From Secundilactobacillus odoratitofui DSM 19909 = JCM 15043 (lineage in GTDB: Bacteria; Bacillota; Bacilli; Lactobacillales; Lactobacillaceae), in contig NZ_AZEE01000027.1 of assembly GCF_001434895.1 (NCBI RefSeq), forward strand, positions 155,173 through 219,172: 64,000 nt of DNA, given 5' to 3'. The position numbers and the translations under genes were made by a program. This document shows, piece by piece, positions 1-64,000 of the stretch. Below the pieces are notes generated by a model. It saw nothing but the letters and a program-made list of their open reading frames with translations. It did no database searches and had not been told where the DNA came from. Every line of letters starts with the position of its first letter. The stretch's first letter is position 1.

Positions 1-194
1 AGCACCATCTAAAGGGCGTCCATGATACGCAAGTTCGTAAAACTGGCAACACCCAGTACCGGTTAACCATCAAGAACCAGCATACCCCCTATCAATATAC
101 CGATTCAGCTTATGCAGGCAATAAAGCTGTCGCCAGCATTTATGCTGTTGGTGGCGTCAACTACTTTACCGTCATTGGCTCTGGCTGGAAGTAA
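1..194 (+). CDS. C-terminal end of a probable secreted protein (5' end outside window)
   Basis: An open frame enters from the left edge (first full codon at position 3) and stops at TAA 192-194, giving about 63 residues. The tail is rich in Tyr, Thr, Asn and Gly, with short beta-strand-like stretches (AGNKAVASIYAVGGVNYFTV) and ends IGSGWK. This composition resembles the small SH3-like wall-binding repeats at the ends of lactobacillus surface proteins. There is no LPXTG signal. A hairpin terminator follows 26 bases after the stop, which supports this as the true gene end. The family is not identified; surface location is inference from composition only. Confidence 0.5.
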   Translation, partial: HHLKGVHDTQVRKTGNTQYRLTIKNQHTPYQYTDSAYAGNKAVASIYAVGGVNYFTVIGSGWK

Positions 195-219
195 CCTTAT
201 CCGTTTAAAAGTGATATCA

Positions 220-257
220 ACCGATCATCTCAATTAATGAGGCGAGCGGTTTTTTTT
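220..257 (+). terminator. Intrinsic terminator after the partial first gene
   Basis: An imperfect stem (ACCG at 220-223 with CGGT at 247-250, inner CTCA at 229-232 with TGAG at 238-241) is followed by eight T residues. Confidence 0.65.
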
Positions 258-308
258 AGTTACCGTTGGCTGCCTTCAGTCACAATAAAAACTGATTGAT
301 TCTTTTTG

Positions 309-339
309 TTTGCGCAAGCAAATAAATAAATGCTATACT
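309..339 (+). promoter_or_regulatory. Promoter with overlapping inverted repeat for the MFS-MarR operon
   Basis: A -10 box TATACT lies at 334-339 and a weak -35 TTGCGC at 310-315 (18-base spacer). A perfect inverted repeat TTTGC-GCAA-GCAAA (309-322) covers the -35. It is a good candidate operator for the MarR protein encoded second in the operon; binding is inference. Confidence 0.5.
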
Positions 340-367
340 CTCTTTGCATTTGAAAGGAGGTGGCGTG

Positions 368-1753
368 ATGGGGCGACTTCGACGATGGTTATGTCTCATT
401 GTTCTGGGGTTATTTTTCTTCATGATTATTGTCGATGGCAGCATTGTGACGATTGCAATTCCAGTTCTCGCACAGGCTTTTCAAATTGGCACCTCACAAG
501 CCAATTTAATCATTGGCATCTATCTGATCATCATCAGCGCGTTGCTCTTGCCATTTGGTCAACTAGGCAATCGATTCGGTAGAACCCGCCTATTTCAAAT
601 CGGTATGATTGTCTTCCTAGTGGGCTCTTGGTTTGCGGGTGCTGCCCAACAACTGCTTATAATTTTGCTGGCTCGTGGTTGCCAAGCAATCGGTGCCAGC
701 ATGGTCATGGCAAATAGCTACGCCATCGTCACTGATCTATTCCCGCCGACTGAACTCGGTCGAGCCTTTGGCGTTGAGAGTATATTTATTTCAATTGGTG
801 GGCTGGCGGGACCAGGATTAGGTGGTCTGCTCATTCACTATTGGGGTTGGCGCTACATCTTTTGGTGCAACTTACCAATTGGCATCATTTGTGTTGGACT
901 AGCTTGGTGGCTGTTCAATCAACCCCATCAAGTGACGTCCACTGGTCCGTTCGATTGGGGTGGCCTGTTTCTATTACTCGCAATGGCCACATCGTTTTAC
1001 AGCATGTCGAGTCTGATGATGAATCGACCTCAATTGGCTGGCAGTTTGTTGGGTATTTTTATCATCGGTTTCGCCTTATTCTGGCAACACGAACAACGCG
1101 TTGCCGTACCACTTTTAAACGTCTCGCTTTTGAAGGAACCCGTTCTTCGTTTACCAACTTTAGCGGCATTTTTCAGTTTTATTGCAGCCTACTTTTTTAC
1201 CCTACTGGCACCAATTTATTTACAACTTGTGGTGGCTTTACCGAGCCAGCTCACCGGACTAATACTAATGATAGCGCCGATCATTGCGATTTTCGCCAAT
1301 CCGCTGGCGGGAATACTAACCGATCACTTTTCCCGGATCAACGTGATGCGCTCAGGCATGCTCATCTTGGTGATTGCCGGCGCTGGTCTCTTAACCCTTA
1401 ACGGTAATCATGAACCGTGGGCCGTCTTAGGTTGGTCGGGGTTATCCGCCATTGGCACCGCACTTTTTTCAACTGCCAATAACACCTTTATTATGTCGAG
1501 TGCTACCGCCGAACAGCGTGGCATGATTGGTGCTATCACGTCACTGGTTCGAGAATTCGGTCTCGTGCTTGGCACATCACTGGTCGGTCTCACGTTTTAC
1601 GGCAAATTATCGCTACTAAAAGGTACCCTGGTTGCCAATGCAATCAATCAGCCGAGACCCGCATTAGTTGACGCCCAACACTTTGCCTATGCGCTGGCCC
1701 TAGTATTACTCCTAATTGCATTCAGATACATTAAACAACTCGAAAGGAAGTGA
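368..1753 (+). CDS. DHA2-family MFS multidrug exporter, 14 membrane segments
   Basis: A 461-residue polytopic membrane protein of the EmrB/QacA (DHA2) drug:proton antiporter type. The start is ATG 368, seven bases after AGGAGG (355-360); upstream in-frame codons would place the ribosome site inside the gene. The first membrane helix carries the DHA2-typical acidic residue in IVDGSIVTIAIPVL. The loop after helix 2 has the MFS motif A-like GQLGNRFGRTRLF, and the motif C region reads SIGGLAGPGLGGLLIHYWGWR. The MarR gene starts five bases after the stop, so expression is probably derepressed by a ligand of that regulator. Substrate unknown; likely export of amphipathic drugs or phenolic compounds. 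Confidence 0.85.
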   Translation: MGRLRRWLCLIVLGLFFFMIIVDGSIVTIAIPVLAQAFQIGTSQANLIIGIYLIIISALLLPFGQLGNRFGRTRLFQIGMIVFLVGSWFAGAAQQLLIILLARGCQAIGASMVMANSYAIVTDLFPPTELGRAFGVESIFISIGGLAGPGLGGLLIHYWGWRYIFWCNLPIGIICVGLAWWLFNQPHQVTSTGPFDWGGLFLLLAMATSFYSMSSLMMNRPQLAGSLLGIFIIGFALFWQHEQRVAVPLLNVSLLKEPVLRLPTLAAFFSFIAAYFFTLLAPIYLQLVVALPSQLTGLILMIAPIIAIFANPLAGILTDHFSRINVMRSGMLILVIAGAGLLTLNGNHEPWAVLGWSGLSAIGTALFSTANNTFIMSSATAEQRGMIGAITSLVREFGLVLGTSLVGLTFYGKLSLLKGTLVANAINQPRPALVDAQHFAYALALVLLLIAFRYIKQLERK

Positions 1754-1757
1754 GACA

Positions 1758-2195
1758 GTGGTTTTAGAAGATAAGGATGCCATCGATTTAATGAGTGCCA
1801 CCCTAAATAGCACTTCGCGACAAGCGATTGCCTACCTTGATAAAGTCTTGGCACCACTACATCTAACCGCCAGTAATTACTATTTTATTTTAAAAATTGA
1901 CCGTGCAACAACCCTCACGCAAGAGCAACTGTTCAAGCAAATTCAACTTAGTCACAGTAACGTCACCCGGCGGTTAGATCAACTTATTAATCAAGGCTTG
2001 ATTGAAAAACGGCGCGATCCAAACGACGGTCGCGGTTGGTTACTCAACTTAACTGAGGCTGGTCGAACTCTGCCAGCTCAAATTGAACAGGTTTTGACCA
2101 GTGCCAACAGTGTGATGTTTGCCAATGTTACACCTGAACAACAGTCACAGTTAGTCTTGACCCTACAGCAAATTAGTCAGAATTTAATGGCCTAA
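1758..2195 (+). CDS. MarR-family transcriptional regulator
   Basis: A 145-residue winged-helix regulator. GTG 1758 is chosen as start because AAAGGAAG (1743-1750) lies just upstream and this avoids overlap with the transporter. The core shows the MarR pattern: a recognition helix region QIQLSHSNVTRRLDQLINQG and the wing KRRDPNDGRGWLLNLTEAG. It is co-transcribed with the exporter before it and two unknown genes after it. The expected role is repression of its own operon through the inverted repeat at 309-322, relieved by a small ligand; this is inference from gene order. Confidence 0.85.
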   Translation: MVLEDKDAIDLMSATLNSTSRQAIAYLDKVLAPLHLTASNYYFILKIDRATTLTQEQLFKQIQLSHSNVTRRLDQLINQGLIEKRRDPNDGRGWLLNLTEAGRTLPAQIEQVLTSANSVMFANVTPEQQSQLVLTLQQISQNLMA

Positions 2196-2224
2196 CAACT
2201 TCACTTTAACTGGAGGATGATGAC

Positions 2225-2812
2225 ATGTTAAAAGCACTCACAATCAACGGTGTAAACCAACCCAACTTGATGCTACCAGAAGATTTTAAGCAAGTGACCA
2301 GTGAGACACACATTCGCAATGGCGAAGATGTCCTTGTGACACGTTACCAAAATAGTGACATCGTTGTGCCGAATCATGAACACGCCGTTCTCGTTTGGGG
2401 ACAAGACCATCGTCTGCTCAGCTTTAACAGTTTCTTGTCAGCCGAGCACCCAGGCAGATTGCCACGTCAGCTGCAGGCCAGAAAGATTGCCATGGCAACC
2501 ATGACTGCGTTGGATGAGTCATATGCCCGCGGACTCGTTTACATGCGAACCGATACACTGTCACGCACTTTTTTGAATGAGGATGGCGATGAAATCTCTA
2601 TCCCAATTCTGTGGGTCAAATTTGCTCATGCCAATGGCAGCTACAACTGGGTATCCGTTGGCGCTGACGGCCGCGTTGTTGAAATGGAACGGGAATCCTA
2701 CTGGGATTACTTCCGCAACCGCCGAGCCACCGAAGAATGGAATTACGATGACTGGGTTCTCGCCTACGAAGGTAAGGGACCACAACCGGCCGCACCAGAA
2801 GCACTCGCATAG
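2225..2812 (+). CDS. Conserved hypothetical protein, 195 residues
   Basis: Not recognised. It has a good ribosome site (GGAGGATG, 2212-2219) and starts at ATG 2225, 29 bases after the MarR gene. It has no signal peptide or membrane helix, so it is probably cytoplasmic. The sequence is acidic and aromatic-rich towards the end (MERESYWDYFRNRRATEEWN, then YDDWVLAYEG), with a Pro/Ala tail. The middle contains WVKFAHANGSYNWVSVGADG, which looks like a small beta sheet. The next gene starts 11 bases downstream with its ribosome site overlapping this gene's stop, so the pair is probably translated together. No function is proposed. Confidence 0.7.
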   Translation: MLKALTINGVNQPNLMLPEDFKQVTSETHIRNGEDVLVTRYQNSDIVVPNHEHAVLVWGQDHRLLSFNSFLSAEHPGRLPRQLQARKIAMATMTALDESYARGLVYMRTDTLSRTFLNEDGDEISIPILWVKFAHANGSYNWVSVGADGRVVEMERESYWDYFRNRRATEEWNYDDWVLAYEGKGPQPAAPEALA

Positions 2813-2823
2813 GAGGATCCGTC

Positions 2824-3045
2824 ATGAATAACGAAGTCCAACTTGATCAGCTCGTGACGCAGCTAGGTCAGGTCAACACCAGTATCGAACGCTTAGAAAA
2901 CGTGGACTATATGACAGCGATGTATAAGGGATACAGTGCTGCCGGCGAAACCGTGGATGAAATTGTTGGTGAAATTGATGACTTGCGGGAACAAGCCTCA
3001 CTGATTGAGGCTCAGATTAACGAACTGGAAGACAGTTTGTATTAG
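2824..3045 (+). CDS. Small acidic coiled-coil protein, 73 residues
   Basis: Not recognised. Start ATG 2824 follows AGGAGG (2811-2816), which overlaps the stop of the preceding gene. Two helical segments (residues about 1-25 and 42-73) show heptad spacing of Leu/Ile, for example DLREQASLIEAQINELEDSL, separated by a short Tyr/Gly-rich turn. It is probably a coiled-coil dimer or a partner of the preceding protein. It is the last gene of the exporter/MarR transcript; a strong terminator follows 20 bases after the stop. Confidence 0.65.
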   Translation: MNNEVQLDQLVTQLGQVNTSIERLENVDYMTAMYKGYSAAGETVDEIVGEIDDLREQASLIEAQINELEDSLY

Positions 3046-3065
3046 AATTTTGCCCGACGAAACAC

Positions 3066-3102
3066 AAAAACGACTTACCATTAATTTGGTGAGTCGTTTT
3101 TT
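3066..3102 (+). terminator. Intrinsic terminator of the MFS-MarR operon
   Basis: A 15-bp stem with one mismatch (3066-3080 with 3087-3101), a six-base loop and a T-rich tail. Confidence 0.9.
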
Positions 3103-3160
3103 AGATTATTTAACTGCTTATCCACAGTATAGTTATGGCTTAGTCCAAAGATTCTACTCA

Positions 3161-3943
3161 TTATCGCAACAAGTACCCACCATCAACGGGAACCGTGATC
3201 CCGGTCACGTAATTAGACGCAGCGCTGGCTAGAAAGACAAGCGTGCCCATCAGCTCTTGTGGCTGTGCCCAGTGACCGGCTGGAATATGGTCTAAAATCT
3301 CGACGCTACGAACAGGATCTTCCTGCAGTGCCTTAGTCATTAGCGTATCAATGTAACCAGGCGCTAATGCGTTGACCTGAATGTTGTGCGGGGCGAGCGC
3401 CTCTGCATATGCCTTCGTTAGACCCACGATGCCGTGTTTGGCCGCAGCATATGGAAAAATGTATTTACCCGGCAAAAATGACTGCATTGAACCAATGTTG
3501 ATAATCTTGCCGCCGTCATGTTCAGTCATAACCTCGGCAACTGCGTGAGAGAGGTAATACGCTGCGTTTAAGTTCACATCGATCACCTTGCGCCAGTCTG
3601 CATCCTTGAAATCCTGCCATTCGTTGCGAATTTGTATACCCGCATTGTTCACCAAAATATCGATGGTCCCATACTCAGCGACAGCTCGTTCAGCAATTGC
3701 CTGTGCAGAACCATCCGCCGTGATATCCTGTTGATAAAACGCCACCAGGTATTTTCCGGCAGTCGCAAAGTCTTGAATGGTTTCCCACCCCTTCTTTGAG
3801 CGACTGACAACCAACACCGAAGCCCCTGATGATAACAACGCCTTGGTATAATAAGCACCTAATCCAGATGCACCACCGGTGACGATTGCCACACGACCGT
3901 CAAGTCGAAACGTCGTGTTGGTGAAATTTTCTAGCTCATTCAC
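3161..3943 (-). CDS. SDR-family oxidoreductase (gluconate/deoxygluconate dehydrogenase-like)
   Basis: A 260-residue classical short-chain dehydrogenase. Visible motifs are the NAD(P)-binding TGGASGLGAYYTKAL near the N-terminus, NNAGIQ, the catalytic Ser in NIGSMQSF, the YxxxK pair in YAAAKHG, and the C-terminal VDGGYLL. GTG 3943 is taken as start because GGGAGG lies seven bases upstream; the ATG at 3958 would have the ribosome site inside the coding region. The FLPGKYIFPYAAAKHGIVGL stretch is typical of KduD/gluconate 5-dehydrogenase-like enzymes, so a polyol or sugar acid is a likely substrate, but this is not certain. It stands alone between the previous operon and murI. Confidence 0.85.
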   Translation of the reverse strand: MNELENFTNTTFRLDGRVAIVTGGASGLGAYYTKALLSSGASVLVVSRSKKGWETIQDFATAGKYLVAFYQQDITADGSAQAIAERAVAEYGTIDILVNNAGIQIRNEWQDFKDADWRKVIDVNLNAAYYLSHAVAEVMTEHDGGKIINIGSMQSFLPGKYIFPYAAAKHGIVGLTKAYAEALAPHNIQVNALAPGYIDTLMTKALQEDPVRSVEILDHIPAGHWAQPQELMGTLVFLASAASNYVTGITVPVDGGYLLR

Positions 3944-4018
3944 GCTATGACCTCCCATAAAACGATTTTATTACGTTAATATTATAGTTTAATCAACCAG
4001 AAATTAAACCATAATCAG

Positions 4019-4065
4019 AAAAAAGCCCGTCATACAAGCAACTATGCTGTTTGTATCAGGGGCTT
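4019..4065 (-). terminator. Intrinsic terminator of murI
   Basis: The stem AAGCCC (4023-4028) with GGGCTT (4060-4065) plus inner pairs is followed on the minus strand by a T run. Confidence 0.8.
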
Positions 4066-4079
4066 AAATATTTTCCATT

Positions 4080-4847
4080 TTATTGTAACCGATTATACAG
4101 CGTCTGATAATAGTCGAGCGATCCGGGCTGACTGCTCAACCACTCAATCGTTTGACCACCAGTCTCATCAGTTAGCAAATCATGCGCGTTCAGCACTCGT
4201 TGCAATTGATGGGCGACACCTAAATAACCAGTGTAAACCGGCGTCCCTTTCGGAAACAGTGATTGGATCTGAGCTTTGACAAATGGATAATGAGTACACC
4301 CAAGTACGATACCATCGACTGGTCGGTCTAAGTAATCCGCTAACAGCTGATGTAGCAGTGTCATGAGTGCCTTGTTATCCGTCATCCCACCTTCGATATA
4401 GTCAGCCAAACCTGGGCAAGCCACACCATAAATACGGTGCGTATTCTGGTATTTTTCCACCATCGACTGGAACTTTGGCAGGTGAACTGTCAGCTTCGTC
4501 CCCATTACTAAGATGTCATGGTGACCAGCATCGATTGCTTCTTTTAGCGCGGGTTCAATTCCCACAATTGGCAGATCAGGATAATCGGCCATTAAGCGGG
4601 TTTTGGCTGCACTAGTGGCCGTGTTGCAAGCAATCACCAGCGCCTTAATGTGATGGGTCAACAATTCCTCCACCACGCGTTTGGCACACTGATAGACTTC
4701 TTCAGCGCTCTTGCTACCATACGGCGCGTATTTAGTATCACCATAAAAAATAAATTGTTCGTCAGGGAACTGCTTGGTCAAGGTCGCCAGCGTGCTAATA
4801 CCGCCGACACCAGAATCAAACACCCCAATTGGATTGCGACTTGACAT
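4080..4847 (-). CDS. murI: Glutamate racemase
   Basis: A 255-residue cofactor-independent racemase that makes D-glutamate for peptidoglycan in the cytoplasm. Family signatures are clear: GVFDSGVGG at residues 8-16 (catalytic Asp), ACNTAT with the first catalytic Cys at about residue 74, and GCTHYP with the second at about residue 184. The length is normal. ATG 4847 has AAGAAGG upstream. The gene is monocistronic with its own terminator at 4019-4065. In many lactobacilli murI is grouped with a nucleotide phosphatase and a YfcE-like gene; that group is not seen here. Confidence 0.96.
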   Translation of the reverse strand: MSSRNPIGVFDSGVGGISTLATLTKQFPDEQFIFYGDTKYAPYGSKSAEEVYQCAKRVVEELLTHHIKALVIACNTATSAAKTRLMADYPDLPIVGIEPALKEAIDAGHHDILVMGTKLTVHLPKFQSMVEKYQNTHRIYGVACPGLADYIEGGMTDNKALMTLLHQLLADYLDRPVDGIVLGCTHYPFVKAQIQSLFPKGTPVYTGYLGVAHQLQRVLNAHDLLTDETGGQTIEWLSSQPGSLDYYQTLYNRLQ

Positions 4848-4946
4848 GTCTAAACCTTCTTCAATCTCTTAATAAGCACAAGTTCTATTATGCCACGCTA
4901 AAGATGAGATGCCAAAAAATGCCACCAATTTATTATCAAAACAAGA

Positions 4947-4980
4947 AAATGTTGACAAATATTGTAAACATTTATACACT
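4947..4980 (+). promoter_or_regulatory. Promoter with near-perfect dyad operator for the DUF2087-cat operon
   Basis: A consensus -35 TTGACA (4952-4957) and -10 TACACT (4975-4980) are 17 bases apart. A dyad of two 12-base arms (4947-4958 and 4962-4973, 11 of 12 positions complementary, centre ATA) overlaps the -35 and most of the spacer. A bound dimer would block RNA polymerase, so it is a strong candidate repressor site, perhaps for the downstream DUF2087 protein itself. Confidence 0.7.
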
Positions 4981-5005
4981 GTTAATCTGAAAGGGGGCTC
5001 ATCTT

Positions 5006-5722
5006 TTGCTCGATCTAACCCAATTATCAATTGCCGAACTCACGCAAGGATTCCACCAACAGCAACAATTACTTTGCTGTAACTACTGTCAGATCACCTT
5101 CCCAATCACAGATCAGGCCTTGATGACGTCACATTTAGTTACTGCCCACGGCGGTGCCAAACACGCACTTCTCACTCTAGCGACTAAATATAACGGCTTA
5201 ACTGAGACTCAATTGACGTTACTACAGGCCTTTTCAACGGCAGATAAAGATCAGGCAGTCGCAGATTCTCTCGACGTGAGTGCCTCAACCATTCGCCACC
5301 AGAAGTTTACGTTTCGCGAAAAGGCCAAGTCGGCCAAACTTTATCTTGCACAGTACCAAGCGGTGTTTGGCGAAATTCCGGTTAAAGCTAAACAGTATTT
5401 ACCGGTACCACCGGGTGTTTCACAATCCGATGATCAATTTAAACTAACGGAGGCTGACTATGTTGCCAACGTTCAGAAGTTTTTTACTCAAACCGGTCAG
5501 CAACTACAGTTAACCAGTTGGCCCAAGGGTGAAAAAAAGCGGTTCGCCATCACAATGCGGGTTAGTCAACTATTTGAATTCAATCGTACTTACACCTTAG
5601 CTGAAATTGACACACAACTTAAAGCTATTTCTGCTGACTTCACCTGGCTCAAACGATATTTGATTGACGATGGCTTTTTCGACCGTACCCCAGATGGTCG
5701 CTCATACTGGCGACTATTTTAA
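5006..5722 (+). CDS. DUF2087-domain putative transcriptional regulator
   Basis: A 238-residue protein starting at TTG 5006, eight bases after AAGGGGG (4991-4997). Residues about 20-50 hold a C-C-x2-C plus H-x4-H cluster (LCCNYCQITF, then HLVTAH), like a small zinc finger. Residues about 80-115 look like a helix-turn-helix (DQAVADSLDVSASTIRHQKF). The C-terminal 80 residues match DUF2087 (WPKGEKKRFAI, then WLKRYLIDDGFFDRTPDGRS). DUF2087 proteins are usually annotated as putative regulators. The cat gene starts 20 bases downstream, so this is likely its regulator and autoregulated through the dyad at 4947-4973; that link is inference. Confidence 0.75.
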   Translation: MLDLTQLSIAELTQGFHQQQQLLCCNYCQITFPITDQALMTSHLVTAHGGAKHALLTLATKYNGLTETQLTLLQAFSTADKDQAVADSLDVSASTIRHQKFTFREKAKSAKLYLAQYQAVFGEIPVKAKQYLPVPPGVSQSDDQFKLTEADYVANVQKFFTQTGQQLQLTSWPKGEKKRFAITMRVSQLFEFNRTYTLAEIDTQLKAISADFTWLKRYLIDDGFFDRTPDGRSYWRLF

Positions 5723-5742
5723 ACTCACAAAGGAGCACCTTT

Positions 5743-6402
5743 ATGACCACTCAATTTACACCAATCGATATGAAGACCTGGCAGCGCCGGGACTACTTTT
5801 ACTATTTCACAAAAATGATGCCAACCGGTTTTAACGTTAACGTCGACGTTGATATTACGAAAACTTATCATGCCGTTAAAGACGGCGGCTACCACTTCTT
5901 TGCTGCCTACCTCTTTTTGGCCACCAAAGTCATCAGCCAACATCCGGAATTCATGATTGTTTCTCAAAACGATCAACTTGGCTATTTGGACCACTTGATC
6001 CCTTCATACTCCCTCTTCCACGAAGATGATAAGAGCATCTCCGGGATGTGGACCGAATATACCGATGATTTCAAAGTTTTTCATACTGCCTACCAAGCCG
6101 ACGTTGAAACTTATCAACATCAACATGGCGCGGTCGTTAAGCCTAACCAACCGCAAAATGCCTACATGATCAACATGATGCCGTGGCTACACTTTAACAG
6201 CTATACGCCATTGACTTTCAATGGCTTACCAAATTATTTACCAACCATTGAAGCTGGTCAGTATCAGGAAAAAGATGGTCGTTTCACCATGCCGGTCTCG
6301 TTTACCATCCACCACGCCGTTGCTGACGGCTACCACGTCAGCTCATTCTTCAAAGATTTTCAAGCCGCATTGAACCATCCTGAAGAGTGGTTGGAAATCT
6401 AA
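5743..6402 (+). CDS. cat: Type A chloramphenicol O-acetyltransferase
   Basis: A 219-residue trimeric acetyltransferase that transfers acetyl from acetyl-CoA to the 3-hydroxyl of chloramphenicol. The active-site block IHHAVADGYHVSSFF (His 190-191, Asp 195) matches the CAT HHAVxDGYH motif, and the N-terminus (RRDYFYYF) and length fit the family. One difference from classical CATs is Ala in place of Cys in the motif, which occurs in chromosomal relatives. ATG 5743 has AAAGGAG 9 bases upstream. It is second in an operon with the DUF2087 gene. Codon use is like the neighbours and no mobile element is adjacent, so it is probably an intrinsic gene. Confidence 0.9.
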   Translation: MTTQFTPIDMKTWQRRDYFYYFTKMMPTGFNVNVDVDITKTYHAVKDGGYHFFAAYLFLATKVISQHPEFMIVSQNDQLGYLDHLIPSYSLFHEDDKSISGMWTEYTDDFKVFHTAYQADVETYQHQHGAVVKPNQPQNAYMINMMPWLHFNSYTPLTFNGLPNYLPTIEAGQYQEKDGRFTMPVSFTIHHAVADGYHVSSFFKDFQAALNHPEEWLEI

Positions 6403-6490
6403 AGTTTTTATATCACCAGATAAGTAAATTCCGATTACTTTGAATTTAGATGCGTCATCTCACCACTACATCAGCCGTAGCGCCAGAAGC

Positions 6491-6682
6491 AGACTGGTTG
6501 GTGGGTGGTGGCAGTGATAAATGATGTTAGGGTGAAGTGACGCAAGAAGTGAACTGCTTCTTGGGTTGCTTCACCCTTACATCATTGGACGAATCAGAGA
6601 CCAGCCTTTTGGGCTCTGGTTCGAGGGTGAAAACGCAAAGCGGTTGAACCCGGTCCCACAGCGACCACCCACCAACCAGTCT
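6491..6682. repeat. Structured intergenic element (nested inverted repeats), copy 1
   Basis: The 412-base gap between cat and the exporter genes holds a roughly 190-base element. Its outer arms are a perfect 19-bp inverted repeat (6491-6509 and 6664-6682). Inside is an 18-bp arm pair with one mismatch (6520-6537 and 6569-6586), closing on a third stem (CAAGAAG 6543-6549 with CTTCTTG 6557-6563). The 3' half has another small hairpin (CCAG at 6601-6604 with CTGG at 6616-6619). Part of it, read on the minus strand (GAGCCCAAAAGGCTGGTCT), resembles the element at 33652-33799. No convincing protein is encoded. It could be a MITE-like repeat, an RNA element or a composite terminator. Confidence 0.6.
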
Positions 6683-6733
6683 GCCGGCGGCCGAAGGCGG
6701 ACAAAAGCGCACTAAATAATTTTATGACTTACT

Positions 6734-6778
6734 AAAAAACAGCACCCAGAGAGCTTAAATCTAACCGCTCTGGGTGCT
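6734..6778 (-). terminator. Intrinsic terminator of the LmrCD-like operon
   Basis: An 11-bp perfect stem (6741-6751 with 6768-6778) is followed on the minus strand by six T residues (complement of 6734-6739). Confidence 0.85.
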
Positions 6779-6814
6779 ATTTTAGGTGTGTAAAAATCTG
6801 CGCATCAACAATAT

Positions 6815-8911
6815 TTATTCAAAAACAAACTGATTATGATAGAGCTCAGAGTAGAACCCACCAGCTTCAACTAACTCATGGTGGTTACCTTCTTCAATCA
6901 CTTGACCGTCCTTAAGCACAACAATCTTGTCGGCGTTAAGGATCGTCTTCAACCGGTGCGCAATCACAAAGGCCGTCCGACCAGCAATTGCAGCATCCAT
7001 AGCTTGTTGAATCTGTTGTTCAGTCACCGTATCCACGTTCGACGTTGCTTCATCCAAAATCAAAATTTCCGGATCCGTCAAAATCGTCCGTGCAATCGAT
7101 ACTTGTTGCTTTTGACCAACTGAAAAGACATCGTTACCCTCATCAACGTGAGTATCATAGCCATCTGGCAAACTTTCGATAAATTCATGGATGTGGGTCG
7201 TTTTGGCAACCGCGATAACCTCATCCATCGTGGCATCTGGTTTACCAAAGCGAATATTATCCGCAATGGTCCCATCAAATAAGACGGATTCCTGTAACAC
7301 AATTCCCACCTTTGAACGTAACTGATCCAAATCATACTCACGGATATCGACCCCATTGTATTTAATATGGCCATTATCCACGTCGTAGAACCGGTTCATC
7401 AAGTTCATCACGGTTGTTTTCCCTGAACCGGTTGGTCCAACAAGTGCCACCATCTCCCCCTTTTCGACGCTAATGTTAACGTCTTTGAGAATTTGACGCT
7501 CAGGTAAGTAACCAAAATCGACGTGTTCAATCTCAATTCCTGAACCGACATGCTCAAATGGTTGACCATCTTTAGGCCGAACTTCTTCTGGTTCATCAAA
7601 CATCACGTTTAATCGCGTTGCACCAGTGACGGCAAGTTGCAATTGACCGAAGGAAGATGAGATTTGCATGATTGGGTTGTAGTATTGTTGCGCGTATTGA
7701 ATAAAGGTCACGACTACCCCTAAGGCAACAGCGGTTGTCATGGACGAGTCATGCAAGACGATTTTGGTCCCCAAGAAAATCACCAACGCGGTCGTCAGCA
7801 AGGAAAAACCGTTCATCACTGGCATAATCATCCCTGACCAAGCCTGAGCAGCGAAGGTAGACTTTTGAACCTTTTCGTTTCGTTCAACAAAACCTTCAAT
7901 TGTTTCGGCCTGTTGACCTTCAACGATGATTGCTTTTTGACCAGAAATTTTTTCATCCATGTATGCATTCAAGACACTGACTTCGGCTTGTTGACGGTCG
8001 GTGTACTTCTTGGCTTGAATGATAATAATGATTGCGCATAACACCGCAACTGGTGTGGTCGAAACGGTGACCCATGCCATGCTGACGTTTTGCTTAAAAA
8101 TCATAATTAACACGCCGATGAACAACGCGATATTAGTCGTCACGTTAACTGCAGCTTGATTCAAGGTGTTTTGGATGTTATCTAGGTCAGAAGTGAACCG
8201 GGCTAAAATGTCACCATCTTCATGCCGGTCAAAGTAAGCAATCGTCATCCGTTCCAACTTACCAAACAAGCCCTTACGCATCCGGTTAGTAGAGTGCGCC
8301 ACGATTCGGGTAAACAAAATCGTGTAGAGCAATTGCGCAACACCCGTCATCACGTAGAAGCCAAACAGCAACCACATTGATTTGAAGAAGGTTGCTTTGC
8401 TAGCAGCGCTTGAAACGGCCACTGTGTGTAAGCTGTGAATCGTCGTCCCATGTGGTAGCGATGACAAGATTGAAGCTGGCACGTTGGCATTCGTCAAATT
8501 ACGCCAGTTATCAGGCATGGCTGCCAGCTGTTGCATACTATGAATCGTCGTGCCCTTAGGCAAGCTAGCGAGCACTTGTTGTGGCACGTTGTTATCCGTC
8601 AGCGTTTGCCAAGCAATCGTATGACCAGATGCTTGACTCAACTTGGTAGCAATACCTTGCAGGGCGTCCTGAGAAGCAACACCCGCACTGGCAATCTTCT
8701 TCAAAGCTTTAATTGCTTCAGGCGCATGTTGATGGGTAAAAAAGTCACCAACGTAAGTGGTCAGATGGGTAATGGCATCTCCCATGATCACTGGCGCCTT
8801 TACTTGCAGATACGTCGCCGCAATAACAAAGACCACAATCACGGCAAACTGTAACTTATACTTTTTAAAATACAGGTAGAAGAATTTTATAGCTCGAGCA
8901 GTATCATTCAT
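6815..8911 (-). CDS. Heterodimeric ABC exporter half with canonical catalytic residues (LmrD/EfrB-like) and a duplicated extracellular insert
   Basis: A 698-residue half-transporter: transmembrane domain, then nucleotide-binding domain. The NBD has Walker [10 protein letters not shown], Walker [13 protein letters not shown] with the catalytic Glu, and H-loop His in VIAHRL. The signature is degenerate (FSVGQKQQ). It pairs with the gene upstream, whose defects are complementary. The ATG follows the partner's stop directly (AGGAGG upstream), so the two are translationally coupled. Unusually, about 115 extra residues (about 55-172) lie between helices 1 and 2. They include two similar units, [19 protein letters not shown] and [19 protein letters not shown] (residues about 108-165). 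An extracytoplasmic insert here is typical of LmrD/EfrB/BmrD-like subunits; the clear repeat is noteworthy. Probable role: multidrug export. Confidence 0.92.
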
Positions 8912-10651
8912 CTATTCGTCCTCCTGTGCTTTTTGCGTGTCATAAATCTTACGGTAAACTGGTGAGTTCTCAACCAGTTCGTGGTGATTACCCTGGGCCA
9001 CCAATTTGCCTTCGTCCAACACTAAAATCGTGTCAGCATGGACGACAGATGAAATCTTTTGGGCAATAATCACCGTGGTAGTTCCTTTAAGTTCACGGTT
9101 AAAGGCGTCTTGAACCAGTTTTTCAGAACGGGCATCAAGAGCTGACGTTGCATCATCTAAAATCAACACCTTAGGCTGCTTGATGACGCCACGTGTGATG
9201 GAGAGTCGTTGCTTTTGACCACCAGAGAAGTTGTTGGCCCGTTCTTCAACCTGAGCATCATAACGTTCCGGTAAACGATCAATAAACTCTGCAGCCTGAG
9301 CAATCGTGGCCGCTCTATCCATATCCTCATCAGAAGCATTTTGCTTGCCCTGTTTCAAGTTTCCAGCAATTGTGCCTGAGAATAAAATGGCCTTTTGCAA
9401 CACAATTGATACCGTCTGTTTCAAGGTAAGCTGTGAAACTTGTTTTAAGTCCTTACCACCAATTTTGACGGTTCCTTCTGTGGGATCAAACAACCGCGGA
9501 ATCAGTTGTGCCAAGGTTGATTTACCGGCACCGGTGGCACCCACAACCCCGACCATCTGACCAGGTTGAATCTTGAAGCTAATGTCTTTAAGCGTTGGTT
9601 CAGCGTCATTCGGGTATGAGAATGACACGTGGTCGAATTCAACTGAACCGGCTAAGTCTTCAGCATCCGTTGTAACATAGTGCATCGATGTTTCGGTATT
9701 AAGCACTTCTGAAATTCGGCCAATTGAAATCATCCCACGGGAAGCAAACATCGACACCATCCCACCCATGATGATGGCAAACATAATTTGCATCATGTAT
9801 TGGATAAACGTCATAATACCGCCCAATTGATCCTGGGCAAACGATGCGGACTGGGTAATGTTAGTTGAAACCAACCAAATGGCAACGAAAATCGCTAACT
9901 GTGAAATTACTGTAAAGGCAGGAATCATAGTCGAGAAAGTATAACCAACTGCCAAGTTGTGGCCCAACAGTTCGTCTGATTCCTTGTCGAACTTTGCGGC
10001 CTGGCTATCTTCTTGCACAAAGGACTTGACCACCCGCGCACCACGTAGATTATCCTTGGCGATTGAATTAATCTTATCCATTAACCGTTGGAAGGCACCA
10101 AAGTGTGGGCCCATGTTCCGCATTGATAAACCAGTGACCAATACAATCAAAACCACCATCACGACGATGATCCACCATAGTTGTGGCATGGTGATGATTG
10201 ATAAGATGAACGCGCCAATAAATAATAGCGGTACTCGAATTAAAATTTGGAACGTCATCATTAATAATGTTTGAATTTGGGTAATATCATTTGTCATTCG
10301 AACGACTAAGTTATCCGCCTTATATTTTTCAACGTCTTCATATGAGAACTGTTGAATCTTACGGAAAGTCTGTTCACGCAAATCAGCGGAAACGGACTGC
10401 GCTAACTTCGCGGCAGTGATTGTGTTTAAGACTGACCCAATGAGGCCGACTACCGCAATCACAATCAGTGCAACACCATAGCCACTCACCTGATTGATTT
10501 TACTATCAGTCGATAGTGACATATCTGCCATCACACTTAAAATATTTTTCATAAAACTAGGCTGCCAAAGTGCAGCACCAACTTGTAGCAGCATCGTTAA
10601 CAACGCTGCGGTAACCAGCAATTTATACTTGCCGATTGCTTTTAATAACAT
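8912..10651 (-). CDS. Heterodimeric ABC exporter half with degenerate ATP site (LmrC/EfrA-like)
   Basis: A 579-residue ABC half-exporter with an N-terminal six-helix membrane domain and a C-terminal NBD. Walker A is GATGAGKST and the signature is intact (NNFSGGQKQR). The catalytic Glu after Walker B is Asp (VLILDDATSALD) and the H-loop His is replaced by Gln (VIIAQKISSV). This is the usual pattern for the non-hydrolysing site of LmrC/BmrC-type subunits. ATG 10651 has GGGAGG upstream. It is the first gene of a two-gene operon ending at the terminator 6734-6778. The likely product is a membrane heterodimer that expels drugs. Expression signals must lie in the 510-base gap upstream. Confidence 0.93.
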   Translation of the reverse strand: MLLKAIGKYKLLVTAALLTMLLQVGAALWQPSFMKNILSVMADMSLSTDSKINQVSGYGVALIVIAVVGLIGSVLNTITAAKLAQSVSADLREQTFRKIQQFSYEDVEKYKADNLVVRMTNDITQIQTLLMMTFQILIRVPLLFIGAFILSIITMPQLWWIIVVMVVLIVLVTGLSMRNMGPHFGAFQRLMDKINSIAKDNLRGARVVKSFVQEDSQAAKFDKESDELLGHNLAVGYTFSTMIPAFTVISQLAIFVAIWLVSTNITQSASFAQDQLGGIMTFIQYMMQIMFAIIMGGMVSMFASRGMISIGRISEVLNTETSMHYVTTDAEDLAGSVEFDHVSFSYPNDAEPTLKDISFKIQPGQMVGVVGATGAGKSTLAQLIPRLFDPTEGTVKIGGKDLKQVSQLTLKQTVSIVLQKAILFSGTIAGNLKQGKQNASDEDMDRAATIAQAAEFIDRLPERYDAQVEERANNFSGGQKQRLSITRGVIKQPKVLILDDATSALDARSEKLVQDAFNRELKGTTTVIIAQKISSVVHADTILVLDEGKLVAQGNHHELVENSPVYRKIYDTQKAQEDE

Positions 10652-11173
10652 TGGTTATCCTCCCTTGTCGTGGTTGTCCACGCTGACTTGCAACAATCCC
10701 CCAAAGTGGTCAATACCATGACACACAAATGGCGATAGCGTCATAAAGCATGAGTAAGCTTTACAACTCTACCATATAATACGTAACCAAATTGACTCAC
10801 CGGTCACACAAAGCAAGCAGTATTATCCTCTTATAAAATAAAAAAGTAAAGACCCAATCACTTTGACGATTTAAAGCCTTACAAGTCAACGTTTTAAAGT
10901 CATTCAACTCTACTAGTAAACCGGATTTCTAAGTCGCAGTAAACCACTTTGACCTAAGTGGTATAAACTCCTAACCAAGTGGTGCGGTTATTAGCGTTAG
11001 TCAGTACCGTCACATACCTGACCGCTATACTAACCATACAAACAAAGTATTAACCGAGCAAAAGCGTTTTGCCTAGCGGGTTTTAGTGTCCATACCTTGA
11101 TTTGGCAACTTTACAGCCTGATTGAAAACACTTAAAGTAAAGTAAATACAACCTTTAAGGAGTGTTATCTTTT
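10652..11173. promoter_or_regulatory. Divergent intergenic region with repeated AAGTGGT half-sites
   Basis: This 522-base gap separates the exporter operon (minus) from the dehydrogenase (plus). ACCACTT (10943-10949) and AAGTGGT (10956-10962) form an inverted repeat with a six-base spacer, and a third AAGTGGT lies at 10977-10983. Another short palindrome, GCAAAA-gcg-TTTTGC, is at 11058-11072. I could not fix promoters with confidence. No gene is supported in the gap. Confidence 0.45.
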
Positions 11174-12214
11174 ATGAAATCGACTATGTTTATGAAACCT
11201 GGTAAAGTTGCCGTTGAAGACATCGATAAGCCAACGATTCAAGCTGATGATGATGTGATTATCCACGTCGTTCGCACCTGCGTTTGTGGTTCAGACCTTT
11301 GGGCATACCGCGATCTGGAAGAAAAAGCCCCCCATTCACAAAATTCCGGTCATGAAGCCATTGGCATCGTCGAATCAGTTGGTGATGCCATTACCTCAGT
11401 TGTTCCTGGCGACTTCGTGATTGCGCCGTTCACCCACGGCTGTGGTCACTGTGCTGCTTGCCGCGCCGGCTTTGACGGTGACTGCCAAGCGCACACTGAC
11501 AACTTCAGTAACGGTGTGCAAGCTGAATACATCCGCTTTGCTCACGCTAACTGGGCACTGGTCAAAATTCCTGGTCAACCAAGCGATTACAGTGATGAAA
11601 TGCTGAATTCTCTACTAAGTTTGGCTGACGTCATGGCCACTGGCTACCACGCCGCTCGAGTTGCCAACGTTTCCACCGGTGACACTGTCGTTGTCGTTGG
11701 TGACGGTGCCGTGGGCTTGTGTGGTGTCATTGCAGCCCAAATGCGTGGTGCTAAGCGAATTATTGCCATGAGTCGTCACGAAGACCGTCAAAAATTGGCG
11801 CTTGAATTTGGTGCCACTGACATTGTCGCTGAACGTGGCGATGAAGCCATTACCAAAGTTATGGCACTAACCAACGGTGCTGGCGCTGACGCCGTACTTG
11901 AATGCGTTGGGACTGAACTCTCTGTCGAAACTGCCATGAAGGTCGGCCGTCCTGGTGCCATTGTTGGTCGAGTGGGTCTCCCTCACGAACCTAAGATGGA
12001 TATGTCAGCTTCCTTCTACAACAACACGATTATCGCTGGTGGTCCTGCATCCGTAACCACCTACGATAAACAAGTCTTATTGAAGGCCGTTTTAGATGGC
12101 GATATCCATCCAGGTAAAGTCTTCACTAAGCGTTACGCCCTTGATGATATCGATGACGCCTATCAAGCAATGACTAATCGTGAAGCCATTAAGGCCTTGG
12201 TTACGATCGATTAA
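11174..12214 (+). CDS. Zinc-dependent alcohol dehydrogenase (MDR superfamily)
   Basis: A 346-residue medium-chain dehydrogenase. Catalytic-zinc residues are in CVCGSDLW and SGHEAIGIVE. A structural-zinc loop with four Cys is present (CGHCAACRAGFDGDC). The Rossmann motif VVVGDGAVGLCG precedes a basic loop (SRHEDRQK), which suggests NADP use; that is inference. ATG 11174 is preferred, with AAGGAG 11 bases upstream (11157-11162); the GTG at 11162 lies inside the ribosome site. The family reduces or oxidises short alcohols or aldehydes, and the exact substrate is not visible. It is monocistronic and closed by a bidirectional terminator. Confidence 0.9.
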   Translation: MKSTMFMKPGKVAVEDIDKPTIQADDDVIIHVVRTCVCGSDLWAYRDLEEKAPHSQNSGHEAIGIVESVGDAITSVVPGDFVIAPFTHGCGHCAACRAGFDGDCQAHTDNFSNGVQAEYIRFAHANWALVKIPGQPSDYSDEMLNSLLSLADVMATGYHAARVANVSTGDTVVVVGDGAVGLCGVIAAQMRGAKRIIAMSRHEDRQKLALEFGATDIVAERGDEAITKVMALTNGAGADAVLECVGTELSVETAMKVGRPGAIVGRVGLPHEPKMDMSASFYNNTIIAGGPASVTTYDKQVLLKAVLDGDIHPGKVFTKRYALDDIDDAYQAMTNREAIKALVTID

Positions 12215-12240
12215 AGCATTAAGCATTTAAAGCAATTACA

Positions 12241-12289
12241 AAAAAACTCAGTCACTCGAATTGTAAAAATCGAATGACTGAGTTTTTTT
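12241..12289. terminator. Bidirectional terminator between convergent genes
   Basis: An 18-bp stem with one mismatch (12242-12259 with 12270-12287) has A and T runs on both sides and serves the dehydrogenase (+) and the MFS gene (-). Confidence 0.92.
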
Positions 12290-12322
12290 CTATCATACAT
12301 ATTAGCCCTGAAACTGTTTTAT

Positions 12323-13714
12323 TTAATCAACCGCACTCACCTTTTGTTTCGTGAGGATACAAACAATGATCAGTTCGGCAACAATAAGAACCGTGAGTAC
12401 CAAAAAAGCGTGTTCTGAGCCAATTGCTGTCCCGATTGCTTGGGTATGCGCCGTAGCTTGCGCAGCGGCAACCATTGCAGAGGCAATACTGGTCCCCAAC
12501 GCTGCCATGAACTGCTGTGCCGTGTTAAAAATAGCATTGCCATCACTGTTTTGAGTCTGAGTCAGTTGCTTCAACCCGTTAGTCATCAAATTACCATAGT
12601 GGGTCCCCACGCCAAGCATGAAGAAGGTGTATAAACATAAAATACCCCAAACATTGAGGTGGCTACCCCAAATGCTAAGCCCCACCATGCCAATAAGTGA
12701 AAGGATACTACCCACTCGCAATGGCACGCGGGCACCACGACTATCATAAAGCTGACCACCTAGTGGTGACATGACAGCACCTAAAGCAGCTCCAGGTAAA
12801 ACAATTAATCCAGCTGCTAAGGCACTCTGGCCGTTAACCAGTTGAATGTAGTTCGGTAGCAAGAATGAGAGGCCTAAAGAGGTAATTTGAATGAGTGAAA
12901 AGGCCAGTAAGTTGGAACTGAACCCTCGATTTTTTAATAAACTTAAATCCAACACCGGATGTGGCAACTGACGACTACGCCAAATAAATAGGCCAAGTCC
13001 GATAAGACCAATCAACAAGGCGCCAACAACGTTAATGCTCCAAAAAGCACTACTACCAAAGTTACTAATGCCAAAAATTAGGCCGCAAAATGTCAATACA
13101 ATCAAAATAACACTTAGCTGGTCAACAGACGCTGCACTGGTCGGTGTTTTTTGTTGAATACACGTTATTCCGAGAACCAGCGCAATCACCAGTAGTGGCA
13201 GTAAGAACGCAAAGATGTAACGCCAGCCCATTGTTGCTACCACAATGCCGCCAAAGGTTGGTCCGACTGCAGGTGCCACCCCCGTAATTAGGGTACCGAT
13301 GCCCATCATCGTACCTCGCCTAGACATCGGGACTTGTTCAAGAATAATGTTAAACATCAAGGGTAATGCAATCCCAGTCCCGAGGCCTTGAATCGCTCGG
13401 CCAAGTAATAAGACACCAAACACAGGCGCTAAGCCGTCCGTGATAACGCCGATGATAAATAAGCTGATGGCAACTAGAAAAAGTGACTTCATTTTAAAGC
13501 GACGTTTTAAAGTTGCCGAAAGTGGTACCAAAGCTGCCACTACCAGCAGATAAATTGTGGTCATCCACTGAACCAGATTAGTTGGTACGTTAAATTCTTT
13601 CATTAAAGTTGGGAAAGTAATGTTCATGGCCGTTTCAATCACGACACCACTAAACGACATCAATCCCGTAGCAATGATCGCCCCAATCACTTTCGGGGAG
13701 ATTTTTTGATCCAT
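12323..13714 (-). CDS. DHA2-family MFS exporter
   Basis: A 463-residue, probably 14-helix transporter of the EmrB/LmrB type. Motifs include the DHA2 helix 1 region (VIETAMNITFPTLMKEF), RAIQGLGTGIALPLMF in helix 4, and a motif C-like GVAPAVGPTFGG in helix 5. ATG 13714 (MDQKISPK) is chosen because GAGG lies 11 bases upstream; the GTG at 13723 is too close to it. A perfect palindrome upstream (13757-13772) is a candidate operator. No regulator is in the same transcript; the nearby TetR gene belongs to a separate minus-strand operon. It is closely related in layout to the transporter at 29560-30963. Substrate unknown. Confidence 0.87.
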   Translation of the reverse strand: MDQKISPKVIGAIIATGLMSFSGVVIETAMNITFPTLMKEFNVPTNLVQWMTTIYLLVVAALVPLSATLKRRFKMKSLFLVAISLFIIGVITDGLAPVFGVLLLGRAIQGLGTGIALPLMFNIILEQVPMSRRGTMMGIGTLITGVAPAVGPTFGGIVVATMGWRYIFAFLLPLLVIALVLGITCIQQKTPTSAASVDQLSVILIVLTFCGLIFGISNFGSSAFWSINVVGALLIGLIGLGLFIWRSRQLPHPVLDLSLLKNRGFSSNLLAFSLIQITSLGLSFLLPNYIQLVNGQSALAAGLIVLPGAALGAVMSPLGGQLYDSRGARVPLRVGSILSLIGMVGLSIWGSHLNVWGILCLYTFFMLGVGTHYGNLMTNGLKQLTQTQNSDGNAIFNTAQQFMAALGTSIASAMVAAAQATAHTQAIGTAIGSEHAFLVLTVLIVAELIIVCILTKQKVSAVD

Positions 13715-13756
13715 TAATAGCACATCCTCTTCAATAATTCAGTTATTACAATAAAT

Positions 13757-13772
13757 TGTTAGTAAGCTAACA
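13757..13772 (-). promoter_or_regulatory. Palindromic operator candidate upstream of the DHA2 exporter
   Basis: A perfect inverted repeat TGTTAG-TAAG-CTAACA lies 43 bases before the exporter start. Size and symmetry suit a TetR or MarR dimer. The cognate regulator is not identified. Confidence 0.5.
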
Positions 13773-13859
13773 TTTATCCATTCTACCACACAATTTTTTG
13801 AATGCAACTCAACAACCGTCTGAATGAGTTCACTTTTAATTACTAAATCCATAAACGTA

Positions 13860-13897
13860 AAAAACGTGGACTCCCCAAATCGGGAATCCACGTTTTT
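13860..13897 (-). terminator. Intrinsic terminator of the ABC-2/TetR operon
   Basis: A 16-bp stem with one mismatch (13860-13875 with 13882-13897) and T runs; A runs on the other side could also stop plus-strand transcripts. Confidence 0.9.
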
Positions 13898-13941
13898 CAA
13901 CTGCTACACTGGTTAAGCATTCGTGCCACTATCACCAACAT

Positions 13942-14586
13942 TTATTCAGCTGCTATGGTCTTCGTAACGAGCTCAATAATCAAATTCAGGTCCGCTTCTT
14001 TGTCCACTGGTAATTGCGGGGCAATTTTATGCGTCTGGAGAAAATAGGTTAACAGTTGTCCACCAATCGTGCGCAGCATGACGAGTGGTGTGACCGATGG
14101 GCTCATTTCTCCGGTCCGCTTAAACCGATCAAAGATATTATTAACGAAATCTTTTTCGCTCTCAGTGATAAACCCAATAAACAAGTCTTTGCTTTCACCG
14201 CCCGTTAAGACCTGCGAAAGAAAAATCATAATCACGTCCGAGTTAGCTTCCAAAAAATGGTAACGGTCACGGACTAGAAACGCAACGTTTTCCTTTAGCG
14301 TCGGTTTATCAGGTAACGAATCCAAAAATTCAGTTTTATAATTTGGTAACAAATTCTGAACAATGGGACGTAAAATTTCTTTTAGCAAATCTTGTTTGGT
14401 TTTAAAGTACTTAAAGATAGTTGCCTGGCTAATTCCCGCGTGTTTGGCAATCGCCATCGTCGAAGTCCCATCATAGCCTTGCTTTGAAAATAGCTCTAGC
14501 GCTGAAAGGATGGCCGACCGCTTGCCGTTTGGCATCTCTTGGTTGGCAACCCAATCCTTATAACTAGCAAAAATCTGTTCTTTCAC
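13942..14586 (-). CDS. TetR-family regulator of the ABC-2 exporter operon
   Basis: A 214-residue regulator. The N-terminal helix-turn-helix is typical (ILSALELFSKQGYDGTSTMA then IAKHAGISQATIFKYFKTKQ, residues about 25-65). The C-terminal ligand domain is helical. The start is GTG 14586, with AGGGAG upstream and 13 bases after the permease gene's stop. It is the third gene of the operon ATPase, permease, TetR, so it probably represses its own operon. The overlapping palindromes on the operon's -10 box (16500-16525) are the obvious binding sites; this is inference. Confidence 0.9.
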   Translation of the reverse strand: MKEQIFASYKDWVANQEMPNGKRSAILSALELFSKQGYDGTSTMAIAKHAGISQATIFKYFKTKQDLLKEILRPIVQNLLPNYKTEFLDSLPDKPTLKENVAFLVRDRYHFLEANSDVIMIFLSQVLTGGESKDLFIGFITESEKDFVNNIFDRFKRTGEMSPSVTPLVMLRTIGGQLLTYFLQTHKIAPQLPVDKEADLNLIIELVTKTIAAE

Positions 14587-14599
14587 CCTTGGTCACTCC

Positions 14600-15745
14600 C
14601 TATACTTTCCGGTAACGTCTGAGTCCAACGATATTCAAAATCGTTAGAACCACGAGGAAGATGAGCAGGACTGTGATATCTAAGCCGAATGAACTCAAGT
14701 TCTTACCTTGCATCATGATACCAGTAACCGCGTCACCTGCATACTTAATCGGAATAATATATGAAATATCTTGAATCCAGTGTGCCATTGAGTCCATCGG
14801 AATGATTCCTGAGAAGAAGACCTGAGGAATCACGACGATTGGAATAAACTGCATCATCTGGAATTCGGAAGCAGCAAAGGTCGATAATAAAATACCAAAG
14901 GCCAACGCCACTAGGGCTAAAATCAGATTAATAACAATGATGTTGATGACTGAGCCCACAACCTCAGCACCAAGCAACCAAATCGTCGTGTAAACGATAA
15001 TCACTGTTTGCAAAATGGCGAGCAGTCCATAACCAAGCATATAACCAAAGACCACGTCTGATCGCTTCACTGGCGTTGCCAATAAGCGCGATAACGTCCC
15101 ACTGGACCGTTCTTTCAACAACGCCATGCCTGAAATCAGGAAGACGAAGAAGAATACAAAGAAGCCCATTAAGATTGGTAGCATTTTAGCAAAGAAACCT
15201 GTGTTTGAATCACCATAGACGTAATGGTTATGAATCGTTGGCGTTACAGCCTTCTTTTGGGCACCAGTCATGGCTTGTAGCTGCTTTTGCTGGGCTACTG
15301 GTAAGGTCTGCTCCAACTTTGCAATCGTACCCTTGGCTAACTTCAACTGTGACTTCATCGTGTTCACATTAGTTACCGTCAAAGCGCTCTTGAACGCCAT
15401 TTTAACGGCCGAAGTTTTACTTGAATCCGTATTAGCGTAAGTGATGCTGTAATCATCGCCAGTTTTCTTAACGTACGCGTCAATTTTGTCGTCCTTCAAA
15501 GCCTGCTTGACGGCCTTTTGCGTATCATACTTGTGCACGCTGACGTGCTTAATATCGTCCATGTTGGTCGTCAAGCTGGACTGTAACCCGACCGTTCCAA
15601 TTTTAACGTTGGTGGTCGAATTAGCATTAAAAATCACACTCATTAACCACAGCACTAGAATTGGTGCTAAGAACATCATCGCCAACGTTCGTGGATCACG
15701 GAAAAGTTCCTTTAGAACCCGTCTTGCAATTGCAATTATTCTCAT
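14600..15745 (-). CDS. ABC-2 type exporter permease
   Basis: A 381-residue membrane protein of the ABC-2 family. One N-terminal helix (residues about 21-43, MMFLAPILVLWLMSVIF) is followed by a roughly 130-residue extracytoplasmic domain. Five or six helices follow from about residue 190, including the conserved LKERSSGTLSRLLATPVKRS coupling region. Its ATG overlaps the ATPase stop (ATGA), so translation is coupled. The organisation matches YhgE/YhfS-like drug or polymer exporters. The substrate is unknown; TetR control suggests a drug-like inducer. Confidence 0.9.
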   Translation of the reverse strand: MRIIAIARRVLKELFRDPRTLAMMFLAPILVLWLMSVIFNANSTTNVKIGTVGLQSSLTTNMDDIKHVSVHKYDTQKAVKQALKDDKIDAYVKKTGDDYSITYANTDSSKTSAVKMAFKSALTVTNVNTMKSQLKLAKGTIAKLEQTLPVAQQKQLQAMTGAQKKAVTPTIHNHYVYGDSNTGFFAKMLPILMGFFVFFFVFLISGMALLKERSSGTLSRLLATPVKRSDVVFGYMLGYGLLAILQTVIIVYTTIWLLGAEVVGSVINIIVINLILALVALAFGILLSTFAASEFQMMQFIPIVVIPQVFFSGIIPMDSMAHWIQDISYIIPIKYAGDAVTGIMMQGKNLSSFGLDITVLLIFLVVLTILNIVGLRRYRKV

Positions 15746-16467
15746 TTGAGGTCACCTTCTGCTTTCAAGAATACGTCTTCAATCGTGTTCACCTTATACT
15801 GTGATTTCAAGACTACCGGTTCATCAAAGGCCATTACCTTACCACCCAGTAATAGTGCCACCTTGTCAACCAGCTCAGCTTCGTCCATCACGTGGGTCGT
15901 AATCAAAATGGCCCGACCTTCATCGCGAATAGCATTTAACTCGGCCCAAATCTGACGCCGCAGCGCGGGATCAATCCCGACAGTCGGCTCATCTAACACC
16001 AGTAACTCCGGATTACCAAGCAACGCGATTGCTAGTGATAAACGTCGCTGCATCCCGCCAGAATAACCACTAACCCGTTTGTCCAAATCAGCTTTCAGAT
16101 CAACCACTCCGGCAACGTGGTCCATCGCTTGGTTGAGCTCAGCACCAGAAATTCCCTTCATTTGACCAAAAAACTTCAAATTCTCTCGGCCCGATAAAGT
16201 ATCATACAGTGCATCCGTTTGGGCCATGTAGCCAATGCGTGCCAGTAACATTCGGTTTGGCATGGTTTCACCAAAAACAGTAGCGCTACCACCATCTGTA
16301 ACTTCCATTCCCAAAGTCGTCTTAATCACGGTGGACTTCCCAGCTCCAGATGGTCCAATTAACCCCACAATTTCACCAGGTTGAACAGTTAAATTGATAT
16401 CTTTTAAAACGGTTTGTTTGCCGAATCGTTTTACTAAATGCTTTAAATCAATAATTGCATCGGTCAT
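15742..16467 (-). CDS. ABC transporter ATP-binding subunit
   Basis: A 241-residue ATPase starting at ATG 16467, with GGGAGG upstream; longer frames to 16551 cross the promoter and are rejected. Walker A is GPSGAGKST, the Q-loop is in YMAQTDALYDTL, the signature is VSGYSGGMQRR, Walker B is LLVLDEPTVGID, and the H-loop is in ITTHVMDEAE. The C-terminal tail (NTIEDVFLKAEGD) is typical of the drug-export DrrA/YhfS-like group. It partners the permease encoded next. Confidence 0.94.
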   Translation of the reverse strand: MTDAIIDLKHLVKRFGKQTVLKDINLTVQPGEIVGLIGPSGAGKSTVIKTTLGMEVTDGGSATVFGETMPNRMLLARIGYMAQTDALYDTLSGRENLKFFGQMKGISGAELNQAMDHVAGVVDLKADLDKRVSGYSGGMQRRLSLAIALLGNPELLVLDEPTVGIDPALRRQIWAELNAIRDEGRAILITTHVMDEAELVDKVALLLGGKVMAFDEPVVLKSQYKVNTIEDVFLKAEGDLK

Positions 16468-16499
16468 TTCGATTCCTCCCTTAAAGGTAAGTAATTGAT

Positions 16500-16540
16500 T
16501 ACTCACCAGTGAGTATACACTCACTTTTTTAATTGTGCAA
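16500..16540 (-). promoter_or_regulatory. Promoter with overlapping TetR-type operators
   Basis: On the minus strand, -35 TTGCAC (16535-16540) and -10 TATACT (16512-16517) are 17 bases apart. Two overlapping perfect inverted repeats share a half-site: ACTCAC-CA-GTGAGT (16501-16514) and AGTGAGT-ATAC-ACTCACT (16508-16525). They cover the -10, so a bound TetR would block initiation. Confidence 0.75.
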
Positions 16541-16550
16541 GCCAATAACA

Positions 16551-16590
16551 AAAAAGCCTTAGGATGAAATATCCTTTCACCCTAAGACTT
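16551..16590 (-). terminator. Intrinsic terminator of nrdJ
   Basis: A 16-bp stem with three mismatches (16554-16569 with 16575-16590) is followed on the minus strand by T residues. Confidence 0.85.
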
Positions 16591-16613
16591 CAAATAATCT
16601 AATCATCCTGACA

Positions 16614-18857
16614 CTATCTAATTGGACAAGCGCCCCCAGCACAATCACTTTGGTCAACTAGCTCAACGTCTTTTTGATCATCATTCATGGCTTCGAAAAT
16701 GGCCTTCACATCACCAGTGATCTGTGACCGACGTTGCTCGAAGGTATCCTTGGTAATGGGTTCCTTTGGTGCCTGTTCGAAGGCGTCACCCGCATATGGT
16801 AACAATGACGTTGACTTCGTGGTAAACCGGTACTGTTTCAGTAAACTAGCGATTTGATCAGCTTCATCTGGCTGGAACGTCACCGTACAGCTCACTGCAT
16901 TATCTGACCAGTACGTTTGCAAGAAAGCTTGGGTAGCAAACTGTTCAGCAATTGGCACATTACCGGCGGACGCAAAGGCCTTGCTATCGGCATGAGCAGC
17001 GCGAACCGGGAATTCCACACAAATGGTGTTCTTAGTGTAAATATCTGGCTCCATCTTGTAACCGGCTTGCTTCAACGCTGGCAGGAGTGGATCGGAATCT
17101 TGGAAACGAATCCGTTGAATCAAGTATCCCGCGTAGTGGAAGTGCATGCCTTCAGAAACGCCAGCCAGTTTGGCAACCGTCCCAGACGGCTTCACCGTGG
17201 TGTGCTTGATGGAAGTCTGGCAATCTAATTCGTCAGAATAGGCTTGATCTGCGGCGTTAATTGACTGATAAAGTTGATCGACCCGCGTACTGATTTGTTC
17301 ATCATACACTGGTACCTTGATTGGTTCGCCCGTCACGCGGTCTGTACTATCCTTAAACCCTTTAACGACTCGTGTACCAAAGTCGTTTAAGAACCAATCT
17401 TGAATGCCAGACATTGAGATGCCGATTCGTCGGTTTTGGTTGATCACACGTCTGGAAACTTCCCAGTCATAGTGACTAAAGGTGACGCGCTTTGAAAAAC
17501 GAGTGCCAAGACGAAAGGCATCTTCAAGTCGCCAACCCTGTTCAGTCGCCACTGACGGGAATACTTCAAATAAGTTACATGGTTCACCATTAGCAAGGGA
17601 AATCTCACCACAGGGGTTAGTCCCTTCAACGTTACCATCAACGTTTTCCTGATAACCATCGATCGTACGACCCATGTGCCGTGATAACTCTAGGTTCACA
17701 ATGCCCGGCTCACCATTGTGGGTAATTGAATCAGCGATGTCATCGTAAGTGACCTTGCTAGAATTAATTGCAACACTGTTATTGGAAGCCCAACGATGAT
17801 GGTACAACTTGGCTTGGTCTTGTTTCATGGTGATAAACTCACTGTCATCATCAGATCCAAGTGCCAGTTCAGCTGAACGACGTACGTTACCGGCTACCAC
17901 AGTTTTACCGATTAGGTTTCCCATATCGGTACAATCAACTGCTGATAGCTTACTGCCAGCTCGCTGATTCAAAACCTGGTTAATATCAAACAGCATTTCA
18001 ACCAAGGGCATCGGTCCTGAAGCAGTACCGCCGAAACCGTGAATCTTAGCACCCTTAGGCCGAATATTGCTGATATCTAAAACTAGGTGTTGTTTACCCT
18101 CGGGATTCAGCGCATTAAAGTGCATATCGATCATCCGTGCGTTTGCGAGGACCCATCCCTCACGAGTATCCGGTAATGTCTCATAAATGACATCATCAAG
18201 GCTGTGGTTAGCGACCCAATCTTCTTTATCCACAGCACCTAACTTAATTGATGCATCGTGTGACGCACTCTCACGACTAACGACAACTGTCAGGTCAATC
18301 GCCTGATCAACGGCCGGCATTTGGTCAATATTACTGGTGACAACGGAAAAGCCAACGCCGCCACCCTTCATCAATTGATCAAATAGGAAGGAAAATGGCA
18401 TTGAAACGGCCTTTTGATCAGCATCTAGGTAAGCCGGCACAATATGACTGTCACCATAGGGTTGTGGCCGCATGGCAATAAACCAACAGTTGTTCAGGGC
18501 GTCGCCATTACGATGCTGATAGTCCGTACCGGCAATCCATAGGTTACGACCAGATGGTGTAGCACCTAACCCATAGACCAGTTTGAATAAATCTTGGGCT
18601 TCCTGAGTTAATTCAGTGATAACCTTTTCCGTCAATTTCCCGTTATGTAAACGCGGATCCAAGTTAATGTTACCTTCAACGACCCGCTTCACCGTTTCAT
18701 CCCAGTTCTCAGTTCGTTGCTTGTCATCTAACCAACGTGCATAAGTCCGCTTATAGGTCACCCAACCAAGGTCACCCCAGTGTGGCGTCACCGTTTGTTT
18801 AATTTGATTAATAAAATCGTCAGAAAGGACGATGGTACTCTGTAATTTAGTCTGCAT
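16614..18857 (-). CDS. nrdJ: Class II (adenosylcobalamin-dependent) ribonucleoside-triphosphate reductase
   Basis: A 747-residue monomeric reductase like the Lactobacillus leichmannii RTPR (739 residues). It makes dNTPs from NTPs using adenosylcobalamin to form the active-site thiyl radical. An active-site Cys is in NNCWFIAMRP (about residue 124). The radical Cys lies in the NPCGEISL loop, and the redox Cys pair is at the C-terminus (SDCAGGACPIR). ATG 18857 is chosen because AGGAG lies seven bases upstream; the in-frame ATG at 18950 falls inside a long hairpin. Two NrdR boxes overlap the promoter. The gene lies directly downstream of a probable B12 import operon, which supplies its cofactor. 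Confidence 0.96.
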   Translation of the reverse strand: MQTKLQSTIVLSDDFINQIKQTVTPHWGDLGWVTYKRTYARWLDDKQRTENWDETVKRVVEGNINLDPRLHNGKLTEKVITELTQEAQDLFKLVYGLGATPSGRNLWIAGTDYQHRNGDALNNCWFIAMRPQPYGDSHIVPAYLDADQKAVSMPFSFLFDQLMKGGGVGFSVVTSNIDQMPAVDQAIDLTVVVSRESASHDASIKLGAVDKEDWVANHSLDDVIYETLPDTREGWVLANARMIDMHFNALNPEGKQHLVLDISNIRPKGAKIHGFGGTASGPMPLVEMLFDINQVLNQRAGSKLSAVDCTDMGNLIGKTVVAGNVRRSAELALGSDDDSEFITMKQDQAKLYHHRWASNNSVAINSSKVTYDDIADSITHNGEPGIVNLELSRHMGRTIDGYQENVDGNVEGTNPCGEISLANGEPCNLFEVFPSVATEQGWRLEDAFRLGTRFSKRVTFSHYDWEVSRRVINQNRRIGISMSGIQDWFLNDFGTRVVKGFKDSTDRVTGEPIKVPVYDEQISTRVDQLYQSINAADQAYSDELDCQTSIKHTTVKPSGTVAKLAGVSEGMHFHYAGYLIQRIRFQDSDPLLPALKQAGYKMEPDIYTKNTICVEFPVRAAHADSKAFASAGNVPIAEQFATQAFLQTYWSDNAVSCTVTFQPDEADQIASLLKQYRFTTKSTSLLPYAGDAFEQAPKEPITKDTFEQRRSQITGDVKAIFEAMNDDQKDVELVDQSDCAGGACPIR

Positions 18858-18889
18858 GGCGGGTCTCCTTTTTTGAAAATATGAGTGTG

Positions 18890-18989
18890 AAAAATAGCGG
18901 TTAGTACCCAGAGTGTAAGCCATCAATCCAGATGACCTGATCTTGGTCATTTGGATTGATGGCTTACGCGGCCGGGTACTGCTATTTTT
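18890..18989 (-). other. Very long hairpin in the nrdJ leader
   Basis: Between the nrdJ promoter and start codon lies an interrupted palindrome. The paired blocks are 9 bp (18890-18898 with 18981-18989), 7 bp (18903-18909 with 18974-18980), 16 bp (18915-18930 with 18952-18967) and 6 bp (18932-18937 with 18945-18950), around a 7-base loop. The minus-strand RNA would end the hairpin in TTTTT, so it could act as a terminator for read-through or as an attenuator of nrdJ. Confidence 0.7.
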
Positions 18990-19043
18990 TACACGTTACG
19001 GCCACCCAACACTAATACTGACAGCCGCCTCAAACAGCATTCA

Positions 19044-19092
19044 ACACTATATATAGTATCCTGGTTGAAACCAATTATCAATATATAGTATC
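19044..19092 (-). promoter_or_regulatory. nrdJ promoter with two NrdR boxes
   Basis: Two 16-base NrdR-type boxes are present, with cores CTATATATAG (19047-19056) and CAATATATAG (19079-19088), 32 bases apart, which fits the usual three-turn spacing. On the minus strand, -35 TTGATA (19076-19081) and -10 TACTAT (19053-19058) are 17 bases apart, so each box overlaps one promoter element. NrdR repression by dATP-loaded protein is established for such sites. Confidence 0.85.
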
Positions 19093-19208
19093 GAGACGGA
19101 TATTTAATAACACCCAGCCAACCCGTGCTCCAACAAGATTTACCATCGAGAAAAATTTTTTGGCCAATCACAATTCGGGTCATCTCACACCACAAATTCA
19201 AAACGGAC

Positions 19209-19931
19209 TTAAAAAGACGACCGCTCCAATTCCTCACGCGCGTCCATCAAACCATACTTATACTTATACCGCGTAATAATGCGATACCAACTCTTGTAGA
19301 AACAAAAGAGTAAAACGGCCGTGGTCACGCCATGGACCAAATCAAAGTAAAAACTAGCTGCGAAAGCCGCCACAAACGTTTTAGCGTTCAACGGCTGAAC
19401 GTATACCAGCGCATACCAAAGGTCCATGATCCAACCAAACAAAAAACCGTAGATAATACCCAGGGTAGCCAACCAGCCACGCTGATGGGCCCACTTCAAG
19501 TTTCTTAACAATCCAGCCGTAACGCCCATCATGCCCCAAGCAAACATTTGCCAAGGCGTCCAGGGCCCCTGTCCTAAGAAGAGATTAGAGACAATTGCGG
19601 CTGTTGAGCCAACGATGAATCCAGATTCCGGTCCTAACGCTAACGCCGTTACGATCACGATAAAACTAGTCGGCTTGACATCAGGAAAGGCCGCCATGGC
19701 AACCCGGCCCATTGCCGCCATAGTCGCCAAGACCGCTAAAAACACAATTTCACGGGCCTCTGACCGCTTCATTTCGAAGTGCCAGTAGAATGGTAGCATG
19801 CTAAAAACCAGGCATAGCAGACTCAAAATCAAGTAATGCTGATCGCCATTAAAATACGTAATCCACACTAAACAGAGCACCATTAGACTAATCGAAATCA
19901 GGTATCCGCCCCGTTGTTTTAATTTACTCAA
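19209..19931 (-). CDS. ECF transporter S component, probably for cobalamin (CbrT-like)
   Basis: A 240-residue membrane protein with about six to eight helices. It starts at TTG 19931, overlapping the end of the ATPase gene by eight bases. The segment GRVAMAAFPDVKPTSFIVIV followed by TALALGPESGFIVGSTAAIV is typical of ECF substrate-binding subunits near B12 genes. N-terminal helices before the S-fold and an EREIV-like coupling region (SEAREIVFLAVLATMAAMGR) are visible. Neighbours (fused EcfA, EcfT, DUF4430 proteins, alpha-barrel protein, nrdJ, pduO) point to cobalamin or a corrinoid precursor. Cobinamide or another ligand cannot be excluded from sequence alone. Confidence 0.8.
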   Translation of the reverse strand: MSKLKQRGGYLISISLMVLCLVWITYFNGDQHYLILSLLCLVFSMLPFYWHFEMKRSEAREIVFLAVLATMAAMGRVAMAAFPDVKPTSFIVIVTALALGPESGFIVGSTAAIVSNLFLGQGPWTPWQMFAWGMMGVTAGLLRNLKWAHQRGWLATLGIIYGFLFGWIMDLWYALVYVQPLNAKTFVAAFAASFYFDLVHGVTTAVLLFCFYKSWYRIITRYKYKYGLMDAREELERSSF

Positions 19932-21576
19932 CGACGGCGACCTCCTCTCGTGTGATCAAATTAGGCACAAGGTCACGCATCAATCGGTTAGTTGCAGTGG
20001 TGTAAAAGAAATTTTCGGCAAAAAATTGGTGTGGCTCAGCTTGCGAGACAATTTGCCCGTCGAATAATAAGGTGCAGTGATCGGCAAAGCGGGCACTAAA
20101 CGCCATGTCGTGACTGACCATCACAATGGTGACACCCCGTTCTTGCTGTAATCGTTTGAGGATCTTGCCCAGTCGCTGACGCCGCACCGGATCAAGGCCT
20201 TTAGTTGGCTCGTCAAGTAATAGTACGCTGGGCGCCGATAGTAATAATATGCCCAAAGCAATCAATTGTTGTTCGCCGCCACTGGCGTCATGAGGGTTCT
20301 GGTTCGCCAATGACACTAAGTCGAGTCGGGTGAGCATCTCCTGAGCAGCCTGCTTTGGATCCGTAAGTCCTAGCTGCTCAGCTCTTGCGACAAATTCCGC
20401 CATTACCGTGTCATAGCTAAAATAGTCACTGGGGGTTTGAGATAGGAAACTGACCTGTTGATACAGTGATTGTTGGTGCCATGAATTAACGCGTTTACCA
20501 AGTAATTTGGCGGTGCCACGCCTTGGAGTCAACAAGCCCATCATGACTTTTAGCAGCGTCGTCTTGCCGGTGCCGTTTTTGCCAATAATGGCGAGCCAAT
20601 CGTTTTCCGGCACCTTCAAATTTAAGTCATCGAGGACGTAATTACCGTTACGGTCGTATTCAAATGCCACGTGAGTGAGATTGACTGCCCAGTTACGCCT
20701 TACCGGTTCCTTGGCTGTCGCAATGACGGGCCGTTTAAATTTTGCCTTGCCCTCACGTAATTCTCGTCGTCCTGCCACAACGGTCAATGGCAGCCCACTG
20801 GTCTGAGTTAACTGATTATTCAAAAAAACATAGGGCACATCTGGCACAAACAGACGGGCGTCAGGTTGTTGCCACAGATGGCCTAAAGTGTCACTCACTG
20901 TGTTAGTGTCAGTTATTTCACCTGCTCGGATAAACCAAAGCTGATCAGCCAGTGGCAACACATCGTCAAGAACGTGTTCAGTCATGACGATCGTAATGCC
21001 CAATTCTTCGTGAATTCGCTGCAACAACGACATAAACGACTTGGTGGCAATTGGGTCAAGTTGAGCTGTCGGTTCATCTAATAAAAGTAACTTGGGACGC
21101 AAAATCAACACTGACGCCAAATTAACTAATTGCTTTTGACCACCAGATAGGTTCGTCACATCTTCATACAGCAAATCTTGGAGCCCCAAAAAACTGGCTA
21201 ATTCAGCGATTCGTCTCTGGATATCACCGGATGACATGCCCACGTTCTCCAGTGAAAACGCTAATTCTTGAATCACATTATCCATCACTAATTGATCATC
21301 GGGGCTTTGAAAGACCATGCCAATGCTTTGGGCACTGACGACCGTACCTAATTCATTGATTGGGTGACCATTAAAAAGAATTTCACCCGTCCGTTTACCG
21401 ACCGGTTGGAGCTCTGGCTTCAACTGCCGAAGGAGTGTCGTCTTACCGCTACCAGAAGGACCGGCAATCACAATGAACGCACCGGCTTCAACTGATAAAG
21501 TCACATCCGAAAGACTTTTGTGGTCTGATAACGCATATTCAAAGTTTAAATGCCGTGTTTCAACAAGTGCCACCAT
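19924..21576 (-). CDS. ECF transporter fused double ATPase (EcfA-A')
   Basis: A 550-residue protein with two complete ABC ATPase domains in one chain, so it supplies both energising subunits of an ECF importer. First domain: GPSGSGKTT, NLSGGQKQ, LLLLDEPTAQLD. Second domain: GKNGTGKTT, DASGGEQQ, VLLLDEPTKGLD, with VMVSHDMAFSA as H-loop. ATG 21576 has GGAG just upstream and overlaps the end of EcfT by 31 bases. Alternative in-frame starts lie at 21588 and 21645. A dedicated (group I) ECF module, rather than the shared lactobacillus EcfAA'T, is implied by the neighbouring S component. Confidence 0.92.
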   Translation of the reverse strand: MVALVETRHLNFEYALSDHKSLSDVTLSVEAGAFIVIAGPSGSGKTTLLRQLKPELQPVGKRTGEILFNGHPINELGTVVSAQSIGMVFQSPDDQLVMDNVIQELAFSLENVGMSSGDIQRRIAELASFLGLQDLLYEDVTNLSGGQKQLVNLASVLILRPKLLLLDEPTAQLDPIATKSFMSLLQRIHEELGITIVMTEHVLDDVLPLADQLWFIRAGEITDTNTVSDTLGHLWQQPDARLFVPDVPYVFLNNQLTQTSGLPLTVVAGRRELREGKAKFKRPVIATAKEPVRRNWAVNLTHVAFEYDRNGNYVLDDLNLKVPENDWLAIIGKNGTGKTTLLKVMMGLLTPRRGTAKLLGKRVNSWHQQSLYQQVSFLSQTPSDYFSYDTVMAEFVARAEQLGLTDPKQAAQEMLTRLDLVSLANQNPHDASGGEQQLIALGILLLSAPSVLLLDEPTKGLDPVRRQRLGKILKRLQQERGVTIVMVSHDMAFSARFADHCTLLFDGQIVSQAEPHQFFAENFFYTTATNRLMRDLVPNLITREEVAVVE

Positions 21577-22475
21577 CCCCACTCCCATCCTTCTAAGATC
21601 ATTGGAAAACTCACCAAAATTGCGACCTCTAACAATACCAGCCATCCTTCAACGGATAAACCCATCTGCCCCAATGATGGGTAAATGACCAACCTTCCAA
21701 TTCCTTGACTGGCCTCAAAGAAGCAACTACCGCTCAACAAAAGCAACCAGAGCAGCCAGACCAAATCACGTTGCGTAAAGCGATAACGCTGAAAACTAGT
21801 GCGTTTATGACTAGCGTACCCACGGGCACTCATGGCATCCGCAGTTTGTAGCGCTCGGTCAAAGGAATCTTCTAGCAGCACGGCCATTAACTTAACTAGA
21901 CTAATACTGCGTTGCCGAAAGCCACCCTGTTCTACCTCGATACCGCGCAACGACTGTGCTTGAATAATGCCTTTGAAGCGTTTGATAAATAATGGCACAA
22001 ATCTTAAGGTCATCATGGTCAGTAACGTTAACTTAGGCGAAAACCGTGAAAATAAATACATGAACTTTTGACTCGTTAGGTATTGATTATACGAAATGAA
22101 CGTCAACAACACGATTACCAGCGATAATGCCATGAGTAAGCCATACATCACGGCTTCAACCGTGATCAAAACGCCACCGAACGTCCAAATGACATGCGCA
22201 CCACGATTATTGACCAGTGGGTTAAGGACCATAATGAACGCCACCATAAAGACGCTGCCCTCTAACGTCATCAAGACTCGATGACCGCTTCTGCCGACCA
22301 AGTTCACGCCAACCATTAAAATCAACATCGTGCCCAAAAAAACGGGGTGAATAAAAACCATGGCACAGCCAACCACCGCGACGTAATAGGTTAATAGAAC
22401 CCACGGATTGAGCTGTTCAATCACTAAATGTCGGGGGTGTCTTATCGGTCGCCCAGTGTTTGCGTCCATAGCCAT
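21546..22475 (-). CDS. ECF transporter T component
   Basis: A 309-residue membrane protein of the CbiQ/EcfT family that couples the S component to the ATPases. The two coupling-helix motifs are visible as QSLRGIEVE and MSARGYAS. Helices occur near residues 28-65, 75-130 and 230-300. The annotated start (ATG 22475) overlaps the upstream DUF4430 gene by 34 bases and has no clear ribosome site; ATG 22469 is equally possible. The overlap suggests translational coupling. It overlaps the fused ATPase gene downstream. Confidence 0.9.
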   Translation of the reverse strand: MAMDANTGRPIRHPRHLVIEQLNPWVLLTYYVAVVGCAMVFIHPVFLGTMLILMVGVNLVGRSGHRVLMTLEGSVFMVAFIMVLNPLVNNRGAHVIWTFGGVLITVEAVMYGLLMALSLVIVLLTFISYNQYLTSQKFMYLFSRFSPKLTLLTMMTLRFVPLFIKRFKGIIQAQSLRGIEVEQGGFRQRSISLVKLMAVLLEDSFDRALQTADAMSARGYASHKRTSFQRYRFTQRDLVWLLWLLLLSGSCFFEASQGIGRLVIYPSLGQMGLSVEGWLVLLEVAILVSFPMILEGWEWGWWHLLKHGI

Positions 22476-23221
22476 TGTACGATATCGCCGTCCTTCACCT
22501 TATAAGTGCCTGCACTGTAATTTGGGATAACACCGTTCACACTGTATAGCCACCCACCATTGGCACCGCCCGAACCTGCGCTCATACCATCGATTCCGCT
22601 AACGTAAAGAGAACCACCAGTGCCAGTGTAACTGAGTGGCACACCTAATTTTTGCAATACTGTAAAGGCCGTATCGCCATCAGTAATCGTCACCGTGCCG
22701 GAGGCTAAAACTTTATTGCCCTGCAAAACGGGACCAAAGACCTGTACTTGAACCTGCTCAGCCTGCGACGTTGCGTTACTGGTAGCTGTATTCGTTGTTT
22801 CAGTACCGACTAAAGCGGTAATTGGTGCCTTAGGTGTCACAACTGAATGACGTTGTTTCAAATAACCGTGCCAAATCCACCCGTTAACTTTACCGTTTTT
22901 TGACTTAACGTGGTCATAAATCGCGTGTTTACCGTTAGCACGAGTAACTGTCGCCTGTGTATAGGTATAAAAAGTAGTGTGCGGATAATTTTTGGCATAA
23001 TGAGTTACTTTTTTTAGATAACTCGTCTGGTAGAAGTTCCCCTTAGCTACTGAGTAACTATTTTTGGCGAGCTTTTTATACGTCACTTTGACGACCCGTG
23101 TTGATTTAGTCTTAGCCTGTGCAGTTGCCGGATATCCAGCGATGTTTGTGCTGCCGAGCGCCAAGCCAAGGCTCAGCAAGGCAATGCCAGTTAATGTTTT
23201 AGTAATTGTTTTAAACGTCAT
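22442..23221 (-). CDS. Secreted DUF4430 protein with N-terminal wall-binding domain
   Basis: A 259-residue exported protein. Residues 1-37 are a signal peptide (GIALLSLGLALGSTNIAGYP). Residues about 42-127 resemble a basic, Tyr-rich SH3-like surface-binding repeat (VKVTYKKLAKNSYSVAKG, then GKVNGWIWHGYLKQ). Residues about 155-257 are a DUF4430 domain with DGDTAFTVLQKLG, GGWLYSVNGVIPNYSAG and a C-terminal DGDIVQWLWTQ. DUF4430 corresponds to the beta domain of transcobalamin/intrinsic factor, which contacts B12. AAGGAG precedes ATG 23221. It is translated just before the ECF T component, so it probably presents corrinoid to the importer; this role is inference. Confidence 0.85.
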   Translation of the reverse strand: MTFKTITKTLTGIALLSLGLALGSTNIAGYPATAQAKTKSTRVVKVTYKKLAKNSYSVAKGNFYQTSYLKKVTHYAKNYPHTTFYTYTQATVTRANGKHAIYDHVKSKNGKVNGWIWHGYLKQRHSVVTPKAPITALVGTETTNTATSNATSQAEQVQVQVFGPVLQGNKVLASGTVTITDGDTAFTVLQKLGVPLSYTGTGGSLYVSGIDGMSAGSGGANGGWLYSVNGVIPNYSAGTYKVKDGDIVQWLWTQTLGDR

Positions 23222-23242
23222 TGCGATTCTCCTTACCCACTT

Positions 23243-24208
23243 TTAGAATTTGAAAATCGAGCCCTTATTTAATCGGTAATATCGATACTGTTCCATCGCA
23301 TAAGCGGCTTGTTGCGTCGACATATGCAAGGCACCAGTATTACGACCAAATAACCAGCGAAACTGACCGGTCGTTTTTTGAAACTTAATCAGTCGCCTGA
23401 TGGGCGTTAGGCTACCTTTACCCTTAAAAGTGGTTTCCGGATTAATGCCAGCTGCTGATAGCCCGGCAATTGCCAGTGCGTTGGAATTAGCATTCGCCTG
23501 ATTTGTAAAAGCATTTTTTATAATAAAATCACCGGTACTTGGGTGATACGCTTGTTTTTTTAACATTGACTCCGCGCGTTTGATCGCGGTTTTCACACCA
23601 GGGTAAGTTTTATGCATCCCCAGCGCCATCAATGCCATTCCTGTTACATCCACGTCACTTACCGAACCACTGATTGCCCAACCACCCTGTGTATTTTGAG
23701 CTTTGACAATTTGCGCAATCAAAGTTTTGACCGTCTTAGTGCTGGTCTTGCCGTAATTAGCGGTACTCAGCGCAATGGCGCCCCAAATCTTACCATTGAT
23801 GCCAGCGTTTGATTTGGGCGCGGTCTTAATAATACCTGTTACCAGATTCTTACCTTCATACTTAGTCGGCTTCACACCAACAGACACTGCGCCAATCAGA
23901 CTTCTTTCGTAATCAACAGCTGCGTAATGACCATCCAGGCTTTTAAACTTTGCTGCCAATCGCTTCTTAAACACTTTCTTAGCAGCTGAACTCATGCCCT
24001 TTGGCGACCGCTTCACAGCCAGTGCATCCCAGGCATCTAAGTCGTTCTTGCTGGTTTTAGTTTTAATGTAACTCACTGCTTGATTGATTGATTTGTCATA
24101 ATACGGGGTTGCCGCTTGTGCTTGTAACGACGTGGTGACGGTTAGCAAAGTAACGGCAGCAAGTACAATTAAACTGATTTTTTTGATTAAACCCACTTTT
24201 GGTTCCAT
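23243..24208 (-). CDS. Secreted alpha/alpha-barrel protein (prenyltransferase/transcobalamin alpha-domain-like)
   Basis: A 321-residue secreted protein with a signal peptide (ISLIVLAAVTLLTVTTSLQA, then AQAAT). The rest is built of paired helices typical of the prenyltransferase/squalene-cyclase alpha/alpha toroid: IWGAIALSTANYG, TQGGWAISGSVSDVDVTGMA, ANSNALAIAGLSAAG, and a final STQQAAYAMEQYRYYRLNKG. Terpenoid-cyclase Asp-rich catalytic motifs were not seen. In transcobalamin the B12-binding alpha domain has this fold and pairs with a DUF4430-like beta domain. Here one DUF4430 gene lies on each side. I therefore propose a surface corrinoid-binding subunit; direct homology to PF01122 needs a profile search. 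Confidence 0.75.
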   Translation of the reverse strand: MEPKVGLIKKISLIVLAAVTLLTVTTSLQAQAATPYYDKSINQAVSYIKTKTSKNDLDAWDALAVKRSPKGMSSAAKKVFKKRLAAKFKSLDGHYAAVDYERSLIGAVSVGVKPTKYEGKNLVTGIIKTAPKSNAGINGKIWGAIALSTANYGKTSTKTVKTLIAQIVKAQNTQGGWAISGSVSDVDVTGMALMALGMHKTYPGVKTAIKRAESMLKKQAYHPSTGDFIIKNAFTNQANANSNALAIAGLSAAGINPETTFKGKGSLTPIRRLIKFQKTTGQFRWLFGRNTGALHMSTQQAAYAMEQYRYYRLNKGSIFKF

Positions 24209-24282
24209 TTAAATACCCCTTATTTTCGCTATTTTAACCTTGATTTTGACTTTTTCATCGCTCGAATTTGCAACAATCACGC

Positions 24283-25026
24283 TTATCTTTGTGACACCCG
24301 CGGTGCATCCCTATCTTTACCTAAATTAGCCGTATAGAGCCACTGAATTTTGTCGCCTTTTTTTACTCGGTATTTTCCGCTAGAATAGCCCGGAAATTTG
24401 CCATTTACAGCGTATAACCAACCGCTGCCTGACCCTTTATCAAATTCGAACAGTCCCGCAATTCCTCTGACATATAGCGTCGTACCATTTCCTTGGTACG
24501 AAACCGCCACGTGACTCGCTTTGGCGACGCGAATCAAAACTTTACCCACGGTATCACCACTGTGAATTGTGATGGCTGACTTACTCAACAAAACATGATT
24601 ACCACTTTTTATTGGGCCACGGACAACTAACGAACAAGTAGCAGTTTGCTTCGCCGTATCAGTTGATCGATTAGATTTAGATCGAACCGCCTTAATTTTA
24701 TTTGAAGTACCTGACCGCGCCGTGTCTGCTTGAGCTGTTTTGCTTTGCTTGACGTTGCCCGTCAGCGCTTTAACCTGTTCATCTGAATGACGGGTACCAG
24801 CCTTCGAATTATTGCTCTGCTCAACTGCTTGCTCGCTGGCGGTTGCACCACTTGCCTCAGAGCTCATACTAGCGCTTGCCGAAGATGCTGACCCCGATTG
24901 TTTTTTGGTCGAATAAATATTGCTTGCCTGGCTAACGGTATGATTCATAGCTCGATAACCTGCAAACCCTAATCCAAATATCACAGCCAAACTCACAATG
25001 AGTGCTATTAGTCGTTTTCTTGACAT
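24283..25026 (-). CDS. Membrane-anchored or secreted DUF4430 protein
   Basis: A 247-residue protein. The N-terminal helix (LIALIVSLAVIFGLGFAGYR) lacks an evident cleavage site, so it may stay as a membrane anchor. A low-complexity Ser/Ala/Gln/Lys linker follows (residues about 36-125). The C-terminal DUF4430 domain (about 131-240) has SGDTVGKVLIRVAKASH, GSGSGWLYAVNGKFPGYSSG and KGDKIQWLYTANLG. ATG 25026 has GGGAGG upstream. It sits between the helical wall protein and the barrel protein in the operon. Having one tethered and one wall-binding DUF4430 protein suggests two stations on the path of the ligand to the importer (inference). Confidence 0.82.
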   Translation of the reverse strand: MSRKRLIALIVSLAVIFGLGFAGYRAMNHTVSQASNIYSTKKQSGSASSASASMSSEASGATASEQAVEQSNNSKAGTRHSDEQVKALTGNVKQSKTAQADTARSGTSNKIKAVRSKSNRSTDTAKQTATCSLVVRGPIKSGNHVLLSKSAITIHSGDTVGKVLIRVAKASHVAVSYQGNGTTLYVRGIAGLFEFDKGSGSGWLYAVNGKFPGYSSGKYRVKKGDKIQWLYTANLGKDRDAPRVSQR

Positions 25027-25048
25027 TCCGATAAAGCCTCCCTACACG

Positions 25049-27166
25049 TTAATACTTTGTTGCCAATACCAATTTTTTATTGGCAGAAACGTAGTGACCA
25101 TTCGTAAGTTCAAATCGACTTGTCAGGCCAAGTTTGATCAGCTTTTTTACTCGCAACGTCCGCCCTTTGCTGACTGCCATTTTCTTTCCGGTTAACTGCT
25201 TGGATTGATACTGGTTGATTCCCTTAGTAGCTATGACTTTAATCGTTTTAGGCGTTGTTTGATAGTAAGCATTCACAACGGACTGACGACTTGCCGTTAA
25301 ATAACCTGTTTGACCACTACGGATTGCTTTAACAGCAAAAACTGACTGACCATCTGAATTTTGGGTCTTCTTGACGACCTTAAACATTGGTCGCTTAGTT
25401 CGTTTTTGTTTGGCATAGGTTGCCACTACCGACCCAGTCAGAGATGCGTGTTTGTAAAGTTTAACCTTACCGATTGCATAAACGATTTTCGTTGATTGGT
25501 CTGCCTTAATAGAATCTGTCGACGACGCCTTGGCGGAAACACTGAAGGCATTCACAGCTGATTGACCGCTTGCTTGAATGGCGGTCATCTCAGCTAGTGT
25601 AGTTGCGCGCCTAAGCTGATTTTCATAGTTGGTTACCAACTTATCAACTGCAGCGTATGCGGCCACTTTTAGATTTGCTGCTACGTTTTGATCATCTTGA
25701 ATCCCAACCTTTTTGCGGTTTCCAGTCGTAATGACAGCGTTGATGGCTGCATTAATCTGATCAGTGGTTAAGCCGCCCTCTGTTGATGTCGTTGCTGTGG
25801 CAGCTGCCGTGTGCATGGCTTGAGTTGCCTGAATCGTTGAGATGGCAGCCTTTTTGATGGTCGTTAAAACTTGAACCGTCGTGGTTGCCATGTTGGCATT
25901 ACTCGTATATTTGGTAACTTGTGCGTCGATGGTTGCCTTTGCCGTCAATTTTTGAGCGGTTGACGCCAAATCATCTTGATCAATGACTTGTTTTTGGGCA
26001 GTTGCTGCCGCTTGAATTTCGGCTAGGGTACTGGCCAGCTCATCGCTGGTAGGTTTAAGTGTTTTCAATGCCGTCAAGGCCGACTGTCCTGTCGACATGA
26101 CGCTATTGATTGCAGTTGAAGTTTGGGCCTGACCGATCTGCGACTCGTACGTTGCTAATTTTTGGGACAGTTGTTGTTTTGCGACTGCAACATCCGTGTC
26201 GTAACCCGTAATTTGATTTAACGCTGCCAAAACCGACTCGTAAGTTGCTTGCAGTTGTGCTATCGCAGTGCTGCGGTCTGAATCACTGGCTTGGTTGTAT
26301 GTGGTAACCGGAATAATTGCTGCGTATTCTGAATAAAACCCCTTCACTAAACTAATCAAACCAGTCTTCGTTAATGTTTTATCAGCAAGTTTAGCTTTAT
26401 CATTAGCTAAACTTTGGGTTACCATTGCTAGGGCTGTTTGCTTTGAAGCATCGGTGCCAACCGCCTGTTGCTTAATTTGGGTTTGTCTCATCGTAGCCAG
26501 CTGTGTCAACATAAAGTTCGCAAAGGTACGCTGATCGTCATGGAGAGTGGTGTCGCCGGTATCGGTGTCGGTATCGACACTGGTTTGAAGTAACGCATTA
26601 ACTAGATTGTTCCAAAGCATACTAAGCCCCGTTTTCGAGCGCATCAGTGTATTCTTTGAAATCGTCGTGGCGTCTGTATACTTCTGATACTTGGCGATAT
26701 TCGTACTCAGGGCTGACTGATCAATGCCAGATTGGCTGATTTCTGTCTGACGTTCCTGCAATAAAGCCGCAACTAAATTCGCTTCAGCTTGCCAGTCGAC
26801 TGGCGTTGCTAAATTAATCAGTGACGTTTCAATATTTTTAACGGCCGTCAAGAACTGACTACGTGACAGCTTTCCGGCTTCGTACGCTGTAATTTGAGTC
26901 TCAATAGTATTGACCGTTGATAAATGCGTGTCATACGTTTGTACCAATGGCGATTGAGAAGTTGCGTCGTCTGTCATATTTGGTGACAATGTCTTTACCA
27001 AAGTTTGAACTTCATCACGCGCCTGACTAATATCGGCTATCATCGTGCTAGAGACGTCAGTGTCTGCGTAAGCAACTTGCTGCGTAAATTGATCTTGCAC
27101 GGGTACACTGACCCCTAAAATTGTGGAAAACAATAATACACTGGTTGTAACCCGCTGTAACTTCAT
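25049..27166 (-). CDS. Secreted helical surface protein heading the cobalamin operon
   Basis: A 705-residue exported protein. The signal peptide spans about residues 1-35, ending near QQVAYADTD. Residues about 40-570 are Ala/Thr/Gln/Lys-rich, predicted long helices with repeated patterns (for example ATAQKQVIDQDDLASTAQKL and TKYTSNANMATTTVQVL), suggesting an extended stalk. The last 135 residues look like two SH3-like wall-binding repeats (KIVYAIGKVKLYKHASLTGS and later TPKTIKVIATKGINQYQ). There is no LPXTG. ATG 27166 has GGAGGG upstream. It is first in the operon, so it may be the structural wall component of the capture apparatus. I do not recognise a named family for the stalk. Confidence 0.7.
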   Translation of the reverse strand: MKLQRVTTSVLLFSTILGVSVPVQDQFTQQVAYADTDVSSTMIADISQARDEVQTLVKTLSPNMTDDATSQSPLVQTYDTHLSTVNTIETQITAYEAGKLSRSQFLTAVKNIETSLINLATPVDWQAEANLVAALLQERQTEISQSGIDQSALSTNIAKYQKYTDATTISKNTLMRSKTGLSMLWNNLVNALLQTSVDTDTDTGDTTLHDDQRTFANFMLTQLATMRQTQIKQQAVGTDASKQTALAMVTQSLANDKAKLADKTLTKTGLISLVKGFYSEYAAIIPVTTYNQASDSDRSTAIAQLQATYESVLAALNQITGYDTDVAVAKQQLSQKLATYESQIGQAQTSTAINSVMSTGQSALTALKTLKPTSDELASTLAEIQAAATAQKQVIDQDDLASTAQKLTAKATIDAQVTKYTSNANMATTTVQVLTTIKKAAISTIQATQAMHTAAATATTSTEGGLTTDQINAAINAVITTGNRKKVGIQDDQNVAANLKVAAYAAVDKLVTNYENQLRRATTLAEMTAIQASGQSAVNAFSVSAKASSTDSIKADQSTKIVYAIGKVKLYKHASLTGSVVATYAKQKRTKRPMFKVVKKTQNSDGQSVFAVKAIRSGQTGYLTASRQSVVNAYYQTTPKTIKVIATKGINQYQSKQLTGKKMAVSKGRTLRVKKLIKLGLTSRFELTNGHYVSANKKLVLATKY

Positions 27167-27583
27167 CCAATTCCCTCCGTGCCTAACTAAAGTTCACCGC
27201 CAGCCACAATGAGCCATTATGTAAATAAATCGGTGTTGATTTTTTTGAATTTCGGTCATAAATTAATTCATTCAGAAATCAACATAGTGTATGCCTTTTG
27301 AAAATATCGCTCAAAAATTCGGCTATCTTGTGGGTGACGGTTATTTTTGACTACGCTATCTAATTTACACACTATTCGAAATAAACTCAAATCAAATTGG
27401 GACGTAAAATTTATTTTTGAGCCACTTTTGTGCGTACCTTTAAACATATTATGCCCATCTCGACGGTTTTTTTAAGTGATGTTACCGCTAAAATATTTGT
27501 AGAATAATATTTTTCTGACTGATCACCAAGTTGACTTTCAAATCATTCTGGTTTATTAATTAAAAAACAAACGGAGGTCAATT
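27167..27583. promoter_or_regulatory. Divergent promoter region of the cobalamin island
   Basis: This AT-rich 417-base gap drives the capture/import operon (minus) and pduO (plus). For pduO, -35 TTGACT (27531-27536) and -10 TATTAA (27554-27559) are 17 bases apart, with GGAGG 25 bases further on. For the minus operon, TTGAGT with TAAATT at 17-base spacing (around 27370-27400) is a weaker candidate. I looked for a cobalamin riboswitch core (GCCACTG and the adjacent B12 box) on both strands and saw none. Confidence 0.45.
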
Positions 27584-28162
27584 ATGAAAATTTACACACG
27601 ACATGGCGATAAGGGCAAAACTCAAATCATTGGTTCGACGATGGTCGATAAAGATGACACGCGAGTTGAGGCTTACGGTACCGTTGACGAACTTAATTCT
27701 TGGATTGGTTACACCGCTGCTAACCTAAACCAAGCGACAGCCAATCTACAATCAGAGCTAGAAGAAATTCAACAACTTCTATTTGATGTTGGTCGTGATC
27801 TTGCAACGCCAGCAACTGATCAAAAGCACGATTACGTGTTCACGACGGCCATTGCTGATCAACAAACGAAGTGGTTAGAAGATCGTATTGACGCCTACGT
27901 TGCGGCAACTCCCACCATCAACCGCTTTATCTTACCCGGTGGGTCGCCACAAGCAGCCGCTTTACACGTGGCTCGGACCATCACCCGTCGTGCCGAACGT
28001 TGTATCGTGGCGCTTCAGGGTCAGGCCGCCATCAATCCCAACACACTCGTTTTTATCAACCGCTTATCAGACTACTTCTTTGCGGCAGCTCGTTATGCTA
28101 ATGTGCAAAATGGGGAAACTGATATTTTTTACCGAAATGGTAATCCGGTGTTTAAGAACTAG
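27584..28162 (+). CDS. pduO: PduO-type cob(I)alamin adenosyltransferase
   Basis: A 192-residue enzyme that transfers adenosyl from ATP to cob(I)alamin to make adenosylcobalamin. The signatures are TRHGDKGKTQIIGS at the N-terminus (ATP loop), VEAYGTVDELNSWIG, RTITRRAER and the C-terminal NRLSDYFFAAAR. Length and motifs match the single-domain PduO of lactobacilli. ATG 27584 has GGAGG eight bases upstream. It is divergent from the B12 capture/import operon. No propanediol utilisation genes are in the window, so its product is most likely used by NrdJ. Confidence 0.95.
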   Translation: MKIYTRHGDKGKTQIIGSTMVDKDDTRVEAYGTVDELNSWIGYTAANLNQATANLQSELEEIQQLLFDVGRDLATPATDQKHDYVFTTAIADQQTKWLEDRIDAYVAATPTINRFILPGGSPQAAALHVARTITRRAERCIVALQGQAAINPNTLVFINRLSDYFFAAARYANVQNGETDIFYRNGNPVFKN

Positions 28163-28191
28163 TGCCCACTCGTTTGGAAACTTGAAATGAT

Positions 28192-28240
28192 ACTAAAATG
28201 GCATCAGCTACCCCTCTTGAGTAGCTGATGCCATTTTAGT
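28192..28240 (+). terminator. Intrinsic terminator of pduO
   Basis: A perfect 20-bp stem (28192-28211 with 28221-28240) ends in TTTTAGTTT. Confidence 0.9.
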
Positions 28241-28333
28241 TTAAGCATTATGGTGCTTGGCCAATTCATGATTCTTAATCAAATTACCCGTAAACTCAGG
28301 CTAGGTTAATCCATCAAAACGAGTTAACATTAA

Positions 28334-29563
28334 TTGAGGTCTAAACGAAAGGAAGTTTTTATTATTAATCAGCGAAGTAAGGGCGTATCTCTATTAGTTG
28401 TCATCTTATTAATTGGTTTTATTATGAGATCACCCATCACCACCCCGCCGTTATTGCTTGGTCACTTAGCAAACCAGTTACAGGTTCATCAGAGTCAACT
28501 TGGCATATTAACCACCCTGCCACTCGTGATGTTCATGCTATTTTCCAATTTTGCCGCAAAACCAATCATGCGTTTTGGCCTAAAACGGGCCCTCTTGTAT
28601 GCGCTACTGGCAATCGTTTTAGGCTCAGCACTCCGGATGGTTATGACAATGCCAACCATGATCCTGGGCACCATTTTTATCGGTATCGGCATCGCACACT
28701 TGAACGTTTTCATGCCGTCACTGGTTTCTGCCTATTTTCCAAATAAAATCGGCCTGTACACCACACTATACTCATTTGCGATGATTTTCGGCAACATGCT
28801 GTTTAACCTGATCACCGCACCGATCAGTAACCAATTCGGCTGGCAAACAATTATTCTCATTTTGTTACTCATTCCAATAATTAGCTGCCTCAGTTGGTTA
28901 CTCATCAGTCGCGTAATTCCCGAAAAAATCGCACCTGGTAAACCAACAACCGGTGATCAAGGTCCCCAACCTAAATTACGATTATGGACTAATCCGAAAG
29001 CCTGGCCCTTCTTACTCACATTTGGTGGTCAAGCAACTTTAAGCTACACCGTCACCGCTTGGATGCCAGCTCTCATGGAATACCATCACGTTAGCGCTGG
29101 TCATGCTGGTATCGTCATGGCAATCTACGCATTCATTGGGCTGCCAGTTTCAATTATTTTACCTAATATTTTAACTAACCTCTCTCAACGTTACATAAAG
29201 TTACTCACAATTGGAGCTGGGCTGGTTGCGTTAGTCGCCAGCGGGTTGCTATTTTTCCAACACACTCGTTCGATGTTCTACTGGTCATCCGAGGCCTTTT
29301 TAATTGGTTTATCCATTGGCTTCTTCTTCATTACGATTATGACCATGTTTGTAATGAAAACCAAAACGCCCTATGAAACTGCTCAACTATCTGGTATGGC
29401 TCAAGCCGGCGGTTACTGTATGTCAGCGTTTGGCCCATCACTTTACGGGCTGGCCTTCGCCGCTAACCCCGCGGGTGATATTCAAAATATCTGTTACCTC
29501 ATCTTGGCCTTAATCATGTTTCTAGCCTGTTGGCGAGTCGTCAAAACTGAAACGCTTGATTAG
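28334..29563 (+). CDS. CynX/NimT-family MFS transporter; unusual start
   Basis: A 12-helix MFS protein of the cyanate/nitroimidazole transporter-like family. The early segment RSPITTPPLLLGHLANQLQV and a helix 4 region GIGIAHLNVFMPSLVSAYFP are typical. The first in-frame start is TTG 28334 (409 residues), which lacks a good ribosome site. The only good one, AAAGGAAG (28348-28355), sits five bases before ATT codons at 28361 and 28364, giving about 400 residues if ATT initiates. The next ATG, at codon 31, is within the first helix. The gene ends by overlapping the convergent transporter gene by four bases, with no terminator. Substrate unknown. Confidence 0.82.
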   Translation: MRSKRKEVFIINQRSKGVSLLVVILLIGFIMRSPITTPPLLLGHLANQLQVHQSQLGILTTLPLVMFMLFSNFAAKPIMRFGLKRALLYALLAIVLGSALRMVMTMPTMILGTIFIGIGIAHLNVFMPSLVSAYFPNKIGLYTTLYSFAMIFGNMLFNLITAPISNQFGWQTIILILLLIPIISCLSWLLISRVIPEKIAPGKPTTGDQGPQPKLRLWTNPKAWPFLLTFGGQATLSYTVTAWMPALMEYHHVSAGHAGIVMAIYAFIGLPVSIILPNILTNLSQRYIKLLTIGAGLVALVASGLLFFQHTRSMFYWSSEAFLIGLSIGFFFITIMTMFVMKTKTPYETAQLSGMAQAGGYCMSAFGPSLYGLAFAANPAGDIQNICYLILALIMFLACWRVVKTETLD

Positions 29564-30963
29564 CGTTGCTCGACTTGGCGTTGTTTCGAATACCGTCTTG
29601 CTACCAAAACGGTTGTCAGGCTAATCAATGCCAAAATGACTAAAATGCCATAATCCATTCGACTGCCCGCAATCGTTAATTGTGCCAGACTGCCCTTTGC
29701 ATTTTGATGCGCAGCAATGACTGCTGACAGTACGCTGGTCCCAAACGAACCGGCGTACTGTTGAAACGTGTTAAAGAGTGAGTTGAGATCGGCGTTTTGT
29801 TCAAGGTTGATCTGCATACTAGCATCAGACATGGAATTACTAAATCCCATATTGAAGCCACCACGCAAAAAGACGTAAATTAAGGTCATGACAATGGCCG
29901 ATGTTGCAGATGAAGTTAAAAAGAACAGTAACGTGCCAACCAACATGGCACTGCTCGATATCAATAAGGGCATAAATGCACCATGCGTGTCGAACAATCG
30001 ACCGGCGGCTGGTGATAAAGCTGCACCAAACAACGCGCCGGGTAGTAGAATCAACCCTGCCACAAAGGCGCTGACGTGTAAGACGTCCTCGGCAAAAATT
30101 GGAATGACAAACGAGATTCCAATATTAATAAATTGCAAAATAAAGAAATTTAACCAACGCAATCCAATTAGGGGGTGTAACAGCAATCGAAAATTCAAAA
30201 TCCGCCGTGTTGATCGGTGAAGATGAATCGTTAAGAGTCCCGTTGCAATTACGAAAACTAATAGCAACTCACCAAAATCAGCGCTTAAGAAGCCGTGGTT
30301 ACCTGCGTTGGCAAAGGCAGTACTCAAGCTGCCGAAAGTTAAAGCCAATAATACGACGCCCACCCAGTCAAATTTGTCGTGAGTGCCTTCTGCTTTCAAT
30401 CGAATGGTCCGTTCACCAATCATGGCAACTACTAATAATATTGGAATCGCAATGATAAAAATACCACGCCACGACCAAAATGCAGCTAAGGTGCCACCAT
30501 AAGTTGGTCCTAAGGCTGGTGCAAAGGAAATAATCATAGCAGCCGTACCCATGTAAACACCGCGTTTACTTTGCGGAATCAGCGATAACACCATGTGAAA
30601 CATTAATGGTGTGGCAATACCAGTTGAAACGGCCTGAAACATCCGACCGAGTAACAAGATGCTAAACGATGATGCAGATGCACACAGTAAGGTCCCAATT
30701 AAATTGAAAAGAATTGCGGTCCGAAACAAGGTACGCGCATCAAATCTTTGGTTTAAAAAACCAGTGGTACTCATGATAATCGTCACCATTAGTAAGTATC
30801 CTGAAGTTACCCACTGCATGGTACCAAGTGATACTGAGAATGTCTGGGTAAGCCTTGGAAACGTCACATTCAGTGAGGTTTCCACTAAAATACCCATAAA
30901 TGACAGAAGCGCAGCTGCCGAAATTGACAGCTTAGTCTGCCAACTGACAGGTTGATCTTCCAT
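29560..30963 (-). CDS. DHA2-family MFS exporter
   Basis: A 467-residue, probably 14-helix drug:proton antiporter of the EmrB/LmrB group. ATG 30963 (MEDQPVSWQTK) has AAAGGGG ten bases upstream; the frame extends to 30996 without a better site. Motifs include ILVETSLNVTFPRLTQTF in helix 1, RMFQAVSTGIATPLMFHMVL and a motif C-like SFAPALGPTYGGTL. Layout is very close to the transporter at 12323-13714, suggesting paralogues. It converges on the CynX-like gene. Substrate and regulator are not visible. Confidence 0.87.
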   Translation of the reverse strand: MEDQPVSWQTKLSISAAALLSFMGILVETSLNVTFPRLTQTFSVSLGTMQWVTSGYLLMVTIIMSTTGFLNQRFDARTLFRTAILFNLIGTLLCASASSFSILLLGRMFQAVSTGIATPLMFHMVLSLIPQSKRGVYMGTAAMIISFAPALGPTYGGTLAAFWSWRGIFIIAIPILLVVAMIGERTIRLKAEGTHDKFDWVGVVLLALTFGSLSTAFANAGNHGFLSADFGELLLVFVIATGLLTIHLHRSTRRILNFRLLLHPLIGLRWLNFFILQFINIGISFVIPIFAEDVLHVSAFVAGLILLPGALFGAALSPAAGRLFDTHGAFMPLLISSSAMLVGTLLFFLTSSATSAIVMTLIYVFLRGGFNMGFSNSMSDASMQINLEQNADLNSLFNTFQQYAGSFGTSVLSAVIAAHQNAKGSLAQLTIAGSRMDYGILVILALISLTTVLVARRYSKQRQVEQR

Positions 30964-31091
30964 AAACGTGATACCCCTTTCTAATCTGACACTCATTTTA
31001 ACACTTGATTAAAAATTGCGGGCATTTAATCACACTCTCCATAATGGTGGTAAGATGACTAAAACGAATTGATTGGAAAGCGAGGTAGCGC

Positions 31092-31760
31092 ATGCGAATT
31101 AACGTCTTACAACACACGCCCAACGAGGGTCCTGGTGCTATTCAGGCCTGGGCAGAACAACATCACCATGAACTCTATATTTACCATCCCTATCAGTTTG
31201 GTGTACTCCCCAATGCTGACGAAACCGATATGCTAGTTATTCTTGGTGGTCCAATGAGTCCTAACGATTCACTGCGCTGGATCATTCGGGAACGTCAGCT
31301 GATCTTAACCTTATTAGATCAGCAAAAACCTATCTTCGGTGCTTGCTTTGGCGCACAGCAAATTACCAAAGCGCTTGGTTACCCAGTGACAAAAGCGCCA
31401 GCCAAGGAAGTTGGTTGGGCCCCGGTACACCTGCAAAGCCACCTCATAACTGATTTACCTGAAACACTAAAGGTTCTGCATTGGCACGAAGAAATGTTTG
31501 CCATTCCCGATGATGCCACCCTACTCTTTTCAAGTGACTTAGTTGAGAATCAAGGATTTATCTTAAATCATCACGTTGTTGGGCTTCAGTTTCACGTTGA
31601 GCCACTGCCGACCAACGTCCGCGAAATCATCATCAACGATCAAGCCTACATTACGGGTTCTCGGCTCAATCAAGATGCCGAAACAATCTTAGCAACCCCA
31701 GTACCACCTGAAAATGAAACTGCGTTGTTTAGTATTCTTGATTACATTACCGAACCCTAA
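31092..31760 (+). CDS. Class I glutamine amidotransferase domain protein (GMP synthase-like)
   Basis: A 222-residue stand-alone GATase1 protein. The nucleophile elbow is FGACFGAQ (Cys about residue 85), and the His/Glu of the triad are in LQFHVEP. GGPMSPND near residue 52 is the oxyanion strand. Such proteins are usually annotated as GMP-synthase-like or gamma-glutamyl hydrolase-like; the true substrate is unknown. ATG 31092 has GAGG upstream. It is monocistronic and shares a terminator with the convergent hxlR gene. Confidence 0.88.
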   Translation: MRINVLQHTPNEGPGAIQAWAEQHHHELYIYHPYQFGVLPNADETDMLVILGGPMSPNDSLRWIIRERQLILTLLDQQKPIFGACFGAQQITKALGYPVTKAPAKEVGWAPVHLQSHLITDLPETLKVLHWHEEMFAIPDDATLLFSSDLVENQGFILNHHVVGLQFHVEPLPTNVREIIINDQAYITGSRLNQDAETILATPVPPENETALFSILDYITEP

Positions 31761-31804
31761 AAAAACGGTCAAACCGCCTTCATCTTGAAAGCAGTTTGAC
31801 CGTT
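31761..31804. terminator. Bidirectional terminator between the amidotransferase and hxlR genes
   Basis: A stem of 17 bp with two mismatches (31764-31780 with 31788-31804) has a strong T run on the minus strand and a weaker one on the plus strand. Confidence 0.85.
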
Positions 31805-31816
31805 ATTCGTATACCA

Positions 31817-32245
31817 CTATGATTCAGTTGCAAACTTGACCAACGTCTCCACGTTGAGATTAGAATAATTCGCCTCAGGCATAATTTCTTTGTAAGTATG
31901 GGTGATGTGAATCGTTCGGCCCATCTCGTTAAATTTTTCGGCCTTTTTCTCCCCAATCTTTGACAACGTCACCAATACTTTGCGAAGCTCGCGACCATCT
32001 TCAGTCAATGAATAAACAACTTTGGGCGGCACCGTTCCATAACTGGTTCGCTGGATAATACCATCATCTTCGAGTTCTCGCAATTGCTGGGTCAACACTT
32101 TTTGCGAAATGCCATGCATGAGTCGAAGCAATTCGCCATTTCGCAATGGCTTTATGCCCACCCAGCAGATAATCGAAGTCTTCCATTTACCATCGATGAT
32201 GCTCAACGTCAAATCAATACCCAAATTGTAAATCACATCAGCCAT
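31817..32245 (-). CDS. HxlR-family transcriptional regulator
   Basis: A 142-residue winged-helix regulator. The HxlR pattern is clear: LSIIDGKWKTSIICWV, LRNGELLRLMHGISQKVLTQ, LRELEDDGIIQRTSYG, and VVYSLTEDGRELRKVL. ATG 32245 is preferred to the GTG at 32254 because GGAG lies ten bases upstream. The gene is divergent from the old-yellow-enzyme-like gene, so it probably controls that gene, responding to reactive electrophiles or quinones as other HxlR members do. Only the Cys in IICWV is visible as a possible redox sensor. Confidence 0.9.
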   Translation of the reverse strand: MADVIYNLGIDLTLSIIDGKWKTSIICWVGIKPLRNGELLRLMHGISQKVLTQQLRELEDDGIIQRTSYGTVPPKVVYSLTEDGRELRKVLVTLSKIGEKKAEKFNEMGRTIHITHTYKEIMPEANYSNLNVETLVKFATES

Positions 32246-32272
32246 GCCTGACACACTCCATTTCTAACCTTG

Positions 32273-32339
32273 AGGTAACTACCTTACTTAAAAGTACGTA
32301 CTTTATTTTTCCAATATAGCCATTATACTGAATTTGTAA
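32273..32339. promoter_or_regulatory. Divergent operator and promoter region of hxlR and the flavin oxidoreductase
   Basis: There is a perfect 14-bp palindrome AAAGTACGTACTTT (32291-32304), and a second inverted repeat AGGTA-AC-TACCT (32273-32284). A -10 box TATACT for the plus gene is at 32334-32339 with no good -35, which suits an activated or remodelled promoter. The sites are candidates for HxlR binding. Confidence 0.55.
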
Positions 32340-32373
32340 TGAACTTCACAATATTTTGTTTGGAGGTATCCTC

Positions 32374-33546
32374 ATGACCAATTATCAATTTTTAAAACCA
32401 TATACTTTTGCAAACGGTGCCACTGTTAAAAATCGTGTCGTTATTCCACCAATGACCGAACAATCCAGCCTGGAAGATGGTTCTGTTTCCCGCGACGAAT
32501 TATACTATGCTGGGTTACGAGCTGGCGGCGTGGGTATGTTCATCAGTCCAGTTGCAAACGTGACTGCTAACGGCAAAGGCTTCGAAGGTCAGCTATCAGC
32601 AGCTGACGATAAATTCATTCCCAGCCTAGCAAAACTGGCAACGGCCATGAAGGGTACCGGTCACGGCTCCAAGGCCATTCTCCAAATCTTTCATGCTGGT
32701 CGGATGTCGATGAGTACCATTCTGCGTGGTACTCAACCTGAGAGTGCCAGTGCAGTCGCCGCACCGCGTGAAGGCATGGAGACCCCAAGAGAACTAACTG
32801 ACGCCGAAGTTCAAGACATCGTAACCGCCTTTGGTGAAGCCACGCGGCGGGCAATTCTGGCTGGTTTTGACGGTGTCGAAATTCATGGCGCCAACACTTA
32901 CCTCATCCAGCAGTTTTTCTCACCACACTCAAACCGCAGAACCGACAAATGGGGCGGTTCAGTCGAAAAGCGCATGACTTTTGGGCTTGAAATCATTAAA
33001 GCAGCGAAGGCTGCCATTGACCAATACGCAACCTCACCATTCATTTTAGGTTACCGAATCAGTCCGGAAGAAATCGAAGAACCTGGTATTCGAATTCCTG
33101 ATACGCTACAGTTCATCGATAAATTAGCTGATGAACCGTTAGATTACCTGCACATCTCAATGGGTAACGCCTGGCGTAAATCATTGAATGACAAATCAGA
33201 AACTGAACCGACGATTTTACGAATCAAGAAAACGGTCAATAACCGAGTACCACTCATCTCCGTCGGCGCGATTCAAACACCTGCCGATGCTGAAAAAGTC
33301 ATGGACGCTGGGATTGATTTTGTCGCCATTGGTCGTGAATATCTTCGTGAACCACATTGGATTCAAAAGGTCGAAGCTGGTCTTGAAGACACAATTCGTT
33401 ATCGCGTTAATCGGACTGAATTGGATGATTTAGGTCTTAACCCTGCTTTGATGGAATTTCTTGGCCTATTAGGTACTGACCTTGGTTTTGAAGGTGAAGC
33501 AGATACCGGAGTTGTCAGTCCTTACGACGTTGTCCTCAATAAATAA
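32374..33546 (+). CDS. Old yellow enzyme-like NADH-dependent flavin oxidoreductase
   Basis: A 390-residue FMN enzyme of the OYE family, single-domain form. It begins with FANGATVKNRVVIPPMTEQS, typical of the first barrel strand. Later motifs are ILQIFHAGR, GFDGVEIHGANTYLIQQFFS followed by PHSNRRTDKWGGS, and the phosphate-binding VGAIQTPADAEKV and FVAIGREYL. ATG 32374 has GGAGG upstream (32360-32364). The expected reaction is reduction of alpha,beta-unsaturated carbonyls or nitro compounds. HxlR divergence fits an electrophile-stress role. Confidence 0.93.
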   Translation: MTNYQFLKPYTFANGATVKNRVVIPPMTEQSSLEDGSVSRDELYYAGLRAGGVGMFISPVANVTANGKGFEGQLSAADDKFIPSLAKLATAMKGTGHGSKAILQIFHAGRMSMSTILRGTQPESASAVAAPREGMETPRELTDAEVQDIVTAFGEATRRAILAGFDGVEIHGANTYLIQQFFSPHSNRRTDKWGGSVEKRMTFGLEIIKAAKAAIDQYATSPFILGYRISPEEIEEPGIRIPDTLQFIDKLADEPLDYLHISMGNAWRKSLNDKSETEPTILRIKKTVNNRVPLISVGAIQTPADAEKVMDAGIDFVAIGREYLREPHWIQKVEAGLEDTIRYRVNRTELDDLGLNPALMEFLGLLGTDLGFEGEADTGVVSPYDVVLNK

Positions 33547-33550
33547 TTAA

Positions 33551-33597
33551 TCTAAAAGACGTGTCGAACCTGAAATATGGGCACGACACGTCTTTTT
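33551..33597 (+). terminator. Intrinsic terminator of the flavin oxidoreductase gene
   Basis: A 15-bp stem (33552-33566 with 33584-33599, one extra T on the 3' side) with T-rich flank. Confidence 0.88.
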
Positions 33598-33651
33598 AGA
33601 TATCATCAGATAAAATTCTCTAAACGTGATTAACTGACACCCCCCGGCTCC

Positions 33652-33799
33652 CGGGAAGGGTGGTGACCCGCAATGGGGGCGGTCCGAGCCAAAAGGCGGT
33701 CTTGTACCTCGCAGATGAACCGTGTCAAAGATCATGCACGTTTCAACTGCGTCCCCGGCTGGTTTCCAGTCGTTTCACTGCAGGTCACCACCCTTCCCG
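33652..33799. repeat. Structured intergenic element, copy 2
   Basis: Within the 520-base gap before the phosphoketolase gene, a 148-base element is bounded by a perfect 17-bp inverted repeat (33652-33668 with 33783-33799). It is GC-rich compared with its AT-rich flanks. It contains GAGCCAAAAGGCGGTCT, nearly the same as part of the minus strand of copy 1 (6491-6682), and shares the GGGTGGT motif in its outer arm. Inner small hairpins include CGTG with CACG around 33721-33740. No protein is supported. A repeated mobile or RNA element is likely. Confidence 0.55.
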
Positions 33800-34001
33800 T
33801 CCGCACTACGGCTGATATTGAATATAACACCGTTCTTACTCTACTAACGATTAACTATCAAACATTAAAACAGATCGAATCCTAACGCCATCGAAGATAC
33901 TGAACCTATTTTATAATAGGCACTGTATCCAGTGACAAGTTAATCACTTCAATCAATCTCCGTTACTAATCATTTATGTTACCGTAAGCCTACCGCACGC
34001 A

Positions 34002-34039
34002 AAAAAACGACCACACCATTTCTGATGTGGTCGTTTTTT
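34002..34039 (-). terminator. Intrinsic terminator of the phosphoketolase gene
   Basis: A 17-bp stem with one mismatch (34002-34018 with 34023-34039), a four-base loop and T6. Confidence 0.93.
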
Positions 34040-34067
34040 AAATGTTCATGCTAACGAATGAAGAAAA

Positions 34068-36527
34068 TTACTTCTTCAATGGTGTCCATGCCCACTTAGT
34101 GAACTCTTCGATATCGCGACCTTCGTCACGAGTGATCTTAAAGTGCTTAGCTAAGATGTCATCCATCTTCTTGTCAAAGGCTGCGGCTGCATCAGCATCC
34201 ACAACACCCTTAGCAACCAAGGTGTTAACAGCGTCCTTAGCTTGGTGGAAACGGTCTAATTCTGAGTAGACACGCATATCGTAAGCAGTGGTGATATCAC
34301 CATCTTCACGATAACCGTGAACACGAAGACCTAAGTGTTGACGTTCGTAGAAGAATGATTCGATCAAATCTTCGTAACCGTGGAAACCAAAGACAACTGG
34401 AGTGCCTGATTCGCCAAAGAATGAAGTGAATTCGTCATCAGTCAAAGCACGGTCATCGTTCAATGGGCCGTTCTTCTTTTGTAGGCGTTCCAATTCAACA
34501 ACGTTGACGTAACGCATCTTAACAGCTGGGAAGGCTTCGTTTACTAAGTGTAAAGCAGCCAAAGTTTCGATGGTTGGTTCAACACCGGCACTGGCAAACA
34601 CGATGTCAGCATCTGCACCTTCAGCAACAGTAGATGCCCAGTCGATAGTCTTCAAACCTGTGTTAGCAAGTTCGTCGGCTTCGTCGATTGAGAACCATTG
34701 TTGACGAGGTTGCTTAGAAGCAACAATGTGGTTAACCTTTTGACGGTCGTTAAATGCCCGGTTGAAGACAGCTAACAAGGTGTTAGCATCTGCTGGTAGG
34801 TATTGACGGATGAAGTCAGACTTCTTTTCTGACAAGTGAGTCAACATACCAGGATCTTGGTGGGTATAACCGTTGTGGTCTTGTTGGAATACAGTTGAAG
34901 TTGAGATCAAGTTCAATGATGGGTAATCGTTACGCCATGGTTGATCTGCAGCTTGACGGATCCACTTGAAGTGTTGCGTCGTCATTGAGTCAACAACACG
35001 CAAGAATGATTCGTATGAAGCGAAGATACCATAACGACCAGTTAAGGTGTAACCTTCAAGCCAACCTTCAGCTTGGTGTTCAGATAATTGAGCATCCAAG
35101 ATACGGCCTTCTGGTGCTTCGTATTGGTCGTTAGGTTCCTTAACTTGTTCCATCCATTGACGGTTAGTGATCTTGAACATATCCCAGAGACGGTTTGACA
35201 TTGTTTCGTCAGGGCCGAATACACGGAATGTGTTAGGGTTCTTTGTGGCAACGCCAGCAAAGAAGCTTGACAATACGTTCATATCCATGTTGCGGTTACC
35301 ATCAGGTAATTGCGTCCCACGGTTTGATTCGTTAATGTCGTTAGCAAGTGACTTCCAGTCTGGTAAGTCAAGCATAGCTGGCTTTTCGCCACGTGCACGA
35401 CCACCATTAGCAACTGGGTTAGCTGCCATACGCTTGTCACCCTTAGGTGCAAAGTCAGCAACTTCGGCCTTCAATGAACCATCAGTGTTAAATAATTCTT
35501 CTGGCTTGTATGAGTTCATCCAAGCTTCGAATTCTGGTAATTCAGCAAGGTTCTTTTGGCTCAAACCAAGTGGCACTTGGTGCGCACGGAATGAGTTTTC
35601 GATTGGTTCGCCGGCTGGGTTGTGAGTAGGACCGCCCCAACCCTTTGGTAAACGAGCAATAACAACTGGCCATGGTGCAATTTCGCCGTCAGCGTACTTG
35701 CCGTTTTCGCGAGCATCTTTTTGGATTTGCTTGATGTCAGCAATTGCTTGATCAAACAACTTAGCTGCCTTTTCGTGGTATGCCATGTAATCATGGATAT
35801 CATCGTTTTCAAGGAAGCGTGGTGACCAACCTAAACCTTCGAAGAACTTAGTGATTTCTTCATCACTCATCCGACTGAAGATAGTTGGGTTAGAAATCTT
35901 GAAACCGTTCAAGTCTAAGATAGGAAGAACTGCACCGTCGTTCTTAGGGTTCAAGAACTTGATTGAGTTCCAAGCAGTCATAGCTGGACCAGTTTCAACT
36001 TCACCATCACCAACAACCGTAAATGCGATTTGGTCTGGGTTGTCTAAGACAGCACCAGTAGCATGTGATAGTGAGTAACCAAGTTCGCCACCTTCGTGGA
36101 GAGAACCTGGTGTTTGCGCAGTCATGTGAGAACCAATCCCACCTGGGAATGAGAAGCGCTTGTATAAACGTGACATACCTTCGAGATCTTGAGTGATTTC
36201 TGGATATGCATCAGTGTAAGTACCGTCCAAGTAAGAGTTAGTAACCATTACTTGGCCACCGTGACCTGGGCCACCGATATAGAACATGTTCAAGCCGTAC
36301 TTGTTGATCAAACGGTTAGCGTGAGCATACAAGAACGTTTGGCCTGAAATGGTACCCCAGTGTCCGATAGGCTTAACTTTAACGTCATCGGCCTTAATTG
36401 GTGTGTTGGTAACTGAGAACAATGGGTTGCTCTTCAGGAAGATCATACCACCTGAAAGATAGGTTGTAGCGCGCCACCAGGCGTCAACTTTTTCCAAGTA
36501 TGACTTGGAATCATAATCTACTGCCAT
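34068..36527 (-). CDS. xpkA: Xylulose-5-phosphate/fructose-6-phosphate phosphoketolase
   Basis: An 819-residue thiamine-diphosphate enzyme that splits xylulose-5-phosphate to acetyl phosphate and glyceraldehyde-3-phosphate, the key step of heterolactic fermentation. The N-terminal [19 protein letters not shown] and YIGGPGHGG, the TPP motif [11 protein letters not shown] to NGFKISNPT, and [10 protein letters not shown] in the middle domain are all family-specific. The length is normal. ATG 36527 follows GAAGGAG. Codon use is strongly biased to major codons, unlike the neighbours, which fits a highly expressed glycolytic gene. It has its own promoter (36607-36634) and terminator. Confidence 0.97.
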
Positions 36528-36606
36528 GAATTATTACACTCCTTCATATATAAGTAACAAAATCCAAAATCAACATCAAAAATCAGAGGTTAATTTGTAT
36601 GCTCTT

Positions 36607-36634
36607 ATCATACCAATTTTAAAAATAAAGTCAA
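36607..36634 (-). promoter_or_regulatory. Phosphoketolase promoter
   Basis: On the minus strand, -35 TTGACT (36629-36634) and -10 TATGAT (36607-36612) are 16 bases apart, giving a leader of about 70 bases. No catabolite-control (cre) site was seen nearby. Confidence 0.7.
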
Positions 36635-36709
36635 CTACTTTTATAATTGATACGGTCCAATTTTTAAATAAACCGGTTTCTTCCAAAAACCAGCCACTTT
36701 TGAGCACCC

Positions 36710-36743
36710 AAAAAGGACTAGTAACAGTATGCCCTAGTCCTTT
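36710..36743 (-). terminator. Orphan terminator-like hairpin between divergent genes
   Basis: A perfect 10-bp stem (36712-36721 with 36734-36743) is followed on the minus strand by T5. No minus-strand gene lies upstream of it before the divergent CPBP gene. It may end a short RNA started in 36745-36927, insulate the xpkA promoter, or attenuate. The rest of the 400-base gap (36528-36927) is AT-rich with no supported gene. Confidence 0.5.
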
Positions 36744-36927
36744 CAAGATTACTATAACCTTTACAGTTTTTTCATAATTAAGTTGTGAGCTTGCAACACT
36801 TTGACTCAAGTGCGATAAAAATTAACTCGTTTTAATTGCTCAAACAACGACCCGTTTGTTCGACAGTACCGCCAAATACGGAAAACTGGTATTATAAAAT
36901 CAACTAAACCTTATAGGAGGCGTTCTT

Positions 36928-38436
36928 GTGAGAAAGCACTGGCCCGTATTTTATCTGTTGTCATTATTTTTATTTATCGTTTTTGCCAGCGTTGCACAAA
37001 TCATCGTTAATTTAGTCGGCAACTTGGGCTTCCATCAGTTTGCTCGTTCAGCAGCCGGGAAAACTTGGGGATCACTTTTTGCCGAAATTATTGCGTTACT
37101 AATTTGGTGGTTATTTAACCGCTATTATCTTAAAGGTAAAATTGGGTGGCATGGCGAAGCTCGCGACTGGCTACTATTACTACCAGTCATTGTGATTTTA
37201 ATTGGTGATTCATTTTTAGGTACCAACTTCAATTTTGCTCCCAGTAACATGATCTACGCAGTGTTATTCGGCTTAGCAGTTGGTGCCTGTGAAGAATATC
37301 TGTTCCGTGGTATTCTCGTCAGTTATTTGTTGCAGCATTTCCGTTTGAGTGCATTACTGACCGCATGTTTGAGTGGCGTTGGCTTTGGCCTGATCCATCT
37401 GATTAATGGGTTCAGCAGTGGCAACTGGACAAACACCTTTGCCCAAGCGTTAATGGCGATTGGTGTCGGCTTCTTTCTCGCCGCAGTCTACTTGCTAACC
37501 AATAACCTATGGCTGCCAATTATTTTTCATGCCGTGGTCGATGCGTTTGATCAACTGGCCTTTGGCACCCTCAGTAATTCTGCGGGCACTAGTATGATCA
37601 ACGCCATCGTATATTTCATTGTTCTCGGTGGACTTGGATTCTGGCTGTTAAATCGTGGTCCAGTTGTAATGGCCCAATCAGTTGACTTCAGTAGTCCCCG
37701 TCAACAATCGCAACGCGACATCACTTTTTCTGAACCAACGACTGCTGTACCGGTAAATCCACTCAAATCAGTACTCGCTGTGGCCTTGATTCTGATTGAA
37801 TTCATCCTTGGAAGTACCATCGTTCACCCTGGTCAAAGTCAGCTTGTCAAAACGACGATTGTGTTTCTACTTGGACTCTTGGTAATGCTAGGTGCCATCT
37901 GGCTCTATCACGAGGTTCTCTCGGCTAACTGGCGGGCTTATCGTCGTCACTTCTGGCGTAACGTTGCCATGGACTTTGGCTTTATGATTGGGGTCTACAT
38001 CCTGCTTGCCATCGTTCGACTCGGCCTAAAATTAATCACTGGCAGTCACACCGCTCTGGGTGTCACTGACATGCTTAGTTTTCAATCAGTCGGTAGCGCA
38101 AGTCTGACCTTGATTTCTAGTTCCGTCGTCATCATGGCGCCCTTTACTGAAGAAATTATCTTTAGACACGTCCTGTTTTATCAATGGCGGTCAAAAAAAT
38201 GGCTAGCCGTCATCATGTTCTTTGTGTCATCCATTGCCTTTGGCCTGGTCCACTGGAATAACTTTCAGGGTGATATCATGCAAATGATCCCTTATATGTT
38301 TATTGGCGCCTTTTTCGCGACAATCTACTATTTCACGCGCAATATTTGGCAAAACATCATCACCCACTTTATGTTTAATTTTCTTCAGTTTGGCGCAGCA
38401 ATTTTCTTACTCATTGTGGCGATTATTCAACGTTAG
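36928..38436 (+). CDS. Tandem CPBP (CAAX/Abi-like) intramembrane protease-family protein
   Basis: A 502-residue membrane protein with two CPBP domains. The first has the EExxFR-type motif ACEEYLFRG (Glu 122-123), with His in GLIHLING and IIFHAVVDAF. The second has TEEIIFRH (about residues 407-414), with His in GLVHWN and IITHFMFNF. About 12-14 helices are visible. Family members are usually single domains of about 220 residues, so this is a fusion or internal duplication. The start is GTG 36928, with AGGAGG seven bases upstream. In lactobacilli such proteins are linked to bacteriocin self-immunity or protein processing. No bacteriocin gene was found nearby. Confidence 0.85.
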   Translation: MRKHWPVFYLLSLFLFIVFASVAQIIVNLVGNLGFHQFARSAAGKTWGSLFAEIIALLIWWLFNRYYLKGKIGWHGEARDWLLLLPVIVILIGDSFLGTNFNFAPSNMIYAVLFGLAVGACEEYLFRGILVSYLLQHFRLSALLTACLSGVGFGLIHLINGFSSGNWTNTFAQALMAIGVGFFLAAVYLLTNNLWLPIIFHAVVDAFDQLAFGTLSNSAGTSMINAIVYFIVLGGLGFWLLNRGPVVMAQSVDFSSPRQQSQRDITFSEPTTAVPVNPLKSVLAVALILIEFILGSTIVHPGQSQLVKTTIVFLLGLLVMLGAIWLYHEVLSANWRAYRRHFWRNVAMDFGFMIGVYILLAIVRLGLKLITGSHTALGVTDMLSFQSVGSASLTLISSSVVIMAPFTEEIIFRHVLFYQWRSKKWLAVIMFFVSSIAFGLVHWNNFQGDIMQMIPYMFIGAFFATIYYFTRNIWQNIITHFMFNFLQFGAAIFLLIVAIIQR

Positions 38437-38448
38437 CAATGTCAAAAT

Positions 38449-38492
38449 AAAATGGTCTGAATTCCCTACTTTCGAATTCAGACCATTTTTTA
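38449..38492. terminator. Bidirectional terminator between CPBP and PepSY genes
   Basis: A perfect 16-bp stem (38449-38464 with 38474-38489) with T run on plus and TTTTATTTT on minus. Confidence 0.9.
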
Positions 38493-38546
38493 ATTTTTTG
38501 AGCAATCATATCCGTAGTTACTTAAATTAAGCCTTGAACACCTAAC

Positions 38547-39149
38547 TTAATCATCGACTTCAGTTGTTAGCACTTTACCAGTTTGAGCGTTCAGCTTTAC
38601 TTCAGTCTCTTGTCCATGTTGCTCAAACTGAATTTTCCAGACTGTTTGACCATTTTCTTGATCCAATTTAGCCTCAGTAGCGCCAGTCACTTCAGCAGAT
38701 TGCTGCGCAATTTTAACCGCACGACTTAGACTAATAAAATTGGTTAACTTCAAGGCTTCTTGTCTGGCGACCCCATCGGCTTCATCAGCATCAAGTTGTT
38801 CACTGTGTTTATTGATAACTGAACTAGTCATCGCGTTTAACGTCAATTGATGTTCCCGCTGGTCGTCGACACCCTCAACCTCATATTGAAATTGATTGCC
38901 AACTTTTTCCAATGAAATACTCGTAATATCGGTCTGCGCAAACGTCTTTTGATAAGTGGTTATGGCTTCGTTCACGGTTACCTTTACCTGTAAGATATCG
39001 CTGGTCGTTGCTTGCTTCGCCTCAGATGACTGAGACTGACTGCTACTAGCCGATTGGCTGCTTGTCCCCGAATCTTTGGTTGTCTGTTTGGCTGAACAAC
39101 CTGCTAATACCAACGCCAATAATACTGCTGTAAGGACTTTGATTTTCAT
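38547..39149 (-). CDS. PepSY-domain lipoprotein
   Basis: A 200-residue lipoprotein. ATG 39149 (MKIKVLTAVL) follows AAAGGAG, and longer frames include the ribosome site. The signal peptide ends in the lipobox LVLAGC, followed by a Ser/Gln-rich linker (SSQSASSSQSQSSEAKQ). Two PepSY domains follow, the second ending TVWKIQFEQHGQETEVKLNA with QTGKVLTTEVDD. PepSY domains are thought to modulate proteases or act as cell-surface sensors. It is probably anchored on the outer face of the membrane. No partner gene is obvious. Confidence 0.88.
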   Translation of the reverse strand: MKIKVLTAVLLALVLAGCSAKQTTKDSGTSSQSASSSQSQSSEAKQATTSDILQVKVTVNEAITTYQKTFAQTDITSISLEKVGNQFQYEVEGVDDQREHQLTLNAMTSSVINKHSEQLDADEADGVARQEALKLTNFISLSRAVKIAQQSAEVTGATEAKLDQENGQTVWKIQFEQHGQETEVKLNAQTGKVLTTEVDD

Positions 39150-39306
39150 TTGGTAATCTCCTTTCCCCATCAAGGGGTCATCAAATGTGATCCAGTCTTA
39201 CTAATCTCCTTATACCTCCTATTTTACAGAAATTCAGTTTTGCAGACAACGATTGGCATCTTACCAATTACGATCAACAGCAAAATACTCCCAAATTCGG
39301 CCAAAT

Positions 39307-39337
39307 TAAAACGCCCATAGCCACAGCCATGGACGTT
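39307..39337 (-). terminator. Intrinsic terminator of the HesB-like gene
   Basis: A stem of AACG..GCC type (39310-39322 with 39326-39337) is followed on the minus strand by TTTT. Confidence 0.7.
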
Positions 39338-39356
39338 CACCGATTAAGATTGTTTG

Positions 39357-39674
39357 TTAAAGTTCGCCGTTCTCCTGCCACTCATATTGCAGTACGTTGG
39401 CGTCTTTTTCTTGGTCGTAATCAACTTTTAAATCATACCCTTTAAAGAACCAGTTATCACCCTGTTCGATGTAGTAGGTAACACCGTCCTTCTTCAAATT
39501 TACCCCGACTTGGTGTGGATCAAGCACTCGAGCCAGCCCCAACGAAAAGCCCTGGTGAACTTTAGTTTTGCCATAAAGCTTGCCGTAAAAACGAATTGCG
39601 GCAGTCTGATTGCCACCTACTGCCATTTCGTCCTCGAACCACTGACTCGCTGCATCCGTAATCATTAATTTCAT
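39357..39674 (-). CDS. HesB/YneR-family protein without cysteines
   Basis: A 105-residue protein of the HesB/YneR (Fe-S_biosyn fold) family: MKLMITDAASQWFEDEM at the start, AAIRFYGKLYGKTKVHQGFS in the middle, and GYDLKVDYDQEKDANVLQYE near the end. It contains no cysteine, so it cannot carry an iron-sulfur cluster like IscA/SufA; this is usual for the Firmicutes YneR subgroup, whose role is unknown. ATG 39674 has AGGAGG nine bases upstream. It is monocistronic. Confidence 0.82.
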   Translation of the reverse strand: MKLMITDAASQWFEDEMAVGGNQTAAIRFYGKLYGKTKVHQGFSLGLARVLDPHQVGVNLKKDGVTYYIEQGDNWFFKGYDLKVDYDQEKDANVLQYEWQENGEL

Positions 39675-39826
39675 TATTAAGGCCTCCTGAGCACCTAATC
39701 TAAAGGGATTATCAACACTTAAAGGGTATCATGAATACAATCAATTGTCCACAATTTAAACATACACAATCGTCACACGAATCAAGCATCAATAACAAAA
39801 TAATTAGTTTTCTAACCATTTTGCCA

Positions 39827-40034
39827 TTTACTTTTCATTTTCACTCTGATATAGTTTCATTAACCTAATTGATCAGGCCCAGTTTAGTTGGACCATTTCA
39901 TTGACCACCCGTGCTTAGAACCACGAGGCGCTTTGTTTTGACTCATTTTGAGCTTGGTCGTTAGGATAATCTTAAGAAAGGCAATTGAAGCATTACATAA
40001 ATCACATTAATTTTTAAGAAATGGAAGTGTACAT
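39827..40034 (+). promoter_or_regulatory. Promoters and long leader of the MHS-family transporter gene
   Basis: Two promoters are possible. One has -35 TTTACT (39827-39832) and -10 TATAGT (39850-39855) with 17-base spacing, and would give a leader of about 175 bases. The other has -35 TTGACT (39938-39943) and -10 TAGGAT (39962-39967) with 18-base spacing. The long leader includes a small hairpin (CGTG with CACG around 39910-39925). I could not match it to a known riboswitch. Confidence 0.45.
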
Positions 40035-41348
40035 ATGGAAAATACCACATCAACTTTAACCGCGAGTAAGACAATCGAACGTGACCCGATTAAAACTGTT
40101 ATCTTAGCTTCAATGATTGGTACTGCAATTGAATTCTTCGACTTTTACGCTTATGGTACCGCAGCCGCCACTTATTTCCCCAAGGTTTTCTTCCCAGAGG
40201 TTACACCCACCATTGCCATGATTTTAAGTTTGTTAACCTTCGGGGTAGCTTTCGTTGCCCGACCACTTGGCTCACTGATTTTCGGTCACTTTGGTGATAA
40301 ATTAGGTCGAAAACGCTCACTGGTTGTTTCTTTATTATTAATGGGTGTTTCAACGGTCTTGATTGGTGTCTTACCAGGCTATGCAGCCTTAGGAATGGGT
40401 TCAATCGTCTTACTTTGTCTTTGCCGTTTCATTCAAGGTATCGGCCTTGGCGGTGAATGGTCAGGTGCCGTTTTAGTCGCAACTGAAAACGCGCCAAAGA
40501 ACAAGCGTGCTTTGTTCGGCGCCTTCCCAGAACTTGGCGCACCAATTGGTTTCTTCCTTTGTAACGGACTTTACTACATACTTGAATCATCTTTCACACC
40601 AGCCCAAATGGCTAGTTTCGGCTGGCGGATTCCTTTCTTAGCCTCAGCTGTACTCGTTGTGGTTGGCCTCTGGGTTCGCCGTCGGATGCAAGAAACACCA
40701 CTTTTCCGCATGGCACAACAGAACGAAAAAACCACTAAAGCACCTTTAGTAGAAGTTTTCCGCAAGAGCTGGCGTCAAGTGCTCCAAGGCACATTAACCA
40801 TGGCTGTTTCTTACACGTTCTTCTTCCTACTCTCAACTTGGTCACTTAGCTACGCCACAACCGCATTAGGTTTCTCAAACAAGGAATGGTTGCTCTTATT
40901 GATGGGCTCCATCATCATCTTTGGTGGTATGATTCTTTATTCGTCCATCATGGCTGATAAATACGGTCGTCGTAAAGTATTGATGACCGGTACTGGCTTA
41001 ATCGTTTTATTTGCCCTCATCTTCCCATTCTTTTTGAATGGCCAACATAACGTGGCCGGTAGTTTATTCTTCCTGCTCGCTGGGTTCCTTGCAATGGGCG
41101 TGGTTTACGGTCCGGTTGCAGCACTCCTGCCTGAACTATTCCCAACCAGCACCCGTTACTCTGGCGCTGGCATCGCCTACAACGCAAGTGCTATCATCGG
41201 TGCAGCCTTTGCGCCAACCTTAGCTTCATGGTTAGTTGGTCAATGGGGCATCCACGCAGTTGGTTTCTACCTCGCCATCATGGCGGTCGTTTCCTTCATT
41301 GCTTTAGCAACGACTAAAGAGACTAAAGAAATGGATTATACTAAGTAA
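40035..41348 (+). CDS. MFS transporter, metabolite:H+ symporter (MHS) family
   Basis: A 437-residue, 12-helix importer of the ProP/ShiA/KgtP group. Typical features are the opening IGTAIEFFDFYAYGTAAATY, the helix 2-3 loop FGHFGDKLGRKRSL, and RFIQGIGLGGEWSGAVLVAT in helix 4. The second half shows YSSIMADKYGRRKVLM and LLPELFPTSTRYSGAGIAYN. Possible substrates are organic acids, betaine or proline; sequence does not decide. The start is ATG 40035, with GGAAGTG upstream. Codon use is biased towards major codons, suggesting good expression. It has a long, possibly regulated leader. Confidence 0.9.
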   Translation: MENTTSTLTASKTIERDPIKTVILASMIGTAIEFFDFYAYGTAAATYFPKVFFPEVTPTIAMILSLLTFGVAFVARPLGSLIFGHFGDKLGRKRSLVVSLLLMGVSTVLIGVLPGYAALGMGSIVLLCLCRFIQGIGLGGEWSGAVLVATENAPKNKRALFGAFPELGAPIGFFLCNGLYYILESSFTPAQMASFGWRIPFLASAVLVVVGLWVRRRMQETPLFRMAQQNEKTTKAPLVEVFRKSWRQVLQGTLTMAVSYTFFFLLSTWSLSYATTALGFSNKEWLLLLMGSIIIFGGMILYSSIMADKYGRRKVLMTGTGLIVLFALIFPFFLNGQHNVAGSLFFLLAGFLAMGVVYGPVAALLPELFPTSTRYSGAGIAYNASAIIGAAFAPTLASWLVGQWGIHAVGFYLAIMAVVSFIALATTKETKEMDYTK

Positions 41349-41366
41349 CTATTATATAACCTCGCA

Positions 41367-41402
41367 AAAAAGCGTCCTGAACAAAAGTTCAGAACGCTTT
41401 TT
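41367..41402. terminator. Bidirectional terminator between MHS transporter and giant adhesin
   Basis: A 16-bp stem with one mismatch (41367-41382 with 41387-41402), a four-base loop and T runs on both strands. Confidence 0.92.
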
Positions 41403-41441
41403 ATGTTTAGTTAACTAATTGCTAAGCCAAATAAGTTGTCA

Positions 41442-44400
41442 TTAGTCTTCTCGCTTACGCTTCTTACCTAATCCAACAAGACCAAGCATTGATAAACCTA
41501 GCAAGCCAATCAATGAAGCAGTTTCAGTTTGACTTTCACTTGTTTGTGGTAATTTCTTGGCACTAGTCTCATCAACTGACTGTTCAGCAGTTGATTGTAG
41601 CTGCTGGCCATTGCTTGTTGCAGTGGCAGTCTTAAGATAGGCCTTCTCAGATGTTGCCGATTTCAGTGGCGTATTTTCGACTGAAGTCGTGGCCTTTTTA
41701 CCGTTCATCGGCTTACCCATCGGAGTCGTTGCCGGCGTTTCGTCTGGGGTGACGGATTCTCCGACTACTGGCGTTGACGGCGTCACTTCTTGTGCCGCAG
41801 TTGGTTCAGGTTCAGGCGTTGGCGTTTCAACTACTGGATTAGCAGTGTAGTAAACCGTTGCCGTTACAGGTGCTGGGTTCATCTCAGCTAAAGCTGGTAC
41901 TTCAACTTGATCCGGCGTCATACCGGCCACGTTGGCGCTCTTCACTGCAGGGAACGTGCTACCGGTTTCAACAGATGGTGTCCACGCTGTGTATGTGATG
42001 ACGGGCTTGCCATCAGTTGTATAGCTCACGTGAGCAGTTCGAACAAACTTCAGAGTTTGCTTAATGCTTGGTGCGACCGTCTTCCCTGTCGTCTTATCAA
42101 TGAAACGAACCGTTTCGGTCACGATTCGATTTAAGTCAGTGGTCGAGATACCAACTGGGTAAGTCAAGCCATCTGGACCATCGGGATCCATTGGAGTCCC
42201 TTCATCTTTAGGACCAATTGGGTCGTTTGGTGACGCGGGTTCGTTAGGTCCCACCGTATACTCTGGATAATACGTGACCACGTATTTCACAGGTGCTGGC
42301 TGCGTTTCAGTCAGTGCATCAATGCTGGCCGTTTCAGTGACCATGTTTTCAATGTCCGGCGTCACTTGTTTGAAGAATGTGTCCCCGGTATCCTTTGAGG
42401 CCACCCAAGCTGAATACGTCACCTGTGGTGTCCCGTTAACATCGTAACTCACCGAAGCTGATCGACTAAAGCGCAGCGTCTGCTTAGAGGCACTAGCCAC
42501 TTTTTGCCCCGTTACACCATCGACATAGTAAATTGTTCGAGTGGCAGTTGCATTCAGGTTTTGATCTTGAAGACCTTCAGGCACTTCAGGACTACCTGGA
42601 ATAGCAGGCTTAGCCGGTGTTTCACCATCAGCTGGTGTCCCAGGATCAATTGAAGCCGCTGGCGCAACTGGTTGATCTGGGGTCACTGTGTAATCTTGAT
42701 AATAGTACACCGTCAAACTAACTGGTACTGGCCAAGTTTCCGTGACGGCATCAACAGTCGGCATATTGCTCGTGTAACCGTCAATTTCAGGTGATTTAAC
42801 GGCACGAAAAGTATCGCTCTCAACTGGTAACCAATCACTGTAAACGACAGTTCCTTGCCCATTTTTATCAAACGAAACGTTAGCCGTACGGTAGAACTTA
42901 AGCGTTTGCGTTACGGATTCATGGACTGGTTCGCCTGTTTTACTATCAATGTAGTTGATGGTTTCAACTGCCGTAGTCGTTAAGTCCGCTTCCGTCACAC
43001 CGGCAGGATAAACAGGTGTGTGATCATCTGGGGTATGCTTACCATCCGTTGGGACTAATTGATCACCCGGATTCTTCGGTGAAACTGAAGGATCACTCGG
43101 ATCAGTCGGCGTAATTGGTGTCACAGTGACGTTCGTAGGATAGTAGTTCACAGTTAAATGTAATGAGATCGGTGTTTTCACCGTCATTTGATCAACGACT
43201 GGCGTTGTCGTATACATCTGGTCGACATCAGGACTGGTAACGGCATCAAAAGTAACCGGTGTCCATGCATCATAACTAACAGCTGGCTTATGATCGATAA
43301 CTGAATATGACACATGTGCGTTTCGGGTCATGTTCACCGTTACGTTCTTAGTTAACGGTTGACCTGCCGCATCAGTTAGAACATCTCCGGTGACACCATT
43401 CACATAGGTAATCGTCTCAGTGACCTGACGCGTCAAATATTCTGACGTTAACCCTTCTGGTGCATTTGGGACGTTTTCATCACCAGTTACTGAAGGGACT
43501 AACGAATCTCCAGGGTTAAGTGGTCCCTGAACTTGACTTGGATCATCTGGATCGACTGGTGTGCCAGGGGTTACGGTATATTCAGCTGGATAGTAGTACA
43601 CCGTCTCTGATACGTCAGTTGGTACTGTCTCAGTAATTTCACTGTTGCTTTCAGTTGTTGTAAACATTCCATCAACAACCGGTGTATTTAACTCATGATA
43701 AATGTTGCTATCCAGATCTGCTGGTGTCCAGTTATCATAAGTTACTTTAGGTGAACCGTCTTGGTTGTAACTCAAATGACCAACTCTGTTGAAGTAGATC
43801 GTTTGAATACCCGTTTTAGCGACTGAGGTTTGCTTGTCGATACCACTCAAATATTGAATCGTTCGCGTCGAAGTCTGGTTTAAATCAGTGGCAGTCAAGC
43901 CAGTACCATCTGGATTATCCGGTGAAGTCGTGTTTTCAGGATAAAGCGGACTGTTAGGGTCATCCGGATTAATTGGCGTGCCTGGTGTCACAGGTTGATC
44001 TGGCTGTATGGTAATATCGCCGTAGTAGTAGACCGTGGCAGTCACGTCGATTGGGAAAGTTTCCGTCATGGCATCAACCTGTTTCAAATCAGCAAGTTTA
44101 CCATCAATCACTTGTGGCACGGTTACCGATTCAAATTGTTGATCAGCCGTCGTTTTAGGCGTCCACTTGCCGTAAGTGACTGCGGTGCTGCCATCTTGGT
44201 TCCAGACAACGTGGGCATTCCGAACAAAGTGCAACGTGTTACCTGTGGTTGGTGCTTGCAGCGTTGCATTTGTCATGCCATCAACGTAACGAATTGTTTC
44301 AGTAGCAGTTGTATTGAGGTCATCGGCACTGACGCCCGCAGGATAAACTCGTGGATCATTAGGATCAGTTGGTGTAACGTTATTCCCCTCGCCCGCTGGA

Positions 44401-47400
44401 TTCTCCGGGGTAATGTCAACTGAATTAGGATAGTAGGTCACAACAACCGGCTTATCACTTGCCAAAGTCACGGTACCATCCGCGGCAGTGGTTGAAGTTG
44501 CATAGGCAGCCACCGACTTATCTTTGGTGATCAAGCAAGCAATAACCGGATTCGTGACAGCGGAGATGGTTGAGCTTACTACGGCGCCATCTTTGCCTGG
44601 TGCAACTGTCCACTGGCCTGGCGTTGCAGTTGAAGTGCCATCCAGATTGAAGTTTACCGTGTAGCTACGTTGGTAGTTCACCGTGATCGTCTTCGTAGGC
44701 GCCACCGTGTTGCCGTTTTGGTCAACATAACTAATCGTTTCAGTAACGGCCTGATGCATATCTTCGTTAGTAATGCCACTAGCCGGGAAAAGTGGACCAG
44801 CTGGATTGCTTGGATCAAGTGGTTCGTTAGGGTCCTTAGGGCTATCTGGATTATCAGGTGTTAACGTCACCGTTTCTGGGTAATAGTAAACATCATAATT
44901 CAAATCATCCGACGTCCCATTAACCGTTTGAGCTGGGATATTCGTCGTCATCGTGAAGAACTTGGTGCCTGCAGGAATTACTAAACCAGTCTTACTCGTT
45001 TCATCTGCATCGCTTGTTACTTCAACTGGTACATCGATTGCGACCAAGTTCTCAACCGACCAATCGCCGTACACAACTTGTTTATCATCCGGTGCATCCG
45101 GGTTGATATTGACTTGTGCTCCACGTGTAGAGGTAACCGAAACTTGTTCACCACTGATTGCCAATGGTTGACCAGTAGCACCATCAATATAATGAATGGT
45201 TTCTGTGATCACCCGTTCCAGTGGCTCAACGGTTACACCTTCTGGAATATTGCCATTTGGAATTAGATTCTGAATAGAACTCTTATAAACGACCGTATCG
45301 ACGTAGCTACCAGAAGTAGCATCAAGTGTTGGATCAGTGGCAACGGCGCCATATTGACCATTAGTGATGGTCCCTTGAGTTGTCGTGTTCGCAGTATCAT
45401 AAACCTTATCAGTAAATACTGGAATACTAAAAGCTGGATAATCTGCATTTTGACCGTCCGCTAATTCCCAGTTGCCGTAGCTGACCGTTGGATTAGCGGG
45501 ATCAACACTGTAGTCGACCGTGGCGTTGCGTTGGTAATGTACCGTTGCAACCTTATCATCCGTAACCTGCTTGCCATCACCATCAACAAAGTGGATCGTT
45601 TCCGTAAAGGTTTTATTCAAATCAGTTGCAGTCACCCCTGCTGGGTAAACTGGACTATCGGGATCATCTGGCACCACTGGTTCATTAGGATTCTTAGGAC
45701 CTTGTGGGTCATGTGGATTGACCGTAACTTTAGTATTGTAGTATTTAACCGTCACATCGGCCGGTGCACTGTCTGGTGTAACACCATTCACTGCGGGAAC
45801 GGTCTTCGTCACAGTAAACATATCAGTAACATCCGGACTCGTCACTGCCGCAATTGCTTGCGTACTTGGAGTCCAATTTGAATAAGTGACTGTGCCATCT
45901 GCGTTATTGGTACGGCTTCGGGTAAAGGTCACGCTTGGCGTTGCATCATCTGCAACTGTCTTGCCATCAATACCACTAATATAATGGACTGTTTCCGTTA
46001 CCGTCTTGGTTAATTCATCCGCGTAGGCACCTGGATGCTGTGTCGTGAAAACGTTTCGCGTATAAGTCACTGGCACAACTTCATTAGTTGGTAAAGTAGT
46101 AACTGGCGACGTAGTGATGCTTTCGGCTGCAACAGTGGCAACATCAGGTACGAATTGTGCGATAACTGGTGAGGTGACTGCTGAATATGCAGAGTCTTGT
46201 GTGTACGTGATGTAATCTGCTGGTGTTGCGCCATCTTGCGCCGCCTTATAAACGTCAATATCTTCTGTCCAGTTAGCAGTCTGAGTCTGAGTTGGTGCTG
46301 CCGTAGTACCTTCTGTAGTATCGGCATAAGTGTAATTGATTGTTCGAGTGGTGGTAACCGGCAATTGTTCATGGGCATGGTGGACTTCGATCACGTAAGT
46401 TTGGCCGGGGGCACCGGTAAACGTTTCGATTGCTTCGTTCTCAGTCCCACTGATTGATCCATTTTCCGCTTTTAATGCGGTTGGTGTTTGAACGACTTCC
46501 AACGCAAATAGTTCGTTATTTGTCTCTGGATCAGTAACTAACGTCGTAAAGTCAGTTGATCGAGTGCTAAATGAGGTGCCCACAGTCGAAATTGTCCCAA
46601 CAACCTTGTTGTTATCATCAACATCAACGTATTGAACGTGAATCATGATGTCCGTGTAATCAATGTGACGAACCACTGCCGTGTTGGCAGCGGTCACAAT
46701 GCTGGTATCAGCGACAGCTGTTCCATCAATTGTAGTTGTCACCTTCGCACTATAACCGCCCGGTGTCTTACGGCCATTCATTGGTAAAACAGTCAGTGAT
46801 TTACTCTGATCATCCGTCCCAGCTGTGACACCCGTGGCGTTGGTTGTCCATGTGCCAGGGGTCACCTCGCCAGTCACGTTATCAACGGTTGCCGTTCGAT
46901 AGAACATGATCGATGGTTCGGTCGTTTGGGTGTTCACCGGATCACCAAAAATGTTCGTAACCGTAACAGCATGCGTCAGATCGGTAGCAGTCGTGCCAAC
47001 AGCAGTACCTGGTGTCGTTGGCGTATAAGTCGTCGTGCTGTGGGTCAAATGAATATCAAAGGTTTGAGAAACCTTTGATGTCGAGTCGGCGACCGTATCA
47101 AAAATCTTACTTGCATCACCAGCGGTTGCATAGCCGTCTGAAACTAAAACATAACCGGCATCTGTATAGGCTTTGATTGCCGCAGCTGAATCATAGACCA
47201 TCGCATCACCGGCAATTCCCTTAATGGCGTCCGTTTTTAGCGTTGTTTTGGTGGTATCATCGATAAAGTTAACCGCCGCCTGTTCGTTATCAACCGCATA
47301 TACGATCGCCGTATCCTTAACGGCACTAGTAGGTGTCGGTGCTTTGTAACCCTGAGTTGCATCGGCAGCGTTAACTGGCGTTAATGCAGTACCGTTGACG

Positions 47401-49328
47401 GTTGCTACGTAGCCTTTAACGTAGGGAATGACTTGTTGGCTTTCATCAACTTTAGTTGGATCGGTGGTACTGTTCGTGTAACTAATTGGTGCTACCTGAG
47501 TAGTTGTCCCACTAAAAGTATACTTAGCAACCGGCGTGTATGTGACCGTAACTGTTGCAGATGTTGGCAAAACAACTGAGGCTGCTGGTGTTGCAGCGGT
47601 TTGTGCTGCTACAGTCGCTTTATCAGCGACGTATCCCGTTTCAATCGGTGTGGTGACAGCCGCAAATGCAGCATTAGATGACGTCCAAGCACCGTAAGTA
47701 ACGGCCGGTTTAGCGACGGTACCAGCCGACGTTGCATTTCGCTTATAGTTCGCTGTTTGTGTTTTACCAGCTGGCGCGGCAGTACCGTCAGCCATGACGT
47801 ACTTGATAACCCGACTAACAGAGGTTTGTTGCAGCGCAGCAGCGATACCTGGCGTATCACCGAGTGAGTTGTTTTCGATAGCAACCACGTTAGCTGACCC
47901 AGCAAATTTAGCTGATTGAGCCGCCGTAAGTTGCCAAGTTCCAGCTGCGGTTACAGTGGTTGCAACACTCACACTGCCATCCACAGTGCGCACCGTGATC
48001 GTATCGCCAGCGGCTGTACCCGTCCCACCAATTAAGGTCGTGGTGTTATTGGCAAGGTTAACGCTTCGTGTATTAATAACTGGTTTCAGGACCTGGGCCT
48101 TACCAACTGCTAAGTCACCTAACTGAATTCGTAACTTAACGTAATTCACGCCTAAATCACCTGCAGCTGCGCCTCGAATGGCGATGTCTTGCATGATGAC
48201 CATGCTACCGTTGATAGCAAGATTCCCTGAGGAAACGTTCGCACCAACATGTAACCCAGCGGCATCCATGTAGGCATAGTTATTGGTAGGACCATCGTAA
48301 TTTTGTGCCCGGCCATTATTTGTCCCCGTAGACGTTTGATTATTGATCAACACGAGGCCATAAGTTTGCAACCGACCGGCCATGGCAGGTCCATTATTCA
48401 CTTGGAACAATTGAATCGTAGAACCCGTCACAAGTTTAACAACGGAGTTCTTAGTTAACGCAATTTGGCCGTTGACCATCCGTGTATTGGTAGCTTGAAC
48501 AGTGTAGTTGCGCAACTGCCAAGGATCGTAATTAAAGGAATTTAAGACATCATTCGTTGCACTCGCATTACCAACCTGTAGCGTACTGATGTACACCCCA
48601 TTTTTCAACACAAAATTAGTCCCACCATCACCTGATACCGTCAAGTGAGTGGTGTTTGTCATCGTTGACTTAGACAGTGCCGTCACATCAACGAAATTAG
48701 GGTTGACTGCCGAAACAGTGGCGGTGGTTGTCCCGGCCCGGTTAGTGACGGCCAAGCCATTAATGGTTTTTGCGCTACCGGTTGCATTCGTATCAGTAGT
48801 CGTTTTGTCGGTTATCGCTTCCGCCGAGTTATTTGTCGCAGTACTCTTGTCATCGGTTGAAGTCGTTGCATCAACGTTATTTTCGCTAGTAGTCTGAGTT
48901 GGTTGAGCAGTTTCAGGCTGAGTGGTGTCCGTTGCTGCTTCTGGAACAGTTTCGTTATTCACTGCACTGTCACTATTATCGGTCTGAGTATCCGAAGTAG
49001 TGTTTGATTCAGGTGTCGTTTCTGTCGCTGTGGCCTGTGAAGTTGCCTTTGCTGCACTTTCTGCGTCACTGGTACTCGACGTTAAAGTCGTCGTGGGTGC
49101 CGTTAAGTTACTGCTGTCCGTAACTGCACTAGTGTCCGCAGTTTGGTTGTCGTCGCTGGCGTGAGCCGTAGTTGGTGCCACGTAAGTCGTCAAGCCAATC
49201 GCAAATGCAACCGTAGTTACACCAGCAACAACCCAATGACTCCCAGCTTTATATAGTTTGTAGCGATTCGTTGTCGTTTTTGTATCTTGCGCAAGGCGCT
49301 CCCGTTTCTTGTTAATCTGGTCTCCCAT
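41442..49328 (-). CDS. Giant LPXTG-anchored mucin-binding-like adhesin, 2628 residues
   Basis: The N-terminus has a KxYKxGKxW-type signal (YKLYKAGSHWVVAGVTTVAF) cleaved near AHASD. A Thr/Ser/Asn-rich region follows (about residues 55-200), then a lectin-like or adhesin head (about 200-500) with VNNGPAMAGRLQTYGLVLIN. About 1600 residues of repeats of the Mub/MucBP-like type come next. At least ten successive units open with patterns like TETIHYIDGATGQ, TETISYVDQNGN, TETIRYVDGMTN or TRTIYYVDGVTGQ, and are joined by Asp/Pro-rich linkers (PDDPNSPLYP). The C-terminus is KKLPQTSESQ, a hydrophobic helix, then KKRKRED. Expected role: sortase-anchored adhesion to mucus or other surfaces. The start is ATG 49328, with AGGATGG upstream. 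Confidence 0.93.
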   Translation of the reverse strand: MGDQINKKRERLAQDTKTTTNRYKLYKAGSHWVVAGVTTVAFAIGLTTYVAPTTAHASDDNQTADTSAVTDSSNLTAPTTTLTSSTSDAESAAKATSQATATETTPESNTTSDTQTDNSDSAVNNETVPEAATDTTQPETAQPTQTTSENNVDATTSTDDKSTATNNSAEAITDKTTTDTNATGSAKTINGLAVTNRAGTTTATVSAVNPNFVDVTALSKSTMTNTTHLTVSGDGGTNFVLKNGVYISTLQVGNASATNDVLNSFNYDPWQLRNYTVQATNTRMVNGQIALTKNSVVKLVTGSTIQLFQVNNGPAMAGRLQTYGLVLINNQTSTGTNNGRAQNYDGPTNNYAYMDAAGLHVGANVSSGNLAINGSMVIMQDIAIRGAAAGDLGVNYVKLRIQLGDLAVGKAQVLKPVINTRSVNLANNTTTLIGGTGTAAGDTITVRTVDGSVSVATTVTAAGTWQLTAAQSAKFAGSANVVAIENNSLGDTPGIAAALQQTSVSRVIKYVMADGTAAPAGKTQTANYKRNATSAGTVAKPAVTYGAWTSSNAAFAAVTTPIETGYVADKATVAAQTAATPAASVVLPTSATVTVTYTPVAKYTFSGTTTQVAPISYTNSTTDPTKVDESQQVIPYVKGYVATVNGTALTPVNAADATQGYKAPTPTSAVKDTAIVYAVDNEQAAVNFIDDTTKTTLKTDAIKGIAGDAMVYDSAAAIKAYTDAGYVLVSDGYATAGDASKIFDTVADSTSKVSQTFDIHLTHSTTTYTPTTPGTAVGTTATDLTHAVTVTNIFGDPVNTQTTEPSIMFYRTATVDNVTGEVTPGTWTTNATGVTAGTDDQSKSLTVLPMNGRKTPGGYSAKVTTTIDGTAVADTSIVTAANTAVVRHIDYTDIMIHVQYVDVDDNNKVVGTISTVGTSFSTRSTDFTTLVTDPETNNELFALEVVQTPTALKAENGSISGTENEAIETFTGAPGQTYVIEVHHAHEQLPVTTTRTINYTYADTTEGTTAAPTQTQTANWTEDIDVYKAAQDGATPADYITYTQDSAYSAVTSPVIAQFVPDVATVAAESITTSPVTTLPTNEVVPVTYTRNVFTTQHPGAYADELTKTVTETVHYISGIDGKTVADDATPSVTFTRSRTNNADGTVTYSNWTPSTQAIAAVTSPDVTDMFTVTKTVPAVNGVTPDSAPADVTVKYYNTKVTVNPHDPQGPKNPNEPVVPDDPDSPVYPAGVTATDLNKTFTETIHFVDGDGKQVTDDKVATVHYQRNATVDYSVDPANPTVSYGNWELADGQNADYPAFSIPVFTDKVYDTANTTTQGTITNGQYGAVATDPTLDATSGSYVDTVVYKSSIQNLIPNGNIPEGVTVEPLERVITETIHYIDGATGQPLAISGEQVSVTSTRGAQVNINPDAPDDKQVVYGDWSVENLVAIDVPVEVTSDADETSKTGLVIPAGTKFFTMTTNIPAQTVNGTSDDLNYDVYYYPETVTLTPDNPDSPKDPNEPLDPSNPAGPLFPASGITNEDMHQAVTETISYVDQNGNTVAPTKTITVNYQRSYTVNFNLDGTSTATPGQWTVAPGKDGAVVSSTISAVTNPVIACLITKDKSVAAYATSTTAADGTVTLASDKPVVVTYYPNSVDITPENPAGEGNNVTPTDPNDPRVYPAGVSADDLNTTATETIRYVDGMTNATLQAPTTGNTLHFVRNAHVVWNQDGSTAVTYGKWTPKTTADQQFESVTVPQVIDGKLADLKQVDAMTETFPIDVTATVYYYGDITIQPDQPVTPGTPINPDDPNSPLYPENTTSPDNPDGTGLTATDLNQTSTRTIQYLSGIDKQTSVAKTGIQTIYFNRVGHLSYNQDGSPKVTYDNWTPADLDSNIYHELNTPVVDGMFTTTESNSEITETVPTDVSETVYYYPAEYTVTPGTPVDPDDPSQVQGPLNPGDSLVPSVTGDENVPNAPEGLTSEYLTRQVTETITYVNGVTGDVLTDAAGQPLTKNVTVNMTRNAHVSYSVIDHKPAVSYDAWTPVTFDAVTSPDVDQMYTTTPVVDQMTVKTPISLHLTVNYYPTNVTVTPITPTDPSDPSVSPKNPGDQLVPTDGKHTPDDHTPVYPAGVTEADLTTTAVETINYIDSKTGEPVHESVTQTLKFYRTANVSFDKNGQGTVVYSDWLPVESDTFRAVKSPEIDGYTSNMPTVDAVTETWPVPVSLTVYYYQDYTVTPDQPVAPAASIDPGTPADGETPAKPAIPGSPEVPEGLQDQNLNATATRTIYYVDGVTGQKVASASKQTLRFSRSASVSYDVNGTPQVTYSAWVASKDTGDTFFKQVTPDIENMVTETASIDALTETQPAPVKYVVTYYPEYTVGPNEPASPNDPIGPKDEGTPMDPDGPDGLTYPVGISTTDLNRIVTETVRFIDKTTGKTVAPSIKQTLKFVRTAHVSYTTDGKPVITYTAWTPSVETGSTFPAVKSANVAGMTPDQVEVPALAEMNPAPVTATVYYTANPVVETPTPEPEPTAAQEVTPSTPVVGESVTPDETPATTPMGKPMNGKKATTSVENTPLKSATSEKAYLKTATATSNGQQLQSTAEQSVDETSAKKLPQTSESQTETASLIGLLGLSMLGLVGLGKKRKRED
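41830..46060 (-). repeat. Tandem Mub-like domain repeats inside the giant adhesin
   Basis: Ten or so divergent coding repeats, each about 130-150 codons with a variable Asp/Pro linker. Each unit has a TxTIxYxDGxTG strand, an FxRxAxVSY strand, a TYxxWTP strand and a final VYYYPxYTVTP segment. Units are similar but not identical, so they are old rather than recent duplications. Confidence 0.8.
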
Positions 49329-49886
49329 TGTTGTCAGCCATCCTATGATTTATTATAGCCGCAACTTTTTAGTTTACTGCGCCAATTGAGTTCCCATTAA
49401 ACCTGACCGGACTCCCCAGTACAATCAGATTGCTCAATCAGCAAAACCAAGTTCTATTTTTCCAAAATAAAACCTGTTTTTCTCCAAATAAAATCAATAT
49501 TACTCATACCTGCTTCTTAATCAGGTGATAATATACCATTCAGATTTTGGGACGACAACGCTTATTTTGAATCTTGTATTTAAAACTGATTGTGAAACAC
49601 CTAAAATCGTTGATATATCAAGCCATTCACTTTCATTCCCAATTTTTTTGAAAAAATCTAAAAAAATGGAATTGCTATTTTACATTTTTATGCCTTTATC
49701 AACAAGTTTATAATACCGTCATATCAGTGTTTTTCTAATCTTTTCTTAATTATATTTAAAAATGAAAGCAATTAGTTAAATACTCATTTACAAAAAAATC
49801 ATACAACTAAAAAAGCCCTTAATTGACCATATCGGCTCAACTAAAGGCTTAGCTTTCTTTGCTTATTTCAATTTAATCAACACTTA
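49329..49886. promoter_or_regulatory. AT-rich promoter region of the giant adhesin
   Basis: A perfect -10 box TATAAT (minus strand, 49352-49357) lies 24 bases before the adhesin start, without a good -35. The remaining sequence to about 49800 is very AT-rich, with A and T tracts but no supported gene; a 62-residue frame at 49525-49713 lacks a ribosome site. The fusB terminator fills 49809-49850. Confidence 0.5.
49809..49850 (-). terminator. Intrinsic terminator of the FusB-type gene
   Basis: A stem with two mismatches (AAGCC..TTGA around 49813-49826 with 49837-49850) is followed on the minus strand by T6. Confidence 0.82.
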
Positions 49887-50525
49887 TTACTTCAAATCGG
49901 CCAGAAATTGGTCAAATCCTTCACGACGATATAATTGTTGATTACAACGTATACTATCATGACAGATATAGTTACCTTTTTTAGTGTAACGGCCCTCACT
50001 GCCCTTTTTGCTGATTGCAGTGAACAGCGAGACGTTTGATTCTTGATGACAAATCGTACAGAACCCCTTGATCACAGAAACTGATAAATCGCCGTATACA
50101 CCCGCCAGTTTGTTGTCATCGTAATACAACATATACTTGCGCTGTGTAGCAATATCGTTCCAGCCGATAAAAGTCTGTTCACTCAGCTCAAGCGCATTGA
50201 AGTTAGGCTGCTTGAGTTTTTTAACTTTACGAAAGACCTTTTCAACTTGTTTGCTGGTTGGTACCGCAAACGGCACCACATTATCCTTAAACGTGGCCCA
50301 GAACTTATTGGCTGCTTCTCGACGGAGCTGATGGTTAAGGGCCACACCAAGTAAGCGGTCAGCTTCAGGCTGATCCGCTGGGATAATCTGGTGAATCCGT
50401 TCGACTGCAAGCGACTGGACAGCATCCACTGTTCGCGGATCGTTTACCGACTTATAATTATCAATCAGATTGTTCACAATGTGTCGTAGTTCCATGTACT
50501 GATATGGTTGTAAATTTAATGTCAT
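49887..50525 (-). CDS. FusB/FusC-type elongation factor G-binding protein
   Basis: A 212-residue protein of the FusB family, which binds EF-G on the ribosome and frees it when fusidic acid has jammed it. The N-terminal half is helical (residues about 5-130). The C-terminal treble-clef zinc finger has Cys 156, 159, 188 and 194 (FCTICHQESNVSLF, later GNYICHDSIRC). ATG 50525 has AGAGGAA upstream, which is buried in a predicted hairpin. The leader encodes a 14-residue peptide and mutually exclusive stems, so expression is probably induced by ribosome stalling. Resistance in this host is inference; many Gram-positives carry chromosomal members. Confidence 0.9.
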   Translation of the reverse strand: MTLNLQPYQYMELRHIVNNLIDNYKSVNDPRTVDAVQSLAVERIHQIIPADQPEADRLLGVALNHQLRREAANKFWATFKDNVVPFAVPTSKQVEKVFRKVKKLKQPNFNALELSEQTFIGWNDIATQRKYMLYYDDNKLAGVYGDLSVSVIKGFCTICHQESNVSLFTAISKKGSEGRYTKKGNYICHDSIRCNQQLYRREGFDQFLADLK

Positions 50526-50526
50526 T

Positions 50527-50608
50527 AGAATTCCTCTTTTTCTAAGCGTGAATCACCAAGAAAGAGAATTCTCAATTAGTGATTCGGTTATCGGCCAACA
50601 ACCGAATC
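50527..50608 (-). promoter_or_regulatory. Three-hairpin translational attenuator before the FusB-type gene
   Basis: Stem 1 pairs 50600-50608 with 50581-50589 (9 bp) and covers the last leader-peptide codons. Stem 2 pairs 50579-50585 with 50550-50556 (7 bp). Stem 3 pairs 50561-50572 with 50527-50539 (12 bp, one bulge) and buries the ribosome site. Stems 1 and 2 compete, as do 2 and 3. Stalling in the leader would open stem 1, allow stem 2 and free the start site. Confidence 0.75.
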
Positions 50609-50632
50609 TACAGAAGATACGTGACGTACCAT
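50588..50632 (-). CDS. Leader peptide of the FusB-type gene, 14 residues
   Basis: A short frame starts at ATG 50632 and stops at TAA 50588-50590, encoding MVRHVSSVDSVVGR. It has a good ribosome site (AGGGGGTGA, about 50637-50645) four to five bases upstream. It lies about 20 bases after the predicted transcription start and ends inside stem 1 of the attenuator. A drug-slowed ribosome here would refold the leader. FusB of Staphylococcus is known to be inducible by translational attenuation, so the arrangement fits the family. Only sequence logic supports it in this genome. Confidence 0.65.
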   Translation of the reverse strand: MVRHVSSVDSVVGR

Positions 50633-50657
50633 TCTATCACCCCCTGTGTGCTGAGGT

Positions 50658-50686
50658 AGTATAGCAAAAAAACGAATCTGTGGCAA
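50658..50686 (-). promoter_or_regulatory. Promoter of the FusB-type gene
   Basis: On the minus strand, -35 TTGCCA (50681-50686) and -10 TATACT (50658-50663) are 17 bases apart, placing the start near 50651 and giving a leader of about 125 bases. Confidence 0.75.
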
Positions 50687-50713
50687 TCTTGTGGCTATGA
50701 TGGCCCAAAGAAT

Positions 50714-51277
50714 TTAATTGCTTTCCTTTAACGCCAACATAGTTGATGACTGAAATTTGCCAACGATATCATGAATAGCCATTAAATTTTCCGACTCTCG
50801 ATTCAACAACCACTCGCGCCAAATCGCATAAACGCCGGCACTCATAAAGGCAATCCAATAACGTTGCTGTGTCTTAGGTAACTGTTGCCAAACTTGATTT
50901 TGATCATAATAACGCCGCATACCGTCGTTAAAGAGTTGTTGAATTAAATATTCATAATGTCTGTCAACTGCCAGTTTAAGCTCATGCGACAATGTTTCGA
51001 AAAAATGGTCAATTTCGGTTAATTTTTCTTCAGTTGGTACTTGGTTGATCACATCATCAAAAACCTGATTGATTTTAGACGCAAAATACTTTAAGATCAC
51101 ATCCGCTGTTGTTTCGAAGTTTCGATAAAACGCCATGCGACTAACCCCAGCTCGCTTCACCAGAGCTGTTACTGTGATTTCACCCAAATCCTTTGTCTCC
51201 AACAATTGAAATAATGCCGTTGTGATATAGGCTTGGGAATCTTCTTTAATTTGTTGCGCGTGCTTCGTCGCTGACAT
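50714..51277 (-). CDS. TetR-family regulator
   Basis: A 187-residue regulator with an N-terminal helix-turn-helix (LGEITVTALVKRAGVSRMAF then YRNFETTADVI, residues about 31-62) and a helical C-terminal domain that resembles the TetR_C_33/DhaS-like group. The start is ATG 51277. It is divergent from an NAD-dependent reductase gene 111 bases away, and TGTnACA motifs lie between them. It probably represses that gene and itself. Confidence 0.88.
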   Translation of the reverse strand: MSATKHAQQIKEDSQAYITTALFQLLETKDLGEITVTALVKRAGVSRMAFYRNFETTADVILKYFASKINQVFDDVINQVPTEEKLTEIDHFFETLSHELKLAVDRHYEYLIQQLFNDGMRRYYDQNQVWQQLPKTQQRYWIAFMSAGVYAIWREWLLNRESENLMAIHDIVGKFQSSTMLALKESN

Positions 51278-51290
51278 AGCAATTTCTCCA

Positions 51291-51373
51291 ATCTGTCACA
51301 GATGCTCTGAATTAGCTTGTGTGTGCTTTTGAGTTATTGTACGATACTGCCACTGGTGTTACAAGTGTCACAC
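51291..51373. promoter_or_regulatory. TGTnACA operator sites between TetR and reductase genes
   Basis: One perfect palindrome ATCTGT-C-ACAGAT (51291-51303) lies near the TetR start. An 18-base imperfect dyad (51356-51373, seven of nine pairs) with TGTTACA and TGTCACA lies just before the reductase ribosome site. Both share the TGTnACA unit. Confidence 0.5.
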
Positions 51374-51388
51374 AAAAAGGAGAATATT

Positions 51389-52417
51389 ATGTCAAAAACA
51401 CAAGTAGTTGTCACCGGCGGCAGTGGTTTCATTGCAATTCACATTATTTTACAGTTACTTCAACAAGGCTATGCTGTTAAGACAACTGTTCGAAATCTCA
51501 AAAAAACTGAACTCGTTAAACGCATGCTCAAAAATGGCGGTTGGGATGATTTTACCGATTTGTCCTTTGCAGTTGCGGACCTGACTACCGATGCTCACTG
51601 GGACGAAGTTATGACCGGCGCCACTTACGCGATTCATCCAGCGTCCCCAACCCCAACATTAAACTTTAAAAACGAAGCTGAAATGATCAATCCAGCAATC
51701 AATGGTGTACTTCGCGTTTTAAAAGCCGCTAGTGCCGCTCACCTCAAACGCGTCGTGCTCACTTCGGCTTACGGTGCCATATTTGCCGGTCACCGTGATC
51801 AAACAACACCTTTCACTGAGGAGGATTGGTCGGATCTATCCGTCAAGGGCATTCATCCTTACCAAAAATCTAAAACATTGTCAGAACGTGCAGCTTGGGA
51901 CTTCATCGACAATGATAATAGTGGTTTAGAACTCGCAACCGTCAACCCCGTTGCCGTGATGGGACCTGTATTAGCCGATGACTATTCTCACTCAAACATT
52001 CAAATTCAAGAAATGTTAACCGGTAAGACTAAAGTGCTTGCACCAGTTGATTCTGGTTACGTCGATGTTCGCGACGTTGCAAGCTTACATTTGCTGGCAA
52101 TGACTAGTCCAAAGGCTGCAGGTCAACGATTTTTAGCCACCACGGGTGAAACGTACTCTATGAAAGATGTGGCAGATATTTTGCGTGATAATTTCCCGCA
52201 ATTTGCAAAGAATATCCCATCAAAAGTTGTCCCAACTGCAATCATCAAGGCGGCAGCGGTTGCCAACCCGATGTTGAGAATGGTGGCTTCCGTGGCTGGC
52301 ACTTACGCCGAAACAAGTAACGCAAAGGCCACTAAGCTATTGGGATGGCAGCCTCGTTCAGCTAAAACCGCGATCTTAGCAACTGCACAGTCGATGATTG
52401 ATTTAAAAATTGTCTAG
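51389..52417 (+). CDS. NAD(P)-dependent epimerase/dihydroflavonol reductase-like enzyme
   Basis: A 342-residue extended short-chain dehydrogenase. The nucleotide site is VVTGGSGFIAIHIILQLLQQ, TTVRN suggests NADP preference, and the catalytic Tyr-Lys pair is in YQKSKTLSE. HPASPTPT and RVVLTSAYGAI are typical of the dihydroflavonol 4-reductase/aldehyde reductase group. ATG 51389 has AAAGGAG upstream (51377-51382); the frame to 51317 crosses the operators and is rejected. It likely reduces an aldehyde or ketone under TetR control. The true substrate is unknown. Confidence 0.9.
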   Translation: MSKTQVVVTGGSGFIAIHIILQLLQQGYAVKTTVRNLKKTELVKRMLKNGGWDDFTDLSFAVADLTTDAHWDEVMTGATYAIHPASPTPTLNFKNEAEMINPAINGVLRVLKAASAAHLKRVVLTSAYGAIFAGHRDQTTPFTEEDWSDLSVKGIHPYQKSKTLSERAAWDFIDNDNSGLELATVNPVAVMGPVLADDYSHSNIQIQEMLTGKTKVLAPVDSGYVDVRDVASLHLLAMTSPKAAGQRFLATTGETYSMKDVADILRDNFPQFAKNIPSKVVPTAIIKAAAVANPMLRMVASVAGTYAETSNAKATKLLGWQPRSAKTAILATAQSMIDLKIV

Positions 52418-52473
52418 CTATATTAATTAGTGATTGGTCATTGTATTCTTCAATTAAAACGAGTACACTAAAT

Positions 52474-52493
52474 ATCAGTCGTACACGATTGAT
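52474..52493 (+). promoter_or_regulatory. Operator candidate before the OhrR-like gene
   Basis: A dyad ATCA-G-TCGT-AC-ACGA-T-TGAT lies 15 bases before the regulator start. The same core, TCGT-RC-ACGA in an AG...TT context, recurs at 52958-52973 before the flavoprotein gene. Confidence 0.65.
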
Positions 52494-52507
52494 TATGGAG
52501 GAACATC

Positions 52508-52936
52508 ATGACAACTCATGTTCACTTAGCAGATCAGCTCTGTTTTAGCGTCTATAACGTTAATCGCCTATTTAATAAGTTCTATCAAGAAGCGCTTGAA
52601 CCGTACCGCCTCACATACCCACAGTATCTCTTGTTAACCACTTTATGGGAACAAGACCACCGTGAATTACGCGACTTGGGTCAGACGCTTCACCTTAACT
52701 CTAATACGTTAACGCCCATGGTTCGACGCTTAGAGGAACGCGGTTGGGTAACTCGCACGCATCCTGAAAATGACAAACGACGATTAGTCGTCAGTCTCAC
52801 CAAGATGGCGCGAGACAATGAAGCACCGATTCATGATGCCTTAGCAACGTGTTTAGCGCGTTATCAACTTACCATTGAAGACTACGAACAAGCCTTAGCA
52901 CTTAATCAAAAATTACAAACCGCTTTCAGTGAATAA
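52508..52936 (+). CDS. MarR-family regulator, OhrR-like
   Basis: A 142-residue winged-helix protein. The N-terminal DQLCFSVYNVNRLFNKFYQE contains a single Cys at residue 12, matching the peroxide-sensing Cys of OhrR. The DNA-binding part (LRDLGQTLHLNSNTLTPMVR then LEERGWVTRTHPENDKRR) is also OhrR-like. ATG 52508 has GGAGG upstream. Operator-like dyads occur before it and before the downstream flavoprotein gene, so it probably controls both in response to organic peroxide or disulfide stress. No ohr gene is present in the window. Confidence 0.88.
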   Translation: MTTHVHLADQLCFSVYNVNRLFNKFYQEALEPYRLTYPQYLLLTTLWEQDHRELRDLGQTLHLNSNTLTPMVRRLEERGWVTRTHPENDKRRLVVSLTKMARDNEAPIHDALATCLARYQLTIEDYEQALALNQKLQTAFSE

Positions 52937-52943
52937 GCGGTTT
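52917..52943 (+). terminator. Terminator overlapping the end of the OhrR-like gene
   Basis: A 9-bp perfect stem (52917-52925 with 52935-52943), including the stop codon in the loop, and a T-rich tail. Confidence 0.75.
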
Positions 52944-52957
52944 TAATTTTAATTAAT

Positions 52958-52973
52958 TAGTCGTGCACGATTA
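52958..52973 (+). promoter_or_regulatory. Operator candidate before the flavoprotein reductase gene
   Basis: A palindrome TAGTCGTGCACGATTA (perfect core TCGTG-CACGA, 52961-52970) lies 25 bases before the start and matches the site at 52474-52493. Confidence 0.65.
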
Positions 52974-52997
52974 TTTAAAATACTTGGAGGTTACACA

Positions 52998-54347
52998 ATG
53001 ACAATGGATTACGATGTACTATTTATTGGTTCCGGCCACGCCGCTTGGCACGCAGCCGTCACACTACAACAGGCCGGCAAAAAAGTGGCCATTGTTGAAC
53101 GAGATTTAGTTGGCGGGACTTGTACGAATTATGGCTGTGATGCCAAAATTGCGCTGGACGGTCCCTTCCAATTAATTGAACAGCTTCAACGATTCCAGGG
53201 GCAAGGCATCACCCAAATGCCAACGCTTGACTGGCCCGCACTCATGGCCTACAAGCATCAAGTCATTGATCCGTTAGCACCCACGATGACACAGCTTTTC
53301 AACCAATTAGGTTTGACCATGATTACTGGCAGCGCAGCTTTAGTCGATGCCCATTCTGTACAAGTTCGCGATCAGATTTATACCAGTCAAAACATCGTTT
53401 TAGGCACCGGTCAACGTCCAATTACCTTAAACATCCCTGGTAATCAATACATTCATGACAGTCGGGAGTTTTTGGACTTGCCCGACATGCCACAACGATT
53501 GGTCTTCATTGGCGCCGGTGTTATTGCGATGGAATTCGCTTCGATGGCCGCAACTATGGGTAGAGAAGTTCACATTGTGGAATATGGCGATCAGGCGCTT
53601 AAAGCCTTTGATCAAAACTACGTTCAACGGCTTTTGAAAAAACTAGCAAATCAAGGTGTCCAGTTCCACTTTAATGAAGCCGTTGTTGGCATTGAAAACA
53701 CAGACGATGGCTTCGTCGTTAACACCAAGAGTGGCCTGACAATTGAAACTGACTATCTCTTAGGCGCAACTGGTAGAACGGCAAATGTCGAAGACCTGGG
53801 TCTCGAAAAATTGGGCATTGAAGCATCACCACGTGGCATCAAAGTTAACGATCACCTCCAAACGACCGTGCCAAATATTTATGCGAGTGGCGACGTGCTC
53901 GATAAACAACAGCCGAAGCTCACACCAACCGCAACTTTTGAATCAAACTACATTGCCAGAACCATTTTAGGTGGTGCTGCACCAATTCAATACCCGGCAA
54001 TTCCAAGCGTTGTCTTCACCATGCCAAGGCTTGCGCAAGTCGGCGTTAGTGTCGCAACCGCACAGTCTGAACCAGATCGTTATCACACGCAAGTTGTCCC
54101 ATTTGGTCAACAATTAGCTTTTGAATATAAGCGTGCGTTAGACGCTGAGCTGACCGTAGTGCTTGATCAAGACGGCTTCATTGTGGGTGCGAGCCTGTAC
54201 GCCGATGACAGTGATGACCTCATCAACCTATTGACCTTCATCATTAATGGTCGCTTCACTGCAACCCAACTTCAACAACAAATCTTTGCCTTTCCAAGTG
54301 CAACCAGCGGCTTGATTGACCTGCTAAGTACCATCTTGCCACAGTAG
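52998..54347 (+). CDS. Pyridine nucleotide-disulfide oxidoreductase family flavoprotein
   Basis: A 449-residue FAD protein of the glutathione/mercuric reductase class. The FAD site is LFIGSGHAAWHAAVTLQQAG, the redox pair is in GGTCTNYGCDAK (Cys 42 and 47), the NAD(P) site is VFIGAGVIAMEFASMAATMG, and YASGDVLD is the second FAD motif. The C-terminal position that holds the catalytic His-Glu (HPTxxE) in classical members reads FAFPSATSG, so that dyad is missing. It may use another acid or reduce something other than a small disulfide. GGAGG precedes ATG 52998. Probably induced through the OhrR-like regulator. Confidence 0.9.
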   Translation: MTMDYDVLFIGSGHAAWHAAVTLQQAGKKVAIVERDLVGGTCTNYGCDAKIALDGPFQLIEQLQRFQGQGITQMPTLDWPALMAYKHQVIDPLAPTMTQLFNQLGLTMITGSAALVDAHSVQVRDQIYTSQNIVLGTGQRPITLNIPGNQYIHDSREFLDLPDMPQRLVFIGAGVIAMEFASMAATMGREVHIVEYGDQALKAFDQNYVQRLLKKLANQGVQFHFNEAVVGIENTDDGFVVNTKSGLTIETDYLLGATGRTANVEDLGLEKLGIEASPRGIKVNDHLQTTVPNIYASGDVLDKQQPKLTPTATFESNYIARTILGGAAPIQYPAIPSVVFTMPRLAQVGVSVATAQSEPDRYHTQVVPFGQQLAFEYKRALDAELTVVLDQDGFIVGASLYADDSDDLINLLTFIINGRFTATQLQQQIFAFPSATSGLIDLLSTILPQ

Positions 54348-54383
54348 CCGATTCCGATTTTTAAAAGTCAAAGAGATTAAAGC

Positions 54384-54432
54384 AAATAAGCGATCCGGAA
54401 TTTTTGATAAATTCTGGACCGCTTATTTTTTT
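54384..54432. terminator. Bidirectional terminator
   Basis: A roughly 20-bp stem with three mismatches (54384-54403 with 54409-54428) and T7 on the plus strand; an A/T-rich flank serves the convergent surface protein gene too. Confidence 0.88.
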
Positions 54433-54481
54433 GTATGATTATCGTTACGACTAATGCCGTGTTAGCCACTACAAAACTTTA

Positions 54482-57400
54482 TTAATGTCGATATCGTTTT
54501 CTTAACACTGAATGACCACCGAGAATGCTAATTGCAGCTACCATGAGAAGGCCGATTAATGTACCAGTTGACGTGCGTTCACGCGTTTGTGGTAACTGTC
54601 GTTTCGTTTTGTGTTGTGATTGACTGGTGACAGTTGCTGAATGATTAACAACGTGAGCAGCTTGGACTGATTTTATCGTTGCATTGTTTGAATGCTTAGC
54701 TTTAGCAAGCGAATGCTTGGTGGTCTTCGATTGAACGGCCGAGGCCTCCTGCGTGAGTGCGGAACGGCTATCCGATTCAGTTTCCAACAATTCCGTAACT
54801 TGCTTAACTACTTCTGGTGACGATTCAATTGGTGCCGGCACTGTCACTAAACTATCGGAATCCGGAACGATTACTGTTTCTAATTGCGTAGCCGGTATTG
54901 GCATCGTGGTCGGTTCAGTAGTTGGTGCCGTGGTTTTCTCCGTGGTTGAAGGGTCAGGCACGGGTGTTTCTGTTGTCGTGGTGCCGCCAGGTTGTTGGTT
55001 GGGCGTCAAATTATTGTAATACTGATCTGCTGTAACGTGGGGCGCTTCATTGGGCACCTGCGTTCGTACAAGCACCGGCATCACGACAGTTACAGGTGCC
55101 GTCAAGCCCATGATTGGCAGTAACTGGTTAGCCGCTACTTGATACTGAACGCCCGTTACTTGCCCAATTCGACAAGTGGCATCCACGAGTACTCGAAGTA
55201 AAATCTGCTGGGCACTACCAACCAAATAACTACTAGCATCATCGTAACTGATTTTAAAGCCTGTCACCCGGGTAAAATTAGCCACTTCAGTTGCATCATG
55301 CCAATCACTTGTGGTTGATGGGTTTTGTGCTGTCGTATATTGAACAACCACACGTCCTCGCCAACTGACTGGCAAAGTAACCGACTCTGTTAAATGCAAA
55401 CCGGGTTCCAGTGTCCCAACTAAATTCAGCTGAGTTAGAGCGGGCGTTGAATCAGCCGCAAAATCAATTGCAATCGTACCAGTCTGCCCAGCGGCAATCT
55501 CGTTGGTGACCTGATTCATTTTAATCTGTGAGCCCTGCTCCGTCATCTGGATACTGCCACGCTTAGTGACTGCAAAGGCAACCTGATTGGGATTCAAGAA
55601 GGTATATTGTGACGGCAAGACCGGCAAAGCAACATCAGCCGCTGAGGAGTCCGTTAACGTCGCTCCTTGATTGCCATCGGCGCTGGTGTAAAGGCTTGTC
55701 ACTAGCTGACTTAAATTTAGACTTGGCTCAATCCAAACCGGAACAGTAAGTCGATTTTGTTGTCCCGGAGTAATCGCAGTATTTTGCCAGTTAATTTTCA
55801 GCAGTGTCTGTCCAGCCTGTTCAAAATCGGTCGTCAGCACCTGAATTTGTTGCTCATCGCCAGTATAAACTACGCCCTTCGGCAATATCAGATAACTCGT
55901 CACACCGGTCAAATAATCGGTGGCCACACTGCTATTTCCAACGGTGACGATCAGCTGATTATCACCAGCAATCGCGAGCTGACCAACTTGTTTGGCAACG
56001 TTAACGTCTTCGTTCAACATCGCTGAACTTTTCTGCGGTTTTACAATTTCAGCAGTCCGAGGCGCCATCGCCTGCTTTAAAATTGGAATGTTGTCCGGAT
56101 AATCCGCAAAGTATATTGCACCATAATCTTCACCAGGGGTTAGGTATCCGCCTGGACCTTCACCATCGGGACCAACTACGATTGCACCATCAGGACCGTA
56201 TAATAGGTCCACCCAATTTCTACCAAAAACATATCCAGCTTCCTCGACTAACAATGTGTTCGTCACTGTACCATAATATCCCCGCTTTGGTGTCATCACA
56301 AACGCCAAGCCATCATCGTAGTCCAACCCATTGGGAATTTGCGTAAACCGGAGTTGAATTTTATCTACCCCACGCGAATTATCTAAATACTGATTAAGAT
56401 CAATCTCACCAGCTGTATACCTCGTTAAAGCCGTTTTTTCATAGTCGGTTTCGTCCTCATACTTCACGTATAAGTCAAACTTGGGTTGTTCTTGGGAAAT
56501 GACTTGTTGTCCCAATATCCAAGTGGTTGGTTGTTTTAACATTAAGCCATCTGCATTTAAATGTGGATCCACATCGTAGGTTACCACGTACTTGTTGATG
56601 GCACGGGTCCCCTCGCCGACTTCTGTGTAATCTCGATCAGGCGCGCTCATAAAAGCTGGCCCGATTCTCATGACAAACTGAAGTTCACCATCCGGCGTAA
56701 TCTGTGGTGTGCTAGGATCAAAAGTTTGAAAGTAATGAACGCCACCATCTTGTGGTTCTAAGACGTTGCTACCCACGCCTTCCGCCACCATAATTTGGTT
56801 ACCCAACAGTTGTGACGCAACACTCTTTCCGGCAACTGTGGTGCCACCACCTTGTGCAACCGTCGTAATTGTTGTACCTGGCGCGACAGTTGGCAAAATT
56901 TCGGCCGCAAACTGAAAGCTCTCAGCAAAAACGTAATCTGGGTTAGCCATTTGTTCAGCGATGCTTGGTGCTGCAACTACAAACTGATAATAACTGCGGT
57001 TCTGTGCATCACCATCACTGCTTAATTGAGTAGCGACCGGTGTGCCAGCAATATTTGACGCGTACGCCAATTCCGGTGGCAACGCGACGTTAACTAACAC
57101 AGCTGTTCCCGGAGCCAAGTAGGCCTGTCCCAGCTTTTTAGGCATCAACACTGTCACAGAGTAAACCACGAAATCACCTGGTGCGCCAGTGATCAACTTC
57201 GGATTGATGACGATGTTGCCCTGATCATCCGTTGTCGGACCGCCAGCAGCATTGGCCTCGATCACACCAAGCATTTGATTGTAGATTGACATTGAGGCCT
57301 TCGTTTCAACCGTGACACTCTGTTGCGCACTGGCCACAACCTGTTGATCTAGCATTAAAGTTGCAGCGATTGTTAACTTAGTATCATTAATGAGTGGCTG

Positions 57401-58084
57401 ATCGTTAGTTTTGAACGTAAATGTTTTGGTTAACGAAGTCGCCGTCAATCCTTGTTCAAAGTCATAAGTTAAAGTCGCCTTTTGCTTATCGTAGGTGGGT
57501 GTTTTACCACCGATAGTCAAATCGGTACTATCGCTCAGTGGAAATGTTGTTGGTAACTGTACAATCAACTTTTGATCTGCACTTTGGTCGACATTCCCCG
57601 CCATACTTACTGATAAGGTCGCATTAACGTCGGTTCCTGATGCCACTACCTCATGATCAGTCGCCAGTGTCAGCGAGCCAGTTGACTCATGAATTGCTTC
57701 ACTTTCTTGGGAAGATGCTGTCATATCAGCTGAATTAGTTTGTGCAAACGACACCACCGTTTGTGATGACGCATTTGTCTGATTATCAGAACTGGATGCA
57801 GTATTTTCATCGGTGTCTGGTTCACTAGCAGCATTACGACTATTTTCTGTGGCGGATTGCTGGTTCGAACCATTTGTATCCGAATTTACACTAACATTTT
57901 TTGACTCAGATTGGGGCCCAATATTTACTGGCTTAGCTGCATTCACCGATGCCGTAGTGACGGTTGTTTGCGCAGAAGTAGTCTGCGTTGTAGCGTGTCC
58001 CTGGATTGGTGCACAGACGACGATTCCTAATAAAACTGAATGACACAGCATGATTTTCATCAATAATCGATTAGAATCTCGCAT
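54482..58084 (-). CDS. LPXTG-type wall-anchored surface protein, 1200 residues
   Basis: An exported protein with a signal peptide near the start (MKIMLCHSVLLGIVVCAPIQ, cleaved near GHATT). A Ser/Thr/Asn-rich spacer follows (about residues 40-145), then large beta-rich regions resembling adhesin/isopeptide domains, including VTVLMPKKLGQAYLAPGTAV and later DATCRIGQVTGVQYQVA. A Pro/Thr-rich stalk precedes the sorting signal RQLPQTRERT, a membrane helix and RKRYRH. ATG 58084 has GAGG eight bases upstream. The head family is not recognised. The sorting motif LPQTR differs from LPQTS of the other two large proteins. Confidence 0.88.
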   Translation of the reverse strand: MRDSNRLLMKIMLCHSVLLGIVVCAPIQGHATTQTTSAQTTVTTASVNAAKPVNIGPQSESKNVSVNSDTNGSNQQSATENSRNAASEPDTDENTASSSDNQTNASSQTVVSFAQTNSADMTASSQESEAIHESTGSLTLATDHEVVASGTDVNATLSVSMAGNVDQSADQKLIVQLPTTFPLSDSTDLTIGGKTPTYDKQKATLTYDFEQGLTATSLTKTFTFKTNDQPLINDTKLTIAATLMLDQQVVASAQQSVTVETKASMSIYNQMLGVIEANAAGGPTTDDQGNIVINPKLITGAPGDFVVYSVTVLMPKKLGQAYLAPGTAVLVNVALPPELAYASNIAGTPVATQLSSDGDAQNRSYYQFVVAAPSIAEQMANPDYVFAESFQFAAEILPTVAPGTTITTVAQGGGTTVAGKSVASQLLGNQIMVAEGVGSNVLEPQDGGVHYFQTFDPSTPQITPDGELQFVMRIGPAFMSAPDRDYTEVGEGTRAINKYVVTYDVDPHLNADGLMLKQPTTWILGQQVISQEQPKFDLYVKYEDETDYEKTALTRYTAGEIDLNQYLDNSRGVDKIQLRFTQIPNGLDYDDGLAFVMTPKRGYYGTVTNTLLVEEAGYVFGRNWVDLLYGPDGAIVVGPDGEGPGGYLTPGEDYGAIYFADYPDNIPILKQAMAPRTAEIVKPQKSSAMLNEDVNVAKQVGQLAIAGDNQLIVTVGNSSVATDYLTGVTSYLILPKGVVYTGDEQQIQVLTTDFEQAGQTLLKINWQNTAITPGQQNRLTVPVWIEPSLNLSQLVTSLYTSADGNQGATLTDSSAADVALPVLPSQYTFLNPNQVAFAVTKRGSIQMTEQGSQIKMNQVTNEIAAGQTGTIAIDFAADSTPALTQLNLVGTLEPGLHLTESVTLPVSWRGRVVVQYTTAQNPSTTSDWHDATEVANFTRVTGFKISYDDASSYLVGSAQQILLRVLVDATCRIGQVTGVQYQVAANQLLPIMGLTAPVTVVMPVLVRTQVPNEAPHVTADQYYNNLTPNQQPGGTTTTETPVPDPSTTEKTTAPTTEPTTMPIPATQLETVIVPDSDSLVTVPAPIESSPEVVKQVTELLETESDSRSALTQEASAVQSKTTKHSLAKAKHSNNATIKSVQAAHVVNHSATVTSQSQHKTKRQLPQTRERTSTGTLIGLLMVAAISILGGHSVLRKRYRH

Positions 58085-58762
58085 GTTTTTCACCTCTAAT
58101 ATTTAAAAAGACACAATTGAACGGGCCGCTTCGTCATTTTGTACGAAGCACCCTCTTTTATGGTAAAAATATGATGTTAAAAAATGAAACGTCAATAATT
58201 TAACCCTTACCGGAAAATAAAATAGACTTCATTCTCATATTGGTATTCTTAACGTAGATGCATCCCAACAAAATTTTATAAACACTATTATATCAGCATG
58301 TAAGCGGTTGTTTCATTAAAGTGTACTCATAAAGTTTTGATTATGCAATTATATTTGGGCAATAATTTCAATTCGTAATTAAACTGTAATGTAAATTTAC
58401 AATCCAATTCAGCCTAAAATTGGTTGTTTTATGACCTATACTATTTTGTGAAATGGGCTTAGGTCATGTTTTAACTACTTTACTGGTCAAAAACAAGACA
58501 CGCTGACTTAAAAGAGTTGTTAATCCTGTATTACATCAGCATGATTGGCCTTTCACGGGGTATATTCAGTATTTCATAATTTACATCTTGCTAATTACCC
58601 ATTTTAGAGTCAGACATATTAAGAGCACAGTTTACGATAACTCAAATTTCCGTTCACCCGATAAATTTACGCAAAAAGGCGACACGATTCAAATCGAATC
58701 GTATCGCCTTTACTAACGGCAAAACGTTAGTCATCTCGAACTATTTGCTGCTAGTTAATCTT
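58085..58762. promoter_or_regulatory. Long AT-rich intergenic region with leader hairpin
   Basis: This 678-base gap precedes the 1200-residue surface protein (minus). GCTTCGT (58128-58134) pairs with ACGAAGC (58143-58149) just upstream of its ribosome site region, making a leader hairpin. A perfect 12-bp palindrome TGTAAATTTACA lies at 58390-58401. No gene is supported. The left promoter could not be fixed. The terminator of the next gene is at 58675-58711. Confidence 0.45.
58675..58711 (-). terminator. Intrinsic terminator of the 1285-residue surface protein gene
   Basis: A 16-bp stem with one mismatch (58675-58690 with 58696-58711), a five-base loop and T5. Confidence 0.9.
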
Positions 58763-61700
58763 TTAATCTTCCCGACGTGACTTCTTGGCCAAGCCAAGGA
58801 CACTGAGAAGACCCAATAATGACAACCCAATTACCGAGCCAGTTTGAGCTGTGGTTTCACTTGTCTGTGGTAACCGCTTGGCCGCAAGATTCTGCTTAGC
58901 TGCTGGTTGTTCAGTTGTCGACTCAGTTGAGTCCAACTCTTTAACCGCCTGCGTTGGTTGACTAGTCGTGTGGATAGTCTCTTCGCCATTACCACCATTG
59001 GTAGCGCCAGCATCGACTGAATCAGGATTAAATGATCCCTCAGGTGGCACAATACCAGGGTCATCCCACCCAGGTGTCACCGTTGCGCCATCGGTACCGG
59101 TTGAAGTGCCACCGTTATCTGGCGTCGTTGTACCGCCATTGTCTGGTGTCGTAGTGCCACCGTTATCTGGCGTCGTTGTACCGCCATCATCCGGCTTAGT
59201 AGTCCCACCCTCATCAGGTTTAGTGGCATTCTTCGTATAGGTGATTGTCACCGTTGTGTTCTCAGGTGCGGTGGTTGTAGCGCCCACTGTCGCCTGAGCA
59301 ACCGTAGTCTGACTTGCGGTGTAGCCAGTCAAAGTAGGCACTTGATATTCATAATAAGCACCCTGTGGCGTATAAACTGTTTCACCCGTTGCATCATTCG
59401 TCACTGTCTTATAGGTGATTGTCTGTACAACTGGCGCTGTCTTATTGGTGGTACCATCAGCGTTAACAAAATTAATTGTCCGTGTAGAAGTTGCTGTACC
59501 GTATGAATACGTTGGTGTGTAGTTAACCGTTACCGTGGTATCAGTCGGTAAGACGTTAGTTGCGCTAACAGCTACTTGGGCAATAACCGTTTTATCGGCA
59601 ACATACCCCTTTTGTGTTGGTACTTTAACTTCGTAGTAGGCACCTTGTGGGGTATAAATGGTTTCACCTGTAGCAGCATTTGTCACAGTCTTGTAGGTAA
59701 TCGTCTGAACAATTGGCGCCGTTGGGTTGATCGTACCATCTACGTTGACGAAGTTGATTGTGCGAGTTGAGGTCACAGTACCATATGTTGAAGTTGGATT
59801 ATACGTTACCGTCACTGACGTATCAGTCGGTGCAGTTGTCGTTGCCCCAACAGCAACTTGGGCAACCGTGGCTTGCTCTGGCGTGTAATTTGCTTGAGTT
59901 GGCACCTTAACCTCGTAGTAGGCACCGGTTGGCGTATAAACAGTTTCACCTGTAGCATCATTCGTAACTGTCTTATAGGTCACAGTTTGAACGATTGGTG
60001 CCACACTGGCGGTACCATCGCTATTCACAAAGTTAATGGTCCGCGTTGAGGTTGCCATTCCATATGAATAGGTTGGGTTATAAGTGACAACGACCTCTGA
60101 ATCAGTTGGTGCTACGTTTGTTGCGGCAAGTCCTTGTTGTGCAATGACTGCTTGATCTGGTTTGTAGCCTTTGATAGCTGGTGATTTAACTTCATAATAC
60201 CCATTTTGTGGCGTATAAATTGTTTCACCAGTTAATGAGTCTGTTGTTGTTTTATACGTTACGGTTTGTACGATCGGATCATTGCCATTAGTCGTACCAT
60301 CAACATTCACGTAGCTGATGGTACGAGTTGTGGTTGCAGTCCCGTACAGGATTGTTGGTTCTACCGTGACAGTCGCTTTTTTGGTTACCGTCACAGAATT
60401 TGAAATTGCTATGCTATAAGTGATAGTGTACTGACCGGCTTTTTGCACGGTGTATGTGCCGTCGCCATTGTCTTTGAGGACACCGGTTGGGTCATCAAGT
60501 GTTGCCTTCACGTCACTGTCATCTGCCGTATAGTACGTAGAAGCACTCACACCATCAAAATTATCTTTAAGGTTAACAGTTGTATCCTTCGTTGCTTGAA
60601 TCGTTGAATCATGAGTGTTGAGAACTTTGATAACCGGCACACCGCCATCAGAGTTCGTTGCGCTGTAATTCCACTGAGCAGAACCGTCATCAGCGTCTTT
60701 CATAGTAACATCTTTAAATGTTGAATTATAAGAATAATATTGATATGCATCACCATTTTGATTGAGTTGGACAGTGTAGCCATTAGCAACTAAAATATTT
60801 TGGATATCTGTCAACGAAATTGCGTAACTTCCGCCCTGATATAGTGGTGTATTAGCTGCATTTTGATCTGGTGACCATGGCGTATTATTCGAAATCATGA
60901 TCTGTGATTTATCAATTGTTGGCAGTAATTTTTGAACATCTTCATCCGCCAATGTTAATGAATTATCGGCGTTGATCTGATAAGCGAAATAAGGACCATC
61001 AAGGTTTAAATCTACTTCCTTAGTAAGGGAAAGATTGCTTTGAATGTCACCAAGTATATCTCCGATTTGATTAAAAGCCAAAACGCCAGCAGATGCATTA
61101 ATAGTGCCAACATTCAGGTCCGTTTGATTTTGGTTAACGTAGGTCAGAGGCAAGTTTACTGAGTAAGAGGTTTGACCATTCAGTGTTCCAATAAATTGAA
61201 CTGCAATCAGTTGATTCCAAGTGAAGTTGGGATGGGTTGCGAGCATTGTTGCCATGTTCAAATATTCGCCTTGTTCAATCGAATAGCGAATGATTAAATT
61301 GCTTGGAAATGCGCTGGTAAAAGTACTTTCGTTAACTTTACTTGCGTCAATTGAATAATTGGAAATCATATTCATATACGTATTACTATAGTAATTGGGT
61401 AATAGGATGACGTAATTTGTGTACATATAATCATCAGTGTCGTTAGACAAGGTAAAGGTGGCAGAAACGCTATTAGGATCATTTTTTTCAACATCAAATG
61501 GTGCAACACTCGATACAGTAGGGCCATTCAAATCATCTGCAAATTGATTTGTTGTTGCGGATGCCTGGCCATTCCCAATGGTTGCAGAAACTGTAACATT
61601 GCCATCTTTAACTGGCATCGTCTGCTCAGCCACACTCATATAAGCATTAGCCGAAGGTTGAATTGCACCACTATCACTTAAATACTGTGTGTGCGTATCA

Positions 61701-62620
61701 GCATGTCGGGTATCATCCCCTGCACCAATCAAAGTTTGATTCCAAGTTACATTATAATTTTGACCTGCAGCAATGGTACCTTTTAGTTGAACTGCAACCA
61801 AAGTAGCTACTTGATCATCAGTTAATTGATCTGCGGCAATATTGTAAAGCCCGCCTTTATTTGAAAAAGTTGCTGTAAAACCAGTTGGTAAGCTGGCCAA
61901 AATATCGGCTGCCGTCATATTCGTTTCAAAGTGAGGATCATCGTTACCGTCTGCTTTATCAGAGATATAATCTCCGTAAGGCGTAATCAAGTCTACTTGT
62001 CCCTCAGTAATATCAGTGTCACTCGTGTTGCCAAATGTAAAATGTGATTGAATATTTTGGGCTGAAGCTGATAACGTCGAGTTAGATTGGTCATTGCCAT
62101 TTTCACTAACGGTTTGTGTCACATCGCCATCACTATTTTCAGCAGTCCAGTATGCCCCAACAGTTACCCCATTACTACCAGAGTTGGTGGCTATTGACCC
62201 ATCAGTAGCCTTAGTGGGATTTCCAGAGGCCTTATCAATAATTGCTGGCTGTGACTGTGCATTAGCTACGTACTTGGTGGCTGAATCAGCAGCCACCGGT
62301 GCAGCTGCTGGTGCAGGTGTTGGTGCGGTAGTCGTTGATGGTGCTGGATCAGCCGCCTCAGTTGTTGCCGCTGCCCCAGTGCCAGCAGTAGAACCATCAA
62401 CATTAGTCGTATCAGGTGAACTAGAATCTATCACCGCCGTTGGCTCTGACGTTGAGTCAGTAGCACCAGTTGCCGTTGAACTTGTCGGATCCGTCGCAGC
62501 GTGTGCTGTCACACCGGTTCCTGTCATAATTCCTAACCCCAAGGTTGCGACAGTTATCGCCGCAAAAACCCAGGTACGCCCATCCTTATACATCTTGTAG
62601 TGTACTTTTTCATTTGTCAT
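58763..62620 (-). CDS. LPXTG-anchored surface protein with MucBP-like repeats, 1285 residues
   Basis: The KxYKxGKxW-type signal is YKMYKDGRTWVFAAITVATL, with cleavage after VTAHA. ATG 62620 has AAGGGGAG upstream. A Thr/Ala/Pro-rich spacer is followed by a large head (about residues 130-700) with TFSNKGGLYNIAADQLTDDQ and an Ig-like bacterial domain (KAGQYTITYSIAISNSVTVT). Four MucBP-like repeats of about 90 residues follow (each with STRTINFVNxDGT, YKTVTNDATGETVYTPxGAY, YYEVKVP), then TPDNGGT microrepeats. The sorting signal is KRLPQTSETT, then a helix and KKSRRED. Probable adhesin. Confidence 0.92.
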   Translation of the reverse strand: MTNEKVHYKMYKDGRTWVFAAITVATLGLGIMTGTGVTAHAATDPTSSTATGATDSTSEPTAVIDSSSPDTTNVDGSTAGTGAAATTEAADPAPSTTTAPTPAPAAAPVAADSATKYVANAQSQPAIIDKASGNPTKATDGSIATNSGSNGVTVGAYWTAENSDGDVTQTVSENGNDQSNSTLSASAQNIQSHFTFGNTSDTDITEGQVDLITPYGDYISDKADGNDDPHFETNMTAADILASLPTGFTATFSNKGGLYNIAADQLTDDQVATLVAVQLKGTIAAGQNYNVTWNQTLIGAGDDTRHADTHTQYLSDSGAIQPSANAYMSVAEQTMPVKDGNVTVSATIGNGQASATTNQFADDLNGPTVSSVAPFDVEKNDPNSVSATFTLSNDTDDYMYTNYVILLPNYYSNTYMNMISNYSIDASKVNESTFTSAFPSNLIIRYSIEQGEYLNMATMLATHPNFTWNQLIAVQFIGTLNGQTSYSVNLPLTYVNQNQTDLNVGTINASAGVLAFNQIGDILGDIQSNLSLTKEVDLNLDGPYFAYQINADNSLTLADEDVQKLLPTIDKSQIMISNNTPWSPDQNAANTPLYQGGSYAISLTDIQNILVANGYTVQLNQNGDAYQYYSYNSTFKDVTMKDADDGSAQWNYSATNSDGGVPVIKVLNTHDSTIQATKDTTVNLKDNFDGVSASTYYTADDSDVKATLDDPTGVLKDNGDGTYTVQKAGQYTITYSIAISNSVTVTKKATVTVEPTILYGTATTTRTISYVNVDGTTNGNDPIVQTVTYKTTTDSLTGETIYTPQNGYYEVKSPAIKGYKPDQAVIAQQGLAATNVAPTDSEVVVTYNPTYSYGMATSTRTINFVNSDGTASVAPIVQTVTYKTVTNDATGETVYTPTGAYYEVKVPTQANYTPEQATVAQVAVGATTTAPTDTSVTVTYNPTSTYGTVTSTRTINFVNVDGTINPTAPIVQTITYKTVTNAATGETIYTPQGAYYEVKVPTQKGYVADKTVIAQVAVSATNVLPTDTTVTVNYTPTYSYGTATSTRTINFVNADGTTNKTAPVVQTITYKTVTNDATGETVYTPQGAYYEYQVPTLTGYTASQTTVAQATVGATTTAPENTTVTITYTKNATKPDEGGTTKPDDGGTTTPDNGGTTTPDNGGTTTPDNGGTSTGTDGATVTPGWDDPGIVPPEGSFNPDSVDAGATNGGNGEETIHTTSQPTQAVKELDSTESTTEQPAAKQNLAAKRLPQTSETTAQTGSVIGLSLLGLLSVLGLAKKSRRED
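59107..59215 (-). repeat. Microrepeat encoding (T/K)P(D)NGGTT units
   Basis: A short tandem coding repeat of about 21 bases gives GGTTTPDNGG-type units (five to six copies). Near-identity at DNA level makes copy-number change by slippage likely. Confidence 0.75.
59227..60360 (-). repeat. Four tandem MucBP-like coding repeats
   Basis: Four units of about 92 codons, each starting near YGTATSTRTINFVN and ending near TVTVTYNPT. The second to fourth are strongly alike in protein and DNA; the first (nearest the N-terminus) is the most divergent. Confidence 0.8.
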
Positions 62621-62959
62621 ATGAATGCTCCCCTTACGCATTATTTATAGAAAGAATCCTCCAAAGATTCGTACATGATGTTTGACACATCGTGGTTATT
62701 TCAAACATAACACTTTTAATGTAACTATAAAACCTTTTTGCAGGGTTCCCGTCTCCTTTCTTTTTAAGGTACAACTAACTTTAGTTGCGTCAAGCAAGTA
62801 ACTTACACTAATCTGGTTTGTACATACTCATAATCTGAGGTATTTATGCTAAACTGTTATACAAACTGCTTAATTAATACGAAATAACTAATATCATTTG
62901 AAATAATTAAAACCTGTTTTTATATGATAATTAAGTGCCGATTCACAAGGAGGACCACC
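62621..62959. promoter_or_regulatory. Divergent promoter region of the surface protein and pentapeptide protein
   Basis: For the plus gene, -35 TTGAAA (62898-62903) and -10 TATATG (62921-62926) are 17 bases apart. The minus-strand leader has a small hairpin (GAATC with GATTC around 62670-62690) that holds GGAGG in its loop. Otherwise AT-rich with no supported gene. Confidence 0.45.
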
Positions 62960-63574
62960 ATGCCAGCTAACTCTGAATACCCCATCGTCAAAGATCAGAC
63001 AATGCCGTTCGATGACTTAGAGCCCGAACACCACTATCTAAACTGTGAGATCACGTTCGCCCATGACGCATTGAAATTATCTGACGTCATTTTAGATCAC
63101 TGCACCTTTCAACAAGCTAACTTTTCTGCCGGTGAATGGTTAGATTGTACGATTAAACGGTGTCGTTTTTTAAACGCCGATTTTCGAAATTGTCAATTCT
63201 ACCGCTGCACCATGATTGGTAATCAACTGATTGGTGCAGATTTCACCGGTAGTCATCTCAAGGCTGTCACACTAAATGATAATCAAGCTGATTATGCGAA
63301 CTTTTCCGAAACGACTTTAGACCAGGTAAGTTTTAATTCAACTCACCTTCAAGAATCAGCCTTCCAGGCAGTGAGCATCAAGCATAGCCTTAGCTTCAAA
63401 CAGTGCACCTTAACCAGTGCAGACTTTAGTGACACACCGTTAAAATTGGTGGATTTGCGGACAAGCGAGATTGCTGACCTACGTTTCTCACCTCAATTAG
63501 CTGTTGGCTGTACGATTGATTCGTTTCAAGCCATCACGTTTGCCTTAGCACTTGGCGTTCGAATTGAGGATTAA
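62960..63574 (+). CDS. Pentapeptide-repeat protein (Qnr-like architecture)
   Basis: A 204-residue protein built of pentapeptide repeats with the A(D/N)(L/F)xx pattern: FQQANFSAGEWLDC, FLNADFRNCQFYRC, LIGADFTGSHLKAV, YANFSETTLDQVSF, LTSADFSDTPLKLV. It ends in a short hydrophobic helix (FQAITFALALGVRIED), as in dimeric Qnr/MfpA-like proteins. ATG 62960 has AAGGAGG upstream; frame codons before it lack a site. Qnr-like proteins mimic DNA and protect gyrase. Whether this one does so is unknown. Confidence 0.87.
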   Translation: MPANSEYPIVKDQTMPFDDLEPEHHYLNCEITFAHDALKLSDVILDHCTFQQANFSAGEWLDCTIKRCRFLNADFRNCQFYRCTMIGNQLIGADFTGSHLKAVTLNDNQADYANFSETTLDQVSFNSTHLQESAFQAVSIKHSLSFKQCTLTSADFSDTPLKLVDLRTSEIADLRFSPQLAVGCTIDSFQAITFALALGVRIED

Positions 63575-63585
63575 CTCATAACCAG

Positions 63586-63631
63586 AAAAAAGGAAATTAA
63601 AATCGCATTCACGATTTTAATTTCCTTTTTT
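63586..63631. terminator. Bidirectional terminator between pentapeptide and HAD genes
   Basis: A perfect stem of 20 bp (63586-63605 with 63612-63631) with a six-base loop; A and T runs on both sides. Confidence 0.93.
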
Positions 63632-63647
63632 CTACTATAATACCGTT

Positions 63648-63998
63648 TCATTTCACAGCAAATCGATTCAACGTTTCCGCTACCCCAGTTTCAAAATTAG
63701 CCTGCGTCACATAATCGGCAATCTGTTGAATCGCCGGAATGCCGTTGCTCACTGACACCGGCAAGCCAACAGCTTTAAGCATCGCTAAATCATTCGAATT
63801 ATCGCCAATGGCAATCATCTCCTGTGGTTCAACGCCAAGCTTCCGCCCTAGTGCAAGCACAGCTGAACCCTTATCTACGCCAAAATGATTGGTTTCGATA
63901 TACATTCCCGATGAAAAGGTACAATTAATTTTACCGTCAAAGCGAGTCCGCAAGGCCTGTTGAATCGCCTGTCGAACTGCGATATCTGGATTCATGGC
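63648..63998 (-). CDS. HAD-superfamily Cof-type phosphatase, C-terminal part (5' end outside window)
   Basis: The last 116 or so residues of a Cof/YbiV-like HAD hydrolase. GVDKGSAVLALGRKLGV carries the conserved motif III Lys, and MIAIGDNSNDLAMLKAVG is motif IV with the metal-binding Asp pair. VSVSNGIPAIQQIADYVT is the usual tail. The full protein would be about 270 residues. The Met codon at 63993-63995 is internal; the frame stays open to the window edge. The family dephosphorylates sugar phosphates or cofactors. Confidence 0.9.
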   Translation of the reverse strand, partial: AMNPDIAVRQAIQQALRTRFDGKINCTFSSGMYIETNHFGVDKGSAVLALGRKLGVEPQEMIAIGDNSNDLAMLKAVGLPVSVSNGIPAIQQIADYVTQANFETGVAETLNRFAVK

Positions 63999-64000
63999 AA

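Follow-up and report, generated by a model that had tools for sequence, protein, structure and literature searches.

An operon joins four putative exported proteins to an ECF importer

A locus of Secundilactobacillus odoratitofui places genes for four putatively exported proteins in one operon with an ECF transporter, and raises the question of whether a bacterium might capture vitamin B12 at its surface with separate proteins that together resemble the animal B12 carriers, and pass it to a dedicated importer. We analysed this locus within a 64,000-nucleotide stretch of DNA (hereafter the window). The operon lies on the minus strand and encodes, in order, an exported helical wall protein with DUF1542-like repeats and a C-terminal DUF5776 (25049..27166), a DUF4430 (transcobalamin-like SLBB) protein, here DUF4430a (24283..25026), an alpha/alpha barrel, or toroid, protein (23243..24208), a second DUF4430 protein, DUF4430b (22442..23221), an EcfT transmembrane component of the CbiQ family (21546..22475; PF02361, E=7.6e-18), a fused EcfA-EcfA' ATPase with two ABC ATPase stretches recognised by Pfam/NCBIfam (19924..21645), and an S component with a TTG start (19209..19931; PF07155 and PF12822). 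Spacing inside the operon is -100 to +74 nt for the ORFs as called, and the true start of EcfA-EcfA' is probably later than the listed ATG.

Both neighbours of the operon are B12 genes. Downstream on the same strand is nrdJ, encoding the adenosylcobalamin-dependent ribonucleoside-triphosphate reductase (RTPR; 16614..18950; TIGR02505, 834 bits), which is separated from the S component gene by 258 nt and so may be a separate transcript, while a pduO-type cobalamin adenosyltransferase gene is divergent on the plus strand (27584..28162; TIGR00636, 206 bits). All of the genes listed in a preliminary description of this locus, including a complete ECF importer and the two flanking B12 genes, were recovered at these positions.

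By inspection, each of the four exported proteins has a hydrophobic N-terminal segment, and no lipobox or LPXTG motif was found in any of them. In DUF4430a this segment would form an anchor and is accompanied by a Ser/Thr/Ala-rich linker, whereas the start of DUF4430b resembles a signal peptide and its N-terminal region may bind the wall. Some relatives of the helical wall protein have a barrel and/or a DUF4430 domain within one chain.

The S component is a predicted member of the CbrT family

A phmmer search of PDB with the S component returned one meaningful match, 6fnp_A (E=1.4e-11, residues 56-227), from the structure of ECF-CbrT, in which CbrT is the solved cobalamin S component. No other S component appeared at E values up to 10, the one further match being an unrelated pigment protein (E=1). 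On this sequence similarity we assign the S component to the CbrT family. The preliminary description had made its reading depend on this subunit not binding another vitamin, and on this point the CbrT match points to cobalamin, though two other models also respond to the protein: the broad family PF07155, which takes its name from riboflavin, at 40.2 bits (cut-off 26.7), and the folate S-component model TIGR04518, whose score stays below its cut-off (19.6 bits versus 60).

ECF transporters bind their substrate with the S component itself, a membrane protein. An extracytoplasmic protein that delivers B12 to an ABC importer, as proposed here, would recall BtuF-BtuCD; however, the transporter in the window is of the ECF type, and the Pfam matches listed for the four exported proteins include no BtuF-type periplasmic binding domain. 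ECF-CbrT of Lactobacillus delbrueckii has a CbrT-like S component adjoining nrdJ and pduO, as in the window, whereas the window operon contains the ECF module together with putative exported capture proteins (PMC5997447). Purified as a complex of its subunits, that transporter does transport B12 (PMC5997447), so the capture proteins may not be obligatory. In addition, five matches to the FecCD permease leave another B12 route open.

DUF4430 domains are predicted relatives of the beta domain of transcobalamin

Both DUF4430 proteins score well above the gathering cut-off of PF14478 (57.8 and 62.5 bits versus 23.8; E=1.5e-15 for DUF4430b and 5.2e-17 for DUF4430a), as the preliminary description had anticipated. 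Single-sequence and mixed searches were less informative: DUF4430b had no PDB match at E values up to 10, a profile of two full-length rows plus domains (A5) gave nothing useful against PDB, and the DUF4430 rows matched no informative NCBIfam family. In contrast, the top seven PDB matches of a domain-only profile (A7) were all transcobalamin-2, intrinsic factor or transcobalamin-1, with E values of 0.0095-0.18; these seven represent only three proteins and each E value is weak singly, such that the relation rests on the ranking. By this ranking, we consider DUF4430 a predicted homologue of the beta domain of transcobalamin and intrinsic factor. The transcobalamin-like SLBB clade, to which DUF4430 corresponds, is marked by a beta-hairpin insert after the helix that contacts ligand and by CbiO/CbiQ-type operon genes. 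In the window, EcfAA and EcfT are in the same operon as the DUF4430 genes.

A profile places the barrel protein in the alpha/alpha toroid class

Searched alone, the 23243..24208 protein matched no family of Pfam at E values up to 1 and none of NCBIfam at E values up to 0.01, and its single-sequence PDB search gave chance-level matches only. A profile built from this protein and 59 relatives, on the other hand, falls in the squalene-cyclase-like alpha/alpha toroid class, matching squalene-hopene cyclases in PDB (best 1gsz, E=1.8e-18). At E values up to 0.1, PF13243 matches 47 of these 60 sequences and PF01122 matches 5 (best 0.0063), with the window protein among the matches of neither family. 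The fold proposed earlier for this protein holds at the level of the 60-sequence profile, but not as a Pfam match of the window protein itself. Neither the barrel profile nor that of the fused forms reached transcobalamin or intrinsic factor in PDB at E values up to 1.

Since squalene-hopene cyclases are the best matches of the barrel profile, the barrel could be an exported terpenoid-cyclase-like enzyme whose placement in this operon is incidental. We consider this highly improbable, as the DxDD motif is missing at the aligned place in all 60 barrel sequences, the barrel has an export signal by inspection, and its relatives are tied to B12 riboswitches and DUF4430. DxDD is the catalytic motif of squalene-hopene cyclases.

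By sequence profile, the window proteins share both fold classes with animal transcobalamin and intrinsic factor. The animal proteins, however, hold both domains in one chain, whereas the window has two chains from separate genes, and their alpha domain is PF01122, which the window barrel does not match, its similarity to the animal domain being only remote.

The split gene order recurs in other genera

A survey of the neighbourhoods of related genes covered 78 barrel loci. In 51 of these, a barrel-only gene is followed within 700 nt by a separate DUF4430-only gene, with EcfT next in 46; when fused chains are counted too, the numbers are 61 and 54, respectively. Chains holding both barrel and DUF4430 occur at 27 of the 78 loci, so that most of the sampled loci have the split form. 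Because the order is found again in other genera, it is unlikely to be a chance arrangement. The related clusters show no nrdJ (0/9 genus stretches and 0/78 loci). Clostridia of animal guts are among the bacteria with related loci.

The domain order of the animal carriers is also seen in some fused bacterial forms: the toroid precedes DUF4430 in 20 of 28 fused ORFs and DUF4430 precedes the toroid in 17, some ORFs showing both orders.

Riboswitches and B12-dependent enzymes accompany related clusters

Cobalamin riboswitches (RF00174) were present in 19 of 21 loci scanned, and for 18 of 29 riboswitches a barrel or DUF4430 gene follows at a distance of less than 450 nt. Among 40 Lactobacillaceae genomes, a riboswitch was present in 8 of the 20 with a barrel versus none of the other 20, and each of the nine riboswitches detected precedes a barrel match on its own strand. 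In the window, no cobalamin riboswitch was found at the gathering threshold, nor at E values up to 10 across 16500-28400; 12 of the 20 barrel genomes show none either, and none was found in three other barrel-bearing Secundilactobacillus genomes or in loci L027 and L028. Cobalamin riboswitches can control cobalt uptake as well.

For the enzyme families searched, a B12-dependent enzyme is encoded in 22/22 DUF4430-positive and 0/18 DUF4430-negative genomes of the same 40. Each of the 20 barrel-bearing genomes has one, so that the finding expected if the B12 reading were wrong, namely clusters in genomes lacking such enzymes, did not arise in the Lactobacillaceae sample. Two apparent exceptions (G040 and G076) were dismissed, as their RTPR-like ORFs belong to another class of B12-dependent ribonucleotide reductase; in barrel-negative genomes this other class was judged only through a weak echo in the RTPR search, and the one such echo (G015) proved to be class Ib. 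PF02310 (B12-binding) was above cut-off in 0/40 genomes, and EutB was found in 0/7 genomes searched. QueG is encoded elsewhere in the genome that contains the window.

These observations also bear on whether the imported compound is B12 or a related one, such as cobinamide, another incomplete corrinoid or cobalt. CbrT carries cobinamide too (PMC5997447), one related cluster (L015) is followed directly by genes for CobS and for a histidine phosphatase, and control by cobalamin riboswitches would suit cobalt uptake also. Nonetheless, a related substrate seems to us decidedly unlikely: the matches listed for the S component are to CbrT and to two Pfam families of S components, CbiM not being among them, and genomes with the cluster also encode enzymes whose cofactor is complete B12. 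Overall, a role of the operon in B12 capture and import is a well-supported prediction, and the B12 function and dedicated importer of the preliminary description are strongly upheld by the CbrT match, the PDB ranking of the DUF4430 profile, the riboswitches in relatives and the co-occurrence with B12 enzymes.

A model for surface capture of B12

We consider it probable that the operon encodes a surface corrinoid capture system feeding a dedicated ECF B12 importer, with the toroid and DUF4430 acting as a two-chain clamp. In this model, the exported toroid and one or both DUF4430 proteins would assemble on the outer side of the membrane into a transcobalamin made of two chains, with B12 bound between the toroid and the DUF4430 domain. 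Tethering would fall to the helical wall protein and to the segments that serve as anchors. The capture proteins would then pass the corrinoid to the CbrT-like S component, with import powered by EcfT/EcfAA; PduO would adenosylate the imported corrinoid, and NrdJ and QueG would use it.

Alternatively, the DUF4430 proteins may capture corrinoid alone or together without a two-chain clamp, the barrel serving as a scaffold or binding something else. This would fit the two DUF4430 proteins that flank the barrel in the window, genome G017, where no barrel matched but CbrT and pduO lie close to two short DUF4430 ORFs, and the proposal that paralogous SLBB proteins form complexes (PMC1796856). We nevertheless regard it as unlikely, given the adjacency and fusion of barrel and DUF4430 across the surveyed loci and the presence of DUF4430 in every one of the 20 genomes, out of 40, that have a barrel.

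The core idea has a precedent. In 2007, Burroughs et al. predicted that Gram-positives scavenge B12 with surface proteins resembling transcobalamin, and described toroid fusions and CbiO/CbiQ operons for this clade (PMC1796856), so that the novelty claimed in the preliminary description does not stand. The system outlined there shares with the window exported DUF4430/SLBB domains, an alpha/alpha toroid partner, and an operon in which genes of CbiO/CbiQ type stand together with those of several paralogous SLBB proteins; AraC fusions in Lactobacillus are a further likeness. In the sections cited here, however, toroids are named only within transcobalamin or as fusion partners, whereas the window has one gene for the toroid and others for the SLBB proteins; the word riboswitch is absent from the main text, and CbrT was described later. 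Our additions are the split-gene form, CbrT, the riboswitches, the co-occurrence and the likely origin of the wall protein. In a table of L. rhamnosus annotations, an "Additional lipoprotein component of putative cobalamin ECF transporter" already links an extra exported protein to such a transporter, and the DUF4430 protein LGG_02295 adjoins rtpR (PMC9963975); this annotation names no barrel, and refers to a lipoprotein whereas the window proteins are without a lipobox. Among the papers listed in searches of freely available journal articles, no experimental description of the system was found.

With small, separately expressible proteins, the 2007 prediction becomes directly testable. We see about an even chance for the fuller proposal that a split two-chain transcobalamin serves an ECF transporter, capturing B12 at the wall and delivering it to CbrT, and that the ancestor of the animal B12 carriers may have looked similar to this split form. 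If true, an ECF transporter would gain an extracellular capture step, animal B12 carriers would be tied to bacterial B12 scavenging by gene context and fold, and the system would show how Gram-positives, including clostridia of the animal gut, compete for corrinoids.

Operon layout

On the minus strand a tight operon runs in the order wall protein (exported and helical, 25049-27166), DUF4430a (24283-25026), barrel (an exported alpha/alpha toroid protein, 23243-24208), DUF4430b (22442-23221), EcfT (21546-22475), EcfAA (19924-21645) and S component (19209-19931), with intergenic gaps of -100 to +74 nt for the ORFs as called. nrdJ (16614-18950) lies 258 nt past the operon and pduO (27584-28162, plus strand) is divergent. 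ORF calls, Pfam and NCBIfam bear out the preliminary description's gene list for the operon, nrdJ and pduO.

Strong terminator-like hairpins occur on the minus strand at 16553-16591, after nrdJ and on its strand, and at 28193-28239, a near-perfect inverted repeat that adjoins the 3' end of pduO and may serve either strand; the scan returned 17 such sites, versus 12.6 in shuffles. Elsewhere in the window, three very large exported proteins (41442-49328, 54482-58093 and 58763-62641) carry C-terminal LPQT-type sorting signals by inspection and are probable adhesins.

Gene order is conserved among relatives

Genome contigs were scanned with the barrel alone as query, DUF4430 and ECF genes playing no part in the search, and the best 80 of 313 stretches encoding relatives were kept, representing 78 distinct loci. 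A barrel-only ORF is present in 66 of these loci. A DUF4430-only ORF follows one on the same strand at no more than 700 nt in 51 loci, with EcfT as the next gene in 46 (61 and 54, respectively, when fused chains are included). Fused barrel and DUF4430 chains occur in 27 loci, nine of which also hold the separate form, and among 28 fused ORFs the toroid precedes DUF4430 in 20 and follows it in 17, some showing both orders. DUF4430 is found somewhere in 73 of the 78 loci, and 39 ORFs across them fuse EcfAA to S. The preliminary description had proposed a survey of co-occurrence with ECF genes, pduO and nrdJ. T, A and S are all present in 57 loci (many of the other 21 are cut by contig ends, though some, such as L028, L034 and L049, are not). 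nrdJ adjoins the cluster in no locus but the window's: it was found neither in nine stretches from the genus nor in the 78 loci.

Other genes were noted near the cluster in several relatives. pduO shares the stretch with the cluster in two loci (L133, L134), and a diol dehydratase gene lies about 2 to 15 kb from the barrel on the same contig in four genomes (G162, G122, G174, G152). Pfam identifies PduV, CobS, a histidine phosphatase, a MIP channel and a second S component around the cluster of a S. kimchicus contig (L015), and an iron alcohol dehydrogenase at L017 (G012); L018 (G014), where the Pfam scan covered only its AraC-DUF4430 protein, appears similar by inspection.

The system co-occurs with B12 enzymes and riboswitches

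Within Lactobacillaceae, the family of the host genus Secundilactobacillus, the barrel is present in 20 of 251 sampled genomes. We compared these with 20 of the 231 barrel-negative genomes, seven of them from the window's genus. RTPR, the AdoCbl-dependent reductase encoded by nrdJ, scored over cut-off in 9 barrel genomes versus 2 barrel-negative ones, diol dehydratase in 8 versus 1, and QueG, which is also B12-dependent, in 10 versus 0; the two barrel genomes lacking all three carry another B12-dependent ribonucleotide reductase. Overall, 20/20 barrel genomes have at least one such enzyme, versus 2/20 barrel-negative genomes, so that the barrel was never found without a B12 enzyme in this sample (EutB was searched in 7 of the 40 genomes). 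Every one of the 20 barrel genomes has DUF4430, as do just the two barrel-negative ones with RTPR. Therefore, for the families searched, a B12 enzyme is present in 22/22 DUF4430 genomes and 0/18 others (Fisher p=9e-12, counting genomes as independent despite their relatedness).

A scan for the cobalamin riboswitch RF00174 covered 21 of the 78 loci, 16 from named organisms, and found 29 copies in 19 of them, the exceptions being L027 and L028, both Lentilactobacillus. Eighteen copies, in 15 loci, precede a barrel or DUF4430 gene by less than 450 nt. Across the 40 Lactobacillaceae genomes, nine copies were found in eight genomes, all with the barrel (8/20 versus 0/20). All nine are upstream of a barrel match on the same strand; the distance is about 270-380 nt for seven of them and about 1.6 and 2.4 kb for the other two. 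None was found in the window's genome or in the three further genomes of its genus that carry the barrel here, in a scan that scored the best 48 candidates for many genomes and may have missed copies.

Domain relationships

The only meaningful PDB match of the S component is 6fnp_A (E=1.4e-11, residues 56-227), deposited as ECF-CbrT from L. delbrueckii; up to E=10 one further match appeared, to an unrelated protein at E=1. ECF-CbrT is described as carrying cobalamin and cobinamide, and its gene as part of an nrdJ-cbrS-cbrT-pduO cluster (PMC5997447). Specificity for another vitamin would have spoken against the B12 reading, and the S component does exceed the cut-off for PF07155, named for riboflavin S components, and matches a folate S model below cut-off. 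These two matches are broad or weak, and on sequence B12 stays the probable substrate.

Both DUF4430 proteins are far over the Pfam gathering score. A profile restricted to the domain and built from 38 bacterial sequences, run against all 177,635 PDB chain sequences, gave transcobalamin-2, gastric intrinsic factor and transcobalamin-1 as its top seven matches, aligned along the beta domain. These seven entries represent three proteins and are singly weak (E=0.0095-0.18); it is their rank, rather than any single E-value, that argues for kinship. DUF4430 has been reported in animal transcobalamins (PMC4350170).

As a single sequence the barrel matched nothing in Pfam or NCBIfam. A profile of 60 barrels matched squalene-hopene cyclases in the PDB (E=1.8e-18) and gave weak matches to complement/macroglobulin proteins. 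By these matches the barrel belongs to the alpha/alpha toroid class; this search gave no transcobalamin match by sequence. The cyclase motif DxDD is missing from all 60 aligned barrels. In the suggested comparison with PF01122, 5 of the 60 match at E up to 0.1, and of ten fused chains, picked for transcobalamin domain order, one matches (8.5e-4). NF053823, the 'SCO2321 family membrane protein' of NCBIfam, matches 55 of the 60 (E up to 0.1, best 3e-18), a lead to a possible actinobacterial counterpart.

In G013 (L019:8859-9592 and 12241-13190) and G009 (L014:6092-6825) the S component appears as two ORFs, as does the G013 barrel, through either sequencing error or decay; contamination estimates for these genomes are 7-8%.

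Wall protein and variants

Counterparts of the wall protein form part of longer chains. Barrel, helical and DUF5776-type ends share one chain in L027 (Pfam) and L028 (blastp); L138 joins a barrel (own profile), a wall region with DUF1542 and DUF5776, and DUF4430 (Pfam); and L139-L140 join the same three parts by our own profiles. Because relatives join these parts, the window protein looks like a tether separated from a longer chain. The L138-L140 chains belong to the g14 genomes and have cobalamin riboswitches just upstream; in two g14 genomes (L143, L144) the ECF operon lies elsewhere.

G017 (L179:3599-8762) has a barrel-free variant, in which a 135-aa DUF4430 ORF (opposite strand) clusters with EcfT, EcfAA, CbrT and pduO. 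Short DUF4430 ORFs with lipoprotein-like starts by inspection (L175:4407-4817 and L176:3146-3550, from G040 and G076) directly adjoin a B12-dependent ribonucleotide reductase gene. In G076 the reductase ORF begins with what looks, by inspection, like translated sequencing adapter.

AraC-type regulators with C-terminal DUF4430 (PF14478, ~1e-12) occur at L015:5227-6324 (minus strand), adjoining PduV, and L018:13178-14275 (plus strand). Matches reaching the DUF4430 end were found in 13 of 251 Lactobacillaceae genomes (E up to 1e-20), and in 7/9 genomes with diol dehydratase versus 0/31 without, assuming the same 40 genomes in both scans. These fusions could be B12-sensing activators.

A split-gene variant of a predicted system

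Burroughs and colleagues (Biol Direct 2007; PMC1796856), who defined the SLBB superfamily, describe a transcobalamin-like clade common across low-GC Gram-positives, whose members are fused to surface domains such as alpha/alpha toroids and FIVAR, share operons with genes resembling CbiO and CbiQ, and include SLBB paralogs proposed to act together and AraC fusions in Lactobacillus. They proposed that the clade scavenges B12 and that it was transferred to animals. The idea of the preliminary description is thus a published prediction. The toroids named in the passages on this system lie within transcobalamin or are fusion partners, whereas in the window toroid and DUF4430 are separate genes; the word 'riboswitch' is absent from the paper's main text. 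PMC9963975 places a DUF4430 protein next to rtpR and lists the public annotation 'Additional lipoprotein component of putative cobalamin ECF transporter'; related work includes PMC3162504 (L. reuteri PocR) and PMC2667541. No experimental test of such a system was found among the open-access journal papers searched.

Most likely, a corrinoid at the cell surface would be clasped between the toroid and a DUF4430 domain, much as transcobalamin holds it between its own two domains, and would then be handed to CbrT. Sequence kinship, gene order, riboswitches in relatives and co-occurrence with B12 enzymes are shown directly, and corrinoid binding, the clamp, hand-over and tethering are inferred. Since the purified ECF-CbrT complex transports B12 (PMC5997447), the capture proteins are probably an aid when B12 is scarce and not a requirement. 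The system is real and conserved, and the window operon, a split-gene variant of the predicted kind, very probably serves B12 capture and import.
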